Source: Ascidia mentula (taxonomy: Eukaryota; Chordata; Ascidiacea; Phlebobranchia; Ascidiidae). Taken from it: 64,000 bases of DNA. The DNA lies in NCBI GenBank assembly GCA_947561715.1, contig OX387201.1:4730001-4794000 (forward strand), in the 5' to 3' direction. Shown here piece after piece: positions 1 to 64,000 of the stretch. The first letter of the stretch is position 1, and the number at the start of each line of letters is the position of its first letter. Position numbers and translations under genes: made by a program. Below the pieces are notes generated by a model that worked only from the letters and a program-made list of their open reading frames with translations, had not been told where the DNA came from and searched no databases.

Positions 1-467
1 AGCCACAGACCAAGACGAATACAAAAGGGTTTTAAGTTACAGAGTACCTCAAGCTGAATCAATGGCCTTACGTTTTCTGGTAGAAAGAAACTTTGCATAC
101 AGTTGTATGAGTTATGAAAGTAAAACAGTCGGACTGTATAGCAGTGGTGTTGTATATGCCGACTATGGCAATACATTTTCTTGGACAAGATATGCAATTC
201 CCATTTTTATGCTTCCCCAAACTTGCTTTAGACCGACAAGGTTGGGAGGCATTTTTTAGAAACCAACTGATATTTCCATAATCATTGCTGTACAAAGGTG
301 CAAATACTGGCCACCTTGCAAGGGGTGAAGCGGTTGCTGAACAAATAGGGGAACAAGGATGAATCAACTGACTGAATATTTTTTGCTGTTATTACTGGTT
401 GTTTCAGTTAGTCAAGTCACATTTGCTTTTTTTCGCAAACGTATTGGACGTGGTTTTTGGTAATTGT
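1..467. other. Left edge, no gene recognised
   Basis: Short open frames exist on both strands here (for example 62-259 on the plus strand), but none shows a domain, paralog elsewhere in the window or clean splice context. I see no coding feature I can support. Confidence 0.4.
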
Positions 468-550
468 GGGGCAACAACGCACTGATAACATCTTCGGTGG
501 TCTAAGTATAACTTTACTGTACTGTAGTGATCAAGCAACAGTCAATCAAG
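468..550 (+). pseudogene. Decayed motif exon of the family, inverted
   Basis: On the plus strand the translation contains D-N-I-F-G-G and then S-D-Q-A-T-V-N-Q, followed directly by a GT donor (caatcaag/gtacgt). This follows the pattern of the minus-strand family exon (G-D-S-Y-G-G ... G-D-H-G-T-V-N-Q then GTAA), with the middle part shortened. It is the only copy I see in the opposite orientation. The homology call rests on a short match, so it is tentative. Confidence 0.35.
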
Positions 551-1120
551 GTACGTTATGATAGACTAACGTTAGACAGTTATACCACAGGTCACTAACG
601 CGTATAATGTTGACTATTTATCAATTTCACGTAAGGGGAACCGCCTGCACATTAGTGGTTATTTTTGTCAAACGCAATTAGACCCTGCAGCGTAATAAAG
701 TATAAATCACCATCAATGTTGTCATTTTGGTAGAGAATAGGTGGATTGAAGCAAATGACCAGCAGTACACAGCAGTTTGTATTTCTTTATCACATATACG
801 TAAGGTATAGAGACGCCATTTGAAAAAAAATCATGCCTTTGTTTGAACTTGTCGTAATATTCTTACATATGTACAGCGTACAAAATAACTTACTAAATTG
901 GATTTTGTGGGTGGATGAAAATTAACTAACACAACAAACATAGTTATTGTGATTTATGAAACTACAGCAACTATTAGAAGGCAAAATGTCGATGCATCGT
1001 AGTTTTTGTGCTCACCTAAATGCCAACATAAGACACATATATACATTCGAAAAACCTTGTGCTAAATAAAATCAGTTACAGCATTATTGGAAGGTAGTGG
1101 GAAATCAACATCATCGATTA
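551..1120. other. Intergenic, no gene seen
   Basis: AT-rich sequence between the inverted relic exon and the end of the first complete small gene. It would hold the 3' untranslated region of that gene. I see no open frame or repeat I can name. Confidence 0.4.
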
Positions 1121-2659
1121 TCACAGATCCAAATACTCTTTGTCTTCTGTTTTGGGTTGCATCGGTGGCGGATCTGAAACGACAAAATCAAAAACTGTAG
1201 AATTTTTGCACTGATTTGTAACAATACTACAGTAAAGTCAAGTTTTTTACTTGTGCACCATGACATTCGCATAGCCAGGGAGGGCCATGGCTATCAATAT
1301 CTAAGATATGAAGATTTGTAAGTTTGGGCGTTGTCTAATTTGTGGCCGGTGTTTTCGGGATAATATTTTGCCACCAAGCTGACCAAAGTCGCATTGTTGG
1401 GCGATGTTTCCCACCGTAATATTTTACTAGCTTAAACCTGCACCCCATATATTTGTAGCCCCAACCAAAACCTTGGTCTGGCTACCACACTTCATCATCG
1501 GTGGTTTACCAAAAATGTATAAAAAAGGGATAAAATGTATATGCGAGCACTGGAATTTCACCTTGAGCGCAAAAATAAAAGGAAATACGTACCTTGTTTA
1601 ACCGCTGCTGGTTGATCAGGTTCAGCCTTCTGCTGAACCTTGTTTGCATCTTCGTTAAGTGGTAGCTGTCCTAATACCCAAATAAACAAATTACACATGA
1701 CTGACATATGTTATGCCTCTGTCTACCTAACAAAATGCGGTTGTTTTTTGCCAAATGTTTCTTGATTCCTTACTTAGTGTATTTAACCGGTTTTCAAATA
1801 TCTACATATATTCAGCGGTAGCTTGTATTTAATTACCGTAGTGTCACAGGCCACGCAAAATAAAGTACTGCATATTTTTTAGTTCCTTTTGGTCAAGATA
1901 AATATTTTTTCCACAGATATGTGAATACAAAGAGCCATGATAGATTTGTAAGGTGATGAGGATAATAATTACATACATAGGAGACGGGCAACATTGGTCT
2001 TTTATCATGTTAGCTATATGCTTGGCAGGCACCTTTGTTTCGAGCTGTTTACAATGAGTTGTATTACGGGCTTAGGCAAGTGTGGCGAAATGTTTCGTTG
2101 TGAATATCATATTACAAGTAATCAACTCTAATCTTTCTTGTTTTTCTGATCATCTGGCTTACCTGATTGCTGTTGCCTTGATTGCTGTTGCCCTGATTGC
2201 TGTTGCCCTGATTGCTGTTGCCCTGATTGCTGTTGCCCTGATTGGTGCTGGCCTATAGAAATATAGGAAAGAACAAGTTGTGTTTTGTCAAGGTAACAGG
2301 TAGCATATTTAAATCTATCTTCAATAACATTGTGTGCAACTCCCAAGCACAATTCGCTGATTTGTAAAGAGTACAGCAGCATCATAATTTTTTATTAATT
2401 TTGATGAAATTTACAAACGTGAACTCTAGCCGATTGTTATAAATATAAGGGAAAACTTACCCTGATTTACTGTCCCATTGTCACCAATGATTGCAGCGTT
2501 AACAGTGCTTTGGAAGTTGTTCTTAGCGCCACCATATACGTCACCAGTGTGTTGTGCGTCACGTCTACCTGTTTTAGATTCGTCGATGTACATATCCCCC
2601 TTTGCGTCGTTTACCTTCACCTCGCCTTTAAAAGTGTTGTTAGTGAACGTAGTAGACAT
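1121..2659 (-). CDS. Small motif protein with Q-rich repeat, 4 exons, 139 aa
   Basis: Exons 2659-2461, 2252-2163, 1670-1593 and 1173-1121; all three introns are phase 1 with GT-AG ends and the joined frame (420 nt) closes on TGA. The start ATG at 2659 has a good context, and the in-frame triplet upstream is TTG. Exon 1 (residues 1-66) carries two beta-type repeats: F-K-G-E-V-K-V then A-K-G-D-M-Y-I-D, and Y-G-G-A-K-N-N-F then I-I-G-D-N-G-T-V-N-Q. Exon 2 (about 67-96) is a run of Q-Q-Q-S-G pentads, exon 3 is hydrophilic and acidic, and exon 4 ends in a tyrosine tail D-K-E-Y-L-D-L. No signal peptide or membrane segment, so probably cytosolic. The G-D-N-G-T-V-N-Q segment is RHIM/amyloid-like (inference); the Q-rich exon looks prion-like. 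Function unknown; by analogy it could seed or regulate assembly of the larger ZU5 paralogs. Confidence 0.7.
2163..2252 (-). repeat. 15-bp coding minisatellite (Q-Q-Q-S-G)
   Basis: Six units of a 15-bp repeat (CAATCAGGGCAACAG type) fill almost the whole second exon of the 139-aa gene, giving Q-x-Q-S-G pentads. The same array, with the same number of units, occurs at 3690-3779 in the tandem copy. A length that is a multiple of 3 and the bounding splice sites keep the frame open whatever the unit number. Confidence 0.85.
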
Positions 2660-3119
2660 TGTGTGACAAATCAATGTTCAAGCCGATCTAAGCTGTTGAT
2701 CAAAATCACTTTCAACAAAAAATAAAAATAAAAGCGATTTTTGCACTGATTTGTAACAATACTACAGTAAAGTCAAGTTTTTTTCTTGTGCAGCATGACA
2801 TTGGCATAGCCAGGGAGGGCCATGGCTATCAATATCTAAGATATATAGATTTGTAAGTTTGGGCGTTGAGTAATGTCTAATTTGTGGCCGGTGTTTTCGG
2901 GATAATATTTTGCCACCAAGCTGACCAAAGTCGCTTTGTTGGGCAATGTTTCCCACCGCAATCTTTTACTAGCTTAAACCTGCACCCCATATATTTTCAG
3001 CCCCAACCAAAACCTTGGACTGCCTACCACACTTCATCATCGGTTGTTTACCAAAAATGTATACGTTATGCGAGCACTGGAACTTCACCTTGAACGCAAA
3101 AATAAAAGGAAATACGTAC

Positions 3120-4186
3120 CTTGTTTAACCGCTGCTGGTTGATCAGGTTCAGCCTTCTGCTGAACCTTATTTGCATCTTCGTTAAGTGGTAGCTGTCCTA
3201 ATACCCAAATAAACAAATTATACATGACTGACATATGTTATGCCTCTGTTTACCTTACAAAATGCAGTTGTTTTTTGCCAAATGTTTCTTGATTCCTTGC
3301 TTAGTGTATTTAACCGGTTTTCAAATATCTACATATATTCAGCGGTAGCTTGTATTTAATTACCGTAGTGTCACAGGCCACGCAAAATAAAGTACTGCAT
3401 ATTTTTTAGTTCCTTTTGGTCAATATAAATACTTTTTCCACAGATATGTGAATACAAAGAGCCATGATAGATTTGTAAGGTGATGAGGATAATAATTACA
3501 TACATAGGAGACGGGCAACATTGGTATTTCATCATGTTAGCTATATGCTTGGCAGGCACCTTTATTTCGAGCTGTTTACAATGAGTTGTATTACGGGCTT
3601 AGGCAAGTGTGGCGAAGTGTTTCGTTGTGAATATCATATTACAAGTAATCAACTCTAATCTTTCTTGTTTTTCTGATCATCTGGCTTACCTGATTGCTGT
3701 TGCCTTGATTGCTGTTGCCCTGATTGCTGTTGCCCTGATTGCTGTTGCCCTGATTGCTGTTGCCCTGATTGGTGCTGGCCTATAGAAATATAGGAAAGAA
3801 CAAGTTGTGTTTTGTCAAGGTAACAGGTAGCATATTTAAATCTATCTTCAATAACATTGTGTGCAACTCTCAAGCACAATTCGCTGATTTGTAAAGAGTA
3901 CAGCAGCATCATAATTTTTTATTAATTTTGATGAAATTTACAAACGTGAACTCTAGCCGATTGTTATAAATATAAGGAGAAACTTACCCTGATATACTGT
4001 CCCATTGTCACCAACGATTGCAGCGTTAACAGGGCTATGGAAGTTGTTCTTAGCGCCACCATATACGTCGCCAATGTGTTGTGCGTCACGTCTACCTGTT
4101 TTAGATTCGTCGATGTACATATCCCCCTTTGCGTTGTTTACCTTCACCTCGCCTTTGAAAGTGTTGTTAGTGAACGTAGTAGACAT
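3120..4186 (-). CDS. Tandem copy of the small motif gene, terminal exon missing
   Basis: Exons 4186-3988, 3779-3690 and 3197-3120 match the exons of the neighbour at 2659-1593 in length and phase. The protein differs by a few residues: H-I-G-D-V-Y in place of H-T-G-D-V-Y, and G-D-N-G-T-V-Y-Q in place of G-D-N-G-T-V-N-Q. The duplication breakpoint removes the tyrosine-tail exon, so the copy has no visible stop exon of its own. It could splice onward to the shared terminal exon at 1173-1121, end by read-through into intron 3, or be a dying duplicate. All retained splice sites are intact. Confidence 0.5.
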
Positions 4187-4263
4187 TGTGTGACAAATCA
4201 ATGTTCAAGCCGATCTAAGCTGTTGATCAAAATCACTTTCAACAAAAAATAAAAATAAAAGCA

Positions 4264-4969
4264 ATTATCCCTACATATCCCAGTTACGTACATATTGCAA
4301 TGCTGACAACGATTGAAACCCTGCAAACTTAAACCATGTAATAACTTTCCTGAGATTTAGACCTCCTCTCTTTGTCAAGTAAACCCAACAATGACTAGTT
4401 CTGTTGAATCCCTTTTTCGTGCTGCTTCGAGTTCCTCTTTTTCTCATGACCCGTTTGTGCCTTTCTACTCTCAAATTTCAAAATACAACTTTTACATTTT
4501 TGGTTTGTTGTTTGCACACTGTTAATGATTACATGCATTTTTAAAGTAATATAAGCAGTGATCACAAATGTAAATTTTTTATTGATGTCCAAGTAAATTC
4601 GAAAATGTCAACCGGACCTTTTAAATTCATACTTGGACCCATTTGTATGAGTCACCAGTGTGTTGTAATTCAGCAAATGAACCAAACTGCTATCAGTAGA
4701 GTTGCATAAAAATTTATTAAATCAGCAAAACTCCTTTTCCTTAATTTTTTACCATGTTAATGTGTTTTGTTTAACTTGAACAACAGCAATATGTGGTTCC
4801 CGTTTAACAGATTGGTTAACCGAAAACAATGATACGAAATTTAGTACCTTTGATGCAAATTTACAAGAACCCATAAAATAACCACACCCTCAACAAGCAG
4901 AAATAGAGCAACAAGCCAAACGCTGAAATTCGCATGTTGCAACACATAGAAATATTAACCTTATATTAC
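4264..4969. other. Dispersed family-flank repeat, no gene
   Basis: The stretch around 4450-4600 is similar to 20760-20875 and 54440-54720 (shared words such as 'tacaacttttacatttttgg' and 'gattacatgcatttttaaagtaat'), so it is part of a dispersed repeat associated with this gene family. No coding feature is supported. Confidence 0.4.
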
Positions 4970-4997
4970 CTTGTTGGTTATTGGGTGGTGTCGCCAT
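4970..4997 (-). pseudogene. Orphan first exon (M-A-T-P-P-N-N-Q-Q)
   Basis: A 28-nt exon with ATG at 4997 and a donor after 4970 encodes M-A-T-P-P-N-N-Q-Q, matching exon 1 of the genes at 9107 and 27938. I find no matching second exon (G-Q-K-Q-S-K-Y ...) downstream before the next gene begins at 4186. It may be a relic, or could splice onto a phase-1 exon of the neighbouring small gene such as exon 2 at 3779. Confidence 0.45.
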
Positions 4998-5495
4998 TTT
5001 ACCAGGTAGTAAAAAGTTACCAACAAAACATAACCCTGGAACCGCAGTACTGAATTTTTTGGTATGTTGGTAATGCTAAACACCCTGCAATTAAATCGAA
5101 TGACTGGATCTCAGAGATAAAGCGACACCTGTTACCAAATGAGCCCTAAGAATGACTTGTTGTGTCGCACGAACATAGCATGGCATGTGGCTGTTTTGTT
5201 GTTTGATAAACAACCAACGTTAACGAAGAAAAAACAAATTCCAAGAGTTAAGGAATGTGTCAGGTTACTCAACTAACCCTTCATCAACAAAGCTTTTCGG
5301 TTGTTCTTGTGTCATGCCTGTAAAATTACAATAACTATTATATTTTGCACAAACTAACTTAAAGCCACACCAATTTCACCTTTTGTCTGCAACTACCTTT
5401 AGTTTTAAGTCTGCACACCTGACAAATCGCTCCACGTATGGCTTGATTATTCCTGTTATGAGTTTTACGTTTTGTTTCGAGTTCCTCTTTCACCG

Positions 5496-5509
5496 TGACG
5501 TAAGCAAGC
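5496..5509 (-). promoter_or_regulatory. CRE-like conserved upstream element
   Basis: TGACGTAAGCAAGC on the plus strand (GCTTGCTTACGTCA in gene direction) lies about 500 bp upstream of the orphan first exon at 4997. The same word or close variants occur at 19934-19947, 20414-20427, 22878-22890 and 53842-53854, mostly upstream of exon 1 or its relics. TTACGTCA is a recognised bZIP (CRE/ATF/PAR) type site; use here is inferred from recurrence alone. Confidence 0.35.
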
Positions 5510-5679
5510 TAGTAACAGCAGTGAGCGCGTCCTCGCTGTAATCTAGCTCTAAAATCTCCTCGCAACAACTCTGAATTAACCGCTTGATGCGACAAAGGTT
5601 GATCATTTTTACCTTTCTTAGTCAAAACAAAGAAGAAACGGTATTGTTTATTCCATTTACGGGTTTACTGGAAATTTAG

Positions 5680-7170
5680 CGATGCAACAAAACCTATTTT
5701 AATATATCTCACAACCAAACAGTCTTAAGAGGATTATATCAGCAATGTAACGTTTGCGAAGTTCAGTAAAGTTGAAAACAACTGTTATGTATTGTTTGTT
5801 GTGGTAACAACAACGCATCTGCGTCTCCATGTAAGCTGAAAAAAATTTTACACTCCAAAGAGGTTGTTTGTTTCTGTTCTGACGCGATGTTGGAACCAGT
5901 GGGCTTCTGTGCACCAACAAGGCAAATACGTCACAGGAATCGCCCACCTGAATAAATGTGGGGAGTCTGTTTTGTCAAACCCAGCTCTTACGTGGGTTAC
6001 CAAATATTGATGCATTACTCACCTTTAAAGTGGTTTCCGTGTAGTCAGCATCCTCTGTGGGTGGCTTTTGCATTGCGAAAAGTGTGGATATGGATGTTAT
6101 TTACCATCTATTGTGATCAGTTACATTTCATACATTACAAATTTATAAAATGCCTTTGCCTAATGGTTAATAAGGATACATAGTCCATGGGTTTTTGCAT
6201 GCCTTACAATGCCTTATACAGGGCATGCCTTACAGCCTAGCGTTATAACTGTACCTGTTCCTGAGTTTCTTTATCTAAAAATGCCTGCCAATGAAATGTA
6301 TGACGAAAATTAGGCATGGTTTTGTTATCACAAAACTTTTTATTTGACATCCTAATTGATTGTGTTGTAAAGTTTGACTAAAATTGGTAACAAATACTAA
6401 ATAAATTAGATCTGTGGCAATTCAACTTACTGATTTCAATTAAGTAGTTCACTACTTTGACCAATTATGTCGCCTGCGTCACTAAACTGTTTTTCAGTGT
6501 TGTCGATTTGGTGGCAATTTGTAAAATGTGTAACACGGAAATATCGTTGGAATCGCTACGATGCGACAAAACCTATTTAATCTCACAACCAAACTGTCTT
6601 AAGATGGTTATATCAACAGTGTAGCGTTTGCGAAGTTCAGTAAAGGTTGAAAACAACTGTTATGTCTTTTGTGTCGTGGCAACGACAACGCATCTGCGTC
6701 TCGATGCATTTATAAACTGAAAAAATACTCTCTAAAGGTTGGACACAATGTTGCAACCAGTGGGCTTCTGTGAAAGCTTCCGCCAACAAGGCAAATACGT
6801 CACTGGCAACGCCCACCTGGATGAATGAGGCGACTCTGTTTGTCAAACCCAGCTCTTACGTGGGTTTCCCAGTATTGTTGCAAAATTGCTCACCTTTGAA
6901 GTGGTTTCTGTATAGACTGTTTGTGTGTGGCTTTGGCACTGCGCAAAGTGTGGATATGGATGTTGTTTACCATCTATTGTAATCAGATACATTTCATACA
7001 TTACAAAATTACAAAACGCCTTTGCCTTATGGTTAATAAGGATACATAGTCCATGGCATTTTGTAGAATTTATACAATGCCTTATACAGAACATGCCTTA
7101 CAGTCTAGTGTTAACTGTACCTGTTCCTGAGTTTTCTTTATCTAAAACTATCGGCCAATGAAATATATCA
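5680..7170. repeat. Two diverged copies of a 0.6 kb repeat
   Basis: About 5680-6300 and 6560-7170 are diverged direct copies (shared starts 'cgatgc(a)acaaaacctat', shared 'gtttgtgtgtggctttggcactgcgcaaagtgtggatatgg'-like segments). A fragment of the same repeat ends the 1.8 kb units near 60270-60372. Open frames inside it are not conserved between copies, so I treat it as a non-coding dispersed repeat. Confidence 0.6.
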
Positions 7171-7419
7171 TGGTAATTGGGCAATCAAATAATTCACTAC
7201 TTTGACCAATTATGCTCGTCTGTGTTACTAAACTGTTTTTGCAGTGTTGTCAATTTGGTGTCAATTTGTAAAATGTGCAACATGGAAATGTTGTTGGAAT
7301 CGCTATCTTTATAACATCTTGCAATGGTGTGACAGTGTGTCAAAAAAAACGCTTTGCTGGCATTTTGCAATCATTTCTAATAGAAGCATTAAAAATATTT
7401 TTTGACGATTTAGAATGAA
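7171..7419. other. Spacer
   Basis: AT-rich sequence between the 0.6 kb repeat pair and the start of the large segmental duplication. Nothing recognised. Confidence 0.4.
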
Positions 7420-7782
7420 AGTTGATGAAGCACATATGTCACAACTAACTTAACTTCCTCGTTTAATTAGAACCTGCTATTGCAGCTTTTACAATAGTGT
7501 AACTAAAAAGCCAAGGTGTACGAGTATTTATTCCAAGAAACCCAGTGAATGGCGACACATTCCGGCGTTATGTTTCGATACATGAAAAACGTCGATATTT
7601 ATTTTCTGCACCAAAATGCCGTATTCCTTCAGCGTCTATATTCGACTTAAATTTAACGAGAAGATTTTAACCACGGTTTATGAAAGGTTTGCAACACAAC
7701 ATACCACAGATGGCTGTTATTTGGCGTTATACATAAAAAAACACGCAGATCGTCAAATAGTGTTGGACGGGTGACTTACGAC

Positions 7783-7980
7783 ATGCATATCAAATTGTGT
7801 GTATTTGTATTTGTGCTGTGCGTAAACTATATTTACGCCCAACCTGATAAATTTGTTACAATTAATAAAGCAAATAAATATAGCGCAGTGGTTCCCGACT
7901 TTTATGAAGTGGCGACGCACTCAAAAACATATTATGATTTCCATGTCAAATATAGCTGCACTCTGACCTCTTGTGGCTGA
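7783..7980 (+). CDS. Small secreted peptide candidate, 65 aa
   Basis: A single-exon frame from ATG at 7783. Residues about 1-18 form a hydrophobic signal peptide (M-H-I-K-L-C-V-F-V-F-V-L-C-V-N-Y) ending near I-Y-A-Q. The predicted mature part is about 45 residues with two cysteines near the C-terminus (Y-S-C-T-L-T-S-C-G). The duplicate at 26581-26772 keeps the frame despite an in-frame 6-nt length change and several substitutions, which favours coding. It lies on the opposite strand to the motif genes. No family recognised; an extracellular peptide is only an inference from the signal sequence. The ATG is used rather than the GTG four codons upstream. Confidence 0.5.
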   Translation: MHIKLCVFVFVLCVNYIYAQPDKFVTINKANKYSAVVPDFYEVATHSKTYYDFHVKYSCTLTSCG

Positions 7981-8212
7981 AATTTTATTCATCTATCCAT
8001 ATAGAAGCATTTGTTACTTAATGCAATAAAACAAACCATAGTTGTACAACAAAAATTAGAAAAGTAATTGCAAACAAATGTATTTACATGCGAAAATTAA
8101 CCGTAGAAATGAACTGTCGTAACATCAGGTCTGTTCTTTGCAATTGCTTGTTTGGTGCAGATAAAAGCAGTAAAGAACTTGTTGTTTAATAATGGAAATT
8201 AGAGAAAATAAT

Positions 8213-9107
8213 TTAGGTTTCGTCCATAGCTTCCATGCTTTTGGTTTCCTTTTGCATATTTCGTGGCGGTTGATTTCCTTGTTGTTTTTCTAAAATAATA
8301 TAATCCCTGTTTACTTAATGCAACCAGAACATACATCGTAGAAATGGAGCAACAAGATATATGAAAATACCAGAAGTACTTTAAGTGCATTACTTTTAGT
8401 TTAACAACAAACTGTGTTTCGAACAAAATGATTTATCCGTTATTAAATTACAGGAACATTGCCACAGTATTAGAAATGATTGATAAGAAGAGAAACTATT
8501 TGTTATTTTGCAAACAAATTCACATACTTAATACCGAATTTGCAAGTTTAAGTTTTAAGTAAGTAGTCTTACGTTTGGGTCAGCTGGCTTTACATTGTGT
8601 ACTAATACACTCACTGTCAATTGCACTTACTAAAACAAAGATTGTTAATACTTTTGACATTTTTTTATGTTAGTAAATGTAATATTCGCAGTACCATCTC
8701 TGGCATCGTTTTTGTCCTCCGTTCTCTCACGTCTTTCATTTGTCTCGCGTTGGGCTGGTACTAAATTTACAAAAACAAATTATTAGCATCGAACCAAAAC
8801 GCAGTAAGTTAATATACGTTTTATTTGTCATAACGTATATAATTAAATTCAAGTAATGATTACCTATATTCACAGTGTTATTGTCACCGATGCTTCCGGC
8901 TTGAACTGGACCTTGGAAGCTATATTTACTTTGTTTTTGTCCTATACACAAATCATGTAAATTCACTGTTGAATGTAGACTGGAAGATATATAAGATCAC
9001 TGATAAAGACAAATACCCTATTTTTATTTACTCAACAAAATTATAAAACCAAAATGACTTGTATGTGTATATATATTACCTTGTTGGTTATTGGGCGGTG
9101 TCGCCAT
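8213..9107 (-). CDS. Small motif protein, 4 exons, 82 aa
   Basis: Exons 9107-9080, 8941-8864, 8760-8695 and 8289-8213; all introns are phase 1, GT-AG, and the 249-nt joined frame ends on TAA. Exon 1 encodes M-A-T-P-P-N-N-Q-Q. Exon 2 (residues about 10-35) holds the single motif G-P-V-Q-A-G-S-I-G-D-N-N-T-V-N-I, the copy closest to a RHIM core in the window (compare V-Q-V-G-D-N-N in RIPK3). Exons 3 and 4 are charged and presumably disordered (R-E-T-N-E-R-R-E-R and Q-K-E-T-K-S-M-E). No signal peptide or membrane segment. By analogy it could be a cytosolic adaptor, seed or decoy for homotypic amyloid assembly; this is inference. A diverged duplicate with the same exon lengths lies at 27005-27938. 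Confidence 0.7.
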
Positions 9108-10887
9108 TTTACCAAGAAGTAAAAAGTTACGAACTATAAACTGACAAAACAAAAATACGGGAATAATGCAATTGAACTTTTTATTATGAAGTACTTTTTC
9201 AAATACCAATTATTAAAGCTGCACAAGTAAAAAAGTCCTGTGTTACTGCAAGTCAAAATCTGTACCTGAAAATCGGGTTACTACAACTGTACAGTCAACT
9301 GGTACTGAAGGCTAGCGCAAAGCAGTTCACAAATACTTCATGTTTTGCTTCACATGTTTAGCTACTGGGTAACGGACGGTAACATGATCTTTTTACCTTT
9401 AAAACTATTTGGATGGAAAACTGCAAACTTAACCATGTAAAGCTTTCTTGATATTTAGGCCCTAGTCTTTGTCAAGTAAGCACACATATAGTTGTTGTTC
9501 TGGTTCCCCTTATCGTGTTGCTGTTTCAATATTTGTTGAACTGTTTCAATATTTGTTGCGCTCGAAAAAATTGTTCGACTTACCATATTAAAGCAAAGTG
9601 CAAAGCACTGTTATATTAAATGCTAACTCTACTTAAACCCGCGTTTATTGTCAAACATGACAGTTAAACAACAGACAAGAACGTTTTTGTTGGTTGGTCA
9701 ACCGTGACTTAATTCCGAGCTATTTATGTGAAGAACTTACATGTTGAATAAACGGCAATTTCAGAAATAATTGCAGTGTTTTCCACAAAACCTGATACAA
9801 GCGTCATTGTCGCAGTAAAAATAATTGTATAATATATAAATTTAAACTAATACACCAACGTTTATTTTTACCGCCTGTTATGTTTTACTACAACAGGATT
9901 CGAACCCGTGTTATCCTGCTTATGAAACCCGTCTGAAATTGTTACTGGTGATGTGGTTCATGTGCCTTGGTTAATCTTGCCAAAACTTGACCACCTGTGG
10001 GCACTAGTACTTACTGCAACTCCGATGTACTAGTAGCCACAATTGCCAACAATGGGCATAAACTCAAGCAGTAATTTTTGTATCCAGTTTTCAACCTGTC
10101 GCTGTGTTAACAATTATCTCACTTTGCCATAGGCTGGCTTCAAATTTTGACAAACAACAAGGGGTTTATTAGTATTTGCTGTACATTGCAGATTTAGCCA
10201 CTGGGATTTATCGTTTAATGCAATCAGTAATTATAACAGTTTCAATCAATTCTCAAAATTCAATGGTTATCTGTTTTTTTTCAAATTATTGGTAGTATCA
10301 TTTCAGACATAAAGTTGCCATACAATTCTCCAATACGTTGATAATAAAACATTTTCATAAAATTTTCAAATAATATTATATTTTTATTTAGAGCATTGAT
10401 TACATATAGTAGTGTATGTTTTGTTGGAGAGCTACGACAGCTCAGACAAAAATGCAAACAGTTTTACAAAAGGTTGCACCACCATGAAGAATTCCCGCTT
10501 TTACTTTTCTCCCTGCGAGAATCAAAGAACAAGTTTAATAATGAGCTGATATTCGACACACAAGGTCTCATCAGTGCAGGTGGTGACTGAGCCTGGTCGA
10601 TTTAGTCCAGCCAGACAACAGGTTTTTACACTTTGTGAGAGTAAAAATCGATTCTTCATCAGCTACACTGCTAATACGTTATATAGACAGAAACAGCGTG
10701 CACTATGTGCAAATCACTGATCGTTATAACGCACATAAATTACCATTGGTGATTTACCCCACTGTGAATTACTCTTTATAGGCGCCTTTGTTGTAACTGT
10801 TTTGGAAGGTGTTGTGTTACAGACATACGCAACTCGAGCGAAATGTTTGGTTGAGAATATCACATTTTAACTATTCAATTATCTTAC
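9108..10887. other. Intergenic region with tRNA-like segment
   Basis: About 1.8 kb within the segmental duplication. At 9896-9908 the minus strand reads GGGTTCGAATCC, a pol III B-box/T-arm word, preceded by 'aagcaggataacac', as in a tRNA-derived SINE or relic tRNA; the paired copy is near 28718-28730. The plus-strand frame at 10396-10590 (64 aa) is partly kept at 29323-29541 but resembles nothing I know and is probably not a gene. Confidence 0.4.
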
Positions 10888-12634
10888 CTGTCTTCCTCCC
10901 CACTTTCATCATGTCTCTCCTGACCTGAATACCAAAATACATTAAAAGGAAACATTATTAAACGTACAAGAGTTTACGAGTTTTAAAATCACAAAAATGG
11001 GGCAGACGTTCGTTATTGTAACTCAAATGAGAGCTTCGCTGCGTTTTGCTTACGCCAACTGAACTTGGTCAGACCACAGCATAAAACCTATGGATGCTTG
11101 TTAGCCCACCTTTAGGTGTCGCAAAATCTTTTTTCTTTTGCGGGGCGGCGAAGGATGACCTGGGTTCAAATCCCAATTTGGTGAAAATAAAGTAAAAAAA
11201 CAAAAGTTTAAATTTCGTACTAACAAAAACAGCTGTTTTAAGGAACGTCTTTGGTCCCAAAATCTAAGCACTTATGGCGAGACACATGAGTAAACACAAT
11301 TTCACTGTGGGCAACTACAGGAACTGTTTTTGCCTCGAAGATGTGTGAAAACAACAGTGGCAGCTTTGTATTAACGATATTATTTTAACCCGACGCGATA
11401 ATGCTCGTACCTGTAGTGGGAGCTTGGTTCGAACTACTTTCAGAGACAGGGGTATTTTCAGGTTGACCACCATCGGTATTTTCTCCTACAAGAGTAAAGT
11501 ATGTGTTTTTTCTACTTCAGAGATAGCTATAAATCTGCATTAAAATTAATTGCTTTTAGGAAAAGGGGTATATTTTGAAAGTGAACACAGCCTGCTGATG
11601 AGTATCATCATATCAGGAGTCAATAAGCTACTACTTTGCATAAATATATCAATACATTAACTTTTTGACACATTAACTAGATCCATGTAAATACTGAGAC
11701 CAAACATCAATCGTCTTACTTATTTCATCTTCAGTTTCTTGCCTGTTTTTCTCGTCTTGTGGCTTTCGAGTGGTTGGTGGAACACCTGTTGTATAGAACC
11801 TATATTAGATACAACGGATTCAATAATGAAAATATAATGATAAACGATGGCCTCGTCCCCAATATTTTTGGCGTCGACAGTTGCATCAGTGAAATCGCAT
11901 TTTTTTCCTTTGTACTTGTCACCTACGTGCAGATGACCTACAACAACACAATTACAGAGCACAGCCTGCAGAAGATTTTTTCTACGTCTGCTGTTTCAAT
12001 ATGTAGGAAAACTGTAGGAAAATTTTTTACCTTTTTTATAGTACCAATTTTTTTTTACCTGTACTTGATCCAGCATCTGATTCTTGATTGCTTTTCGTGA
12101 CTCTTTTTCTCTCAGTCTCATCTACCTTCTCAGGTGCAGCTGCTTTTAGAACAAATATATGCATGGAGCTGTTTTTCAGAAAACGTCAGTTCATCGAAAC
12201 AATATACAACCCAATATTCAAGCAAGGATGTAAAAACGAAAGAGACTTTGCTAAAATTAATACAAACGGTAACACAGAAGTTGACCGTAGTCAGTTTTCA
12301 ACATGTACGTAAAAGTGGATTACCCTGATTCACAGTCCCATTATCACCAACGTTTGCAGTATGAACTGTTGCGCCAGAAAAATTATACTTTGGCCCACCG
12401 TATGAGTCACCAATGTGCTGTGGCTCTGAGTAAACACAGTTGAAATCAGCAGAAATGATTTTAACGTTTGCAGTGGAAATTATAACGATTTATTGAATTC
12501 TATTTTATTTGGTGGACAAGAGGTTCCATTCACCAGTAACACAAACCGCAAAACTATCACTTTTAAACACTTTGACTTACCAACGTTCACGTTCCCTTGC
12601 ATTCCCACAACCGACCTTCTACTGATATTCGCAC
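10888..12634 (-). CDS. Exon-cassette cluster, 5'-incomplete gene of the motif family
   Basis: A series of short exons on the minus strand: 12634-12581 (partial V-V-G-M-Q-G-N-V-N-V exon), 12425-12324 (motif exon, G-D-S-Y-G-G-P-K-Y-N-F ... N-V-G-D-N-G-T-V-N-Q), 12142-12059 (A-A-A-P-E-K-V-D-E-T, charged), 11937-about 11846 (diverged motif exon, H-L-H-V-G-D-K-Y ... N-I-G-D-E-A-I-V), 11785-11720 (V-P-P-T-T-R-K-P), 11485-11411 (E-N-T-D-G-G-Q, Ser/Glu-rich) and 10924-10888. Most are bounded by GT-AG and compatible in phase 1. I find no N-terminal exon and no certain stop: the donor of the diverged motif exon is unclear, and one joining would end at the stop near 11720. It may be a partial gene, or alternative exons belonging to a larger transcript. 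The same set occurs at 29820-31034 and in each unit of the array at 31-43 kb. Confidence 0.45.
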
Positions 12635-12842
12635 CTTGGTGGTATTGTGGAACTTTAAAACAAACCTTTTACGTATGTAAGGACAATAGTAATCCAATTA
12701 CAATCAAAGTAAACCGTAAAAGATTTCCTACTATTTTGGAGTTACCGCTGAAGTTTAAAGCATGGCGCCGGGAAATATATTTACTGTCATAGAACAACAT
12801 ATAAAACATGTATTAGTTTAAGTGCAACTTGTATTGTACGGT

Positions 12843-15569
12843 CTACTGGGCAAGAAACTCAAATAAGAACCACTTAAGGTATCTCAAATCTATAGCATTT
12901 AAATAATTTTTACCTATGATCTTTTGCTTTGTAAGTAAAATTGGTTCACTCAGGACCTCTGTTCTCCATTGTTCTGTTGTTAAAGTGACTGTGAGTTTTT
13001 TGTCAGCCAGGCTTTCGTTTCGTCGACTTGTAAGGAGACACATTTTTTCAATTTTTGATTTCCTCCAAACATCTTTGAATTTCTTCTCTCTTTCATCGAA
13101 ATCAATTTCATCGCTTGTCAAATTTCCGTGTAGATTTTGATCTGCACGTCTGAACAAAAAAATATGTCATCTCAAAAAATAACTTAAATGTCGCTTACTT
13201 GATTAAAAATGAAGTGTTGATAATTTCACTAAGCCTGATCTTGTCTCGTTGCAGTTGATCTCGAATCCTAATGGTGACAGAAAGTTTAGTTGGTTCTTCT
13301 GCTCCTCGAGGAGGAACAACAAAAGCGAATGACTTTTCTTTTTCCATTGCTAACCGGTCAGATGGTTCGGCTGTAACCTTGAATCTGTATAAAATATCTC
13401 ATTTCATAAATACCTTTATACTACGTCACTTTATTTGTTATACTTTGTGAAATGTTCGACTTCAAATTTAATCGAACTCTGTCCGCGTTCCATTGCGCCA
13501 TTTTGCAGTAGAGAAAAGTCAGCTTCTGCTTTTGCGCTTAAAATCTAAAAAATACATTAAATTTGTGATGCAGCTTGTTTACCACCTGGTATTTCTGGAC
13601 TTGGTGAACATTTCCTTAAAAACCTTTTTTTGATGTTTTTGGAAAAAAAATGAACAAAACCTTATATTAGACAGTTTTGTTGTTACGGCTTGACTTACAA
13701 ATGGTGTTTTTAACTTCCCAGGTTGCGTCCCTTTTAAAATATACAAACTCGTTCGTCCTTTTTTACCTCAATATCAACTTTCTTGTTTGTTCGGTAGCAG
13801 GTGGGAAGAGTAATTTCAACAGGCTCTTTAAAGTGCAACCCATCTGGTTTACACACTATTGTAGGTGCGAGGTCACCATCTTCATAGTATGTATCAACTT
13901 TAATTTCTACATCTTCATCTAAGGCGCCGGAAGGAATTGAAAGTTTGCAACCGTCAACATCAATTGTTCCTCCTTTGATTCCTATTTTCTTCGCAAGTGA
14001 TCTGTGACTCTGTAAGTGTTATGACACGTGACTAGTGCAATACAAGCTAACATGGCATGATAATTTGTTATTACTTTGGTATCATCGGTATTGCTTGTTC
14101 CATCTCTGATATGTTCTGATGTGCTTGATTCGTGTCTGAGATCTTTGTTCCGTTTGGGCTTCTGTCCTTGATCAGCTGCAGCTACGTAACAACAGCAAAT
14201 TTGTATATGTGTTTGTCCCGCAGGGAAACACAAGCTCGTTTTTAGAAATGCGATTAAGACTATGAGCTGTAAACTTCATTTGAAGTTGAATATTAAAACC
14301 CATTAAAGCATTTTTAGTATTTATTTCCTAATAAAGAAAACAACATAAAGTGGTCTAAAAATGTAGAAAATAAAAATATAATTTCTTACTGATTATAAAA
14401 GTGGTCACACTGCTTATATTTGAAGGCCAAAAATTGCCTCAAAAGTGTGTCTATATGCACCTTATTTGTACGGTTGTATATTAGTAGTGTTTTTACCTGC
14501 TTCAGAACCTTTTCTTTCAGCTGTCTGCAAAATCTTGCTGCGGAGTGGATAGCGTTGAGTAGGGATTGTCCCACCATGCACCTCTATATTTCGTGTTAAA
14601 TCACAAAGAAGCTGGCATGAATTATACAAAACTAAGAACGTTCAGCAAATTTTAATTAGACTTTTTAACCCACATCAGGTACACAGCTTCCCTACTTGCC
14701 TGCATTTTCTACGTTTCCCACAACACCAACCTTTTCGTATTTAATATTTTGGGGCCCTGTGAAATATCAATAAACTAAAACTTTATAATGTCAACGTCTT
14801 TATCAGCAAGGTTGTGTTTGACATAAATTATATTAGTTTGGCCTAGAGTGTAGAGTTGATTTGTGTGATTTTCTCATAATTATGCATGCAGCTGTTTCAA
14901 TGATACAGCAAATCCCATGAAAATTATTGAGAGAACGTAAGTTCATCGAAACAATATACAATCCAATATTCAAGCAAGGATAGAAAAACGGAAGAGATTT
15001 TGGTACAATTAACACAAAAAGTAACACAGTAGCCAGTTTTACATGTACGTGAAAGTGGATTACCCTGATTCATAGTCCCATGGTCACCAACGTTTGCAGC
15101 GTGAACTGTTGCACCAGGAAAATTATACTTTGACCTACCGTATGAGTCACCAAGGTGCAGTGGCCCTGTGTGCACAAAGTTGAAATCAGAAGAAATGGTT
15201 TTATGGTTTCACGTGGAAAATATAAAGTTCTGTTGCGTTCTACCTAACTTGGTGGTCAAGAGGTTCCATTTACTAGTAATAAAAACTGCCAAACGACCAC
15301 ATTTAAACCCTTTTACTCACCCATGTTCACGTTTCCTTGCACTCCCACAACCGACCCTCCACCGATATTCGCACCTTGCAAGTTCACATCTTGCAGCTTG
15401 CTATCCTTGTACACTGCACACAGAAATACCAATAAGTTTCTAAGGAATGGTTGGTTTGTACAGGTCGACTACCTTTCGTGGATTTGTGGATGTGCATATC
15501 TCCTTGTGCTTCGTTTATCTCATTGTTACCTTCAAAAATGCAGTTACTAAAATTGTTGTAGGCAAACAT
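12843..15569 (-). CDS. Motif-ZU5-UPA-like protein, 9 exons, 430 aa
   Basis: Exons 15569-15473, 15413-15321, 15165-15064, 14756-14700, 14181-14075, 14009-13767, 13544-13444, 13384-13199 and 13149-12843; phases match at every join and the 1293-nt frame closes on a stop. Residues 1-116 are beta-type repeats: N-N-F-S-N-C-I-F then A-Q-G-D-M-H-I-H; G-V-Q-G-N-V-N-M; Y-N-F-P-G-A-T-V ... N-V-G-D-H-G-T-M-N-Q; V-V-G-N-V-E-N-A. Residues 117-152 are a charged linker. Residues about 153-266 are a ZU5 domain (I-K-G-G-T-I-D-V ... I-P-S-G-A-L ... E-I-T-L-P-T-C-Y-R) ending in E-V-E-H-F-T. About 267-430 is a UPA-like region. ZU5-UPA occurs in PIDD1, UNC5, ankyrins and the NLRP1/CARD8 FIIND; here no death domain or CARD follows. 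The intron after exon 4 has a GC donor. Likely a cytosolic immune-type scaffold (inference). The gene starts about 230 bp beyond the stop of its upstream paralog. Confidence 0.75.
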
Positions 15570-15799
15570 GGTGCGAAGAAAACCTTACAGATCACCAAAT
15601 AAACGTTCAAAGCTAGTAGCGACCAATCAAACTTCCTCTAACTCAATATTTTACCATGTTAATGCGCTTTGTTTAACTTGAACAAACTGTAAGCAATAAC
15701 TGTAAGCAATAATATCAAATTAGGCAGGAATCTCAGAAACCATTGCCCACCTGTAGAACAATGTATACAACATGTATTAGTTTAAGTGCAACTTGTATT

Positions 15800-18700
15800 C
15801 TACGGTGTGCTGGATGAGAAACACAAATAATAAGCACGTGGGTATTTTAAATTTGTAGCGTGTAAAGAATTTTTACCTGTGATCTTTTGTTTTGTAAGAA
15901 AGACCGTTTTATTCAGGATCTCTGTTTTCTTTTGTTCTGATGATAAAGTGATGCTGAGTTTTCTGTCAACCAGGCTTTCTTTTTTTCGACTTCTTAGGAC
16001 ACACCTTCTTTGAATTAATGATTTATTCCAAACTTCGTTGAATTTCATCACTCTTCGATCGAAATCAATTTCATCGCTTGTTAAATTTAAGTGTAGATTT
16101 TGATCTGCATGTCTGAACAAAAAAATATGTAATCGCCAAAAATAACTCCCTATGTCGCTTACTGGACAAAAAATGAAGTGTTGATAATTTCACCAGGATC
16201 GCTCTTGTCTCCTGGTAGCTCATCGCAAATCGTAATGGTGGCGACAATTTCAGTTGGTTCTTCTGCTCCTCGAGAAACAACCAAAGCAAATGTTTTTTTT
16301 TTATTCATTATTGGCCGATCAGATAGTCCGGCTGTAATCTTGAATCTGTACAATAATTTCATTTTGAAATTACCGTTATACTATGACACTTTATTTGTTA
16401 TACTTAGTAAAATGTTCAACTTCAAATTTAAACAAACTTTGTCCGGGTTCCATTTCACTTTTTTTCAGCAGAGAAAAGTCAGTATTTGATTCTGCGGTCA
16501 AAATCTACAAAATACATTAAATTTGTGATGCAGCTTGTCAACCTACTATCTTTTCCAGACCTGTAACGGTGAACATTTCTTTAAAGACGTTTTTTGATGT
16601 TTGGAAAATTTGAAAGGATATTTTTTATATTAGAACATTACGTGAGATTCATTATTACAGTTTGACTTAAAACTAGTGTTTTTAACTTTCAAATGTGACA
16701 TCCCTAAAAAATATTCAAACTTTGTTCCTCATTACCTCAATATCAACTTTCTTGTGTGTTCGATAGCAGGTGGGAAGAGTCATTTCAACAGGCTTTTTAA
16801 AGTGCAACCCATCTGGTTTACACACTATTGTAGGTGTGAGGTCATCATCTTCATAGTATGTATCAACTTTTAACTTTACATCTTTATCTAAGGCGGCAGA
16901 AGGAATTGAAAGTTTGCAACCGCTAACATCAATTTTTCCTCCTCTGGGTCCTATTGTCGTCGTAATTGATCTGTACCTCTGTTTCTGTTGCCATAACACG
17001 TGGTCAGTGCTATGCAAGCTAACATGACATTATAATATCTTCTTACCAAGGTAACGCTCTTTTTTTTTCTTTGATCCAAATCTGATTTGCTTGATTTCTC
17101 TTTGGAAGCTTTGTTTCTCTGTTTGGCCTTTTGTCCGTGATCAGCTGCATCTATATAACAACAGCGACAAAATTTGTGTATGTGTTTGTTCTGAAAGGAA
17201 ACACAGGCCTGGTTTTGAAATGTAACTAAGACAATGAGCTGTAAATTCATTTGAAGTTGAAAGTACGAAAACGAAAACACTGCGAAATTAAGTCACGCCT
17301 AATTTCGAATACCATGCAGGATCACTCTGCAGCGTAGGCCTCACCCATGGTACGTTTTAACTAAGGACACTGGGCATTCAACCACTACTTTTCTGATAAA
17401 GCTATGGCATAAAAGTCACACTGGTGCGCAAGCCCAAAACTTTATACTATCTAATCACTGTATCCTAATAACGCAGGTATCAGAAAACGCAGAAAGTGCT
17501 TTCGTGTTGTAAGGCAGGTCGCCCAACTGAGAAGTGCGGGAAAAAACGAACGTTTTGTGAATTTGCTTCCGGTTTTCACAAGTATAATTTTAAATAGACG
17601 ATTTTATCATGTTGCAAAATTTTATTAAAATTTAATTAAAAATAAGCAAATGACTGCTTGTCAACCTCTTTGCAAACCGGTCATGACCAGCAGGACTCCA
17701 TACAAATCAGCCCGTTGCAACGCTTATTCGTTTCTCAAATCAAAGCCAAAGTACTTAGAAGAAAACTGTTTACACAATTCAGTTTTGTATAGACGGTAAT
17801 ATCGTGTTGCACAATGTGATTAAAATTCAACAAAAAAACAAGCAAATAACATCCTGTGAAAATCTATGCAAACCGGTCATGACCTGCGGGACCTTACACG
17901 ATCGGCGCCTCGAAACACCTATTTTTTTCGCAATGAAAAGCCAAAGCACTTTGAAGAAAACGGTTGACACAGTCCAATTTGAACCAAATCGTATTATCAT
18001 GTTGAAAAATTTTAATAATATTTAACTCAAAACAAACAAATCACAGCCTGTCAACCTGTTTGCGAACCAGCTACGACTAGGCGACTATTCGTTTTTCACT
18101 TAAAAGCAAAGGTCTTTAAAACAAAAACGGTTTGCACACTTCAATTTTAAGTAGATGTTACTATGATGTTGCAAAATTTAAAAAAATAAGTAAAACAAGC
18201 AAATGACAGCTTGTCAAGCTGTTGTGTACAAAACTGGAATCCATACGAAACGGCGCATCAAAACACCTATTCGTTTTACGATTTTAAGCCAAGCAACTAA
18301 GAAAACTGATCTATTTTTAATAGACGCAAGGATTATGCTTCAAAAGTTAAGGTTAAAACAAACAAATGTTAGCCTTTCAACATATTTTTGGACGAAATAT
18401 ATATTTGTTTCATAGAATATGAAAGCTTGAAATATACGTTTCCATGACTAGTAAGTCATAGCTTGAGAAAAACTGCCGCCCACATTATAATGACCACTGT
18501 TAACACAACCATAATATAATGTCCAAAGAGAATGAAAATATACATGCACGTCTTTGAATTCATATCCAATGTAGCCACCTAGCAAGTCATATATTCAACC
18601 CCTCCTTGCTTCCAATGTTGGTGAAACATTTATTTTTGTTATGTTGGATCGTGCAGAGATAAAACTGCACAAATCAATTCGAGGAAGTCATATCTCCTCA

Positions 18701-19703
18701 ATGACGTCACACTTCACACGACCACATTTCAATTTATAACAACTTACCTTTCTGGTGCTTAAAGCAAACGTTGCAACTCATTAAGTATCATTGTATACCT
18801 CGCACTAACAACAAACACGAAACAGTAAAAGTTACTACTGGACCGCTATCTACATAATAACTACGTAGCTTACTGACGATTGCCCGATGAAGTTGGAAAC
18901 GAAACCAACCATTAATAAAGTTGCCACCATTTTCCAACAAACTTTACAATGTCAACGTCTTTACCAGCAACGTGGTGTTTGACATAAATTATATTAGTTT
19001 GGCCTAGAGTGTGGAGTTGATTTGTGTGATGTTTCCACAATTGTGCATGCAGCTGTTTAAATGATACAGCAAATTCCGTGAAAATTATTGTGAGAACGTC
19101 AGTTCATCGAAACAATATACAATCCAATATTCAAGTAATGGTGAAAAAACAGAAGAAATTTTGGTAAAATTAACACAGAAGTTGACCTTAGCCAGTTTTA
19201 CATGTACGTAAAAGTGGATTACCCTGATTCACAGTTCCGTGTTCACCAACGTTTGCAGCGTTAACTGTTGCACCAGAAAAATTATATTGTGATCCACCGC
19301 ACGAGTCACCAATGTGCTGTGGCCCTGAGTAAACAAAGTTGCAATCAGAAAAAATGATATCATCGTTTGCGGAGGGAAATAGAACGTTTTATTTCGTCCC
19401 ATTTACCAGTGATACAAACTGCAAAACTATCGCATTCAAACTCTTTAACTCACCCATGTAAACGTCCCCTTGCGCTTCCACGTCTGTTCCTTCACTGATT
19501 TTCGAACCTTCCAAGTTCACTTGTTGCACCTTGCTATCCTTGTATACTGAACACAAGTATTTGCAATAAGTTTCTAAGAAATAGTTGGTTTGTACAGGTT
19601 GACTACCTTTTGTGGATTTGTCGATGTGCATATCTCCTTGTGCTTCGGTTATCTCAGTCTTCCCGTTAAAATTGCAGTTACTGAAACTGTTGTGGACAGA
19701 CAT
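15800..19703 (-). CDS. Motif-ZU5-UPA-like protein, 8 exons, 411 aa
   Basis: Exons 19703-19607, 19546-19454, 19324-19223, 17150-17047, 16978-16736, 16504-16404, 16345-16163 and 16112-15800; 1236 nt, phases consistent, stop present. N-terminus: N-S-F-S-N-C-N-F then A-Q-G-D-M-H-I-D; A-Q-G-D-V-Y-M; Y-N-F-S-G-A-T-V ... N-V-G-E-H-G-T-V-N-Q. Residues about 98-132 are a Lys/Ser-rich linker. ZU5 spans about 133-246 (P-R-G-G-K-I-D-V ... V-E-M-T-L-P-T-C-Y-R) and ends in V-E-H-F-T; the UPA-like region follows (F-A-L-V-V-S-R-G-A-E-E-P-T). The V-V-G-N-V-E-N-A exon of its paralog is absent: its expected place near 18.94 kb is replaced by foreign sequence, but phase 1 is preserved across the gap, making a 2.07 kb intron. 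A CRE-like word lies 231 bp upstream of the ATG. Head-to-tail with the paralog at 15569. Confidence 0.7.
17600..18370. repeat. Diverged tandem repeat, about four units of 170-195 bp
   Basis: Units starting near 17606, 17801, 17996 and 18161 share a leading 'at(c/g)(a/g)tgttg(c/a)aaaattt', a central 'aacaagcaaatgacagcttgtcaa'-like part and an 'aaagccaaag' part. They lie in the large intron of the 411-aa gene. Short open frames inside are chance. Confidence 0.6.
18371..18945. other. Inserted sequence in the large intron
   Basis: The family-typical sequence breaks off at about 18943, where paralogous loci continue into the V-V-G-N-V-E-N-A exon. The inserted side ends with 'gcccgatgaagttggaaacgaaac', a word of the kind found near ends of some non-LTR or Penelope-like elements. 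I cannot classify it. Confidence 0.35.
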
Positions 19704-21100
19704 TGTGCCAAAAAAAATTTACAGATCACCAAATAAACGTATAAATCTAGTAGCGACCAATTGTAATGGTGTACTTGTAATGCTGGCAACAATAAACAAC
19801 TTGTAAATTAACCTAATGTCATTTAATCTCTGAGCTAAATAGAGCTTTTTGTTTCAAGCCACACCTGACAAAAGTTGCCCACATGTGACTTGTGAAACCA
19901 TGTTGATAGTTTTAGGAATTGGTTTGAGTTCCGTGACGTAAGCAAGCTACTGATCAACAGTATAGTCGTTGCACCCCGCTGTACCCAAAGTTCTAAATCT
20001 CCTCGCGTCAACACTGAATACACTTACAAAACTTCCATTTCTCGTTTTTGTATGTTGCTTATAACGGCGCAGATCGGATGACATGACAAAGGTTGATAAT
20101 TAGAATAAAGAAGATGCGGAATATTTGTTGTAAATTGATCGTTACCGGAAATTAAGGCCAAACTTGGCGGTTAAACCAGAGAACATATACGACTTTTTAC
20201 TGGTGTGCCTACTTTATTGTGATTGATTTAGCAAAGGAGACCCTTTTCCCAGCTAATTACTAAATTTCCCAAAGTTAAAGGCCCACCAATTTCAACTTTA
20301 AGCTGCAACTGCCTTTAGTTTTAAGCCAGCGCAACTGACAAAAATCACCCAACGCATGACTTGTGAAATCCTGTCATGAGGTTTACGTTTTGTTTTGAGT
20401 TCCTCTTTCACCGCGACATAAGCAAGCTACTAACAGCAGTGGGTGCGTCCTCGCTGTATTCAAAGCTCTAAAATTACCTCGCGGTTGACATGACAAAGGT
20501 TGATAATTGGATGCGAAGAATTTGTTGTCAATTATTACCCTGCAAACGGTGATTACGGCCAAACTTGACGGTAGTAAACCACAAAGTACAAACAGCTTAC
20601 CGGTGTGCATATACTTTATTGTGATTGATTTAACAAACAGCGACTCCTTTCCTAGTTAGTTTAAAGACAAAGATTTGTGAGTTTGGTTTTGTCCAATTTG
20701 AGGCCAGATTTTTAAGGAAACCATCAACTTTTACTAGCTTAAACATCAACCCCACCAAAACCTGTGACAGCTTTGTGCCTTTCTTCTCTCAAGTTTCAAA
20801 ATACAACTTTTACATTTTTGGATGTTGTTCGCACTGTAAAGTGATTACATGCATTTTTAAAGTAATATAAGCAAAGAAATCCTGTGTTACTGTAAGTCAA
20901 AATATGTACCTTGAAATCGGGTTACTACAACTGTACAGTCAACTGGTGCTAAGGTCTAGCGCAAAGCACTTCACAAATACGTCACGATTTGCTTCACACA
21001 GTCAGCTACTGGGTAAAGGACAGTAACATGATCTTTCGCAGTCAAGAGAGCAGTGCCATTTTATTCACAAACGAAGCGAGTATTGTACAAAAGGTTTCTA
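19704..21100. other. 5' flank of the 411-aa gene and repeated flanks
   Basis: Holds CRE-like words at 19934-19947 and (variant) 20414-20427 and two partial copies of the same upstream flank ('gagttcctctttcaccg' type), suggesting that the promoter region itself was duplicated. The part at 20880-21040 matches 9230-9390 and 28060-28220. No gene seen. Confidence 0.45.
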
Positions 21101-21105
21101 GTTAC

Positions 21106-22409
21106 AGTAACCCCGTTTACATGACGGTTTAAGACGGCTTCGAAGCTGACTCGCCGATCCGACTCTCTCGTTTTCGGCGAAGAGAAAAAGGCAAGCGTCT
21201 TAAGCCGTCTCGGCCTTCGATCTAACGCGGAGAGTGGTTTACTGGACAGCTTAAGCGATTAAGTCAGCTTAAACCCAGTTGCGACAAGTGCCGCGAAGAA
21301 GTTAGGACTAGGTAATTTGTTTATGAGGTTGTGCGTTGAGGGTTTGCTGTTTACAATAAACCTTAAAAGTAATAAACTAGTTCTAGTACAACTACGTGAG
21401 TATGCTCTATGCTGCAGGGGCGAGAAGGATGTGCTTACTCGAGTTAATTTTGATAAATACTACGCAAGTGTTAACTGAATTGTACAAGCATCAAGATACA
21501 AACAAGCAGCATTCGTTTTGAGGACCTAAGTTGCATTTTGGAGACCTGAAGGAAACAAATGCATTGCAGGAATGCTGACACTTGTTTGAAAGAAGAATGC
21601 ACTTGTGTTAACTGTTTTCATTTGCTGCTGGATGTGCTATAATATAACAAGTCAATGCAAAGTGGTTGTTTATTCATATTTAGGCTACTGCATCTTATTT
21701 ATGCAAGGATTATGTGAACAACAATCAACCATAAAATACAAAAGCAGGCTTATGTAAACCTTTTCTGTTTGTAAAAAAAAACAAATATGACAAGAATGCC
21801 ATGACACAAGTTTATGTTATGTAACTATCACATCTTCTGTATATTTGTTTCAAATTAATTAACATTGGGCTGGTATGAAACATTCCATTCAGTCTTTTCT
21901 GACACTCAATTGTACATGGGATTACGGGATTAGACAGCTTCTGAAAAGGATCCTGTGAAGAAGGACAGAGATAATTAATACTACTAAACATGAAATTTTC
22001 ACTTGCGGAATACTCTTACCATGGTGTTGTTGTGAACACATTCCAGGAAAATGCAGCCTTTTAGTTTAATCAGAAATTAAAAAAATATGGGTTGCAGCAG
22101 GCTTTTTAGTTAAATCATCTATTATATCAGGAAAAGTAAACTCACATTATAATCAAGGACCAATTTGCAGCAAGCATTTGCGTAAACTAACTGCCAATAA
22201 CTTTTCTCTGCATGCTTAGATTAGAAATATTGATAATTTATTTAGTACAGAGTCTGAATTTACAGCCTGTCAGCCCGAGACCGCTTAACTTAAGCTGACT
22301 TAAAAGCCTGTAAATTCGTCGTTTTCGCGCGTCGAATTTGAAAATCACGTGACCCGGTCACGAGTCGACTTGATGCTCAAGTCGACTTGGCCATGTAAAC
22401 AGGGTTAGT
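21106..22409. mobile_element. Non-autonomous TIR DNA transposon, about 1.3 kb
   Basis: Left end AGTAACCCCGTTTACATG, right end the inverted ACTAACCCTGTTTACATG (16 of 18 match), flanked by a perfect 5-bp target duplication GTTAC at 21101-21105 and 22410-22414. Subterminal regions are GC-rich with repeated 'cttaag', 'gcttaa' and 'gtcgac' words. There is no transposase frame. I do not assign a superfamily from the 5-bp target duplication and this TIR. Confidence 0.8.
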
Positions 22410-22589
22410 GTTACTCTGACGAATCAACGACCTCACCTGTTAACTTGTTGCTTTTAGGTTTAAGTACAGTTGTATAAAATTTAAGGACAATTTTACTTTG
22501 AGTTTTGGAAACAAAAATTTCTTTGTCGCGTTCTATTTAAATTTGGGCATCATTAGACAGTTCACTTAATCTGATGGAACATCACTAAA

Positions 22590-22810
22590 TAATTTTAACT
22601 TACCCATGTTCACGACCCCTTGGACTCCCACAACCGACCTTGCACTGATATTCGCACCTTGCAAGTTCATTTTTTTTTAACTTGCTGGTCTTGTATACTG
22701 CACACAGAAATATTAAATGGTTTCGTGAAAAGGCTGTTTAATTTTTGTGTCTCTTCCACCTGTGAAAAGTGTTGTCATTAAAGTTAGCAGACGTGGTGTA
22801 TAATTATTGT
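22590..22810 (-). pseudogene. Relic exons 1 and 2 of the motif family
   Basis: At about 22755-22800 the minus strand resembles exon 1 (N-F-N-D-N-T-F) but lacks the ATG (ACG in its place). At 22610-22700 there is an exon-2-like segment with an acceptor (tgtgcag/tatacaag) and a donor (catgg/gtaagt) but a shifted frame. A CRE-like word lies upstream at 22878-22890. The locus appears dead. Confidence 0.5.
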
Positions 22811-24117
22811 TCAAGCATACGAAAGATGTTTTTTTCATCAGTTTATTTAGTAAAAGTAGACCCACATACGACTGATATGACGTAAGCAAGTTCTCATTTT
22901 AGCCTGAGCGTTGTTTTTCCCATGTATTCAAACCTACACTAAACCCAATGACAAAAACCTTTTGATTTTGAATATATCTCTTGGAATGCTGTCACCGAAA
23001 GAATGGCAGTTACGAAAACTTTGCTTGAAATGAGTAACGTGGTAAGCGAATGAAGAATACAGCAAATATAGTCAACAGCCAGCATTCTTCGTCGAAAATG
23101 CATGTGAACCCCCAAAAAGGATTTTTAACTCGTAGGTCAACCGTGACTCCATTATCTATGCAGCTATACCTCGCTTTGTGTTCTTTATTATTTTAGCAAG
23201 CAAATTGGCTGTCAATATGATATGTTCCCATAACTGTTTATTTTTACTTGCTTTGTGTATGGAGCTATTGCATATTGCATAAACGGCAATTTCAGAATTC
23301 CTGGCAGTATTTTCCACAATACGATTTGACACAACACTTTTCTCCTGTTTTGTATTTTAGAGGTTCAGATGCATATTTTTAACTTCCCATATTTGAAGTA
23401 ATGAAGTTACACAGAATGAACACAATAATATGATATAATCCAGTATAAGATTTCTATTTGAATGATGGTTCATGTGTCTTGAATAATCTTTGCCAGAACT
23501 TGACTGTATTGTTGAGGCAACTTGCACTTACTGCAACTCCGGGGTGCCATCAGCGGTCATTGCCAACCATTAGCATGAATTAATTTTTATCTATTTTTCG
23601 ACCTGTCGATGTATGGATTTTATTTTATAGAAGTACTTTTTGCATTAGGACAAATCTTACAACAACTTTATCAAACAAACACACAACGAATACCAACTGA
23701 TCGTCTAACGTAAGTGTTTTTTACTAAATACACATGCACGTTGCAACGAGGAATGTTTCACTGTCAACTTGGTAAATTATTCTTTGTGTTTACTGAGAAG
23801 TTGGGCAGGCGGAAAAATCAATCAAACATCTGATAATTTGTTTTTATTCGCAAAGCATACTACGCTGCAGTAAACAAGGTGTAATTGGTGTAAAAATTAC
23901 AGATGTCAAAGGTAGAGTATGATCGTTTTGTTTTCCTTACGAAAAATTGATGCCACCTGCATACCAAATTATTTAATTTTAGAAATAGTTTATCTTTTAG
24001 CATACATTTCGTGCTCAATAACAAAAACGCTGGCATGGATTATACAAAACTAAGGACGTTTAGCAAATTTTAATTGGACTATTTAACCAACATCAGGTAC
24101 ACAGCTTTTCTACTTGC
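22811..24117. other. Intergenic, dispersed family flanks
   Basis: About 1.3 kb. The region 23280-23600 is a diverged copy of 9750-10050 and 28560-28890 ('gcaatttcagaa', 'ttgccaacaatgggcat'-like words). Beyond the CRE-like site I see no gene. Confidence 0.4.
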
Positions 24118-24541
24118 CTGCATTTTCAACGTTTCCCACAACACCAACCTTTTCGTATTTAATATTTTGGGGTCCTGCGGAATATAAATAAACTTAAACT
24201 TTATAATGTCAACGTCTTTGCCTGCAAGGTTGTGTTTGACTTAAATGTATTAGGTTGGCCTAGAGTGTAGAGTTGATTTGTGTGATTTTTTCACAATTGT
24301 ACATCAACTGTTTAATTGATACAGCAGATCCAAAGGAAATTATTGAGAGAACGTCAGTTCATCGAAACAATATACAATCCAATATTAAAAAAACTTGACC
24401 GTAGCCAATTTTACATGAACGTAAAATTGGATTACCCTGATTTACAGTCCCATGGTCACCAACGTTTGCAGCGTGAACTGTTGCACCAGAAAAATTATAC
24501 TTTGACCCACCGTATGAGTCACCAGTGCATGTGTTGTGGCC
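24118..24541 (-). pseudogene. Isolated motif exons, one frameshifted
   Basis: 24541-24436 is a motif exon (G-D-S-Y-G-G-S-K-Y-N-F-S-G ... N-V-G-D-H-G-T-V-N-Q) with a 4-nt gain near its start relative to its paralogs, so the frame from the acceptor is broken. 24174-24118 is an intact V-V-G-N-V-E-N-A exon with the family GC donor. No start exon or ZU5 exon is next to them; the LINE lies immediately upstream in gene direction. Confidence 0.55.
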
Positions 24542-24664
24542 CTGAGTAAACAAATTTGAAATTAGCAAAAATGTTTTCGTTGTTTCCAGTGGGAAATATA
24601 AAGTTTCGTTTCTTTTTTTAACTTTGTGGTCAAAAGGTTACAAGGTTACAAAGCTACGGTTTTC

Positions 24665-26200
24665 GATGTAAGGTGTTTCATTTCTTCAAAAACTACCTAC
24701 AGGGCCGCAGTCAATATACCACAATAAACTCGGAGCAATCCACATTAAAAGACGTATTATATGGAATTCCTCAAGACAGCATCCTGGGGCCATTGCTTTT
24801 CATTATTTACATAAATGAAATACCGGACGTCACCTCCATGCACTCAACCATATTCGCTGATGACACCTGTCTTTGGTTATCAAACTCAGACCCAGCAAAA
24901 TTAAGCCAAGAAGCTAATTTACAAATGAACCGCATACACCAATGGCTTTGTGCTAATAAATTATCATTAAACTGTAAAAAAACAAATTTCATAATTTTCA
25001 CAAAAAACAAGAATTACAACTGGTCAACTGTTCAGGTGCTTGTAAATGGGAGTCCTCTCACACAAATATCCAATGTGCAGTATCTTGGTATAACTATAGA
25101 TAATAATCTAACATGGCAAAATCATACAACAAAAGTTGCAAAAAAGTTGGCACAGTCTGCAGGAGCTATGCTAAGCTGAAAAATTATGTAAATAAATCAA
25201 CGCTTCGTGCAGTTTATTTCACTTTAGTTCATCCTCATTTGCTTTACGGACTGTTAATTTGGGGTTTTGCACCCTCCACATACTTACAACCAGTTTTATC
25301 CCAACAAAACAGAATCATAAAAATAATGCCAAACAGCCCTTACAGGGCACATCATGGGCCCTTGTTTCATCAACTCAAAATATTGCCTCTTAAAAAAATG
25401 CACATCTTACAAATCTCTATGTTTGCCTTTAAATATTTCAACCATACCTTGCCGTCAGTTTTTAAAGACAAATATTTGCGTATCAAACAAGTCCATCACC
25501 ACAACACACGTTCCGCCACAACAACAGCTCTACACCTCCCCAGTGTGCGCACAACCACCTGTCAAAAATCATTAAATTATTTCTCAGTTATTGTTTGGAA
25601 TCACCTACCAGAACAAATTAAAAAGTACAGCTTACATAGTTTTAAAAGAGGGGTTATTTCATTGTTGGCCAAGGATGCCTTTGTTATACAACCTCATTTC
25701 CTGTAATTTCCACGTGGTCTTGTTCAACTTGTTTTTGTTTTGATTACGAAATTCATGCTTTAGGGACTATTTACTGTGTTTACTTCATTATTGCCTTATT
25801 GTACTTGTTGCCTCCAACCCTACTTTACATCAACTGCTAATTATTTGATTATACTGGATAAGAAAATTACTTTCGCTTCAGGCTGTATTTTAAACTGATG
25901 ATTTCTTTTTCGCAAAGTGAGTTTTCACAACGATTCGCCAATGCAATTATTTGTGCTTTTTTTTTTTCAAAATTACTTTGCTTTATTCAGCAATTATGAT
26001 GCTTTCTTTATTTTTTTGCAATTATTTCTTGTACTTTTTTTCTGTGCCTCATTTTGGAATTATTGTGTTTGTTTTCTTTTGAAACTAGCGTAATGTCTGC
26101 TTCCTGGAAATCAGTGGTACTGGTGGTTGATAAAGGATTTTTGTGTCCTATAGCCAGCATCACCCGCTGTACACAAAATATGCACATTACTTTATTTTAT
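24665..26200 (+). mobile_element. 5'-truncated non-LTR retrotransposon (LINE), reverse transcriptase fragment
   Basis: The frame 24673-25179 holds reverse transcriptase blocks G-I-P-Q-D-S-I-L-G-P-L-L-F, then F-A-D-D-T (the Y/F-A-D-D active site), N-K-L-S-L-N-C-K-K-T and Y-L-G-I-T-I-D. The frame 25113-25706 carries the C-terminal part (H-P-H-L-L-Y-G-L-L-I-W-G). The two parts are out of frame with each other near 25170, so a single-base change separates them. Domains 5' of the palm are missing. The arrangement suits the CR1/L2/Jockey group; I do not assign the clade. The 3' limit (about 26200) is taken from where the segmental duplication begins. Confidence 0.8.
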
Positions 26201-26580
26201 TTTAATTCGCGGAAATAAACGTTGACCGAGCACATATGTTACAACTATCTTAACTTCCTCGTTTAATTAGAACTTGCTGTTGCAACTTTTGCTATAGTGT
26301 AACTAAAAAGCCGAAATGTACGAGTATTTATTCTCAAGAAACCAAGTGAATGGCGACACATTCCGGCGTTATGTTTCGACACACGAAAAACGTCGATATT
26401 TATTTTCTGCACCAAAATGCCGTATTCCTTCAGCGTCTATATTCGACTTAAATTTAACGAGAAGATTTAAACCATGGTGTATGAAAGGTTTGCAACACAA
26501 CATACCACAGATGGCTGTTATTTGGTGTTATACATAAAAAAACACGCAGATCGTCAAATAGTGTTGTTGTGACTTACGAC

Positions 26581-26772
26581 ATGCATGTCAAATTGTATGT
26601 ATTTGTGCTGTGCTTTAACTATGTTTACGCCCAACCTGATAAATTTGTTACCATTAATAAAGCAAATAAATATAACGCAGTGTCTCCCGACTTTTATAAA
26701 GTGGCGACGCACTCAAAAACATATTATGATTTCCATGTCAAATATAGCTGCACTCTGACCTCTTGTGGCTGA
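26581..26772 (+). CDS. Small secreted peptide candidate, 63 aa
   Basis: Paralog of 7783-7980. Signal peptide M-H-V-K-L-Y-V-F-V-L-C-F-N-Y then V-Y-A-Q; the mature part is nearly the same (D-F-H-V-K-Y-S-C-T-L-T-S-C-G), with substitutions S-A-V-V to N-A-V-S and Y-E-V to Y-K-V. The hydrophobic core is two residues shorter, from an in-frame deletion. Kept frame in both duplicates is the main argument for coding. Function unknown. Confidence 0.5.
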   Translation: MHVKLYVFVLCFNYVYAQPDKFVTINKANKYNAVSPDFYKVATHSKTYYDFHVKYSCTLTSCG

Positions 26773-27004
26773 AATTTTATTCATCTATCCATATAAAAGC
26801 ATCCGTTACTTAATGCAACAAAACAAACCATAGTTTTACAATAAAAATTAGAAAAGTAATTGCAAACAAATGTATTTACATGCGAAAATTAACCGTAGAA
26901 ATGAACTGTCGTAACATCAGGTCTGTTCTTTGCAATTACTTGTTTGGTGCAGATAAAAGCAGTAAAGAATTTGTTGTTTAATAATGGAAATTAGAGAACA
27001 TAAT

Positions 27005-27938
27005 TTAAGTTTCGTCCATAGGCTCCATGCTTTTGGTTTCCTTTTGCATATTTCGTGGCCGTTGATTTCTTTGTTGTTTTTCTAAAATAATATAATCCCC
27101 CGTTTACTTAATGCAACCGGAACATACATCGTAGAAATGGAGCAACAAGATATATGAGAATACCTGAAGTACTTTAAGTGCATTACTTTTAGTTTAACAA
27201 CAAACTGTGTTTCGAACAAAATGATTTATCCGTCATGAAATTACAGGAACATAACCACAGTATTAGAAATCATTGATAAGACGAGAAACTGTTTGTTATT
27301 TTATAAACAAATTCACATACTTAATACCGAAGTTGCAAGTTTAAGTTTCAAGTAAGTAGGCTATAGTCTTACGTTTGAGCCAGCTGGCTGTACATTGTGT
27401 ACTAATACAATCACTACCAATTGCACTTACTTATACGAAGATGGTTAGTTATACTTTTGACATTTTTCAAAAATTAGTAATACTACTATTTGCGTAATAT
27501 TTGCAGTACCATCTCTGGCATCATTTTTGTCCTCCGTTCTCTCACGTCTTTCATTTGTCTCGCGTTGGGGTGGTACTAAATTTACAAAAAAAAGTTATTA
27601 GCATCGAACCAAATCACAACAAAACAAAGTAAGTTAATATGCGTTACATTTGGCAACAACGTATATAATTAAATTCAAGTGATAATTACCCATATTCACA
27701 TTGTTTTTGTCACCGATGCTTCCCGCTTGAATTGGACCTTGGAAGTTAAATTTGCTTTGTTTTTGTCCTATACACAAACCATGTAAATTCACTATTGAAT
27801 GTAGACTGGAAGATATATAAGATCACTGATAAAGACAAATACCCTATTATTAACCCTATTTACTCAACAAAATTATAAAACCAAAATGACTTATGTGTGT
27901 ATATAATTACCTTGTTGGTTATTGGGCGGTGTCGCCAT
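27005..27938 (-). CDS. Duplicate of the 82-aa motif protein, 4 exons
   Basis: Exons 27938-27911, 27767-27690, 27575-27510 and 27081-27005, each the same length as its partner at 9107-8213, all phase 1, stop conserved. Exon 1 is unchanged. The motif has diverged to G-P-I-Q-A-G-S-I-G-D-K-N-N-V-N-M, keeping G-S-I-G-D and the hydrophobic alternation. The tail reads K-E-T-K-S-M-E-P-M-D-E-T. Equal exon lengths and mostly conservative changes suggest that both duplicates are, or recently were, functional. Confidence 0.65.
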
Positions 27939-29819
27939 TTTACCAAGAAGTAAAAAGTTACGAACTATAAACTGACAAAACAAAAATACGGGAATAATGC
28001 AATTGAACTTATTATTATAAAGTACTTTTTCAAATACCAATTATTAAAGCTGCACAAGTGAAAAAGTCCTGTGTTACTGTAAGTCTAAATCTGTACCTGA
28101 AAATCGGGTTACTACAACTGTACAGTCAACTGGTACTGAAGGCTAGCGCAAAGCAGTTCACAAATACTTCACGCTTTGCTTCACATGTTTAGCTACTGGG
28201 TAACGGACGGTAACATGATCTTTTTACCTTTAAAACTATTTGGATGGAAAACTGCAAACTTAACCATGTAAAGCTTTCTTGATATTTAGGCCCTAGTCTT
28301 TGTCAAGTAAGCACACATATAGTTGTTGTTCTGGTTCCCCTTCTCGTGTTGCTTCTAAACTGTTTCAATATTTGTTGCGCTCGAAAAAATTGTTCGACTT
28401 ACCATATTAAAGCAAAGCGCAAAGCAGTGTTATATTAAATGCTAACTCTACTTAAACCCGCATTTATTGTCAAACATGACAGTTAAACAACAGACAAGAA
28501 CGTTTTTGTTGGTTGGTCAATCGTGACTTAATGCCGCGCTACTTATGTGAAGAACTTACATGTTGAATAAGCGGCAATTTCAGAAATAATGGCAGTGTTT
28601 TCCACAAAACCTGATACAAGCGTCATTGTCGCAGTAAAAATAATTGTATAATATATAAATTTAAACTAATACACCAACGTTCATTTTTACCGCCTGTTAC
28701 GTTTTACTACACCAGGATTCGAACCCGTGTTATCCTGCTCATGAAACCCGTCTGAAATTTTTACTGGCGATGTGGTTCATGTGCCTTGGGTAATCTCGCC
28801 AAGACTTGTCAACCTGTGGGCACTTGTACTTATTGCAACTCCGATGTACCAGTAGCCGCAATTGCCAACAATGGGCATAAACTCAATTAGTAATTTTTGT
28901 ATCCAGTTTTCAATCTGTCGCTGTGTTAACAATTATCTCACTTTGCCATAGGCTGGCTTCAAATTTTGACAAATAGCAAGGGATTAGTAATTAAGTATTA
29001 AGTTTCAAATTGTGTGAAAATTAGTGAAAGTTTCAAATAGCAGTCTGCTGATTTTAGTGAAATTAACTGAAAGTTTCAAATTGCAGTCAGCTGATTTGTT
29101 AGTAATTATTTGCTGTACATTGTTGATTTAGGCACTGGAATTTATCGTTTACTGCGATTAGTAATTATAACAGTTTCAAACAATTTTCAAAATTCAGTTG
29201 TCAAGTTTTTTTTAATTATTGTTAGTGTCATGATTTTAGACATTGCTATGCAAGACAATGTTGCCATACAATTCTCCAATAGGTTGAAAATAAAGCATTT
29301 TCAAAAAACTTCCAAATAATCATTGATTTTATTGATATTTAGAACATTGATTACATATAGTAGTAAATGTTTTGTTGGAGAGCTACGACAGCCTAGACAG
29401 AAATGCAAACAGTTTTACAAAAGGTTGCACCATCTTGTAGAATTCCCACTTTTACTTTCTTCCCTGCGAGATTCAAAGAACAAGTTTAATATTGAGCTTA
29501 TATTCAAGCTACAAGGTCTCATTAGTGCAAGTCTTGACTGAGTCTGGTCGATTAAGACTAGCCAGACAACAGGTTTTTACACTTTGTGGGAGTAAAAATC
29601 GATTTTTCATCATCTGCACTGCTAATACGTTATATAGGCAGAAACAGCGTACACTATATGTGCAAATCACTGATCGTACTTAAATTACCATTGGTGTTTT
29701 ACCCCACTGTGAATTACTCTGTATAAGCGGATGATTTGAAGAGTTGTGTTACAGACATACGCAACTCTAGCGAAATGTTTGGTTGGGACCATCACATTTT
29801 AACTGTTCAATTATCTTAC
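27939..29819. other. Intergenic counterpart of 9108-10887
   Basis: Same content as its partner, including the tRNA-like B-box word on the minus strand near 28718-28730, plus an extra local duplication of 'gtgaaagtttcaaat' near 29010-29090. No gene supported. Confidence 0.4.
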
Positions 29820-31034
29820 CTGTCTTCCTCCCTACTTTCATTATGTCTTCCCTGACCTAAATACCAAAATACATTAGAAAAATCGTTAGTAAACATACAA
29901 GGAAAAAGAAGTTAACGTCAACAATCCTGCTAAGTTTTAAAATCACAAAAACGAGACAAACATTTGCTACTGCAACTCAAATGAGAGCTCCGCTGCGTTT
30001 CGCTTTCGCCAACTGCAATTGGTCTGACCACAGCATAAAACCTACAGGTGCTTGTTAGCCCACCGCTAGGTGTCGCAAAATCATTTTTCTTTTGCAGGGC
30101 GGCGAAGGATGACCTGGGGTCAATCCCGGAAAACAGCTGTTTTAAGGAATGTCTTTGGTCCCCAAATCTAAGCACTTATGGCGAGACATGAGTAAACGTA
30201 ATTCCACTGTGGGTAACTACACGAACTGTTTTTGCCTCGAAGATGTGTGAAAACAACAGTGGCAGCTTTATTTTTTACGATATTATTTTAACCCGACGCG
30301 GTGATGTTTGACCTGCAGTGGGAGCTTGGTATGAAGTACTCTCAGAGACAGGGATATTTTCAGGTTGACCCCCATCTGTATTTTCTTCTATAGGAGTAAA
30401 GTAAGTGTTTTTTCTACTTCAGAGATAGCTATAAATCTGCATTAAAATTAATTGGTTTTAGGAAAAGGGGTATATTTTTAAAGTGAACACAGCCTGCTGA
30501 TCAGTATCATCATATCAGGAGTCAATAAGCTACTACTTTGCATAAATATATCAATACATGAACTTTTTGACACTTTAACTAGATCCATGCAAATACTGAG
30601 ACCAAACATCAATCGTCTTACTTATTTCATCTTCAGTTTCTTGCCTGTTTTTCTCGTCTTGTGGCTTTCGAGTAGTTGGTGGAACACCTGTTGTATAGAA
30701 CCTATGTTAGATACAACGGATTCAATCATGAAAATATAATGATAAACGATGGCCTCGTCCCCAATATTTTTGGCGTCGACAGTTGCATCAGTGAAATCTA
30801 ATTTTTGTCGTTTGTACTTGTCAACTACGTGCAGATGACCTACAACAACACAATTACAGAGCACAGCCTCCAGAAGGTTTTCTACGTCTGCTGTTTTAAT
30901 TCCACTGTAGAAAAATTTTTTCGTTTTTTATAGTACTATTATTTTTTCACCTGAACTTGATCCAGCATCTGATTCCTGATTGCTTTTCCTGACTCTTTTC
31001 CTCTTAGTCTCATTTACTTTCTGAGGTGCAGCTG
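29820..31034 (-). CDS. Exon-cassette cluster, second copy
   Basis: Exons 31034-30951 (A-A-A/P-Q-K-V-N-E-T, charged), about 30839-30748 (H-L-H-V-V-D-K-Y ... N-I-G-D-E-A-I-V), 30687-30622 (V-P-P-T-T-R-K-P), 30387-30313 (E-N-T-D-G-G-Q) and 29856-29820. They match the cluster at 10888-12142 exon by exon. They may form the 3' part of a transcript that begins in the array above 31 kb, since the next exon upstream (G-S-R-N-E-R-L-K-G-Q-Q, about 31157-31092) ends in a compatible phase. No start codon exon identified. Confidence 0.4.
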
Positions 31035-32202
31035 CTGTTTGTGTAAAGTGTTTTTAGCTATTGTATGACATTAATTAGGGTAAATACTTACGACGTTTTG
31101 CAGGTTTTGAACTATTTGATCTGTTTTGTTGACCTTTTAACCGCTCGTTTCGAGAACCTGAAGAAATGTACAAACTTTGAATAGATTTTTTGGACATTGG
31201 TACCATAAAACATAATAATGCATGCAGCTGTTTTAAATGATACAGAAGATCCCATGAAAATTGTCCAGAAAACATCAGTTCATCGAAATGTCGTAGTAGT
31301 TACACAAATTAAACGTTTGTTACTGCAAATCAAATGAAAGCTTCGCTGCGTTTCGCTTTCGCCAACTGCAATTGGTCTGACCACAGCATAAAACCTACGG
31401 ATGCATTTTTCCTTTGCAGGGCGGCGAAGGAAAACCTGGGTTCAAATCCCGGTGAGGTAAAAAACAAGTAAAAAAAACAAGTAAAGAAACGGGATTAAAG
31501 AAAACCTGATCGGGATTGGTGTCTAGGATATCCTGGGTTCGAATCCCGATGCGGTATGGAAAGTTTTGTTATATTTTTTGGTCCGAGAAGCAATTTTCAG
31601 CTTAAAAACTGCTTAAGTTCGTTCATTATTTATTGGCCCGAGATCAAGGAATTTACGACAGTGGATGATGTGTATAAAAAGTTTCACCAAGAAAATTTCA
31701 TGAGACACTTTCACCCAAAAATCAAATATTTTTTTAAATTCGCACAAAGAAAAAACTGCTGTTTTAGGAAATGTCTTTGGTCCCCAAACCTAAGCACTTA
31801 TGTCGAGACACATGAGTAAACGTAATTCCACTGTGGGCAACTACAGGAAATGCTGCTGTTTGTGCAAAGTGTTTTTTGTGATTGTATGACTTTAATTAGG
31901 GTAACTACTTACGACGTTGTGCAGGTTTTGAACTATTTGGTCTGTTTTGTTGATCTTTTAACCGCTCATTTCGAGAACCTGCAGAAATGTACAAACTTTG
32001 AATAGATTTTTTGGGCATTGGTACCATAAAACATAATTATGCATGCAGCTGTTTTTTGAGGAATGTCTTTGGTCCCAAAATCTAAGCACTTATGGCGCAA
32101 CATGAGTAAACGTAATTGCACTGTGGGCAACTACAGGAACTGCTGCTGTTTGTGTAAAGTGTTTTTAGCGATTGTATGACTTTAATTAGGGTAACTACTT
32201 AC

Positions 32203-32268
32203 GACGTTTTGCAGGTTTTGAACTATTTGGTGTGTTTTGTTGACCTTTTAACCGCTCGTTTCGAGAAC
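32203..32268 (-). CDS. Representative 66-nt cassette exon (G-S-R-N-E-R-L-K-G-Q-Q)
   Basis: One clean example of an exon repeated about 19 times between 31.0 and 48.3 kb. Acceptor cttcag, donor cgtaag, phase 1 on both sides, encoding a basic, Ser/Asn-rich stretch (S-R-N-E-R-L-K-G-Q-Q ... S-S-K-P-A-K-R-R). Depending on the unit, the next acceptor leads either to the A-P-A-K-V-K-E-T exon or to a frame A-V-P-V-V-A-H-S-G-I-T-F-T-H-V with a nearby stop, so copies might act as alternative internal or terminal exons. Splice use is inferred from signals only. Confidence 0.45.
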
Positions 32269-33646
32269 CTGAAGAAATGAACAATCTTTGAATAGATTTT
32301 TTGGACATTGGTACCATAAAACATAATTATGCATGCAGCTGTTTTGAATGATACAGAAGATCCCATGAAAATTGTCCAGAAAACATCAGTTCATCGAAAT
32401 GTCGTAGTAGTTACACAAATTAAACGTTTGTTACTGCAAATCAAATGAAAGCTTCGCTGCGTTTCGCTTTCGCCAACTGCAATTGGTCTGACCACAGCAT
32501 AAAACCTACGGATGCATTTTTCCTTTGCAGGGCGGCGAAGGATAACCTGGGTTCAAATCCCGGTGAGGTAAAAAACAAGTAAAAAAAACAAGTAATGAAA
32601 CGGGATTAAAGAAAACCTGATCGGGATTGGTGTCCAGGATATCCTGGGTTCGAATCCCGATGCGGTATGAAAAGTTTTGTTATACTTTTTGGTCCGAGAA
32701 GCAATTTTCAGCATAAAAACTGCTTAAGTTCGTTCATTATTTATTGGCCCGAGATCAAGGAATTTACGACAGTGGATGATGTGTATAAAAAGTTTCACCA
32801 AGAAAATTTCATGAGACACTTTCACCCAAAAATCAAATATTTTTTTTAATTTCGCACAAAGAAAAAACTGCTGTTTTAGGAAATGTCTTTGGTCCCCAAA
32901 CCTAAGCACTTATGTCGAGACACATAAGTAAACGTAATTCCACTGTGGGCAACTACAGGAACTGCTGCTGTTTGTGTAAAGTGCTTTTAGCAATTGTATG
33001 ACTTTAATTAGGGTAACTACTTACGACGATTTGCAGATTTTGAACTATTTGGTCTGTTTTGTTGATCTTTTAACCGCTCATTTCGAGAACCTGCAGAAAT
33101 GTATAAACTTCAAATAGATATTTTTGGACATTGGTACCATAAAACATTGTTATGCATACAGCTGTTTTAAGGAAAGTCTTTGGTCCAAAAATCTAAGCAA
33201 TTATGGCGAGACATGAGTAAACGTAATTCCACTGTGGGCAACTACAGGAACTGTTTTTGCTTCGAAGATGTGTGAAAACAACAGTGGCAGCTTTATATCA
33301 ACGATATTATTATAACCCGACGCGATAATGCTCGTACCTGTAGTGGGAGCTTGTTCCGAACTACTCTCAGAGACAGAGGTTTTTTCAGGTTGATTACCAT
33401 CTGTATTTTCTCCTGCAAGAGTAAAGTAAGTGTTTTTTCTACTTCAGAGATAGCTAAAAATCTGCATTAAAATTAATTGCTTTTGAAAAAAGAAGTATAT
33501 TTTAAAAGTGAACACAGCCTGCTGATCAGTATCAAAATATCAGGAGTCAATAAGCTACTACTTTGCATAAATTTATCAATACATTAACTTTTTGACACAT
33601 TAACTAGATCAATGTAAATACTGAGACCAAACATCAATCGTCTTAC

Positions 33647-34075
33647 TTATTTCATCTTCAGTTTCTTGCCTGTTTTTCTCGTCTTGTGGCTTTCGAGTAG
33701 TTGGTGGAACACCTGTTGCATAGAACCTATGTTAGACACAAGCGGATTCAATAATGAAAATATAATGTATGAAAATATAATGATAAACGATGGCCTCGTC
33801 CCCAATATTTTTGGCGTCGACAGTTGCATCAGTGAAATCTAATTTCTGTCCTTTGTACTTGTCAACTACGTGCAGATGACCTACAACAACACAATTACAG
33901 AGCACAGCCTCCAGAAGGTTTTCTACGTCTGCTGTTTCAATTCCACTGTAGGAAAAATTTTCACGTTTTTCATAGTACTATTTTTTTTTTTACCTGTACT
34001 TGATCCAGCATCTGATTCTTGATTGCTTTTTCTGACTCTTTTCCTCTCAGTCTCCTTTACTTTCGCAGGTGCAGC
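33647..34075 (-). CDS. Array unit cassette set (first full unit)
   Basis: Contains the A-P-A-K-V-K-E-T exon (about 34075-33992), the diverged motif exon (about 33905-33812, D-F-T-D-A-T-V-D-A-K-N-I-G-D-E) and the V-P-P-T-T-R-K-P exon (to about 33647). The E-N-T-D-G-N-Q-P-E-K exon follows near 33415-33341. The same set recurs about 3.03 kb further on, near 37.1-36.7 kb and 40.1-39.7 kb. The diverged motif retains G-A-T-V/D-A-T-V and N-V-G-D/N-I-G-D but loses the terminal T-V-N-Q-G. Confidence 0.4.
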
Positions 34076-37000
34076 TGCTGTTTGTGTAAAGTGTTTTTAG
34101 CCATTGTATGACATTGATTAGGGTAAATACTTACGACGTTTTGCAGGTTTTGAACTATTTGGTGTGTTTTGTTGACCTTTTAACCGCTCGTTTCGAGAAC
34201 CTGAAGAAATGTACAAACTTTGAATAGATTTTTTGGACATTGGTGCCATAAAACATAATTATGCATGCAGCTGTTTTAAATGATACAGAAGATCCCATGA
34301 AAATTGTCCAGAAAACATCAGTTCATCGAAATGTCGTAGTAGTTACACAAATTAAACGTTTGTTACTGCAAATCAAATGAAAGCTTCGCTGCGTTTCGCT
34401 TTCGCCAACTGCAATTGGTCTGACCACAGCATAAAACCCACGGATGCATTTTTCCTTTTCAGGGCGGCGAAGGATAACCTGGGTTCAAATCCCGGTGAGG
34501 TAAAAAACAAGCAAAAAAACAAGTAATGAAACGGGATTAAAGAAAACCTGATCGGGATTGGTGTCCAGGATATCCTGGGTTCGAATCCCGATGCGGTATG
34601 AAAAGTTTTGTTACATTTTTTGGTCCGAGAAGCAATTTTCAGCTTAAAAACTGCTTAAGTTCGTTCATTATTTATTGGCCCGAGATCAAGGAATTTACGA
34701 CAGTAGATGATGTGTATAAAAAGTTTCACCAAGAAAATTTCATAAGACACTTTCGCCCAAAAATCAAATATTTTTTTTAAATTCGCACAAAGAAAAAACT
34801 GCTGTTTTAGGAAATGTCTTTGGTCCCCAAACCTAAGCACTTATGTCGAGACACATGAGTAAACGTAATTCCACTGTGGGCAACTACAGGAACTGCTGCT
34901 GTTTGTGCAAAGTGTTTTTTGTGATTGTATGACTTTAATTAGGGTAACTACTTACGACGTTTTGCAGGTTTTGAACTATTTGGTCTGTTTTGTTGATCTT
35001 TTAACCGCTCATTTCGAGAACCTGCAGAAATGTACAAACTTTGAATAGATTTTTTGGGCATTGGTACCATAAAACATAATTATGCATGCAGCTGTTTTAA
35101 GGAATGTCTTTGGTCCCCAAATCTAAGCACTTATGGCGCAACATGAGTAAACGTAATTCCACTGTGGGCAACTACAGGAACTGCTGCTGTTTGTGTAAAG
35201 TGTTTTTAGCGATTGTATGACTTTAATTAGGGTAATTACTTACGACGTTTTGCAGGTTTTGAACTATTTGGTGTGTTTTGTTGACCTTTTAACCGCTCGT
35301 TTCGAGAACCTGAAGAAATGAACAATCTTTGAATAGATTTTTTGGACATTGGTACCATAAAACATAATTATGCATGCAGCTGTTTTGAATGATACAGAAG
35401 ATCCCATGAAAATTGTCCAGAAAACATCAGTTCATCGAAATGTCGTAGTAGTTACACAAATTAAACGTTTGTTACTGCAAATCAAATGAAAGCTTCGCTG
35501 CGTTTCGCTTTCGCCAACTGCAATTGGTCTGACCACAGCATAAAACCTACGGATGCATTTTTCCTTTTCAGGGCGGCGAAGGATAACCTGGGTTCAAATC
35601 CCGGTGAGGTAAAAAACAAGTAAAGAAACGGGATTAAAGAAAACCTGATCGGGATTGGTGTCCAGGATATCCTGGGTTCGAATCCCGATGCGGTATGAAA
35701 AGTTTTGTTATACTTTTTGGTCCGAGAAGCAATTTTCAGCTTAAAAACTGCTTAAGTTCGTTCATTATTTATTGGCCCGAGATCAAGGAATTTACGACAG
35801 TGGATGATGTGTATAAAAAGTTTCACCAAGAAAATTTCATGAGACACTTTCACCCAAAAATCAAATATTTTTTTTAATTTCGCACAAAGAAAAAACTGCT
35901 GTTTTAGGAAATGTCTTTGGTCCCCAAACCTAAGCACTTATGTCGAGACACATAAGTAAACGTAATTCCACTGTGGGCAACTACAGGAACTGCTGCTGTT
36001 TGTGTAAAGTGCTTTTAGCAATTGTATGACTTTAATTAGGGTAACTACTTACGACGATTTGCAGATTTTGAACTATTTGGTGTGTTTTGTTGATCTTTTA
36101 ACCGCTCATTTCGAGAACCTGCAGAAATGTATAAACTTCAAATAGATATTTTTGGGCATTGGTACCATAAAACATTGTTATGCATACAGCTGTTTTAAGG
36201 AAAGTCTTTGGTCCAAAAATCTAAGCAATTATGGCGAGACATGAGTAAACGTAATTCCACTGTGGGCAACTACAGGAACTGTTTTTGCTTCGAAGATGTG
36301 TGAAAACAACAGTGGCAGCTTTATATCAACGATATTATTATAACCCGACGCGATAATGCTCGTACCTGTAGTGGGAGCTTGTTCCGAACTACTCTCAGAG
36401 ACAGAGGTTTTTTCAGGTTGATTACCATCTGTATTTTCTCCTGCAAGAGTAAAGTAAGTGTTTTTTCTACTTCAGAGATAGCTAAAAATCTGCATTAAAA
36501 TTAATTGCTTTTGAAAAAAGAAGTATATTTTAAAAGTGAACACAGCCTGCTGATCAGTATCATCATATCAGGAGTCAATAAGCTACTACTTTGCATAAAT
36601 ATATCAATACATTAACTTTTTGACACATTAACTAGATCCATGTAAATACTGAGACCAAACATCAATCGTCTTACTTATTTCATCTTCAGTTTCTTGCCTG
36701 TTTTTCTCGTCTTGTGGCTTTCGAGTAGTTGGTGGAACACCTGTTGCATAGAACCTATGTTAGACACAAGCGGATTCAATAATGAAAATATAATGTATGA
36801 AAATATAATGATAAACGATGGCCTCGTCCCCAATATTTTTGGCGTCGACAGTTACATCAGTGAAATCTAATTTTTGTCCTTTGTACTTGTCAACTACGTG
36901 CAGATGACCTACAACAACACAATTACAGAGCACAGCCTCCAGAAGGTTTTCTACGTCTGCTGTTTCAATTCCACTGTAGGAAAAATTTTCACGTTTTTCA

Positions 37001-40000
37001 TAGTACTATTTTTTTTTACCTGTACTTGATCCAGCATCTGATTCTTGATTGCTTTTTCTGACTCTTTTCCTCTCAGTCTCCTTTACTTTCGCAGGTGCAG
37101 CTGCTGTTTGTGTAAAGTGTTTTTAGCCATTGTATGACATTGATTAGGGTAAATACTTACGAGGTTTTGCAGGTTTTGAACTATTTGGTGTGTTTTGTTG
37201 ACCTTTTAACCGCTCGTTTCGAGAACCTGAAGAAATGTACAAACTTTGAATAGATTTTTTGGACATTGGTGCCATAAAACATAATTATGCATGCAGCTGT
37301 TTTAAATGATACAGAAGATCCCATGAAAATTGTCCAGAAAACATCAGTTCATCGAAATGTCGTAGTAGTTACACAAATTAAACGTTTGTTACTGCAAATC
37401 AAATGAAAGCTTCGCTGCGTTTCGCTTTCGCCAACTGCAATTGGTCTGACCACAGCATAAAACCCACGGATGCATTTTTCCTTTTCAGGGCGGCGAAGGA
37501 TAACCTGGGTTCAAATCCCGGTGAGGTAAAAAACAAGTAAAAAAAACAAGTAATGAAACGGGATTAAAGAAAACCTGATCGGGATTGGTGTCCAGGATAT
37601 CCTGGGTTCGAATCCCGATGCGGTATGAAAAGTTTTGTTACATTTTTTGGTCCGAGAAGCAATTTTCAGCTTAAAAACTGCTTAAGTTCGTTCATTATTT
37701 ATTGGCCCGAGATCAAGGAATTTACGACAGTAGATGATGTGTATAAAAAGTTTCACCAAGAAAATTTCATAAGACACTTTCGCCCAAAAATCAAATATTT
37801 TTTTTAAATTCGCACAAAGAAAAAACTGCTGTTTTAGGAAATGTCTTTGGTCCCCAAACCTAAGCACTTATGTCGAGACACATGAGTAAACGTAATTCCA
37901 CTGTGGGCAACTACAGGAAATGCTGCTGTTTGTGCAAAGTGTTTTTTGTGATTGTATGACTTTAATTAGGGTAACTACTTACGACGTTTTGCAGGTTTTG
38001 AACTATTTGGTCTGTTTTGTTGATCTTTTAACCGCTCATTTCGAGAACCTGCAGAAATGTACAAAATTTGAATAGATTTTTTGGGCATTGGTACCATAAA
38101 ACATAATTATGCATGCAGCTGTTTTAAGGAATGTCTTTGGTCCCAAAATCTAAGCACTTATGGCGCAACATGAGTAAACGTAATTCCACTGTGGGCAACT
38201 ACAGGAACTGCTGCTGTTTGTGTAAAGTGTTTTTAGCGATTGTATGACTTTAATTAGGGTAATTACTTACGACGTTTTGCAGGTTTTGAACTATTTGGTG
38301 TGTTTTGTTGACCTTTTAACCGCTCGTTTCGAGAACCTGAAGAAATGAACAATCTTTGAATAGATTTTTTGGACATTGGTACCATAAAACATAATTATGC
38401 ATGCAGCTGTTTTGAATGATACAGAAGATCCCATGAAAATTGTCCAGAAAACATCAGTTCATCGAAATGTCGTAGTAGTTACACAAATTAAACGTTTGTT
38501 ACTGCAAATCAAATGAAAGCTTCGCTGCGTTTCGCTTTCGCCAACTGCAATTGGTCTGACCACAGCATAAAACCTACGGATGCATTTTTCCTTTTCAGGG
38601 CGGCGAAGGATAACCTGGGTTCAAATCCCGGTGAGGTAAAAAACAAGTAATGAAACGGGATTAAAGAAAACCTGATCGGGATTGGTGTCCAGGATATCCT
38701 GGGTTCGAATCCCGATGCGGTATGAAAAGTTTTGTTATACTTTTTGGTCCGAGAAGCAATTTTCAGCTTAAAAACTGCTTAAGTTCGTTCATTATTTATT
38801 GGCCCGAGATCAAGGAATTTACGACAGTGGATGATGTGTATAAAAAGTTTCACCAAGAAAATTTCATGAGACACTTTCACCCAAAAATCAAATATTTTTT
38901 TTAATTTCGCACAAAGAAAAAACTGCTGTTTTAGGAAATGTCTTTGGTCCCCAAACCTAAGCACTTATGTCGAGACACATAAGTAAACGTAATTCCACTG
39001 TGGGCAACTACAGGAACTGCTGCTGTTTGTGTAAAGTGCTTTTAGCAATTGTACGACTTTAATTAGGGTAACTACTTACGACGATTTGCAGATTTTGAAC
39101 TATTTGGTGTGTTTTGTTGATCTTTTAACCGCTCATTTCGAGAACCTGCAGAAATGTATAAACTTCAAATAGATATTTTTGGGCATTGGTACCATAAAAC
39201 ATTGTTATGCATACAGCTGTTTTAAGGAAAGTCTTTGGTCCAAAAATCTAAGCAATTATGGCGAGACATGAGTAAACGTAATTCCACTGTGGGCAACTAC
39301 AGGAACTGTTTTTGCTTCGAAGATGTGTGAAAACAACAGTGGCAGCTTTATATCAACGATATTATTATAACCCGACGCGATAATGCTCGTACCTGTAGTG
39401 GGAGCTTGTTCCGAACTACTCTCAGAGACAGAGGTTTTTTCAGGTTGATTACCATCTGTATTTTCTCCTGCAAGAGTAAAGTAAGTGTTTTTTCTACTTC
39501 AGAGATAGCTAAAAATCTGCATTAAAATTAATTGCTTTTGAAAAAAGAAGTATATTTTAAAAGTGAACACAGCCTGCTGATCAGTATCATCATATCAGGA
39601 GTCAATAAGCTACTACTTTGCATAAATATATCAATACATTAACTTTTTGACACATTAACTAGATCCATGTAAATACTGAGACCAAACATCAATCGTCTTA
39701 CTTATTTCATCTTCAGTTTCTTGCCTGTTTTTCTCGTCTTGTGGCTTTCGAGTAGTTGGTGGAACACCTGTTGCATAGAACCTATGTTAGACACAAGCGG
39801 ATTCAATAATGAAAATATAATGTATGAAAATATAATGATAAACGATGGCCTCGTCCCCAATATTTTTGGCGTCGACAGTTACATCAGTGAAATCTAATTT
39901 TTGTCCTTTGTACTTGTCAACTACGTGCAGATGACCTACAACAACACAATTACAGAGCACAGCCTCCAGAAGGTTTTCTACGTCTGCTGTTTCAATTCCA

Positions 40001-43000
40001 CTGTAGGAAAAATTTTCACGTTTTTCATAGTACTATTTTTTTTTACCTGTACTTGATCCAGCATCTGATTCTTGATTGCTTTTTCTGACTCTTTTCCTCT
40101 CAGTCTCCTTTACTTTCGCATGTGCAGCTGCTGTTTGTGTAAAGTGTTTTTAGCCATTGTATGACATTGATTAGGGTAAATACTTACGACGTTTTGCAGG
40201 TTTTGAACTATTTGGTGTGTTTTGTTGACCTTTTAACCGCTCGTTTCGAGAACCTGAAGAAATGTACAAACTTTGAATAGATTTTTTGGACATTGGTGCC
40301 ATAAAACATAATTATGCATGCAGCTGTTTTAAATGATACAGAAGATCCCATGAAAATTGTCCAGAAAACATCAGTTCATCGAAATGTCGTAGTAGTTACA
40401 CAAATTAAACGTTTGTTACTGCAAATCAAATGAAAGCTTCGCTGCGTTTCGCTTTCGCCAACTGCAATTGGTCTGACCACAGCATAAAACCCACGGATGC
40501 ATTTTTCCTTTTCAGGGCGGCGAAGGATAACCTGGGTTCAAATCCCGGTGAGGTAAAAAACAAGTAAAAAAAACAAGTAATGAAACGGGATTAAAGAAAA
40601 CCTGATCGGGATTGGTGTCCAGGATATCCTGGGTTCGAATCCCGATGCGGTATGAAAAGTTTTGTTACATTTTTTGGTCCGAGAAGCAATTTTCAGCTTA
40701 AAAACTGCTTAAGTTCGTTCATTATTTATTGGCCCGAGATCAAGGAATTTACGACAGTGGATGATGTGTATAAAAAGTTTCACCAAGAAAATTTCATGAG
40801 ACACTTTCGCCCAAAAATCAAATATTTTTTTTAAATTCGCACAAAGAAAAAACTGCTGTTTTAGGAAATGTCTTTGGTCCCCAAACCTAAGCACTTATGT
40901 CGAGACACATGAGTAAACGTAATTCCACTGTGGGCAACTACAGGAACTGCTGCTGTTTGTGCAAAGTGTTTTTTGTGATTGTATGACTTTAATTAGGGTA
41001 ACTACTTACGACGTTTTGCAGGTTTTGAACTATTTGATCTGTTTTGTTGACCTTTTAACCGCTCATTTCGAGAACCTGCAGAAATGTACAAACTTTGTAT
41101 AGATTTTTTGGGCATTGGTACCATAAAACATAATTATGCATGCAGCTGTTTTAAGGAATGTCTTTGGTCCCAAAATCTAAGCACTTATGGCGCAACATGA
41201 GTAAACGTAATTCCATTGTGGGCAACTACAGGAACTGCTGCTGTTTGTGTCAAGTGTTTTTAGCGATTGCATGACTTTAATTAGGGTAACTACTTACGAC
41301 GTTTTGCAGGTTTTGAACTATTTGGTGTGTTTTGTTGACCTTTTAACCGCTCGTTTCGAGAACCTGAAAAAATGAACAATCTTTGAATAGATTTTTTGGA
41401 CATTGGTACCATAAAACATAATTATGCATGCAGCTGTTTTGAATGATACAGAAGATCCCATGAAAATTGTCCAGAAAACATCAGTTCATCGAAATGTCGT
41501 AGTAGTTACACAAATTAAACGTTTGTTACTGCAAATCAAATGAAAGCTTCGCTGCGTTTCGCTTTCGACAACTGCAATTGGTCTGACCACAGCATAAAAC
41601 CTACGGATGCATTTTTCCTTTTCAGGGCGGCAAAGGATAACCTGGGTTCAAATCCCGGTGAGGTAAAAAACAAGTAAAAAAAAACAAGTAAAGAAACGGG
41701 ATTAAAGAAAAGCTGATCGGGATTGGTGTCCAGGATATCCTGGGTTCGAATCCCGATGCGGTATGAAAAGTTTTGTTACATTTTTTGGTCCGAGAAGCAA
41801 TTTTCAGCTTAAAAACTGCTTAAGTTCGTTCATTATTTATTGGCCCGAGATCAAGGAATTTACGACAGTGGATGATGTGTGTAAAAAGTTTCGGCAAGAA
41901 AATTTCATGAGACACTTTCGCCCAAAAATCAAATAATTTTTTTAATTTCGCACAAAGAAAAAACTGCTGTTTTAGGAAATGTCTTTGGTCCCCAAACCTA
42001 AGCACTTATGTCGAGACACATAAGTAAACGTAATTCCACTGTGGGCAACTACAGGAACTGCTGCTGTTTGTGCAAAGTGTTTTTTGCGATTGTATGACTT
42101 TAATTAGGGTAACTACTTACGACGTTTTGCAGGTTTTGAACTATTTGATCTGTTTTGTTGATCTTTTAACCGCTCGTTTCGAGAACCTGAAGAAATGTAT
42201 AAACTTCAAATAGATATTTTTGGACATTGGTACCATAAAACATAATTATGCATTCAGCTGTTTTAAATGAAACAGAAGATCCCATGAAAATTGTCCAGAA
42301 AACATCAGTTCATCGAAATGTCGTAGTAGTTACACAAATTAAACGTTTGTTACTGCAAATCAAATAAAAGCTTCGCTGCGTTTCGCTTTCGCCAACTGCA
42401 ATTGGTCTGACCACAGCATAAAACCTACGGATGCATTTTTCCTTTTCAGGGCGGCGAAGGATAACCTGGGTTCAAATCCCGGTGAGGTAAAAAACAAGTA
42501 AAAAAAACAAGTAAAGAAACTGGATTAAAGAAAACCTGATCGGGATTGGTGTCCAGGATATCCTGGGTTCGAATCCCGATGCGGTATGAAAAGTTTTGTT
42601 ACATTTTTTGGTCCGAGAAGCAATTTTCAGCTTAAAAACTGCTTAAGTTCGTTCATTATTTATTGGCCCGAGATCATGGAATTTACGACAGTGGGTGATG
42701 TGTATAAAAAGTTTCACCAAGAAAATTTCATGAGACACTTTCACCCAAAAATTAAATAATATTTTTAATTTCGCACAAAGAAAAAACTGCTGTTTTAGGA
42801 AATGTCTTTGGTCCCCAAACCTAAGCACTTATGTCGAGACACATAAGTAAACGTAATTCCACTGTGGGCAACTACAGGAACTGCTGCTGTTTGTGTAAAG
42901 TGTTTATAGCGATTGTATGACTTTAATTAGGGTAACTACTTACGACGTTTTGCAGGTTTTGAACTATTTGATCTGTTTTGTTGATCTTTTAACCGCTCGT

Positions 43001-43350
43001 TTCGAGAACCTGAAGAAATGTAAAAACTTTGAATAGATTTTTTGGACATTGGTACCATAAAACATAATTATGCATACAGCTGTTTTAAGGAATGTCTTTG
43101 GTCCCAAAATCTAAGCACTTATGGCGAGACATGAGTAAACGTAATTCCACTGTGGGCAACTACAGGAACTGTTTTTTGCTTCGAAGATGTGTGAAAACAA
43201 CAGTGGCAGCTTTATATCAACGATATTATTATAACCCGACGCGATAATGCTCGTACCTGTAGTGGGAGCTTGTTCCGAACTACTCTCAGAGACATAGGTT
43301 TTTTTAGGTTTATCACCATCTGTATTTTCTCCTATAAGAGTAAAGTAAGT

Positions 43351-43950
43351 GTTTTTTCTACTTCAGAGACATTGGTATAATAGAACAAAATTATGCATGC
43401 AGCTGTTTTTCAGAAAACGTCAGTTCATCGAAACAATATTCAACCTGATATTCAAGGATGTAAAAACGGAAGAGATTTTGCTAAAATTAATACAAACAGT
43501 AACACAGAAGTTGACCGTAGCCTGTTTTCAACATGTACGTAAAGGTGGATTACCCTGATTCACAGTCCCATGATCACCAACGTTTGCAGCGTGAACTGTT
43601 GCACCAGGAAAATTATACTTTGATCCACCATATGAGTCACCAATGTCCTGTGGCCCTGAGTATACAAAGTTGAAATCAGCAGAAATGTTTTTATGGTTTT
43701 CAGTGGAAAATTTAACGATTTATTGAATTCTATTTGATTTGGTGGAAAAGAGGTTACCAGTAACACAAACTGCAAAACTATCACATTTAAACCCTTTGAC
43801 TTATCGACGTTCACGTCCCCTTGCACTCCCACAGCCTACTGATATTCGCACCTTGGTGGTATTGTGGAACTTTGTGGAAATGTTCATATATATTACCCTC
43901 GTGTAACTAGACGAGCTCAGAGGTTTTGAGGGATAATGACCACGAAGTTA
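43351..43950 (-). pseudogene. Motif exon with decayed neighbour
   Basis: 43655-43554 is an intact 102-nt motif exon (G-P-Q-D-I-G-D-S-Y-G-G-S-K-Y-N-F-P-G ... N-V-G-D-H-G-T-V-N-Q). The G-V-Q-G-D-V-N-V exon at about 43800-43855 has lost its donor (cgataag where others have ggtaag). The pair lies directly downstream of the ZU5 gene ending at 44069. Confidence 0.5.
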
Positions 43951-44068
43951 TCAAACATAATGATTTTATTTCAAAAAACATTTGTGAATGAAAATTATTG
44001 GCAACACTACAAAATACTCAAAACTTACGTTTGTTGTGATTAACTTCACATTTATGTAAGTTCGTGAC

Positions 44069-46696
44069 TTAAACAGTTGTTTTAGTACTGCCCACTTGCA
44101 GCACAAATATTTTTTTACCGTTTTCAATAACAACCATACCAGCGTATTTAAAATTCCTAGAAAGCAATAGAATCTTACGTAGACTTTGTTTTTTTATGTA
44201 GAAATCCTTGTTCACAAGTTCTTTGAATTTTTTCTTCGATGCTATTTGAATTTTCATTTTTTTATTTGCCAAACTCTTTCCGTTTTTACTTGTTAAGCGG
44301 AATTGGCTTTCGTCTCTTGCTATGGCCCAAATTTTAGTTATCTCTTTTTCACCTTCATCTATACTTACTTCATCACTTGTCAGTTTTGCAAAAAGATTTT
44401 GATCTGAACGTCTAATAAGTGGTAACAAACAAAGCACATGAATTTTTTGCTCAAGTAATAAACTGATATTACTTACTCAATCCGAAAGTATGTGCGCAGA
44501 ATTTCATTGAGTTCATTCAATGTTTTTGCCAATGGGGGGTCACAAATTAACATGGAGGCAATGATTGTTGTTGGCTCATCCGCGGCAGGTGGAACAGTAA
44601 AAATGAGAGACTTTTGCTTTTTTACTGGCTTGGCATTTGTAATAGAAATCCTAAAACTTTAAGAAAACATTTTACTTATTCGACAAGGTTTCCTGCTGTG
44701 CAAAAAATAACTTATTCCTTACTTTGAAAAGTGTTTGGTAACAAATGTAAAAGTTTTGGAATTTTGTTTCAAATAAATATCACTGACTTTGACAAAGTCT
44801 GAAGTTTCATCGGGTGCATTTTGTACCTAGACAACAAAAGTACATCTGACAAAGATAACTGGCATAAATAAAAGTGCAATAGACTGGCAAACTTCGTTAC
44901 CTCCATACATATGTCTTCCTCTGATCGGTAAAAGGTGGGCAGAGTGATTTTAACTTCCTTCTCAAAAGTTAGTCCATGTGGCTTGCAGATTAGAGTAGGT
45001 GATACATCATTGTCATCGTAGCAGGCGTCCACTTCAATTTCAACGTCCGGATGCAAGGCATCAGGAGGAATCAAAATTGTACATCCCCCAATGTCGATAT
45101 CTCCACCCTTTTTTCCAATTACTTTTGCGGTATGTTGACGGAATAAGTATTTCTAAAACAGTTTATTTTGTGTAATTCTTGTTCCGGCTTTTGTTCTTAA
45201 TTGGTTTCCTGTTGTTTTGACAATCGGAGACTGATGATTACTACACGTAAAGCAAGCTGATGCTCCCAGCGCAATTACTTTCATCGTGACAAAAAATGGA
45301 TTCAGTACATATTTAAAGCAAACGTCAGCGCAAATTGGTTTTCCTGTGTCAAACTTTTATGAGAAATTACAAAAAAAACTTCAGCAACAAACCTTTTCTG
45401 GAGAGTTTTCATCTAAACCAATCTCAGGATTTTCCGTTTTGACTTTTTGGTTTGAATTTTCACATGTTTGTTCCATTGCTTCGTTCCAGTCAGTCATAGT
45501 AACATTTCCAATCACATCCCACATGGAATCTTTCATAATCGCACCTTGAGCGTTTGTCACGTGCTTTTGTGTAACTGGGCGGGAATAAATATATATATAA
45601 TATATATAACAATTGTAAAGATCGTTTTGTTTTCCTTACGAAAGATTGATGCCACCTGTATGCAATGTTTTTTAATTTTAGAAATAGTTTATCTTAGTAT
45701 ATATTTCGTGTTAAATCACAAAGAGGCTGACATGGATTATACAAAACTAAGAACATTTAGCAAATTTTAATTGGACTTTTTAACCCAATCAGGTACACAG
45801 CTTGCCTACTTGCCTGCATTTTCAACGTTTCCCACAACACCAACCTTTTCGTATTTAATATTTTGTGGCCCTGTGAAATATAAATAAACTTAAACTTGAT
45901 AATGTCAACGTTTTTATCAGCAAGGTTGTGTTTGGCATAAATTATATTAGTTTGGCCTAGAGTGTAGAGTTGATTTGTGTAATTTTCTCATAATTATGCA
46001 TGTAGCTGTTTAAATGATACAGCAACTCCCATGAAAATTATTGAGAAAACGTAAGTTCATCAAAACAATATACAATACAATATTCAAGCAAGGATAGAAA
46101 AACGGAAGAGATTTTGGTACAATTAACACAAAAAGTAACACAGAAGTTGACCGTAGCCAGTTTTACATGTACGTGAAAGTGGATTGCCCTGATTCACAGT
46201 CCCATGGTCACCAACGTTTGCAGCTTGAACTGTTGTACCAGAAAAATTATACTTCGGTACAGATGCTGGATTACCAAGTAACAGCCCGGGAAGTTGCCCG
46301 ATAAACAAAACATAAGCAGTCCAAAGCAAATTAATTTTTATTGCATTTTACTAGAGACTTCACACTCCATTGGTATTGCGGAGGCTAAATATAGATATAC
46401 CAATTGTAACACACTTTGATGTCAAACATTACTTCAGCAAATAGGTTGCATGGACGATTAATGAACACGTCGTAATAGCACTCAATTTAAAATGTGGTCA
46501 GTTGCATTGGGAGCAATCAATTTCGTGTTGGTTGGAACATGAAAGCTACAAATCATATCCTTTTGGATGATCACAACATTGGCAAAGTTGTATCTACCTT
46601 CTGCAGGACCCACATTGCCCATGATTGCTGTCGTTGAGTTTATGATGGTTGCACCTTCAAAGTAGTCGTTTTTCTGTATTTTCGACGCACTGTGAA
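44069..46696 (-). CDS. Motif-ZU5-UPA-like protein with HFS site, 5' end not found
   Basis: Exons 46696-46598, 46265-46188, 45870-45814, 45574-45393, 45152-44901, 44826-44723, 44650-44477 and 44411-44069; phases agree throughout and the frame ends on a stop. The first listed exon carries a distinct repeat, Y-F-E-G-A-T-I-I-N-S-T-T-A-I-M-G-N-V-G. The second has the usual motif (K-Y-N-F-S-G-T-T-V-Q ... N-V-G-D-H-G-T-V-N-Q) with a new acceptor and a GC donor; the third is the V-V-G-N-V-E-N-A exon. The fourth is a long acidic linker. ZU5: K-K-G-G-D-I-D-I-G-G-C ... V-K-I-T-L-P-T, ending T-K-H-F-S. The UPA-like region includes I-L-R-T-Y-F-R-I and the final exon D-Q-N-L-F-A-K-L-T-S-D-E. H-F-S is the self-cleavage motif of FIIND/PIDD ZU5 domains. 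A start exon is not visible, so the 5' end is open. Confidence 0.65.
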
Positions 46697-46799
46697 CTGA
46701 AACAACATCATGTTTAACACCTTCATCATCGCACATTGAGCGTTTGTCACGTGCTTTTGTGTAACTGGGCGGGATGCTAAATATATATATAATATGTAT

Positions 46800-49150
46800 A
46801 ACAATTGTTATGATGGTTTTGTTTTCCTTACGAAAGATTGATGCCACCTGTATGCAATTTTTTTTAATTTTAGAAATAGTTTATCTTAGTACACATTTCG
46901 TGTTAAATCACAAAGAAGCTGGCATGGATTATACAAAACTAAGAACATTTAGCAAATTTTAATTACATTTTTTAACCCACATCAGGTACACAGCTTGCCT
47001 ACGTTTCCCACAACACCAAATTTATATCGTATTTAATATTTTGGGGCCCTGTGAAATATAAATAAACTTAAACTTGATAATGTCAACGTTTTTATCAGCA
47101 AGGTTGTGTTTGGCATAAATTGTATTAGTTTGGCCTAGATTGTAGAGTTGATTTGTGTAATTTTCTCATAATTATGCATGTAGCTGTTTAAATGATACAG
47201 CAACTCCCATGAAAATTATTGAGAAAACGTAAGTTCATCAAAACAATATGCAATCCAATATTCAGGCAAGGATAGAAAAATGGAAGAGATTTTGGTGAAA
47301 TTAACACAAAAATTAACACAGAAGTTGACCGTAGCCAGTTTTACATGTACGTGAAAGTGGATTACCCTACAACAACACAATTACAGAGCACAGCCTGCAG
47401 AAGATTTTTCTACGTCTGCTGTTTCAATTCCACTGTAGAAGAAATTTTTACGTTTTTTATAGTACCATTTTTTTTTACCTGTACCTGATCCAGCACCTGA
47501 TTCCTGATTGCTTTTCCTCTCAGTCTTATTTACTTTCTCAGCTGCAGCTGCTGTTTGTGTAAAGTGTTTTTAGCCATTGTATGACATTGATTAGGGTAAC
47601 TACTTACGACGTTTTGCAGGTTTTGAACTATTTGATCTGTTTTGTTGACCTTTTAACCGCTCGTTTCGAGAACCTGAAGAAATGTACAAAACTTTGAATA
47701 GATTTTTTGGACATTGGTACCATAAAACATAATTATGCATGCAGCTGTTTTAAATGATACAGAAGATCCAATGAAAATTGTCCAGAAAACATCAGTTCAT
47801 CGAAACGTCGTAGTATTTACACAAATTAAACGTTTGTTACTGCAAATCAAATGAGAGCTTCGCTGCGTTTCGCTTTCGCCAACTGCAATTGGTCTGACCA
47901 CAGCATAAAACCTGCGGATGCTTGTTAGCCCAACGCTAGGTGTCGCAAAATTATTTTTCCTTTGCAGGGCGGCGAAGGATAACCTGGGTTCAAACCGCGG
48001 TGAGGTAAAAAACAAGTAAAAAAAAACAAGTAAAGAAACGGGATTAAAGAAAACCTGATCGGGATTCGTGTCCAGGATATCCTGGGTTCGAATCCCGATG
48101 CGGTATGAAAAGTTTTGTTACATTTTTTGGTCCGAGAAGCCTGCTGCTGTTTGTGCAAAGTGATTTTTGCGATTGTATGACTTTAATTAGGGCAACTACT
48201 TACGACGATTTGCAGGTTTTGAACTATTTGATCTGTTTTGTTGATCTTTTAACCGCTCGTTTCGAGAACCTGAAGAAATGTATAAACTTCAAATAGATAT
48301 TTTTGGACATTGGTACCATAAAACATAATTATGCATACAGCTGTTTTAAGGAATGACTTTGGTCCCAAAATCTAAGCACTTATGGCGAGACATGAGTAAA
48401 CGTAATTCCACTGTGGGCAACTACAGGAACTGTTTTTGCTTCGAAGATGTGTGAAAACAACAGTGGCAGCTTTATATTAACAATATTATTATAACCCGAC
48501 GCGATAATGCTCGTACCTGTAGTGGGAGCTTGTTCCGAACTACTCTCAGAGACAGAGGTTTTTTCAGTTTGATCACCGTCTGTATTTTCTCCTGTAAGTG
48601 TAAAGTAAGTGTTTTTTCTACTTCAGAGACATTGGTACAATAGAACAAAATTATGCATGCAGCTGTTTTTCAGAAAACGTCAGTTCATCGAAACAATATA
48701 CAGTCTAATATTCAAGGATGTAAAAACGGAAGAGATTTTGCTAAAATTAATACAAACAGTAACACAGAAGTTGACCGTAGCCAGTTTTCAACATGTACGT
48801 AAAAGTGGATTACCCTGATTCACAGTCCCATGGTCACCAACGTTTGCAGTGTGAGCTGTTGCGCCAGAAAAGTTATATTTTTGGCCACCGTATGAGTCAC
48901 CAAAGTGCTGTGCTGTGGAGTATACAAAGTTGAAATCAGCAGAAATGTTTTTATGGTTTTCAGTGGAAAATTTAACGATTTATTGAATTCTATTTCATTT
49001 GTTGGACAAGAGGTTCCATTTACCAGTAACACAAACCGCAAAACTATCACATTTAAACTCTTTGACTTATCGACTTTTACGTTCCCTTGCACTCTTGACC
49101 ACGAAGTTATCAAACCTAATGATTTTATTTCAAAAAACATTTGTAAATGA
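46800..49150 (-). pseudogene. Cassette exons between the two ZU5 genes
   Basis: Includes an intact motif exon at 48912-48814 (A-Q-H-F-G-D-S-Y-G-G-Q-K-Y-N-F-S-G-A-T-A), a G-V/L-Q-G-N-V-K-V remnant near 49090, an E-N-T-D-G-D-Q-T-E-K exon near 48590-48515, G-S-R-N-E-R-L-K exons near 48270-48205 and 47670-47605, the A-A-A-E-K-V-N-K-T charged exon near 47555-47480, and a truncated V-V-G-N-V exon near 47010-47055. No start exon is present. They could be 5' exons of the 44069-46696 gene or relics of another copy. Confidence 0.45.
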
Positions 49151-49176
49151 AAATTATTAGCAATACTACAAAATAC

Positions 49177-51683
49177 TCAAAACTTAAGTTTGTTGTGATT
49201 AACTTCACATTTGTGTAAAACCATCATGGCTTGAACAGGTGTTTCAGCACTGCCCACTAGCAACACAAGTATTTTTTTACCGTTTTCAATAACAACCATA
49301 CGAACGTATTTAAAATTCCTAGAAAGCAATTGAATCTTACGTAGACTTTGTTTTTTTATGTAGAAATGCTTGTTCACAAGTTCTTCGAATTTTTTCTTCG
49401 ATGCTGTTTGAATTTTCATTTTTTTATCTGCCAAACTCTTTCCGTTTTGGCTTGTTAAGCGGAATTGGCTTTCGTGTCTTGCTATGGCCCAAACTTCAGT
49501 TATCTCTTTTTCACCTTCATCTATACTTACTTCATCACTTGTCAGTTTTGCAAGATGATTTTGATCTAAATGTCTAATAAGTAGCAACAAACAAAGCACA
49601 TGTATTTTTTGCTCAAGTAATAAACTGATATTACTCACTCAATCTGAAAGTTTGTGTGCAGAATTTCATTGAGTTTATTCAATGTTTTTGCCAATGGAGT
49701 GTCGTCACAAATTAACATGGAGGCAATGATTTTTGTTGGTTCACCCGCGTCAGGTGGAACAGCAAAAATGAGAGACTTTTCCTTTTTTCCTGGCGTGACA
49801 TTTGTAATAGAAATCCTAAACCTTTAAGAAAACATTTTACTTATTCGACAAGGTTTCCTGCTGTGCAAAAAATAACTTATTCCTTACAGAGAAAAGTGTT
49901 TGGTAACAAATGTAAACGTTTCGGTGTTTTGTTTCAAATAAATATCACTGACTTTGACAAAGTCTGAAGTTTCATCTGGTGCATTTTGTACCTAGACAAC
50001 AAAAGTACATCTGACAAAGATAACTGGTTTAAATAAAAGTGCAATAGACTGGCAAACTTCGTTACCTCCATAGATATATCTTCCTCTGATCGGTAACAGG
50101 TGGGCAGAGTGATTTTAACTTCCTTCTCAAAAGTTAGTCCATGTGGTTTGCAGATTAAAGTAGGTGATACATCATTGTTATGGTAGCAGGCGTCCACTTC
50201 AATTTCAACGTCCGTATGCAAGGCATCAGGAGGAATCGAAATTGTACATCCCCCAATGTCGATATCTCCACCCTTTTTTCCAATTAATTTTGCGATGTGT
50301 TGACGGAATAAGTATTTCTAAAACAGTTTATTTCGTGTAATTCTTGTTGCAGTATCTGTTAATAATTGTTTTTTTGTTGTTTCGACTATCTAAGACTAAT
50401 GATTAGTACGCGTTAAGAGAGTTAATGTTTCCAGCGCAATTGCTTTTATCCTCATAAAAAATGGATTCAGTACATGTTTAATACAAAAGTCCGCGCAAAT
50501 TGGTCCCCCAGTGTCAAACTTTTATGAGAAATTATGCGAAAAACTTCAGCAACAAACCTTTTCTGTAAGGTTTTCATTTAAACAAATCTCAGGATCTTCC
50601 GTTTTGGATTCTTGATTTGAATTTGCACATCTACTGATGGTTGCACTTTGAGCTTTTATCACTTGCTTTTGTGCAACTGGGCGGGATGCTAAATATAGAT
50701 ATACCAATTATAACACACTTTTATGTTAAACTTTACGTCACCAAATTGGTTGCACGGATAATCAATGAACACGTTTTTATAGTATTTACTTTAAAATTTA
50801 GTCAGTTGTTTTGTAGTCAAACTTTAGAACTGTTTGATCAGCAAATAATGTATTACAAAATAGAATCGAGAGTCTCCATTAAATCCTAAATCCTCACAAT
50901 CATCGAAACATAAACATCTGTCAATAAACACAAGTGTTATTCCTAAGGAGAATTATCTTACCGGGTGAAACGTTCCTGTCCTGCAAGTGTTGACTGGTGG
51001 TGCCCACTATAATGTTGATGTTCTTCTTGGTAGTATTAACATTTGGTTTTCCGCTGTAGCGAACACAACGTATATTAATATGAAACATGTATTATTGACA
51101 TTGTTTATATTCGTGACCTGTTTCCGACGTACAAAAGGACAAACCCAAACGCGGTGCAATACTAACTACAGACCTTTAAACAACCACCGCCCTGGCTCTA
51201 AAACAATAAAGGACTCTAAAATGCGTAACCTGTTGGTCCGCCCTGACATGCTTAGCGGGCAGATGTGACTTGTGTTCATGCTTTATATGGGCCTTATTGA
51301 ATTGCATCAGTATTCCATTTTACATGTGGTTTCATTTGGACTGCTGCCGTACGTTTCCGCCATCTTATTAAAAGATTGTTTACCTGATTGGTGTCGGACA
51401 TACGGAGTCTATGGAAGAACACGCGATAAACTCAACATCGCCAATTTCACAATCGCCAAATAAGACTTTAGCAGACGGTTCCTTTTCCATTTCAAGTTCT
51501 GCATGAAATTAATCTTAAACAACTGCAGTTTTGTCAACTGTAACCAGAGTAATGCAAAAAAACAAACAAGCCCGATAAATATATCCAGATTCAAGTTACC
51601 TGTTTCTTGTTGATTTGAATGCAATGAAGCGTTTTTTGGCCTTTTTTTGGATTGCGGTTGTTTAACGCTTCGAGCAGTATCAC
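49177..51683 (-). CDS. ZU5-UPA-like protein with HFS site, 5' end not found
   Basis: Exons 51683-51600, 51498-51384, 51053-50962, 50676-50558, 50317-50066, 49991-49888, 49815-49639 and 49573-49177; phases 1-1, 1-2, 2-1, 1-0, 0-0, 0-2, 2-2 and 2-stop fit together. The N-terminal part differs from the paralogs: a basic linker (K-Q-P-Q-S-K-K-R-P-K), then L-F-G-D-C-E-I-G-D-V-E-F-I, then N-I-N-I-I-V-G-T-T-S-Q-H-L-Q, which again alternates hydrophobic residues around a V-G. ZU5: K-K-G-G-D-I-D-I-G-G-C ... V-K-I-T-L-P-T-C-Y-R, ending V-T-K-H-F-S. UPA-like: K-S-L-I-F-A-V-P-P and D-Q-N-H-L-A-K-L-T-S-D-E-V. The C-terminal tail is longer than in the 44069 paralog, through a shifted stop. No start exon found; the family's exon 1 is not seen upstream before 53.6 kb. 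Confidence 0.6.
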
Positions 51684-53700
51684 CTGAACCCAAATGCGCA
51701 CAAGCATTGCGTAAACATATACTGTACTTAAATACATAGTAAGGTCAGCCAACTACATACACAACACGAAAAAGAGGTAGATACCACACATCAGCAGTGA
51801 TAGGAACCAGCTTGCAAATACAGAAAAAAATGTTGGTAGGCATATTCACAAATTATATTCTTTCGTCTTGTAACAACATTGGAAAATTATATCTACCCTC
51901 TGCATGTCCCACTTTGCCCATGATTGCTGTCGTTGAGTTTATGATTTTATGAGAACGAAAGCACTGCGTCATTAATTCACGCAGAATTTCGAATATCATT
52001 CAGGATTACTCTGCAGTGAGGGCCTCAGCCACGGTAAGGTAAGGACACAAGGCATTCAACCACAACTTTACTTAACAAATAAAGTTCACCCTCGCACTGC
52101 CCTCTGCATTCCCTTTACACAATACTTGTCAAAACTTTTCGCTTTTATTATTAAGTGAAGTGAGGCTTATAACCTAATCGCGTGATAAGCCCTGTAGTAA
52201 ATCCTTTTACGTATGCACTTTCATTGATACCTACGCATAACTGGTAAAGTGCCAATTGTTGTGAAGAAAAACTTTGGCAATCGTACATGGACTGTTACCT
52301 CGTGATCCAAAATTTGATGTGCTTGATTTCCGTTTGGAATCTTTGTTTTTACGTTTGGTCTTCTGTTTGTGATGCATCTGTATGACAACAGCAAAAAAAT
52401 GCATATGTGTTTGTCCCGGAAGGAAACACAGGTCTGGTTTTTAAATCCGTTTTTGAGGACACTGGACATTCAACCAATAATGTACTGATTAAGCAAAAGC
52501 CTAAATTACGCTGGTGCACAAGCTCAAAAAATTATGTTATCAGAAATCATGCGTGGTTTCGCGTTGCAAGAGAAGGTCCCCCACTGAGAAATGCAAGAAA
52601 ACAAAAATGTTTTCTGAATTTGCATTTATGTCCCCCCTCCCCCATTTCATAGAAATATTGATTTTTTTTCTCTAACAACCATTAAATACGTATTTTAGCA
52701 ATAGAAAACACCACAAAGTACTGTATGAAAATTCGTAATATATATTTTAGCTTGCTATCTTATTTTGTTTTTATTGTAATAGTGGATACACCACTTATAT
52801 AAAAAAGGGCAAACAAATGCGCAAAAAATGTGCCGATTTCGCATTTAATTGATGTGGTTATATATTTGCCGGGTTTTCCTTTTAGCGCAATTTTTTGTCA
52901 TTTCTTTTAGCTATCTGCGAAATTTTCCGACATTGTTTATCTGGAAAATCTGAAACAAAGAAATCAGTGTAACGCAAACAAAAACTCCTAACATCAGTGC
53001 ATTTAAAAACGACCTATCTGTGTTTTTTGTGGAGTAGATAACCTTGAATAGGAGTTTGCCAACTATACCGAGGTCGAGTGAATGCGCCGCAATTGATTTC
53101 CAGGGTATGCGCACCTTTTTTTTTATAACGCATAAATAATTAGCCCTCTTCATGTTTCTAACATGCTCGCCCCGAGGGAGGGGTGTGCAGTAGGTTTAGC
53201 GTACCAGGGCCAATGTCTGTCTAAGCTCATCAATTGCATAAGGGGCCTCTCGAACACCATTGTTTGAAAAAAATAATCAATTTCTTGCGCAATTGCTTGC
53301 TTTCACATATAATTTTAAATGCATCCATACATTTTTTCTCTCAAGGGCCCAGGTAACATAAAGTGTTCTGTGGTCCTGAATAAACAAAGTTGAAATCAGC
53401 AAAATGTTTTCATGGTTTCCAGTGGAAAGGAAAATATAACGTTTTATTTCGTCCAATTTACCAGTTTTACAAAAACTATGACGTTTAAACACTTTGACTC
53501 ACCCATGTTCATGTTCCTTTGCTCTCCCACAGTCGCTGGTTTTCTGATTTTCTGCGATTTTGGCATCTTGCCACCCTTGTATACTGCACACACAAATACC
53601 AATAAGTTTCTAGAGGATGGTTGGTGGGTACGGATCTCATAAACCTTTCACAATTAAAAGAACGAAATTGTTAAAATATAGCCAACCGCATTATCGTACT
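51684..53700 (-). pseudogene. Relic exons of the motif-ZU5 family
   Basis: Near 51895-51950 is a remnant of the N-S-T-T-A-I-M-G exon; 52300-52385 is a linker exon like that at 17150-17047 (K-Q-K-T-K-R-K-N-K-D-S-K) shifted in frame by a 4-nt loss; 51950-52600 as a whole is a diverged copy of 17050-17560. Near 53500-53600 is a G-E-Q-R-N-M-N-M exon with acceptor and donor, and near 53350 a truncated motif exon. A variant CRE-like word is at 53842-53854. No intact frame. Confidence 0.5.
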
Positions 53701-54226
53701 TTTGTATGCTGGTAACGACAAACAACCTGTAATTAAATAAAGCGACACTTACAACCAAAGGTGCCCCACGAATGGATTGTTGGTTTCTATCAAGCGGTTA
53801 TATGTATTGGTTCGAGTTTCTGTTTTGCAGGGCCCTTACAATGACATAAGCAAGTTACTTATTCAGAGTTTTGTAATAGTCATTCCATTGTATTCAAAAC
53901 TACACAAACTATCCCAGGATAACATCTAATACTCTTTTTTAGTGAAGATGTAGTTTTTTATACATAAAAACGTCTTATCGACTGTTATGTTGCTCGCAAC
54001 AGTTCACCAAATCTGACATAACAGATGTAAACAATTGCATATATGTTTATGATTTTAGAATATTGGTAACGAAGCAGTCCTAACCTAAACTGCGAATACG
54101 GTCTGACTAGAAAATTATGTTTTTGATGCTTGTTCTTCGTTTGCAGTACACCTTCAATCGCTGTATTGCAAACCGTCTAAAATTGAAACCTCATTACTTG
54201 ATTTACGCTTTGTACAGAACTGGGCA

Positions 54227-54724
54227 GTGATCGTTCCAAGCTTGAACAAACGTTTTGTCCAAGGGTGCTCAGTTGCCGTTGATTTTGACACAGTCAGTGA
54301 TGTCGCAAACGGTCGCGTTGGCTACTTTGTTATCCACCAAAACATAACAAGCGCCTTTCAAACAGCTGGTTGTTTTGACAAAGATTTCTTGCAATTGTGT
54401 CTGATTACTGTACTGGGCGCCTTTGTGATTTTCTGCTTCGAAGGTTTAAAAGTACAACTTTTTACATTTTTATTGGTTGTCTGCACTGTAATGTGTCATA
54501 GATGCAGTGTCAAAGTACTACATACAATGGCCAAGTTAATGTTTAAAGCCTATAAAAGATGTTGTTCCAAATCACTTAACCAAAAAAATAAAACAAAAAT
54601 GCGTGAAAGGTATTTACAAACAACTTCTTTACCTTTTTATTGGTTGTTTGCACTATGTGTCCTACATGCAGAAGTAATATATGCAGTGGTGACAAATATA
54701 AATTTTATATTTAAGCTCAAGTAA
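54227..54724 (+). other. Unexplained 165-aa open frame
   Basis: Long for this AT-rich DNA, with two hydrophobic stretches (L-I-T-V-L-G-A-F-V-I-F-C-F and F-L-L-V-V-C-T-V-M-C). However, its 3' half overlaps a dispersed repeat also found at 4450-4600 and 20760-20875, where the frame is not kept. No domain recognised and no paralog support, so probably chance. Confidence 0.2.
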
Positions 54725-57575
54725 ATTGGAAAATGTTTTTTTAACAAAAATATGTTTATTTTCCGGAAGAAAAAAATAATTAAGCTTCGGACCCTATTCT
54801 ATCTGTACCCCCTACAAACACAAAACGAGCAAAGGTTTTGGTAAACAAACACAACTTTGAACCATTGGGTTTTTATATTTGCCAAAAAATGTTTCACGTC
54901 ATGGTGCAACGCGTCGCAGTCATGGCGCAAGAACGCACTGCCCTATTATTCACAAAACGAACCGAGTATTGTACAAAAGGCTTTTGTTACAGAGCGACCC
55001 GGCGAGACAATGACTCTTCTCTGCGTGGGACCCACATGACTATGACTCAATCGAGTTGCTTATTTTAGGTTTATAGCCGAACTATGGTGTTGTTTCTTTG
55101 TATCGAAATCTACTAAACCCAATGTGATAATTTAAAGTTCAAATATATCTTCGCTGTTTACTTTATTTCTGTCGTTGCACAGAACTTTCCTTGTTGAACT
55201 TGCAATGCAACAATGTTGCCCTCGAAGGTGGTTTTAACAGTCATTTGATTGAGCAAATTTTTTTGGTTACAAAACAAACCTTCAAACAAACAGTTGTTTA
55301 CAATTTGTTTGGTTGCAAGTTAAAAGCACATTGTTACATTGCAAGTATATTCTGTTACGTTTGGGGATTTTGTCAACTTGCCGGACATTTTGCAACAAAT
55401 TTAAAACATTATAATTTTTTAAACATTTTTATAAACATACACAGGGCGTAAGAATTGGCATATGTTTTCATTTGGTTTTTCCCCTAGTGGTACAAACATG
55501 TACCCGTGGCGCAAGAAGGGGTTCTTTTGTTTGGCAAACCGGGACGGAAACAAAAAGGCTTTAATGTTACACAGGTGGCCCCAAGCTAACAAAACAATGG
55601 TCGTTTGAATACAGTTTGATGAAAAAATGGAAAGCAAAACAGCGTTCTTTAATGTGTTTTGTTTAACTTGAAAATGTGGTTATCGATAAACTGATGGGTT
55701 AACAGACAACAATGATATGAAATTTAGTAACTTTGATGCAAATTCCTAAGAAACTATATTAACTACGCTGCTTGTTGAACAACAAGCGAACCGCTAATAT
55801 TCGCATCTGGCAACATATACAACTTTTAATTGGTTTTTTGGGAATCGTTATTTTTGATGCCACAGTTACCTCTTGTGGATTTATCAATGCACATATCTGC
55901 TTGGTGTATCTCTGTCGTCATATAAAACGTGGTGTTGAGGCTGTTTTTAAAGACATTCTACGAAGCAAAAATGTGCCTGTTTTATGTATGAAATTTCTTA
56001 CTTAACGTCTACCAAAAAGCAAAAACAAACGATGTTACTTTGCACGTACATTCTATTGCGTTTAGTGTTGTTGTGCTTTTGTTCCGCTTAACGAATTTCT
56101 TTCAATTGGCATTTCGGCTGCAATTCACCGCACAAAAATCCTAAATTGAAACGCATTGGCTTAACGCAGTTGGAATTGTTTTATCAGACTGTGCATTTTT
56201 GTAGACAGACTGGGCGTTGTCCAAAACCCATTTTAAGGAGTCTTCTGCTTCGTTTCTCTCAGGTTTACTGTTAAAACTGCAGTTACTGAAATTGTTGCAA
56301 ACAGACATGGTGCCAAGAAAACTATACAAATCACCAAACAAACGTGCAAAGCTTGCAGCGCCAAAGTAATCGTAATAGTTTGCTTGTAATGCTGACTACA
56401 ATAAACAACTTGTTTGTTCTAATGAGCGAATGTATGTTGATCGCTGAGCTAACCTAAACTTGGATTCAAGTCAAACCTTACAAAATTTTTCCCACGTATG
56501 ACTTGTGAAATCCTGCAAATAGTTTTTTGTACTGGTTGAGTTCCTCTTTAACCGTGAGTCAGCCGTAATGCGGTTGACGTTATTAAGGTTGATAATTGGA
56601 TTAATTTAGAAAATTGATAATTGGTTGTTAGTTTCTGGTCGGACACGATGTTGCAACTATAGGGTTTATGTGACGCCCACCGCAGGTAAATACGAACCGA
56701 GTATTGTGCAAAAGGCTTTTGTTACAGAGCGACCCGGCGAGACAATGACTCTTCTCTGCGTGGGACCCACATGACTAAGACTCAATCGAGTTGCTGGTTT
56801 TAGGTTTATAGCCGAACTATGGTGTTGTTTCTTTGTATCTAAATCTACTAAACCCAATGTGATAATTTAAAGTTCAATTATATATCATGTGGAATGCTGT
56901 CAATAAAAGAATCGCTGTTTACTTTATTTCTGTTGTTGCATGGAACTTTCCTTGTTGAACTTGCAATGCAACAATGTTGCCCTCGAAGCTGGTTTTAACA
57001 GTCATTTGATTGAGCAAATTTTTTTGGTTACAAAACAAACCTTCAAACAAACAGTTGTTTACAATTTGTTTGGTTGCAATTTAAAAGCACATTGTTACAT
57101 TGCAAGTATATTCTGTTGCGTTTGGGGATTTTGTGAACTTGCCGGACATTTTGCAACAAATTTAAAACAATATAATTTGATAAACATTTTTATAAACATA
57201 CACAGGGCGTAAGAATTGGCATATGTTTTCATTTGGTTTTTCCCCTAGTGGTACAAACATGTACCCGTGGCGCAAAAAGGGGTTCTTTCGTTTGGCAAAC
57301 CGGGACGGAAACAAAATGGCTTTAATGTTACACAGGTGGCCCCAAGCTAACAAAGCAATGGTCTTAACTTTCTGCTGTCGCGTTTGCGCTAATGTGCGGA
57401 AAATGCGTTTGAATATAGTTTGATGAGAAAATGGAAAGCAAAATAGCGTTCTTTAATGTGATTTGTTTAACTTGAAAATGTGGTTATCGATAAACTGATG
57501 GGTTAACTAAAAACAAAGATATGAAATTTAGTAACTTTGATGCAAATTCCTAAGAAACTATATTAACTACGCTGC

Positions 57576-57767
57576 TTATTGAACAACAAGCGAACCGTTA
57601 ATATTCGCATCTAGCAACACATAAAACTTTTAATTGGTTTCTTGGGAATCGTTATTTTTGATGCCACAGTTACCTCTTGTGGATTTATCAATGCACATAT
57701 CCCCATCTGCTTGGTGTATCTCTGTCGTTTCGAAAAACGTGGAGTTGAGGCTGTTTTTTAAAGACAT
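57576..57767 (-). CDS. Short two-exon frame with variant family exon 1 (unit 2)
   Basis: Exon 57767-57674 encodes M-S-L-K-N-S-L-N-S-T-F-F, then A-D-G-D-M-C-I-D-K-S-T-R, matching family exon 1 (M-S-V-H-N-S-F-S-N-C ... G-D-M-H-I-D-K-S-T-K) with a donor in phase 1. A following exon 57610-57576 (acceptor ttgctag) reads D-A-N-I-N-G-S-L-V-V-Q then stop, the relic of exon 2. The predicted product is 42 aa with a roughly 60-nt intron. It may be a truncated relic or a minimal motif peptide. In the first unit (near 55.95 kb) the same exon has a one-base loss and is broken. Confidence 0.35.
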
Positions 57768-57951
57768 TTTGCGGAGCAAATATGTGCCTGTTTTATGTAT
57801 GAAATTTCTTACTTAACGTCTACCAAAAATCAAAAACGAACGACGTTACTTTGCACGTACATTCTATTGCGTTCAGTGTTGTTGTGCTTTTGTTCCGCTT
57901 AACGAATTTCTTTCAATTGGCATTTCGGCTGCAATTCACCGCACAAAAATC

Positions 57952-58146
57952 CTACATTGAAACGCATTGGCTTAACGCAGTTGGAATTGTTTTATCAGAC
58001 TGTGCATTTTTGTAAACAGACTGGGTGTTGTCCAAAACCCATTTTAACGAGTCTTCTGCTTCGTTTCTCTCGGGTTTACTGTTAAAACTGCAGTTACTGA
58101 AATTGTTGCAAACAGACATGGTGCCAAGAAAACTATCACCAAACAA
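57952..58146 (-). pseudogene. Second exon-1-like frame, fused (unit 2; copies at 56141-56341 and 59757-59951)
   Basis: Reads M-S-V-C-N-N-F-S-N-C-S-F-N-S-K as in family exon 1, but the G-D-M-H-I-D-K-S-T part and its donor are gone and the frame runs on into an exon-2-like S-V-Y-K-N-A-Q and then a stop. It looks like an internal deletion that fused exon 1 to exon 2 of an ancestral gene, then was triplicated with the 1.8 kb unit. Confidence 0.5.
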
Positions 58147-59380
58147 ACGTGCAAAGCTTGCAGCGACAAAGTAATCGTAATAGTGTACTTGTAATGCTGA
58201 CTACAATAAACAACTTGTTTGTTCTAATGAGCGAATGTATGTTGATCGCTGAGCTAACCTAAACTTGGATTCAAGTCAAACCTTACAAAATTTTTCCTAC
58301 GTATGACTTGTGAAATCCTGCAAATAGTTTTTTGTACTGGTTGAGTTCCTCTTTAACCGTGAGTCAGCCGTAATGCGGTTGACGTTATTAAGGTTGATAA
58401 TTGGATTAATTTAGAAAATTGATAATTGGTTGTTAGTTTCTGGTCGGACACGATGTTGCAACTATAGGGTTTATGTGACGCCCACCGCAGGTAAATACGA
58501 ACCGAGTATTGTGCAAAAGGCTTTTGTTACAGAGCGACCCGGCGAGACAATGACTCTTCTCTGCGTGGGACCCACATGACTAAGACTCAATCGAGTTGCT
58601 GGTTTTAGGTTTATAGCCGAACTATGGTGTTGTTTCTTTGTATCTAAATCTACTAAACCCAATGTGATAATTTAAAGTTCAATTATATATCATGTGGAAT
58701 GCTGTCAATAAAAGAATCGCTGTTTACTTTATTTCTGTTGTTGCATGGAACTTTCCTTGTTGAACTTGCAATGCAACAATGTTGCCCTCGAAGCTGGTTT
58801 TAACAGTCATTTGATTGAGCAAATTTTTTTGGTTACAAAACAAACCTTCAAACAAACAGTTGTTTACAATTTGTTTGGTTGCAATTTAAAAGCACATTGT
58901 TACATTGCAAGTATATTCTGTTGCGTTTGGGGATTTTGTGAACTTGCCGGACATTTTGCAACAAATTTAAAACAATATAATTTGATAAACATTTTTATAA
59001 ACATACACAGGGCGTAAGAATTGGCATATGTTTTCATTTGGTTTTTCCCCTAGTGGTACAAACATGTACCCGTGGCGCAAAAAGGGGTTCTTTCGTTTGG
59101 CAAACCGGGACGGAAACAAAAAGGCTTTAATGTTACACAGGTGGCCCCAAGCTAACAAAGCAATGGTCTTAACTTTCTGCTGTCGCGTTTGCGCTAATGT
59201 ACGGAAAATGCGTTTGAATACAGTTTGATGAGAAAATGGAAAGCAAAATAGCGTTCTTTAATGTGATTTGTTTAACTTGAAAATGTGGTTATCGATAAAC
59301 TGATGGGTTAACTAAAAACAAAGATATGAAATTTAGTAACTTTGATGCAAATTCCTAAGAAACTATATTAACTACGCTGC

Positions 59381-59572
59381 TTATTGAACAACAAGCGAAC
59401 CGTTAATATTCGCATCTAGCAACACATAAAACTTTTAATTGGTTTCTTGGGAATCGTTATTTTTGATGCCACAGTTACCTCTTGTGGATTTATCAATGCA
59501 CATATCCCCATCTGCTTGGTGTATCTCTGTCGTTTCGAAAAACGTGGAGTTGAGGCTGTTTTTTAAAGACAT
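59381..59572 (-). CDS. Short two-exon frame with variant family exon 1 (unit 3)
   Basis: Copy of the frame at 57767-57576 shifted by 1805 bp: exon 59572-59479 then 59415-59381. Sequence essentially the same, so it gives no independent evidence for selection. Confidence 0.35.
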
Positions 59573-60573
59573 TTTGCGGAGCAAATATGTGCCTGTTTTA
59601 TGTATGAAATTTCTTACTTAACGTCTACCAAAAATCAAAAACGAACGACGTTACTTTGCACGTACATTCTATTGCGTTCAGTGTTGTTGTGCTTTTGTTC
59701 CGCTTAACGAATTTCTTTCAATTGGCATTTCGGCTGCAATTCACCGCACAAAAATCCTACATTGAAACGCATTGGCTTAACGCAGTTGGAATTGTTTTAT
59801 CAGACTGTGCATTTTTGTAAACAGACTGGGTGTTGTCCAAAACCCATTTTAACGAGTCTTCTGCTTCGTTTCTCTCGGGTTTACTGTTAAAACTGCAGTT
59901 ACTGAAATTGTTGCAAACAGACATGGTGCCAAGAAAACTATCACCAAACAAACGTGCAAAGCTTGCAGCGACAAAGTAATCGTGATAGTGTACTTGTAAT
60001 GCTGACTACAATAAACAACTTGTTTGTTCTAATGAGCGAATTTATGTTGATCGCTGAGCTAACCTAAACTTGGATTCAAGTCAAACCTTACAAAATTTTT
60101 CCCACGTATGACTTGTGAAATCCTGCAAATAGGTTTTTGTACTGGTTGAGTTCCTCTTTAACCGTGAGTCAGCCGTAATGCGGTTGACGTTATAAAGGTT
60201 GATAATTGGATTAATTTAGAAAATTGATAATTGGTTGTTAGTTTCTGGTCGGACACGATGTTGCAACTATAGGGTTTATGTGACGCCCACCGCAGGTAAA
60301 TACGTCACTGGCAACGCCCAATAGTCAGCATCGTCTGTGGGTGGCTTTGGCACTGCGCAAAGTGTGGATATTTTACGTGTTTGCGTTTGCAGGGACGTCA
60401 CGTTTGCAAAAAGAAAACACCCGGAATCCTATGAATATCAAAAAACATTTGCCAAGCACTACCTTTGCGACCTTTTAATCAAAATATAACGATGACGAAA
60501 CATATCTTGGATGACAAAGCGGCGACGAGAGCTATGCTTCAATTGCGTAACGTTTCTTTCTCCCTCAGTCTTA

Positions 60574-61939
60574 AGGCTGATTCCCACTGGCTAACGATAC
60601 GACAACGATTGGGAAATACCCGCGCCTCGCCCGATTTCGCAAACCGTCTCTGATACGACGCTGCGATGGCGCATGTACACTGGTACGATCGTACGCTACG
60701 CAAGTGCTTCGGTGTGTTTTGTGTATAGTTCCAGTAAAGTTAAAAGTTCGCGTGCAAACCTTCTTCAAAGCATCTTGTTTATAGAGAAATAATTGATAGA
60801 GCTCCAAAACCACAATGTTGATGCATTCAAAATTTATTCACGCTTTCAAAACACATGATCAACAATATGAAAGAATTGTAAATGATTTGCTGCTATTATT
60901 TTCACAAAACTTAATTTGTTGTTTTTTGAATATGTACAGAACATGCATTTTGTGAAAAACAACCCAATTACAAGCCTAGTAAGTAGGTCACTTCATTACC
61001 AACTGCTTGAAATACAATCTGTTGTTTTTTTCTCTTCTGTAAACAATAAATTTGTCAATTTTATTAAGAACTGAAGGTGTTACCAGGAATACATATAAAT
61101 ATCTGACAATATTAAATGCTTAAGCATCAAGTACAATTCAAATTATAGGTATTCTGCTAGCAATCACTGTTCCATTTATCTTTTTAAATTGTCAAAATAT
61201 TTAAAAATATATATTTTTTTGAGTTTAATTATTACTGACAAACCACAAAAAGCTATACTGACACTACAATATTAAACATTATGTAACTTGAGCAAACCTA
61301 TACACACATTCTGTGTGAAAAATTCCATTACAGGTATATGCAAAAATTCCTGGTCCTAGTAATAGTAAATGACTGTAACAAAAGCACTTTTTGATAAACT
61401 GCTGCTGCTACATGCTAACATCTTGTACATATTCACTCTTACATATATTGAGTCCTAAAATTGCATTTATTTGTAAGCTATTACAATTGTTATAAAGATA
61501 GTTGTTTTAATATAACAGATGTTTACAAATAATAATTAAAAACTTTCATTTGTAGTTTGATCACACATGAACCATCACAAATTTGTTGTAAATATCATGA
61601 AAAATGGGGAAATTTTTTTTTTTATATAAACTTGAATCATTATTCACCAGTAGTGAGCATTAAAACAATCCTAAATCACTTGTGAACAGCACAGCGAATC
61701 ATATTTTCAACTCTGCAACAAGCCATTTCGTTACGACGTGCTTACGACGTACGACGGAGTAGAATTCAATTCTACTCGATCGTAGCGTCGTTAGATCGAC
61801 TTCTTTCGTCGTAAGCGGCGCCGCCGAATGCTTCTCCGACGGCGCTCCGACGCAGTGGGCATACAACTGCTCCGACGGTCGTTACCGTCGTATCGCAAGG
61901 CCCTTACGACGCGCTTACGACGGCAGTGGGCATCAGCCT
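60574..61939. mobile_element. Non-autonomous PIF/Harbinger-type element, about 1.37 kb
   Basis: Left end AGGCTGATTCCCACTG, right end inverted AGGCTGATGCCCACTG (15 of 16), flanked by 3-bp TTA at 60571-60573 and 61940-61942, the target duplication typical of PIF/Harbinger. Terminal 150-200 bp are GC-rich and full of CGACG/CGTCG words; the interior is AT-rich with no open frame. Assignment to superfamily is from TSD and TIR only. Confidence 0.75.
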
Positions 61940-62522
61940 TTAGGGTGGAATGCAGAAACCCCGCTTAACTTTAAGCCCGGCTTAAATCCCCGCTTAACTT
62001 TTAAGCGCTATGCAGAAACCCCGCTTAACTTTAAGCCCGGCTTAAATCCCCGCTTAAAACGTCATAAGTTAAGCGGGGATTGTCGGGCGCTTAAAACCCC
62101 GCTTAACTTTTGGACGTAGCAACTGCTTGACGACGGCAAAACTGCGCTACCAGGTCCCTGAGTTCGGGTGTAGTCGACAGTCGGTAAAAACGGCAAAAAT
62201 AGCTAATATTTGTGCTACAGGTGGCAGAATGTAAGAATTTTTGTTAGATTATTGAATATTTGTTCAAAAGAGAGGGTGCTGGGGTGTTTTTCAGTGGTAA
62301 GTTGTCTGAAAAAGGTGATAGTATAGTCAATTTTTTAATTTTATTGGGCAAAATGATTTGATGTACATTGACATGTTATATTTTAAGTAAATTTTACAAC
62401 AACATGATTTAGCAATTAGACTATTACCAAATAGAGCATTTTTTCTAACTTGGTTTCAAATTTTATTAAATTTAGGCATTATTTAAAGAAGTTGATCTAT
62501 AACATTTAAATAATCTGCTAAA

Positions 62523-63566
62523 ATGGAAACCTTGGACCTTCTATCATTTCTTGATGATGATGATTTAGATCTTGTGGAAGAAACAACATCAATTCCACAC
62601 AGGACTCTTCATGACTGGCAAAACCCTTTGGAGCGTTACACTGATGCAGAATTTAGATCCCGGTACCGTTTTACAAAAGATGTTGTTGGTGAACTATATA
62701 CCAAATTACAACCTGGTATTACACAGCGACAGCAAGCCATACCATCTATGATTCAGCTGCTGATTACCTTGCGGTTTTTTGCAACTGGTCATTTTCAAAC
62801 TAGCGATGGAGATTTGGTTAAATGCCATCAAACCACTGTGTGTCGTGTTGTAAAGCGAATTACTTGTTTAATTGCATCGCTACACCACACTCTAATCAAG
62901 TTTCCAAGTGCTAATGAACTGTCTTCTGTGAAGCAAAAGTTCTATTCAATATCTCGGTTTCCCTCTATCATCGGAGCTATTGACTGTACTCACATACCAA
63001 TAGTCTCCCCTGGAGGTGATAACGCAGAAGTGTTTCGCAACCGTAAGGGTTATTTTTCCATCAATGTCCAGTGTGTCTGTGACCCATCGATGCAAATTAC
63101 TAATGTTGTTGCACGATGGCCTGGCTCCACTCATGACTCCAGGATTTTCGATAACAGCAGGTTATGTGCAGAGATGGAAGACAACCAACACTCTGGCATT
63201 TTACTTGGTGATGGGGGGTATGCATGTCGTAAATATTTGCTAACCCCCTTGCAGAATCCCCAAACACCAGCTGAAATTCGATATAATCGCAGTCACATAA
63301 AAACAAGAGGAATTATCGAAAGAACTTTTGGAGTTTTGAAGCAGCGGTTTCGATGTCTTCGAATTCCTTTGCGGACAAAACTTGAAAACTCTCTTCCAAT
63401 TATAGTTGCAGTTGTGTGCCTCCATAACTTCGCAATTCAAAGAAGAGATGTTATTCCTTTTGAAGCCAGTGATGAAGAAATCAACATCACACCACCTGCA
63501 GAGGCACCATCATCAACTAATGGTAGAAGATTTAGACAATACTTTATTGAGCATCATTTTTCATAA
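62523..63566 (+). CDS. Harbinger transposase (HARBI1-like), 347 aa
   Basis: Single uninterrupted frame from ATG at 62523 (context aaaATGG), about the length of HARBI1 (roughly 350 aa). The DDE catalytic triad is visible: D154 in G-A-I-D-C-T-H, D230 in L-L-G-D-G-G-Y, E266 in I-I-E-R-T-F-G, with 35 residues between the last two. Family landmarks W-P-G-S-T-H-D-S-R-I-F and L-K-Q-R-F-R-C-L are present. The N-terminal part has a helix-turn-helix-like region (H-Q-T-T-V-C-R-V-V-K-R-I, about residues 101-112) that likely binds DNA. No premature stop or frameshift, so the element may be recent. Alternative: a domesticated HARBI1-type host gene, less likely given the flanking terminal repeats. Confidence 0.93.
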   Translation: METLDLLSFLDDDDLDLVEETTSIPHRTLHDWQNPLERYTDAEFRSRYRFTKDVVGELYTKLQPGITQRQQAIPSMIQLLITLRFFATGHFQTSDGDLVKCHQTTVCRVVKRITCLIASLHHTLIKFPSANELSSVKQKFYSISRFPSIIGAIDCTHIPIVSPGGDNAEVFRNRKGYFSINVQCVCDPSMQITNVVARWPGSTHDSRIFDNSRLCAEMEDNQHSGILLGDGGYACRKYLLTPLQNPQTPAEIRYNRSHIKTRGIIERTFGVLKQRFRCLRIPLRTKLENSLPIIVAVVCLHNFAIQRRDVIPFEASDEEINITPPAEAPSSTNGRRFRQYFIEHHFS

Positions 63567-64000
63567 TTTGTATTGTATAATGCCTTTGAAATTTTGCAGT
63601 TTTTGAAATATGTAATAGTTTTTTTCATGTAAAAGCAGGTATAATAGAGCTCCTGGCGAAAGGTCCTGCTTACCAAAAAAACCTAATGATCGCACAGGGA
63701 TTACCTCATGGGTGCGATTGGAAAATCTCAAATTTTGTGTACAAATTCTATTGTGTTTTATTATTCTGCCTGCTCAGTCCTTTATTACCCTGCCGCTTTT
63801 CTTGCATGCACTCATTGTAGTACTGATGATGAACGCAGTTAGTGTTCGAAACGTTTACTATTTCTAATGTATAACAGCATTTTAGCTTTGGCTTTCATCT
63901 TCAAAGTTATTAACTCCAAATATTTTGCACCCAAGTATTCTGTATGGCTTATGGAATAAATACTGTAACTGCAACAAGTGTTCGTTATTGAACCAGGGGC
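63567..64000. other. Right edge, downstream of transposase
   Basis: AT-rich. The word 'actgatgatgaacgcagttagtgttcgaaacg' region near 63820-63852 is of a kind seen near ends of some non-LTR or Penelope-like elements, so a second element may be nested here. Nothing else recognised. Confidence 0.3.

What the first reader, a model, noticed from the sequence alone, without database searches (positions are those of the whole stretch)
12843..19703. Gene family joining RHIM/amyloid-like repeats to ZU5-UPA
Seen: two complete, phase-consistent genes whose N-terminal third consists of short beta-type repeats with a G-A-T-V ... N-V-G-D-H-G-T-V-N-Q core, followed by ZU5 and a UPA-like region; two more incomplete paralogs occur at 44-51.7 kb. 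Known: ZU5-UPA regulates PIDD1, UNC5CL and NLRP1/CARD8, and RHIM-type cores (V-Q-V-G-D-N-N in RIPK3) nucleate signalling amyloids. Inference: an assembly motif takes the place that LRR, NACHT or death-fold modules hold in those proteins, which would be an undescribed inflammasome-like design.
Basis: partly seen in the sequence, partly recalled or inferred. Interest (0 to 1): 0.92.

Follow-up and report, generated by a model that had tools for sequence, protein, structure and literature searches.

The report
Sea-squirt ZU5 genes with beta-motif heads
A sea-squirt genome holds a fast-changing cluster of genes that join short glycine-rich beta-type motifs to a ZU5-type regulatory module with a possible self-cutting site, which may be an undescribed immune-sensor design; the claimed link to human RHIM motifs was not confirmed.

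Summary
On the minus strand are two complete gene models, A (15569-12755) and B (19703-15659), each of nine exons; a third copy (E) lies outside the window. All 24 introns of the three hand-built models are GT-AG with identical phases. Between copies the frames stay open although exons diverge about as fast as introns (dN/dS about 1). ZU5 is confirmed by Pfam. UPA is inferred from position only; sequence and fold tests gave nothing.

The host is a tunicate (mitochondrial AGR read as Gly). It ends in HF-T (A, B, E) or HF-S (C, D, F), resembling the HF/S autoproteolysis site published for PIDD. A ZU5 search with paralog D finds 129 exon-level matches genome-wide; in three of six other loci fetched, LRR or GBP-GTPase exons lie upstream of ZU5. 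No Death or CARD match lies within 50 kb of a ZU5 match.

RHIM membership is not supported: no Pfam match, no V/I-Q-V/I-G tetrad. Amyloid behaviour is untested.

Best reading: a tunicate innate-sensor family in which a lineage-specific beta-motif head, perhaps self-assembling, is regulated by a FIIND-like module. If cleavage occurs, the motif stays on the N-terminal fragment, unlike the CARD of NLRP1/CARD8.

The parts
19607..19703 (-). Gene B exon e1: start codon and first beta motif
   Evidence: many, not all, e1-like copies begin with Met at this place
19454..19546 (-). Gene B exon e2: second motif
19223..19324 (-). Gene B exon e3: GDSxGGSxYNFSGATVxAANVGEHGTVNQ motif
17047..17144 (-). Gene B linker exon, basic and polar
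16736..16984 (-). Gene B ZU5 exon
   Evidence: Pfam PF00791 E 2e-8; profile of 8 paralogs matches ZO-1 ZU5 in PDB at E 6e-7
16404..16504 (-). Gene B junction exon ending EVEHFT, at the place of the HF/S autoproteolysis site
   Evidence: PMC3210808 passages
16163..16345 (-). Gene B UPA-like exon 1
   Evidence: UPA by position only
15877..16112 (-). Gene B UPA-like exon 2
   Evidence: UPA by position only (searches gave no support)
15659..15750 (-). Gene B last exon, hydrophobic tail LPNLILLLTVIAYSLFK and stop
15473..15569 (-). Gene A exon e1
15321..15413 (-). Gene A exon e2
15064..15165 (-). Gene A exon e3
14075..14175 (-). Gene A linker exon
13767..14009 (-). Gene A ZU5 exon
   Evidence: Pfam PF00791 E 2.9e-8
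13444..13544 (-). Gene A junction exon ending EVEHFT
13199..13384 (-). Gene A UPA-like exon 1
12914..13149 (-). Gene A UPA-like exon 2
12755..12783 (-). Gene A short last exon (VNIFPGAML, stop)
46598..46736 (-). Paralog C first motif exon (C-type motif)
46186..46284 (-). Paralog C e3-type exon region; donor reads GC instead of GT
44901..45152 (-). Paralog C ZU5 exon
   Evidence: Pfam ZU5 E 1.1e-4, 22.8 bits (cut-off 21) in a hand-joined draft protein
44723..44826 (-). Paralog C junction exon ending KHFS
44180..44656 (-). Paralog C two UPA-like exons (44656-44477, 44411-44180)
50066..50317 (-). Paralog D ZU5 exon
49888..49991 (-). Paralog D junction exon ending KHFS
49342..49821 (-). Paralog D two UPA-like exons (49821-49639, 49573-49342)
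12322..12638 (-). Orphan e2/e3-type motif exons just 3' of gene A
43552..43832 (-). Orphan e2/e3-type motif exons just 3' of paralog C; e2 part has a stop
48812..48934 (-). Orphan e3-type motif exon just 3' of paralog D

Best explanation
This is a rapidly diversifying tunicate family of cytosolic innate-sensor or adaptor proteins. Each protein has an N-terminal head of three short glycine-rich beta motifs (one per exon), a basic linker, a ZU5 domain, a FIIND/PIDD-like junction with F-[S/T], and a UPA-like region with a short tail and no death fold. Most likely mechanism: the ZU5-UPA-like module holds the protein inactive and probably cuts itself at the F-[S/T] bond, the halves staying together. 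A trigger releases the N-terminal half, whose motif heads then stack with each other and with the motif-only proteins of the same cluster. Shown: exon structure at the DNA level, ZU5, F-[S/T] at the junction of most genes examined, frame constraint with fast divergence, cluster and paralog layout. Inferred: transcripts, UPA fold, autoproteolysis, self-assembly, immune role.
For: Three nine-exon copies with the same order and phases. ZU5 by Pfam and by PDB profile search. The rank-1 Foldseek match of the ZU5 model is ankyrin-B ZU5-ZU5-UPA-DD, though only at E 0.64, probability 0.60. F-[ST] at the junction in 12 of 14 ZU5 genes, where PIDD has HF/S and where Ser, Thr or Cys can be the nucleophile (PMC3210808 passages). 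Open frames kept with dN/dS about 1. 129 exon-level ZU5 matches, with LRR or GBP exons upstream in three of six loci fetched. 34 of 37 e3 matches lie in one 180-kb cluster, all on one strand. Motif-only open frames in the same cluster.
Against: No RHIM or other known assembly family is recognised in the head. UPA is unconfirmed. Pfam's own ZU5 model finds only 5 exon-level matches in the genome, 2 of them in this cluster, so the size of the expansion rests on the single-protein search, whose weakest matches are near E 0.01. No effector sharing the motif was found; the motif genes on C1:4.406 Mb and C70:6.727 Mb were looked over by eye only. No transcripts. dN/dS near 1 could also mean relaxed constraint. 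The predicted cut leaves the motif on the half that NLRP1/CARD8 degrade. A and B have Thr, not Ser, at the site, and the activating His was not mapped. In two of the 14 genes (L024, first copy in L025) no F-[ST] was found; in L020 and L022 the site was picked by eye among several pattern hits.
Confidence: 0.38

Rival explanations
1. The N-terminal motifs fold into a small stable beta-solenoid that binds a ligand or partner, like the LRR or GBP part of other ZU5 genes; they are a sensor head, not an assembly motif.
For: In three of six other loci the place upstream of ZU5 holds LRR or GBP exons. Sub-threshold Pfam resemblance includes beta-helix families (Pentapeptide E 0.073, Fil_haemagg_2 E 0.089, both in A). 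e1-e3 diverge with dN/dS 0.58, 1.49 and 0.76, as a recognition surface might.
Against: Those Pfam matches are below cut-off and differ between copies (B's best is an unrelated DUF at E 0.021). Each protein carries only three short motifs, few for a stable solenoid. No structure was predicted for the head.
Confidence: 0.3
2. The cluster is mostly decaying tandem duplicates; A, B and E are recently duplicated and under little constraint, with no special function of the combination.
For: dN/dS about 1. Many orphan motif exons lack ZU5, some with stops or lost donors. Last exons differ between copies. Tandem repeats are abundant.
Against: 0 stops in three pairwise comparisons where 4.8-7.0 are expected; homologous exon lengths differ only by multiples of three. 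All eight splice junctions are kept in all three copies. ZU5 is the least diverged exon in each pair (0.90-0.95 identity).
Confidence: 0.2
3. Motif exons and ZU5 exons belong to neighbouring separate genes that happen to alternate in the cluster.
For: Most motif exons lie without ZU5. Some motif-only frames stop inside e3 (C69:4806907 and 4675785). The e3-to-linker intron is long (888-2078 nt). In B and E the open frame upstream of the linker holds an in-frame ATG.
Against: e3 leaves in phase 1 and the linker enters in phase 1 in all three copies, and the order recurs in A, B and E. In A the open frame upstream of the linker has no Met.
Confidence: 0.1

Closest known systems
PIDD1 (LRR, ZU5s, UPA, DD; autoproteolysis at HF/S; from PMC3210808 passages)
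   Same: ZU5 module followed by a junction with HF-[ST]; related genes in the same genome carry LRR exons before ZU5
   Different: One ZU5 seen, motif head instead of LRR in A, B and E, no death domain; cleavage untested
NLRP1 / CARD8 FIIND
   Same: ZU5-like part, F-[ST] type site, UPA-like part in the same order
   Different: No NACHT or CARD; predicted cut leaves the putative assembly part on the N-terminal fragment; UPA unconfirmed
RHIM and related amyloid signalling motifs (RIPK1/3, fungal PP, bacterial BASS 3)
   Same: Short beta-type motif with G-D/N core used as a module (resemblance by eye)
   Different: No Pfam RHIM match, no V/I-Q-V/I-G tetrad, no shared-motif effector found; amyloid not tested
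TRADD-N proteins fused to FIIND / UPA-ZU5 (PMC8195603, passages seen)
   Same: Metazoan proteins joining a non-LRR adaptor to ZU5-UPA, predicted there to autoproteolyse
   Different: No TRADD-N match in the Pfam scans; whether Pfam holds that model was not checked

Membership tests
ZU5 domain (Pfam PF00791) | match above the curated cut-off | tested here: met
   34.8 and 34.3 bits against cut-off 21; hand-joined drafts B 28.7, A 33.1, C 22.8, L023 22.6 bits
ZU5-UPA / FIIND module | UPA domain after ZU5 | tested here: inconclusive
   No Pfam UPA match (the controls were silent too); PDB profile search of the region found nothing; model of UPA2 alone has pLDDT 40
ZU5-UPA / FIIND module | F-S (or Thr/Cys) cleavage site at the end of ZU5 | tested here: met
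   HF-T in A, B, E; HF-S in C, D, F; F-[ST] in 12 of 14 genes
ZU5-UPA / FIIND module | actual autoproteolysis | not testable with these tools
   needs expressed protein
RHIM | Pfam RHIM profile match | tested here: not met
RHIM | V/I-Q-V/I-G core tetrad | tested here: not met
   absent from the whole proteins of A, B and E; definition from PMC12119088 passages
RHIM / amyloid signalling motif | forms cross-beta fibres; shared by receptor and effector | not testable with these tools
   no effector sharing the motif recognised (the last two by eye)
PIDD1-like / inflammasome sensor | death-fold domain (DD or CARD) | tested here: not met
   0 of 20 Death and 0 of 3 CARD matches lie within 50 kb of a ZU5 match; the nearest is 51 kb away; an exon-by-exon search can miss split domains
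NLR | NACHT domain | tested here: not met
   no NACHT in Pfam scans of the pieces of A and B; genome not searched for NACHT

The most novel reading that the evidence does not exclude
Tunicates evolved a signalling system in which a home-grown beta-motif replaces death folds as the polymerising part of FIIND-type sensors. Many loci supply interchangeable sensors (LRR, GBP GTPase, helical-looking repeats) on a self-cutting ZU5-UPA-like core, and the cluster on contig C69 supplies motif-headed members plus motif-only proteins that act as partners or decoys.
Probability: 0.15. Interest if true: 0.88.

Novelty: new variant of a known kind. Interest (0 to 1): 0.55.

Why it matters
FIIND-type autoproteolytic sensors are known to me mainly from vertebrates (recall). 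A tunicate (sister group of vertebrates) with a ZU5 expansion joined to LRR, GBP or a new motif head, and without nearby death folds, would suggest that the ZU5-UPA core is a general release device on which lineages hang different sensors and outputs. It gives a defined set of proteins in which autoproteolysis and self-assembly can be tested separately. RIPK1 homologs with kinase, RHIM tetrad and DD are reported as not found in tunicates (PMC12119088, passage), so a separate assembly motif there would be informative.

Tried and rejected
RHIM membership: rejected (Pfam and tetrad tests). Death-fold or CARD partner: none near. Known beta-helix family: only sub-threshold Pfam matches. Prokaryotic relatives of the N-terminus: none by tblastn among 174 pattern matches. 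NCBIfam and PADLOC: nothing. PDB: no relative of the N-terminus (two chance-level hits to a sperm-tail protein). UPA: the fold of exon UPA2 alone was useless. I considered that the e2/e3-type exons 3' of the UPA-like exons are C-terminal exons of the same genes. In A and E a short last exon with a stop lies before them and the acceptor of A's e2-like fragment is poor, so I treat them as separate or remnant units. On C1 the motif exon 3' of UPA enters in the right phase but also has its own in-frame ATG after a stop, so C-terminal exon versus separate small gene stays open. Relation among motif classes: first tested with some hand-typed rows, then repeated with letters taken from the DNA against 5800 shuffles, which is what I cite. 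e3-type against 11.9-type 0 of 5800 both ways; C-type against e2 best 1, median 5; e2 profile against C-type best 3, median 5; e2 profile against e1 best 0 but median 329; e3 profile against e2 best 9, median 130; e2 profile against e3 best 442, median 1069. The copies tested were chosen by me.
Full report
OBSERVATION. On the minus strand, gene B runs from the ATG at 19703 to a stop at 15659 and gene A from 15569 to 12755. Each model has nine exons: e1, e2, e3 (motifs), linker, ZU5, a junction exon, two UPA-like exons and a short last exon. A third copy, E, with the same nine exons, lies outside the window at C69:4712417-4709453. Entry phases are the same in all three (0,1,1,1,0,0,2,2,1), and 24 of 24 introns are GT-AG. 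Sites were picked by hand, so GT-AG alone proves little; the shared order, phases and exon lengths do more. Proteins are 395, 416 and 397 aa.

CONSTRAINT. Between copies, exons are 64-95% identical and the introns that could be aligned 66-93% (the long e3-to-linker intron was not aligned for A/B and B/E). dN/dS over exons 1-8 is 0.95, 1.03 and 1.09 for A/B, A/E and B/E. By part, in the same order: head 0.58, 1.49, 0.76; ZU5 plus junction 0.90, 0.83, 0.84; UPA-like 1.46, 1.19, 1.44; linker 1.10, 0.37, 2.56 (few sites). Yet there are no stops, where drift without constraint would give 6.6, 4.8 and 7.0 on average (0 stops in 2, 36 and 3 of 5000 runs), and homologous exons 1-8 differ in length only by multiples of three. 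The three pairs are not independent and the models were chosen open, so this is support, not proof. Fast change under a kept frame fits recognition or immune genes, but relaxed constraint also fits.

DOMAINS. ZU5: Pfam 34.8 and 34.3 bits, cut-off 21. A profile of eight paralogs finds ZO-1 ZU5 in the PDB at E 6e-7, over the ZU5 part only. The AlphaFold model of the ZU5 exon (pLDDT 69) has ankyrin-B ZU5-ZU5-UPA-DD as its rank-1 Foldseek match, but only at E 0.64, probability 0.60. UPA is not confirmed: no Pfam match (the controls were silent everywhere), no PDB profile match, and the model of one UPA exon is worthless (pLDDT 40). I keep the name 'UPA-like' for position only. The head has no match above cut-off in Pfam, NCBIfam or PADLOC and none beyond chance in PDB.

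JUNCTION. The exon between ZU5 and UPA-like ends EVEHFT in A, B and E and KHFS in C, D and F. In paralogs elsewhere it reads HFTW (L020), HFSW (L025, second copy), EFSW (L021, L023, L028) or KFSW (L022). That is F-[ST] in 12 of 14 genes examined; in L024 and the first L025 copy I did not find it. For L020, L022 and L025 I chose the site by eye from nine pattern hits. The paper on CARD8 and NLRP1 (PMC3210808, passages read) gives HF/S for PIDD right after ZU5 and SF/S for CARD8/NLRP1, and lists Ser, Thr or Cys as nucleophiles of such reactions. Cleavage here is plausible but untested, and the activating His was not mapped.

HOST AND CLUSTER. The window is G000:C69:4730001-4794000 of a 195.8-Mb genome. 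Its mitochondrial COX1 has 16 AGA/AGG codons, several at stretches where I recall COX1 to have glycine (such as MIGGFGNW, LPGFG, FTVGMD; translation). That is the ascidian code, so the host is a tunicate. An e3-type query has 37 matches in the genome at E<=1: 34 at C69:4.644-4.821 Mb, all on the minus strand, two at C1:4.406 Mb and one weak at C69:3.58 Mb (counts are lower bounds). Most motif exons have no ZU5 beside them. Two near-identical motif-only frames (C69:4806907 and 4675785) stop inside e3. Other motif genes lie at C70:6.727 Mb and next to ZU5 genes at C1:3.27 and 3.40 Mb. There the motif exon follows the UPA-like part and ends in a hydrophobic stretch and stop (clear in L028), but it also has its own in-frame ATG, so it may be a C-terminal exon or a separate small gene.

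ZU5 EXPANSION. A ZU5 query from D has 129 exon-level matches at E<=0.01 (150 of 174 candidates scored): 6 in this cluster (A-F) and 123 on C1, C2, C52, C67, C70 and C71. Pfam's own model finds only 5 at E<=0.001: B, E, two exons of a ZO-1-like gene (my reading) and one at C69:3.08 Mb; so the expansion rests on family-internal similarity, supported by LRR/GBP-linked copies and by Pfam ZU5 scores just above cut-off for C and L023. Of six other loci fetched around such matches (L020-L025), two have LRR exons before ZU5 (L020 LRR_6 9.5e-21; L025 2.6e-8), one has GBP GTPase exons (L024 PF02263 4.7e-27), and one has repeated helical-looking exons with no Pfam match above cut-off (L023). L021 and L022 were not resolved. 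These are co-linear exons, not proven transcripts. Death (20 matches) and CARD (3 matches) never lie within 50 kb of a ZU5 match; the nearest is 51 kb away on C71.

RHIM AND AMYLOID. The resemblance to RHIM is a lead only. Pfam RHIM matches nothing here, and the V/I-Q-V/I-G tetrad (PMC12119088, passages) is absent from A, B and E; the closest I noticed is VQAG in the 8.9-kb exon. The same paper reports no RIPK1 homologs (kinase, RHIM tetrad and DD) in tunicates. Motif classes, with letters from the DNA against 5800 shuffles: e3 and the 11.9-kb type are clearly related (0 of 5800 both ways), e2 and the C-type motif are related (best 1-3, median 5), e1 to e2 holds for the best copy only (0, median 329), e3 to e2 is borderline one way (best 9, median 130) and absent the other way (best 442). 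So 'repeats' is fair within classes and unproven across them.

MECHANISM. Shown: layout, ZU5, F-[ST] in most genes examined, fast divergence with open frames, ZU5 relatives with LRR/GBP exons upstream. Inferred: transcripts, UPA, self-cleavage, motif stacking, immune role. One point against a simple NLRP1-like reading: after cleavage the motif head sits with ZU5 on the N-terminal half, not with UPA. Either the head is the sensor (rival 1), or the N-terminal half is the active one.

LITERATURE. Two papers in the library hold both RHIM and ZU5 (listing). Listings of other searches (25 of 3,307 papers, 15 of 333, 10 of 28) showed no paper that joins ZU5 with amyloid and tunicates; the unlisted ones were not seen. 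PMC8195603 (passages) reports metazoan TRADD-N proteins fused to FIIND and UPA-ZU5, the nearest published design I met. PMC12261475 was seen in passages. The library is open-access only, so absence in print is not established.

CHANGES AT CHECKING. Confidence in the best explanation went from 0.40 to 0.38 and in the separate-genes rival from 0.08 to 0.10, because B and E have an in-frame ATG upstream of the linker and Pfam's own ZU5 model finds few copies.

Noticed in passing
L024 (C52:21197001-21207000): GBP-type GTPase exons (PF02263 E 4.7e-27) lie co-linear upstream of a ZU5 gene; a GBP-ZU5 fusion would be a striking sensor.
   Followed up: partly
L020 (C70:2419001-2429000), L025 (C71:17543001-17553000): LRR exons upstream of ZU5, PIDD1-like, but with no Death match within 50 kb.
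   Followed up: partly
L028 (C1:3271501-3274500): Open frame MCKTGEET...GNVNIIYANSGYLMFCVAFFLFLFYILALVHYA: an e2-like motif followed by a hydrophobic tail, 3' of a ZU5 gene.
   Followed up: partly
L027 (C70:6726001-6736000): A gene with about five motif-like exons (by eye) on another chromosome, no effector recognised by eye.
   Followed up: no
C69:4806920-4806410 (L016) and 4675800-4675290 (L009): Two near-identical motif-only frames (e1-e2-e3, stop inside e3), possible decoy or adaptor proteins.
   Followed up: partly
window 30200-42500: Four copies of a unit of about 3.03 kb, each with an e3-type exon (FTDATVDAKNIGDEAIVYH type) and 288-290-nt subrepeats.
   Followed up: no
window 55100-60250: Tandem units of 1.8 kb carrying e1-type motif exons.
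   Followed up: no
window 2130-4250: Two copies of a unit of about 1.53 kb with e1 and e3-type exons and a 15-nt tandem repeat whose minus-strand frame reads QQQSG.
   Followed up: no
window 24622-25703: Reverse-transcriptase-like frames (by recall, not searched) beside a motif exon at 24434-24560.
   Followed up: no
window 62514-63563: 350-aa open frame that looks like a HARBI1-type transposase (by recall; not searched against a library).
   Followed up: no
window 15659-15750: Gene B alone of A, B and E ends in a hydrophobic stretch that could be a membrane tail anchor.
   Followed up: partly
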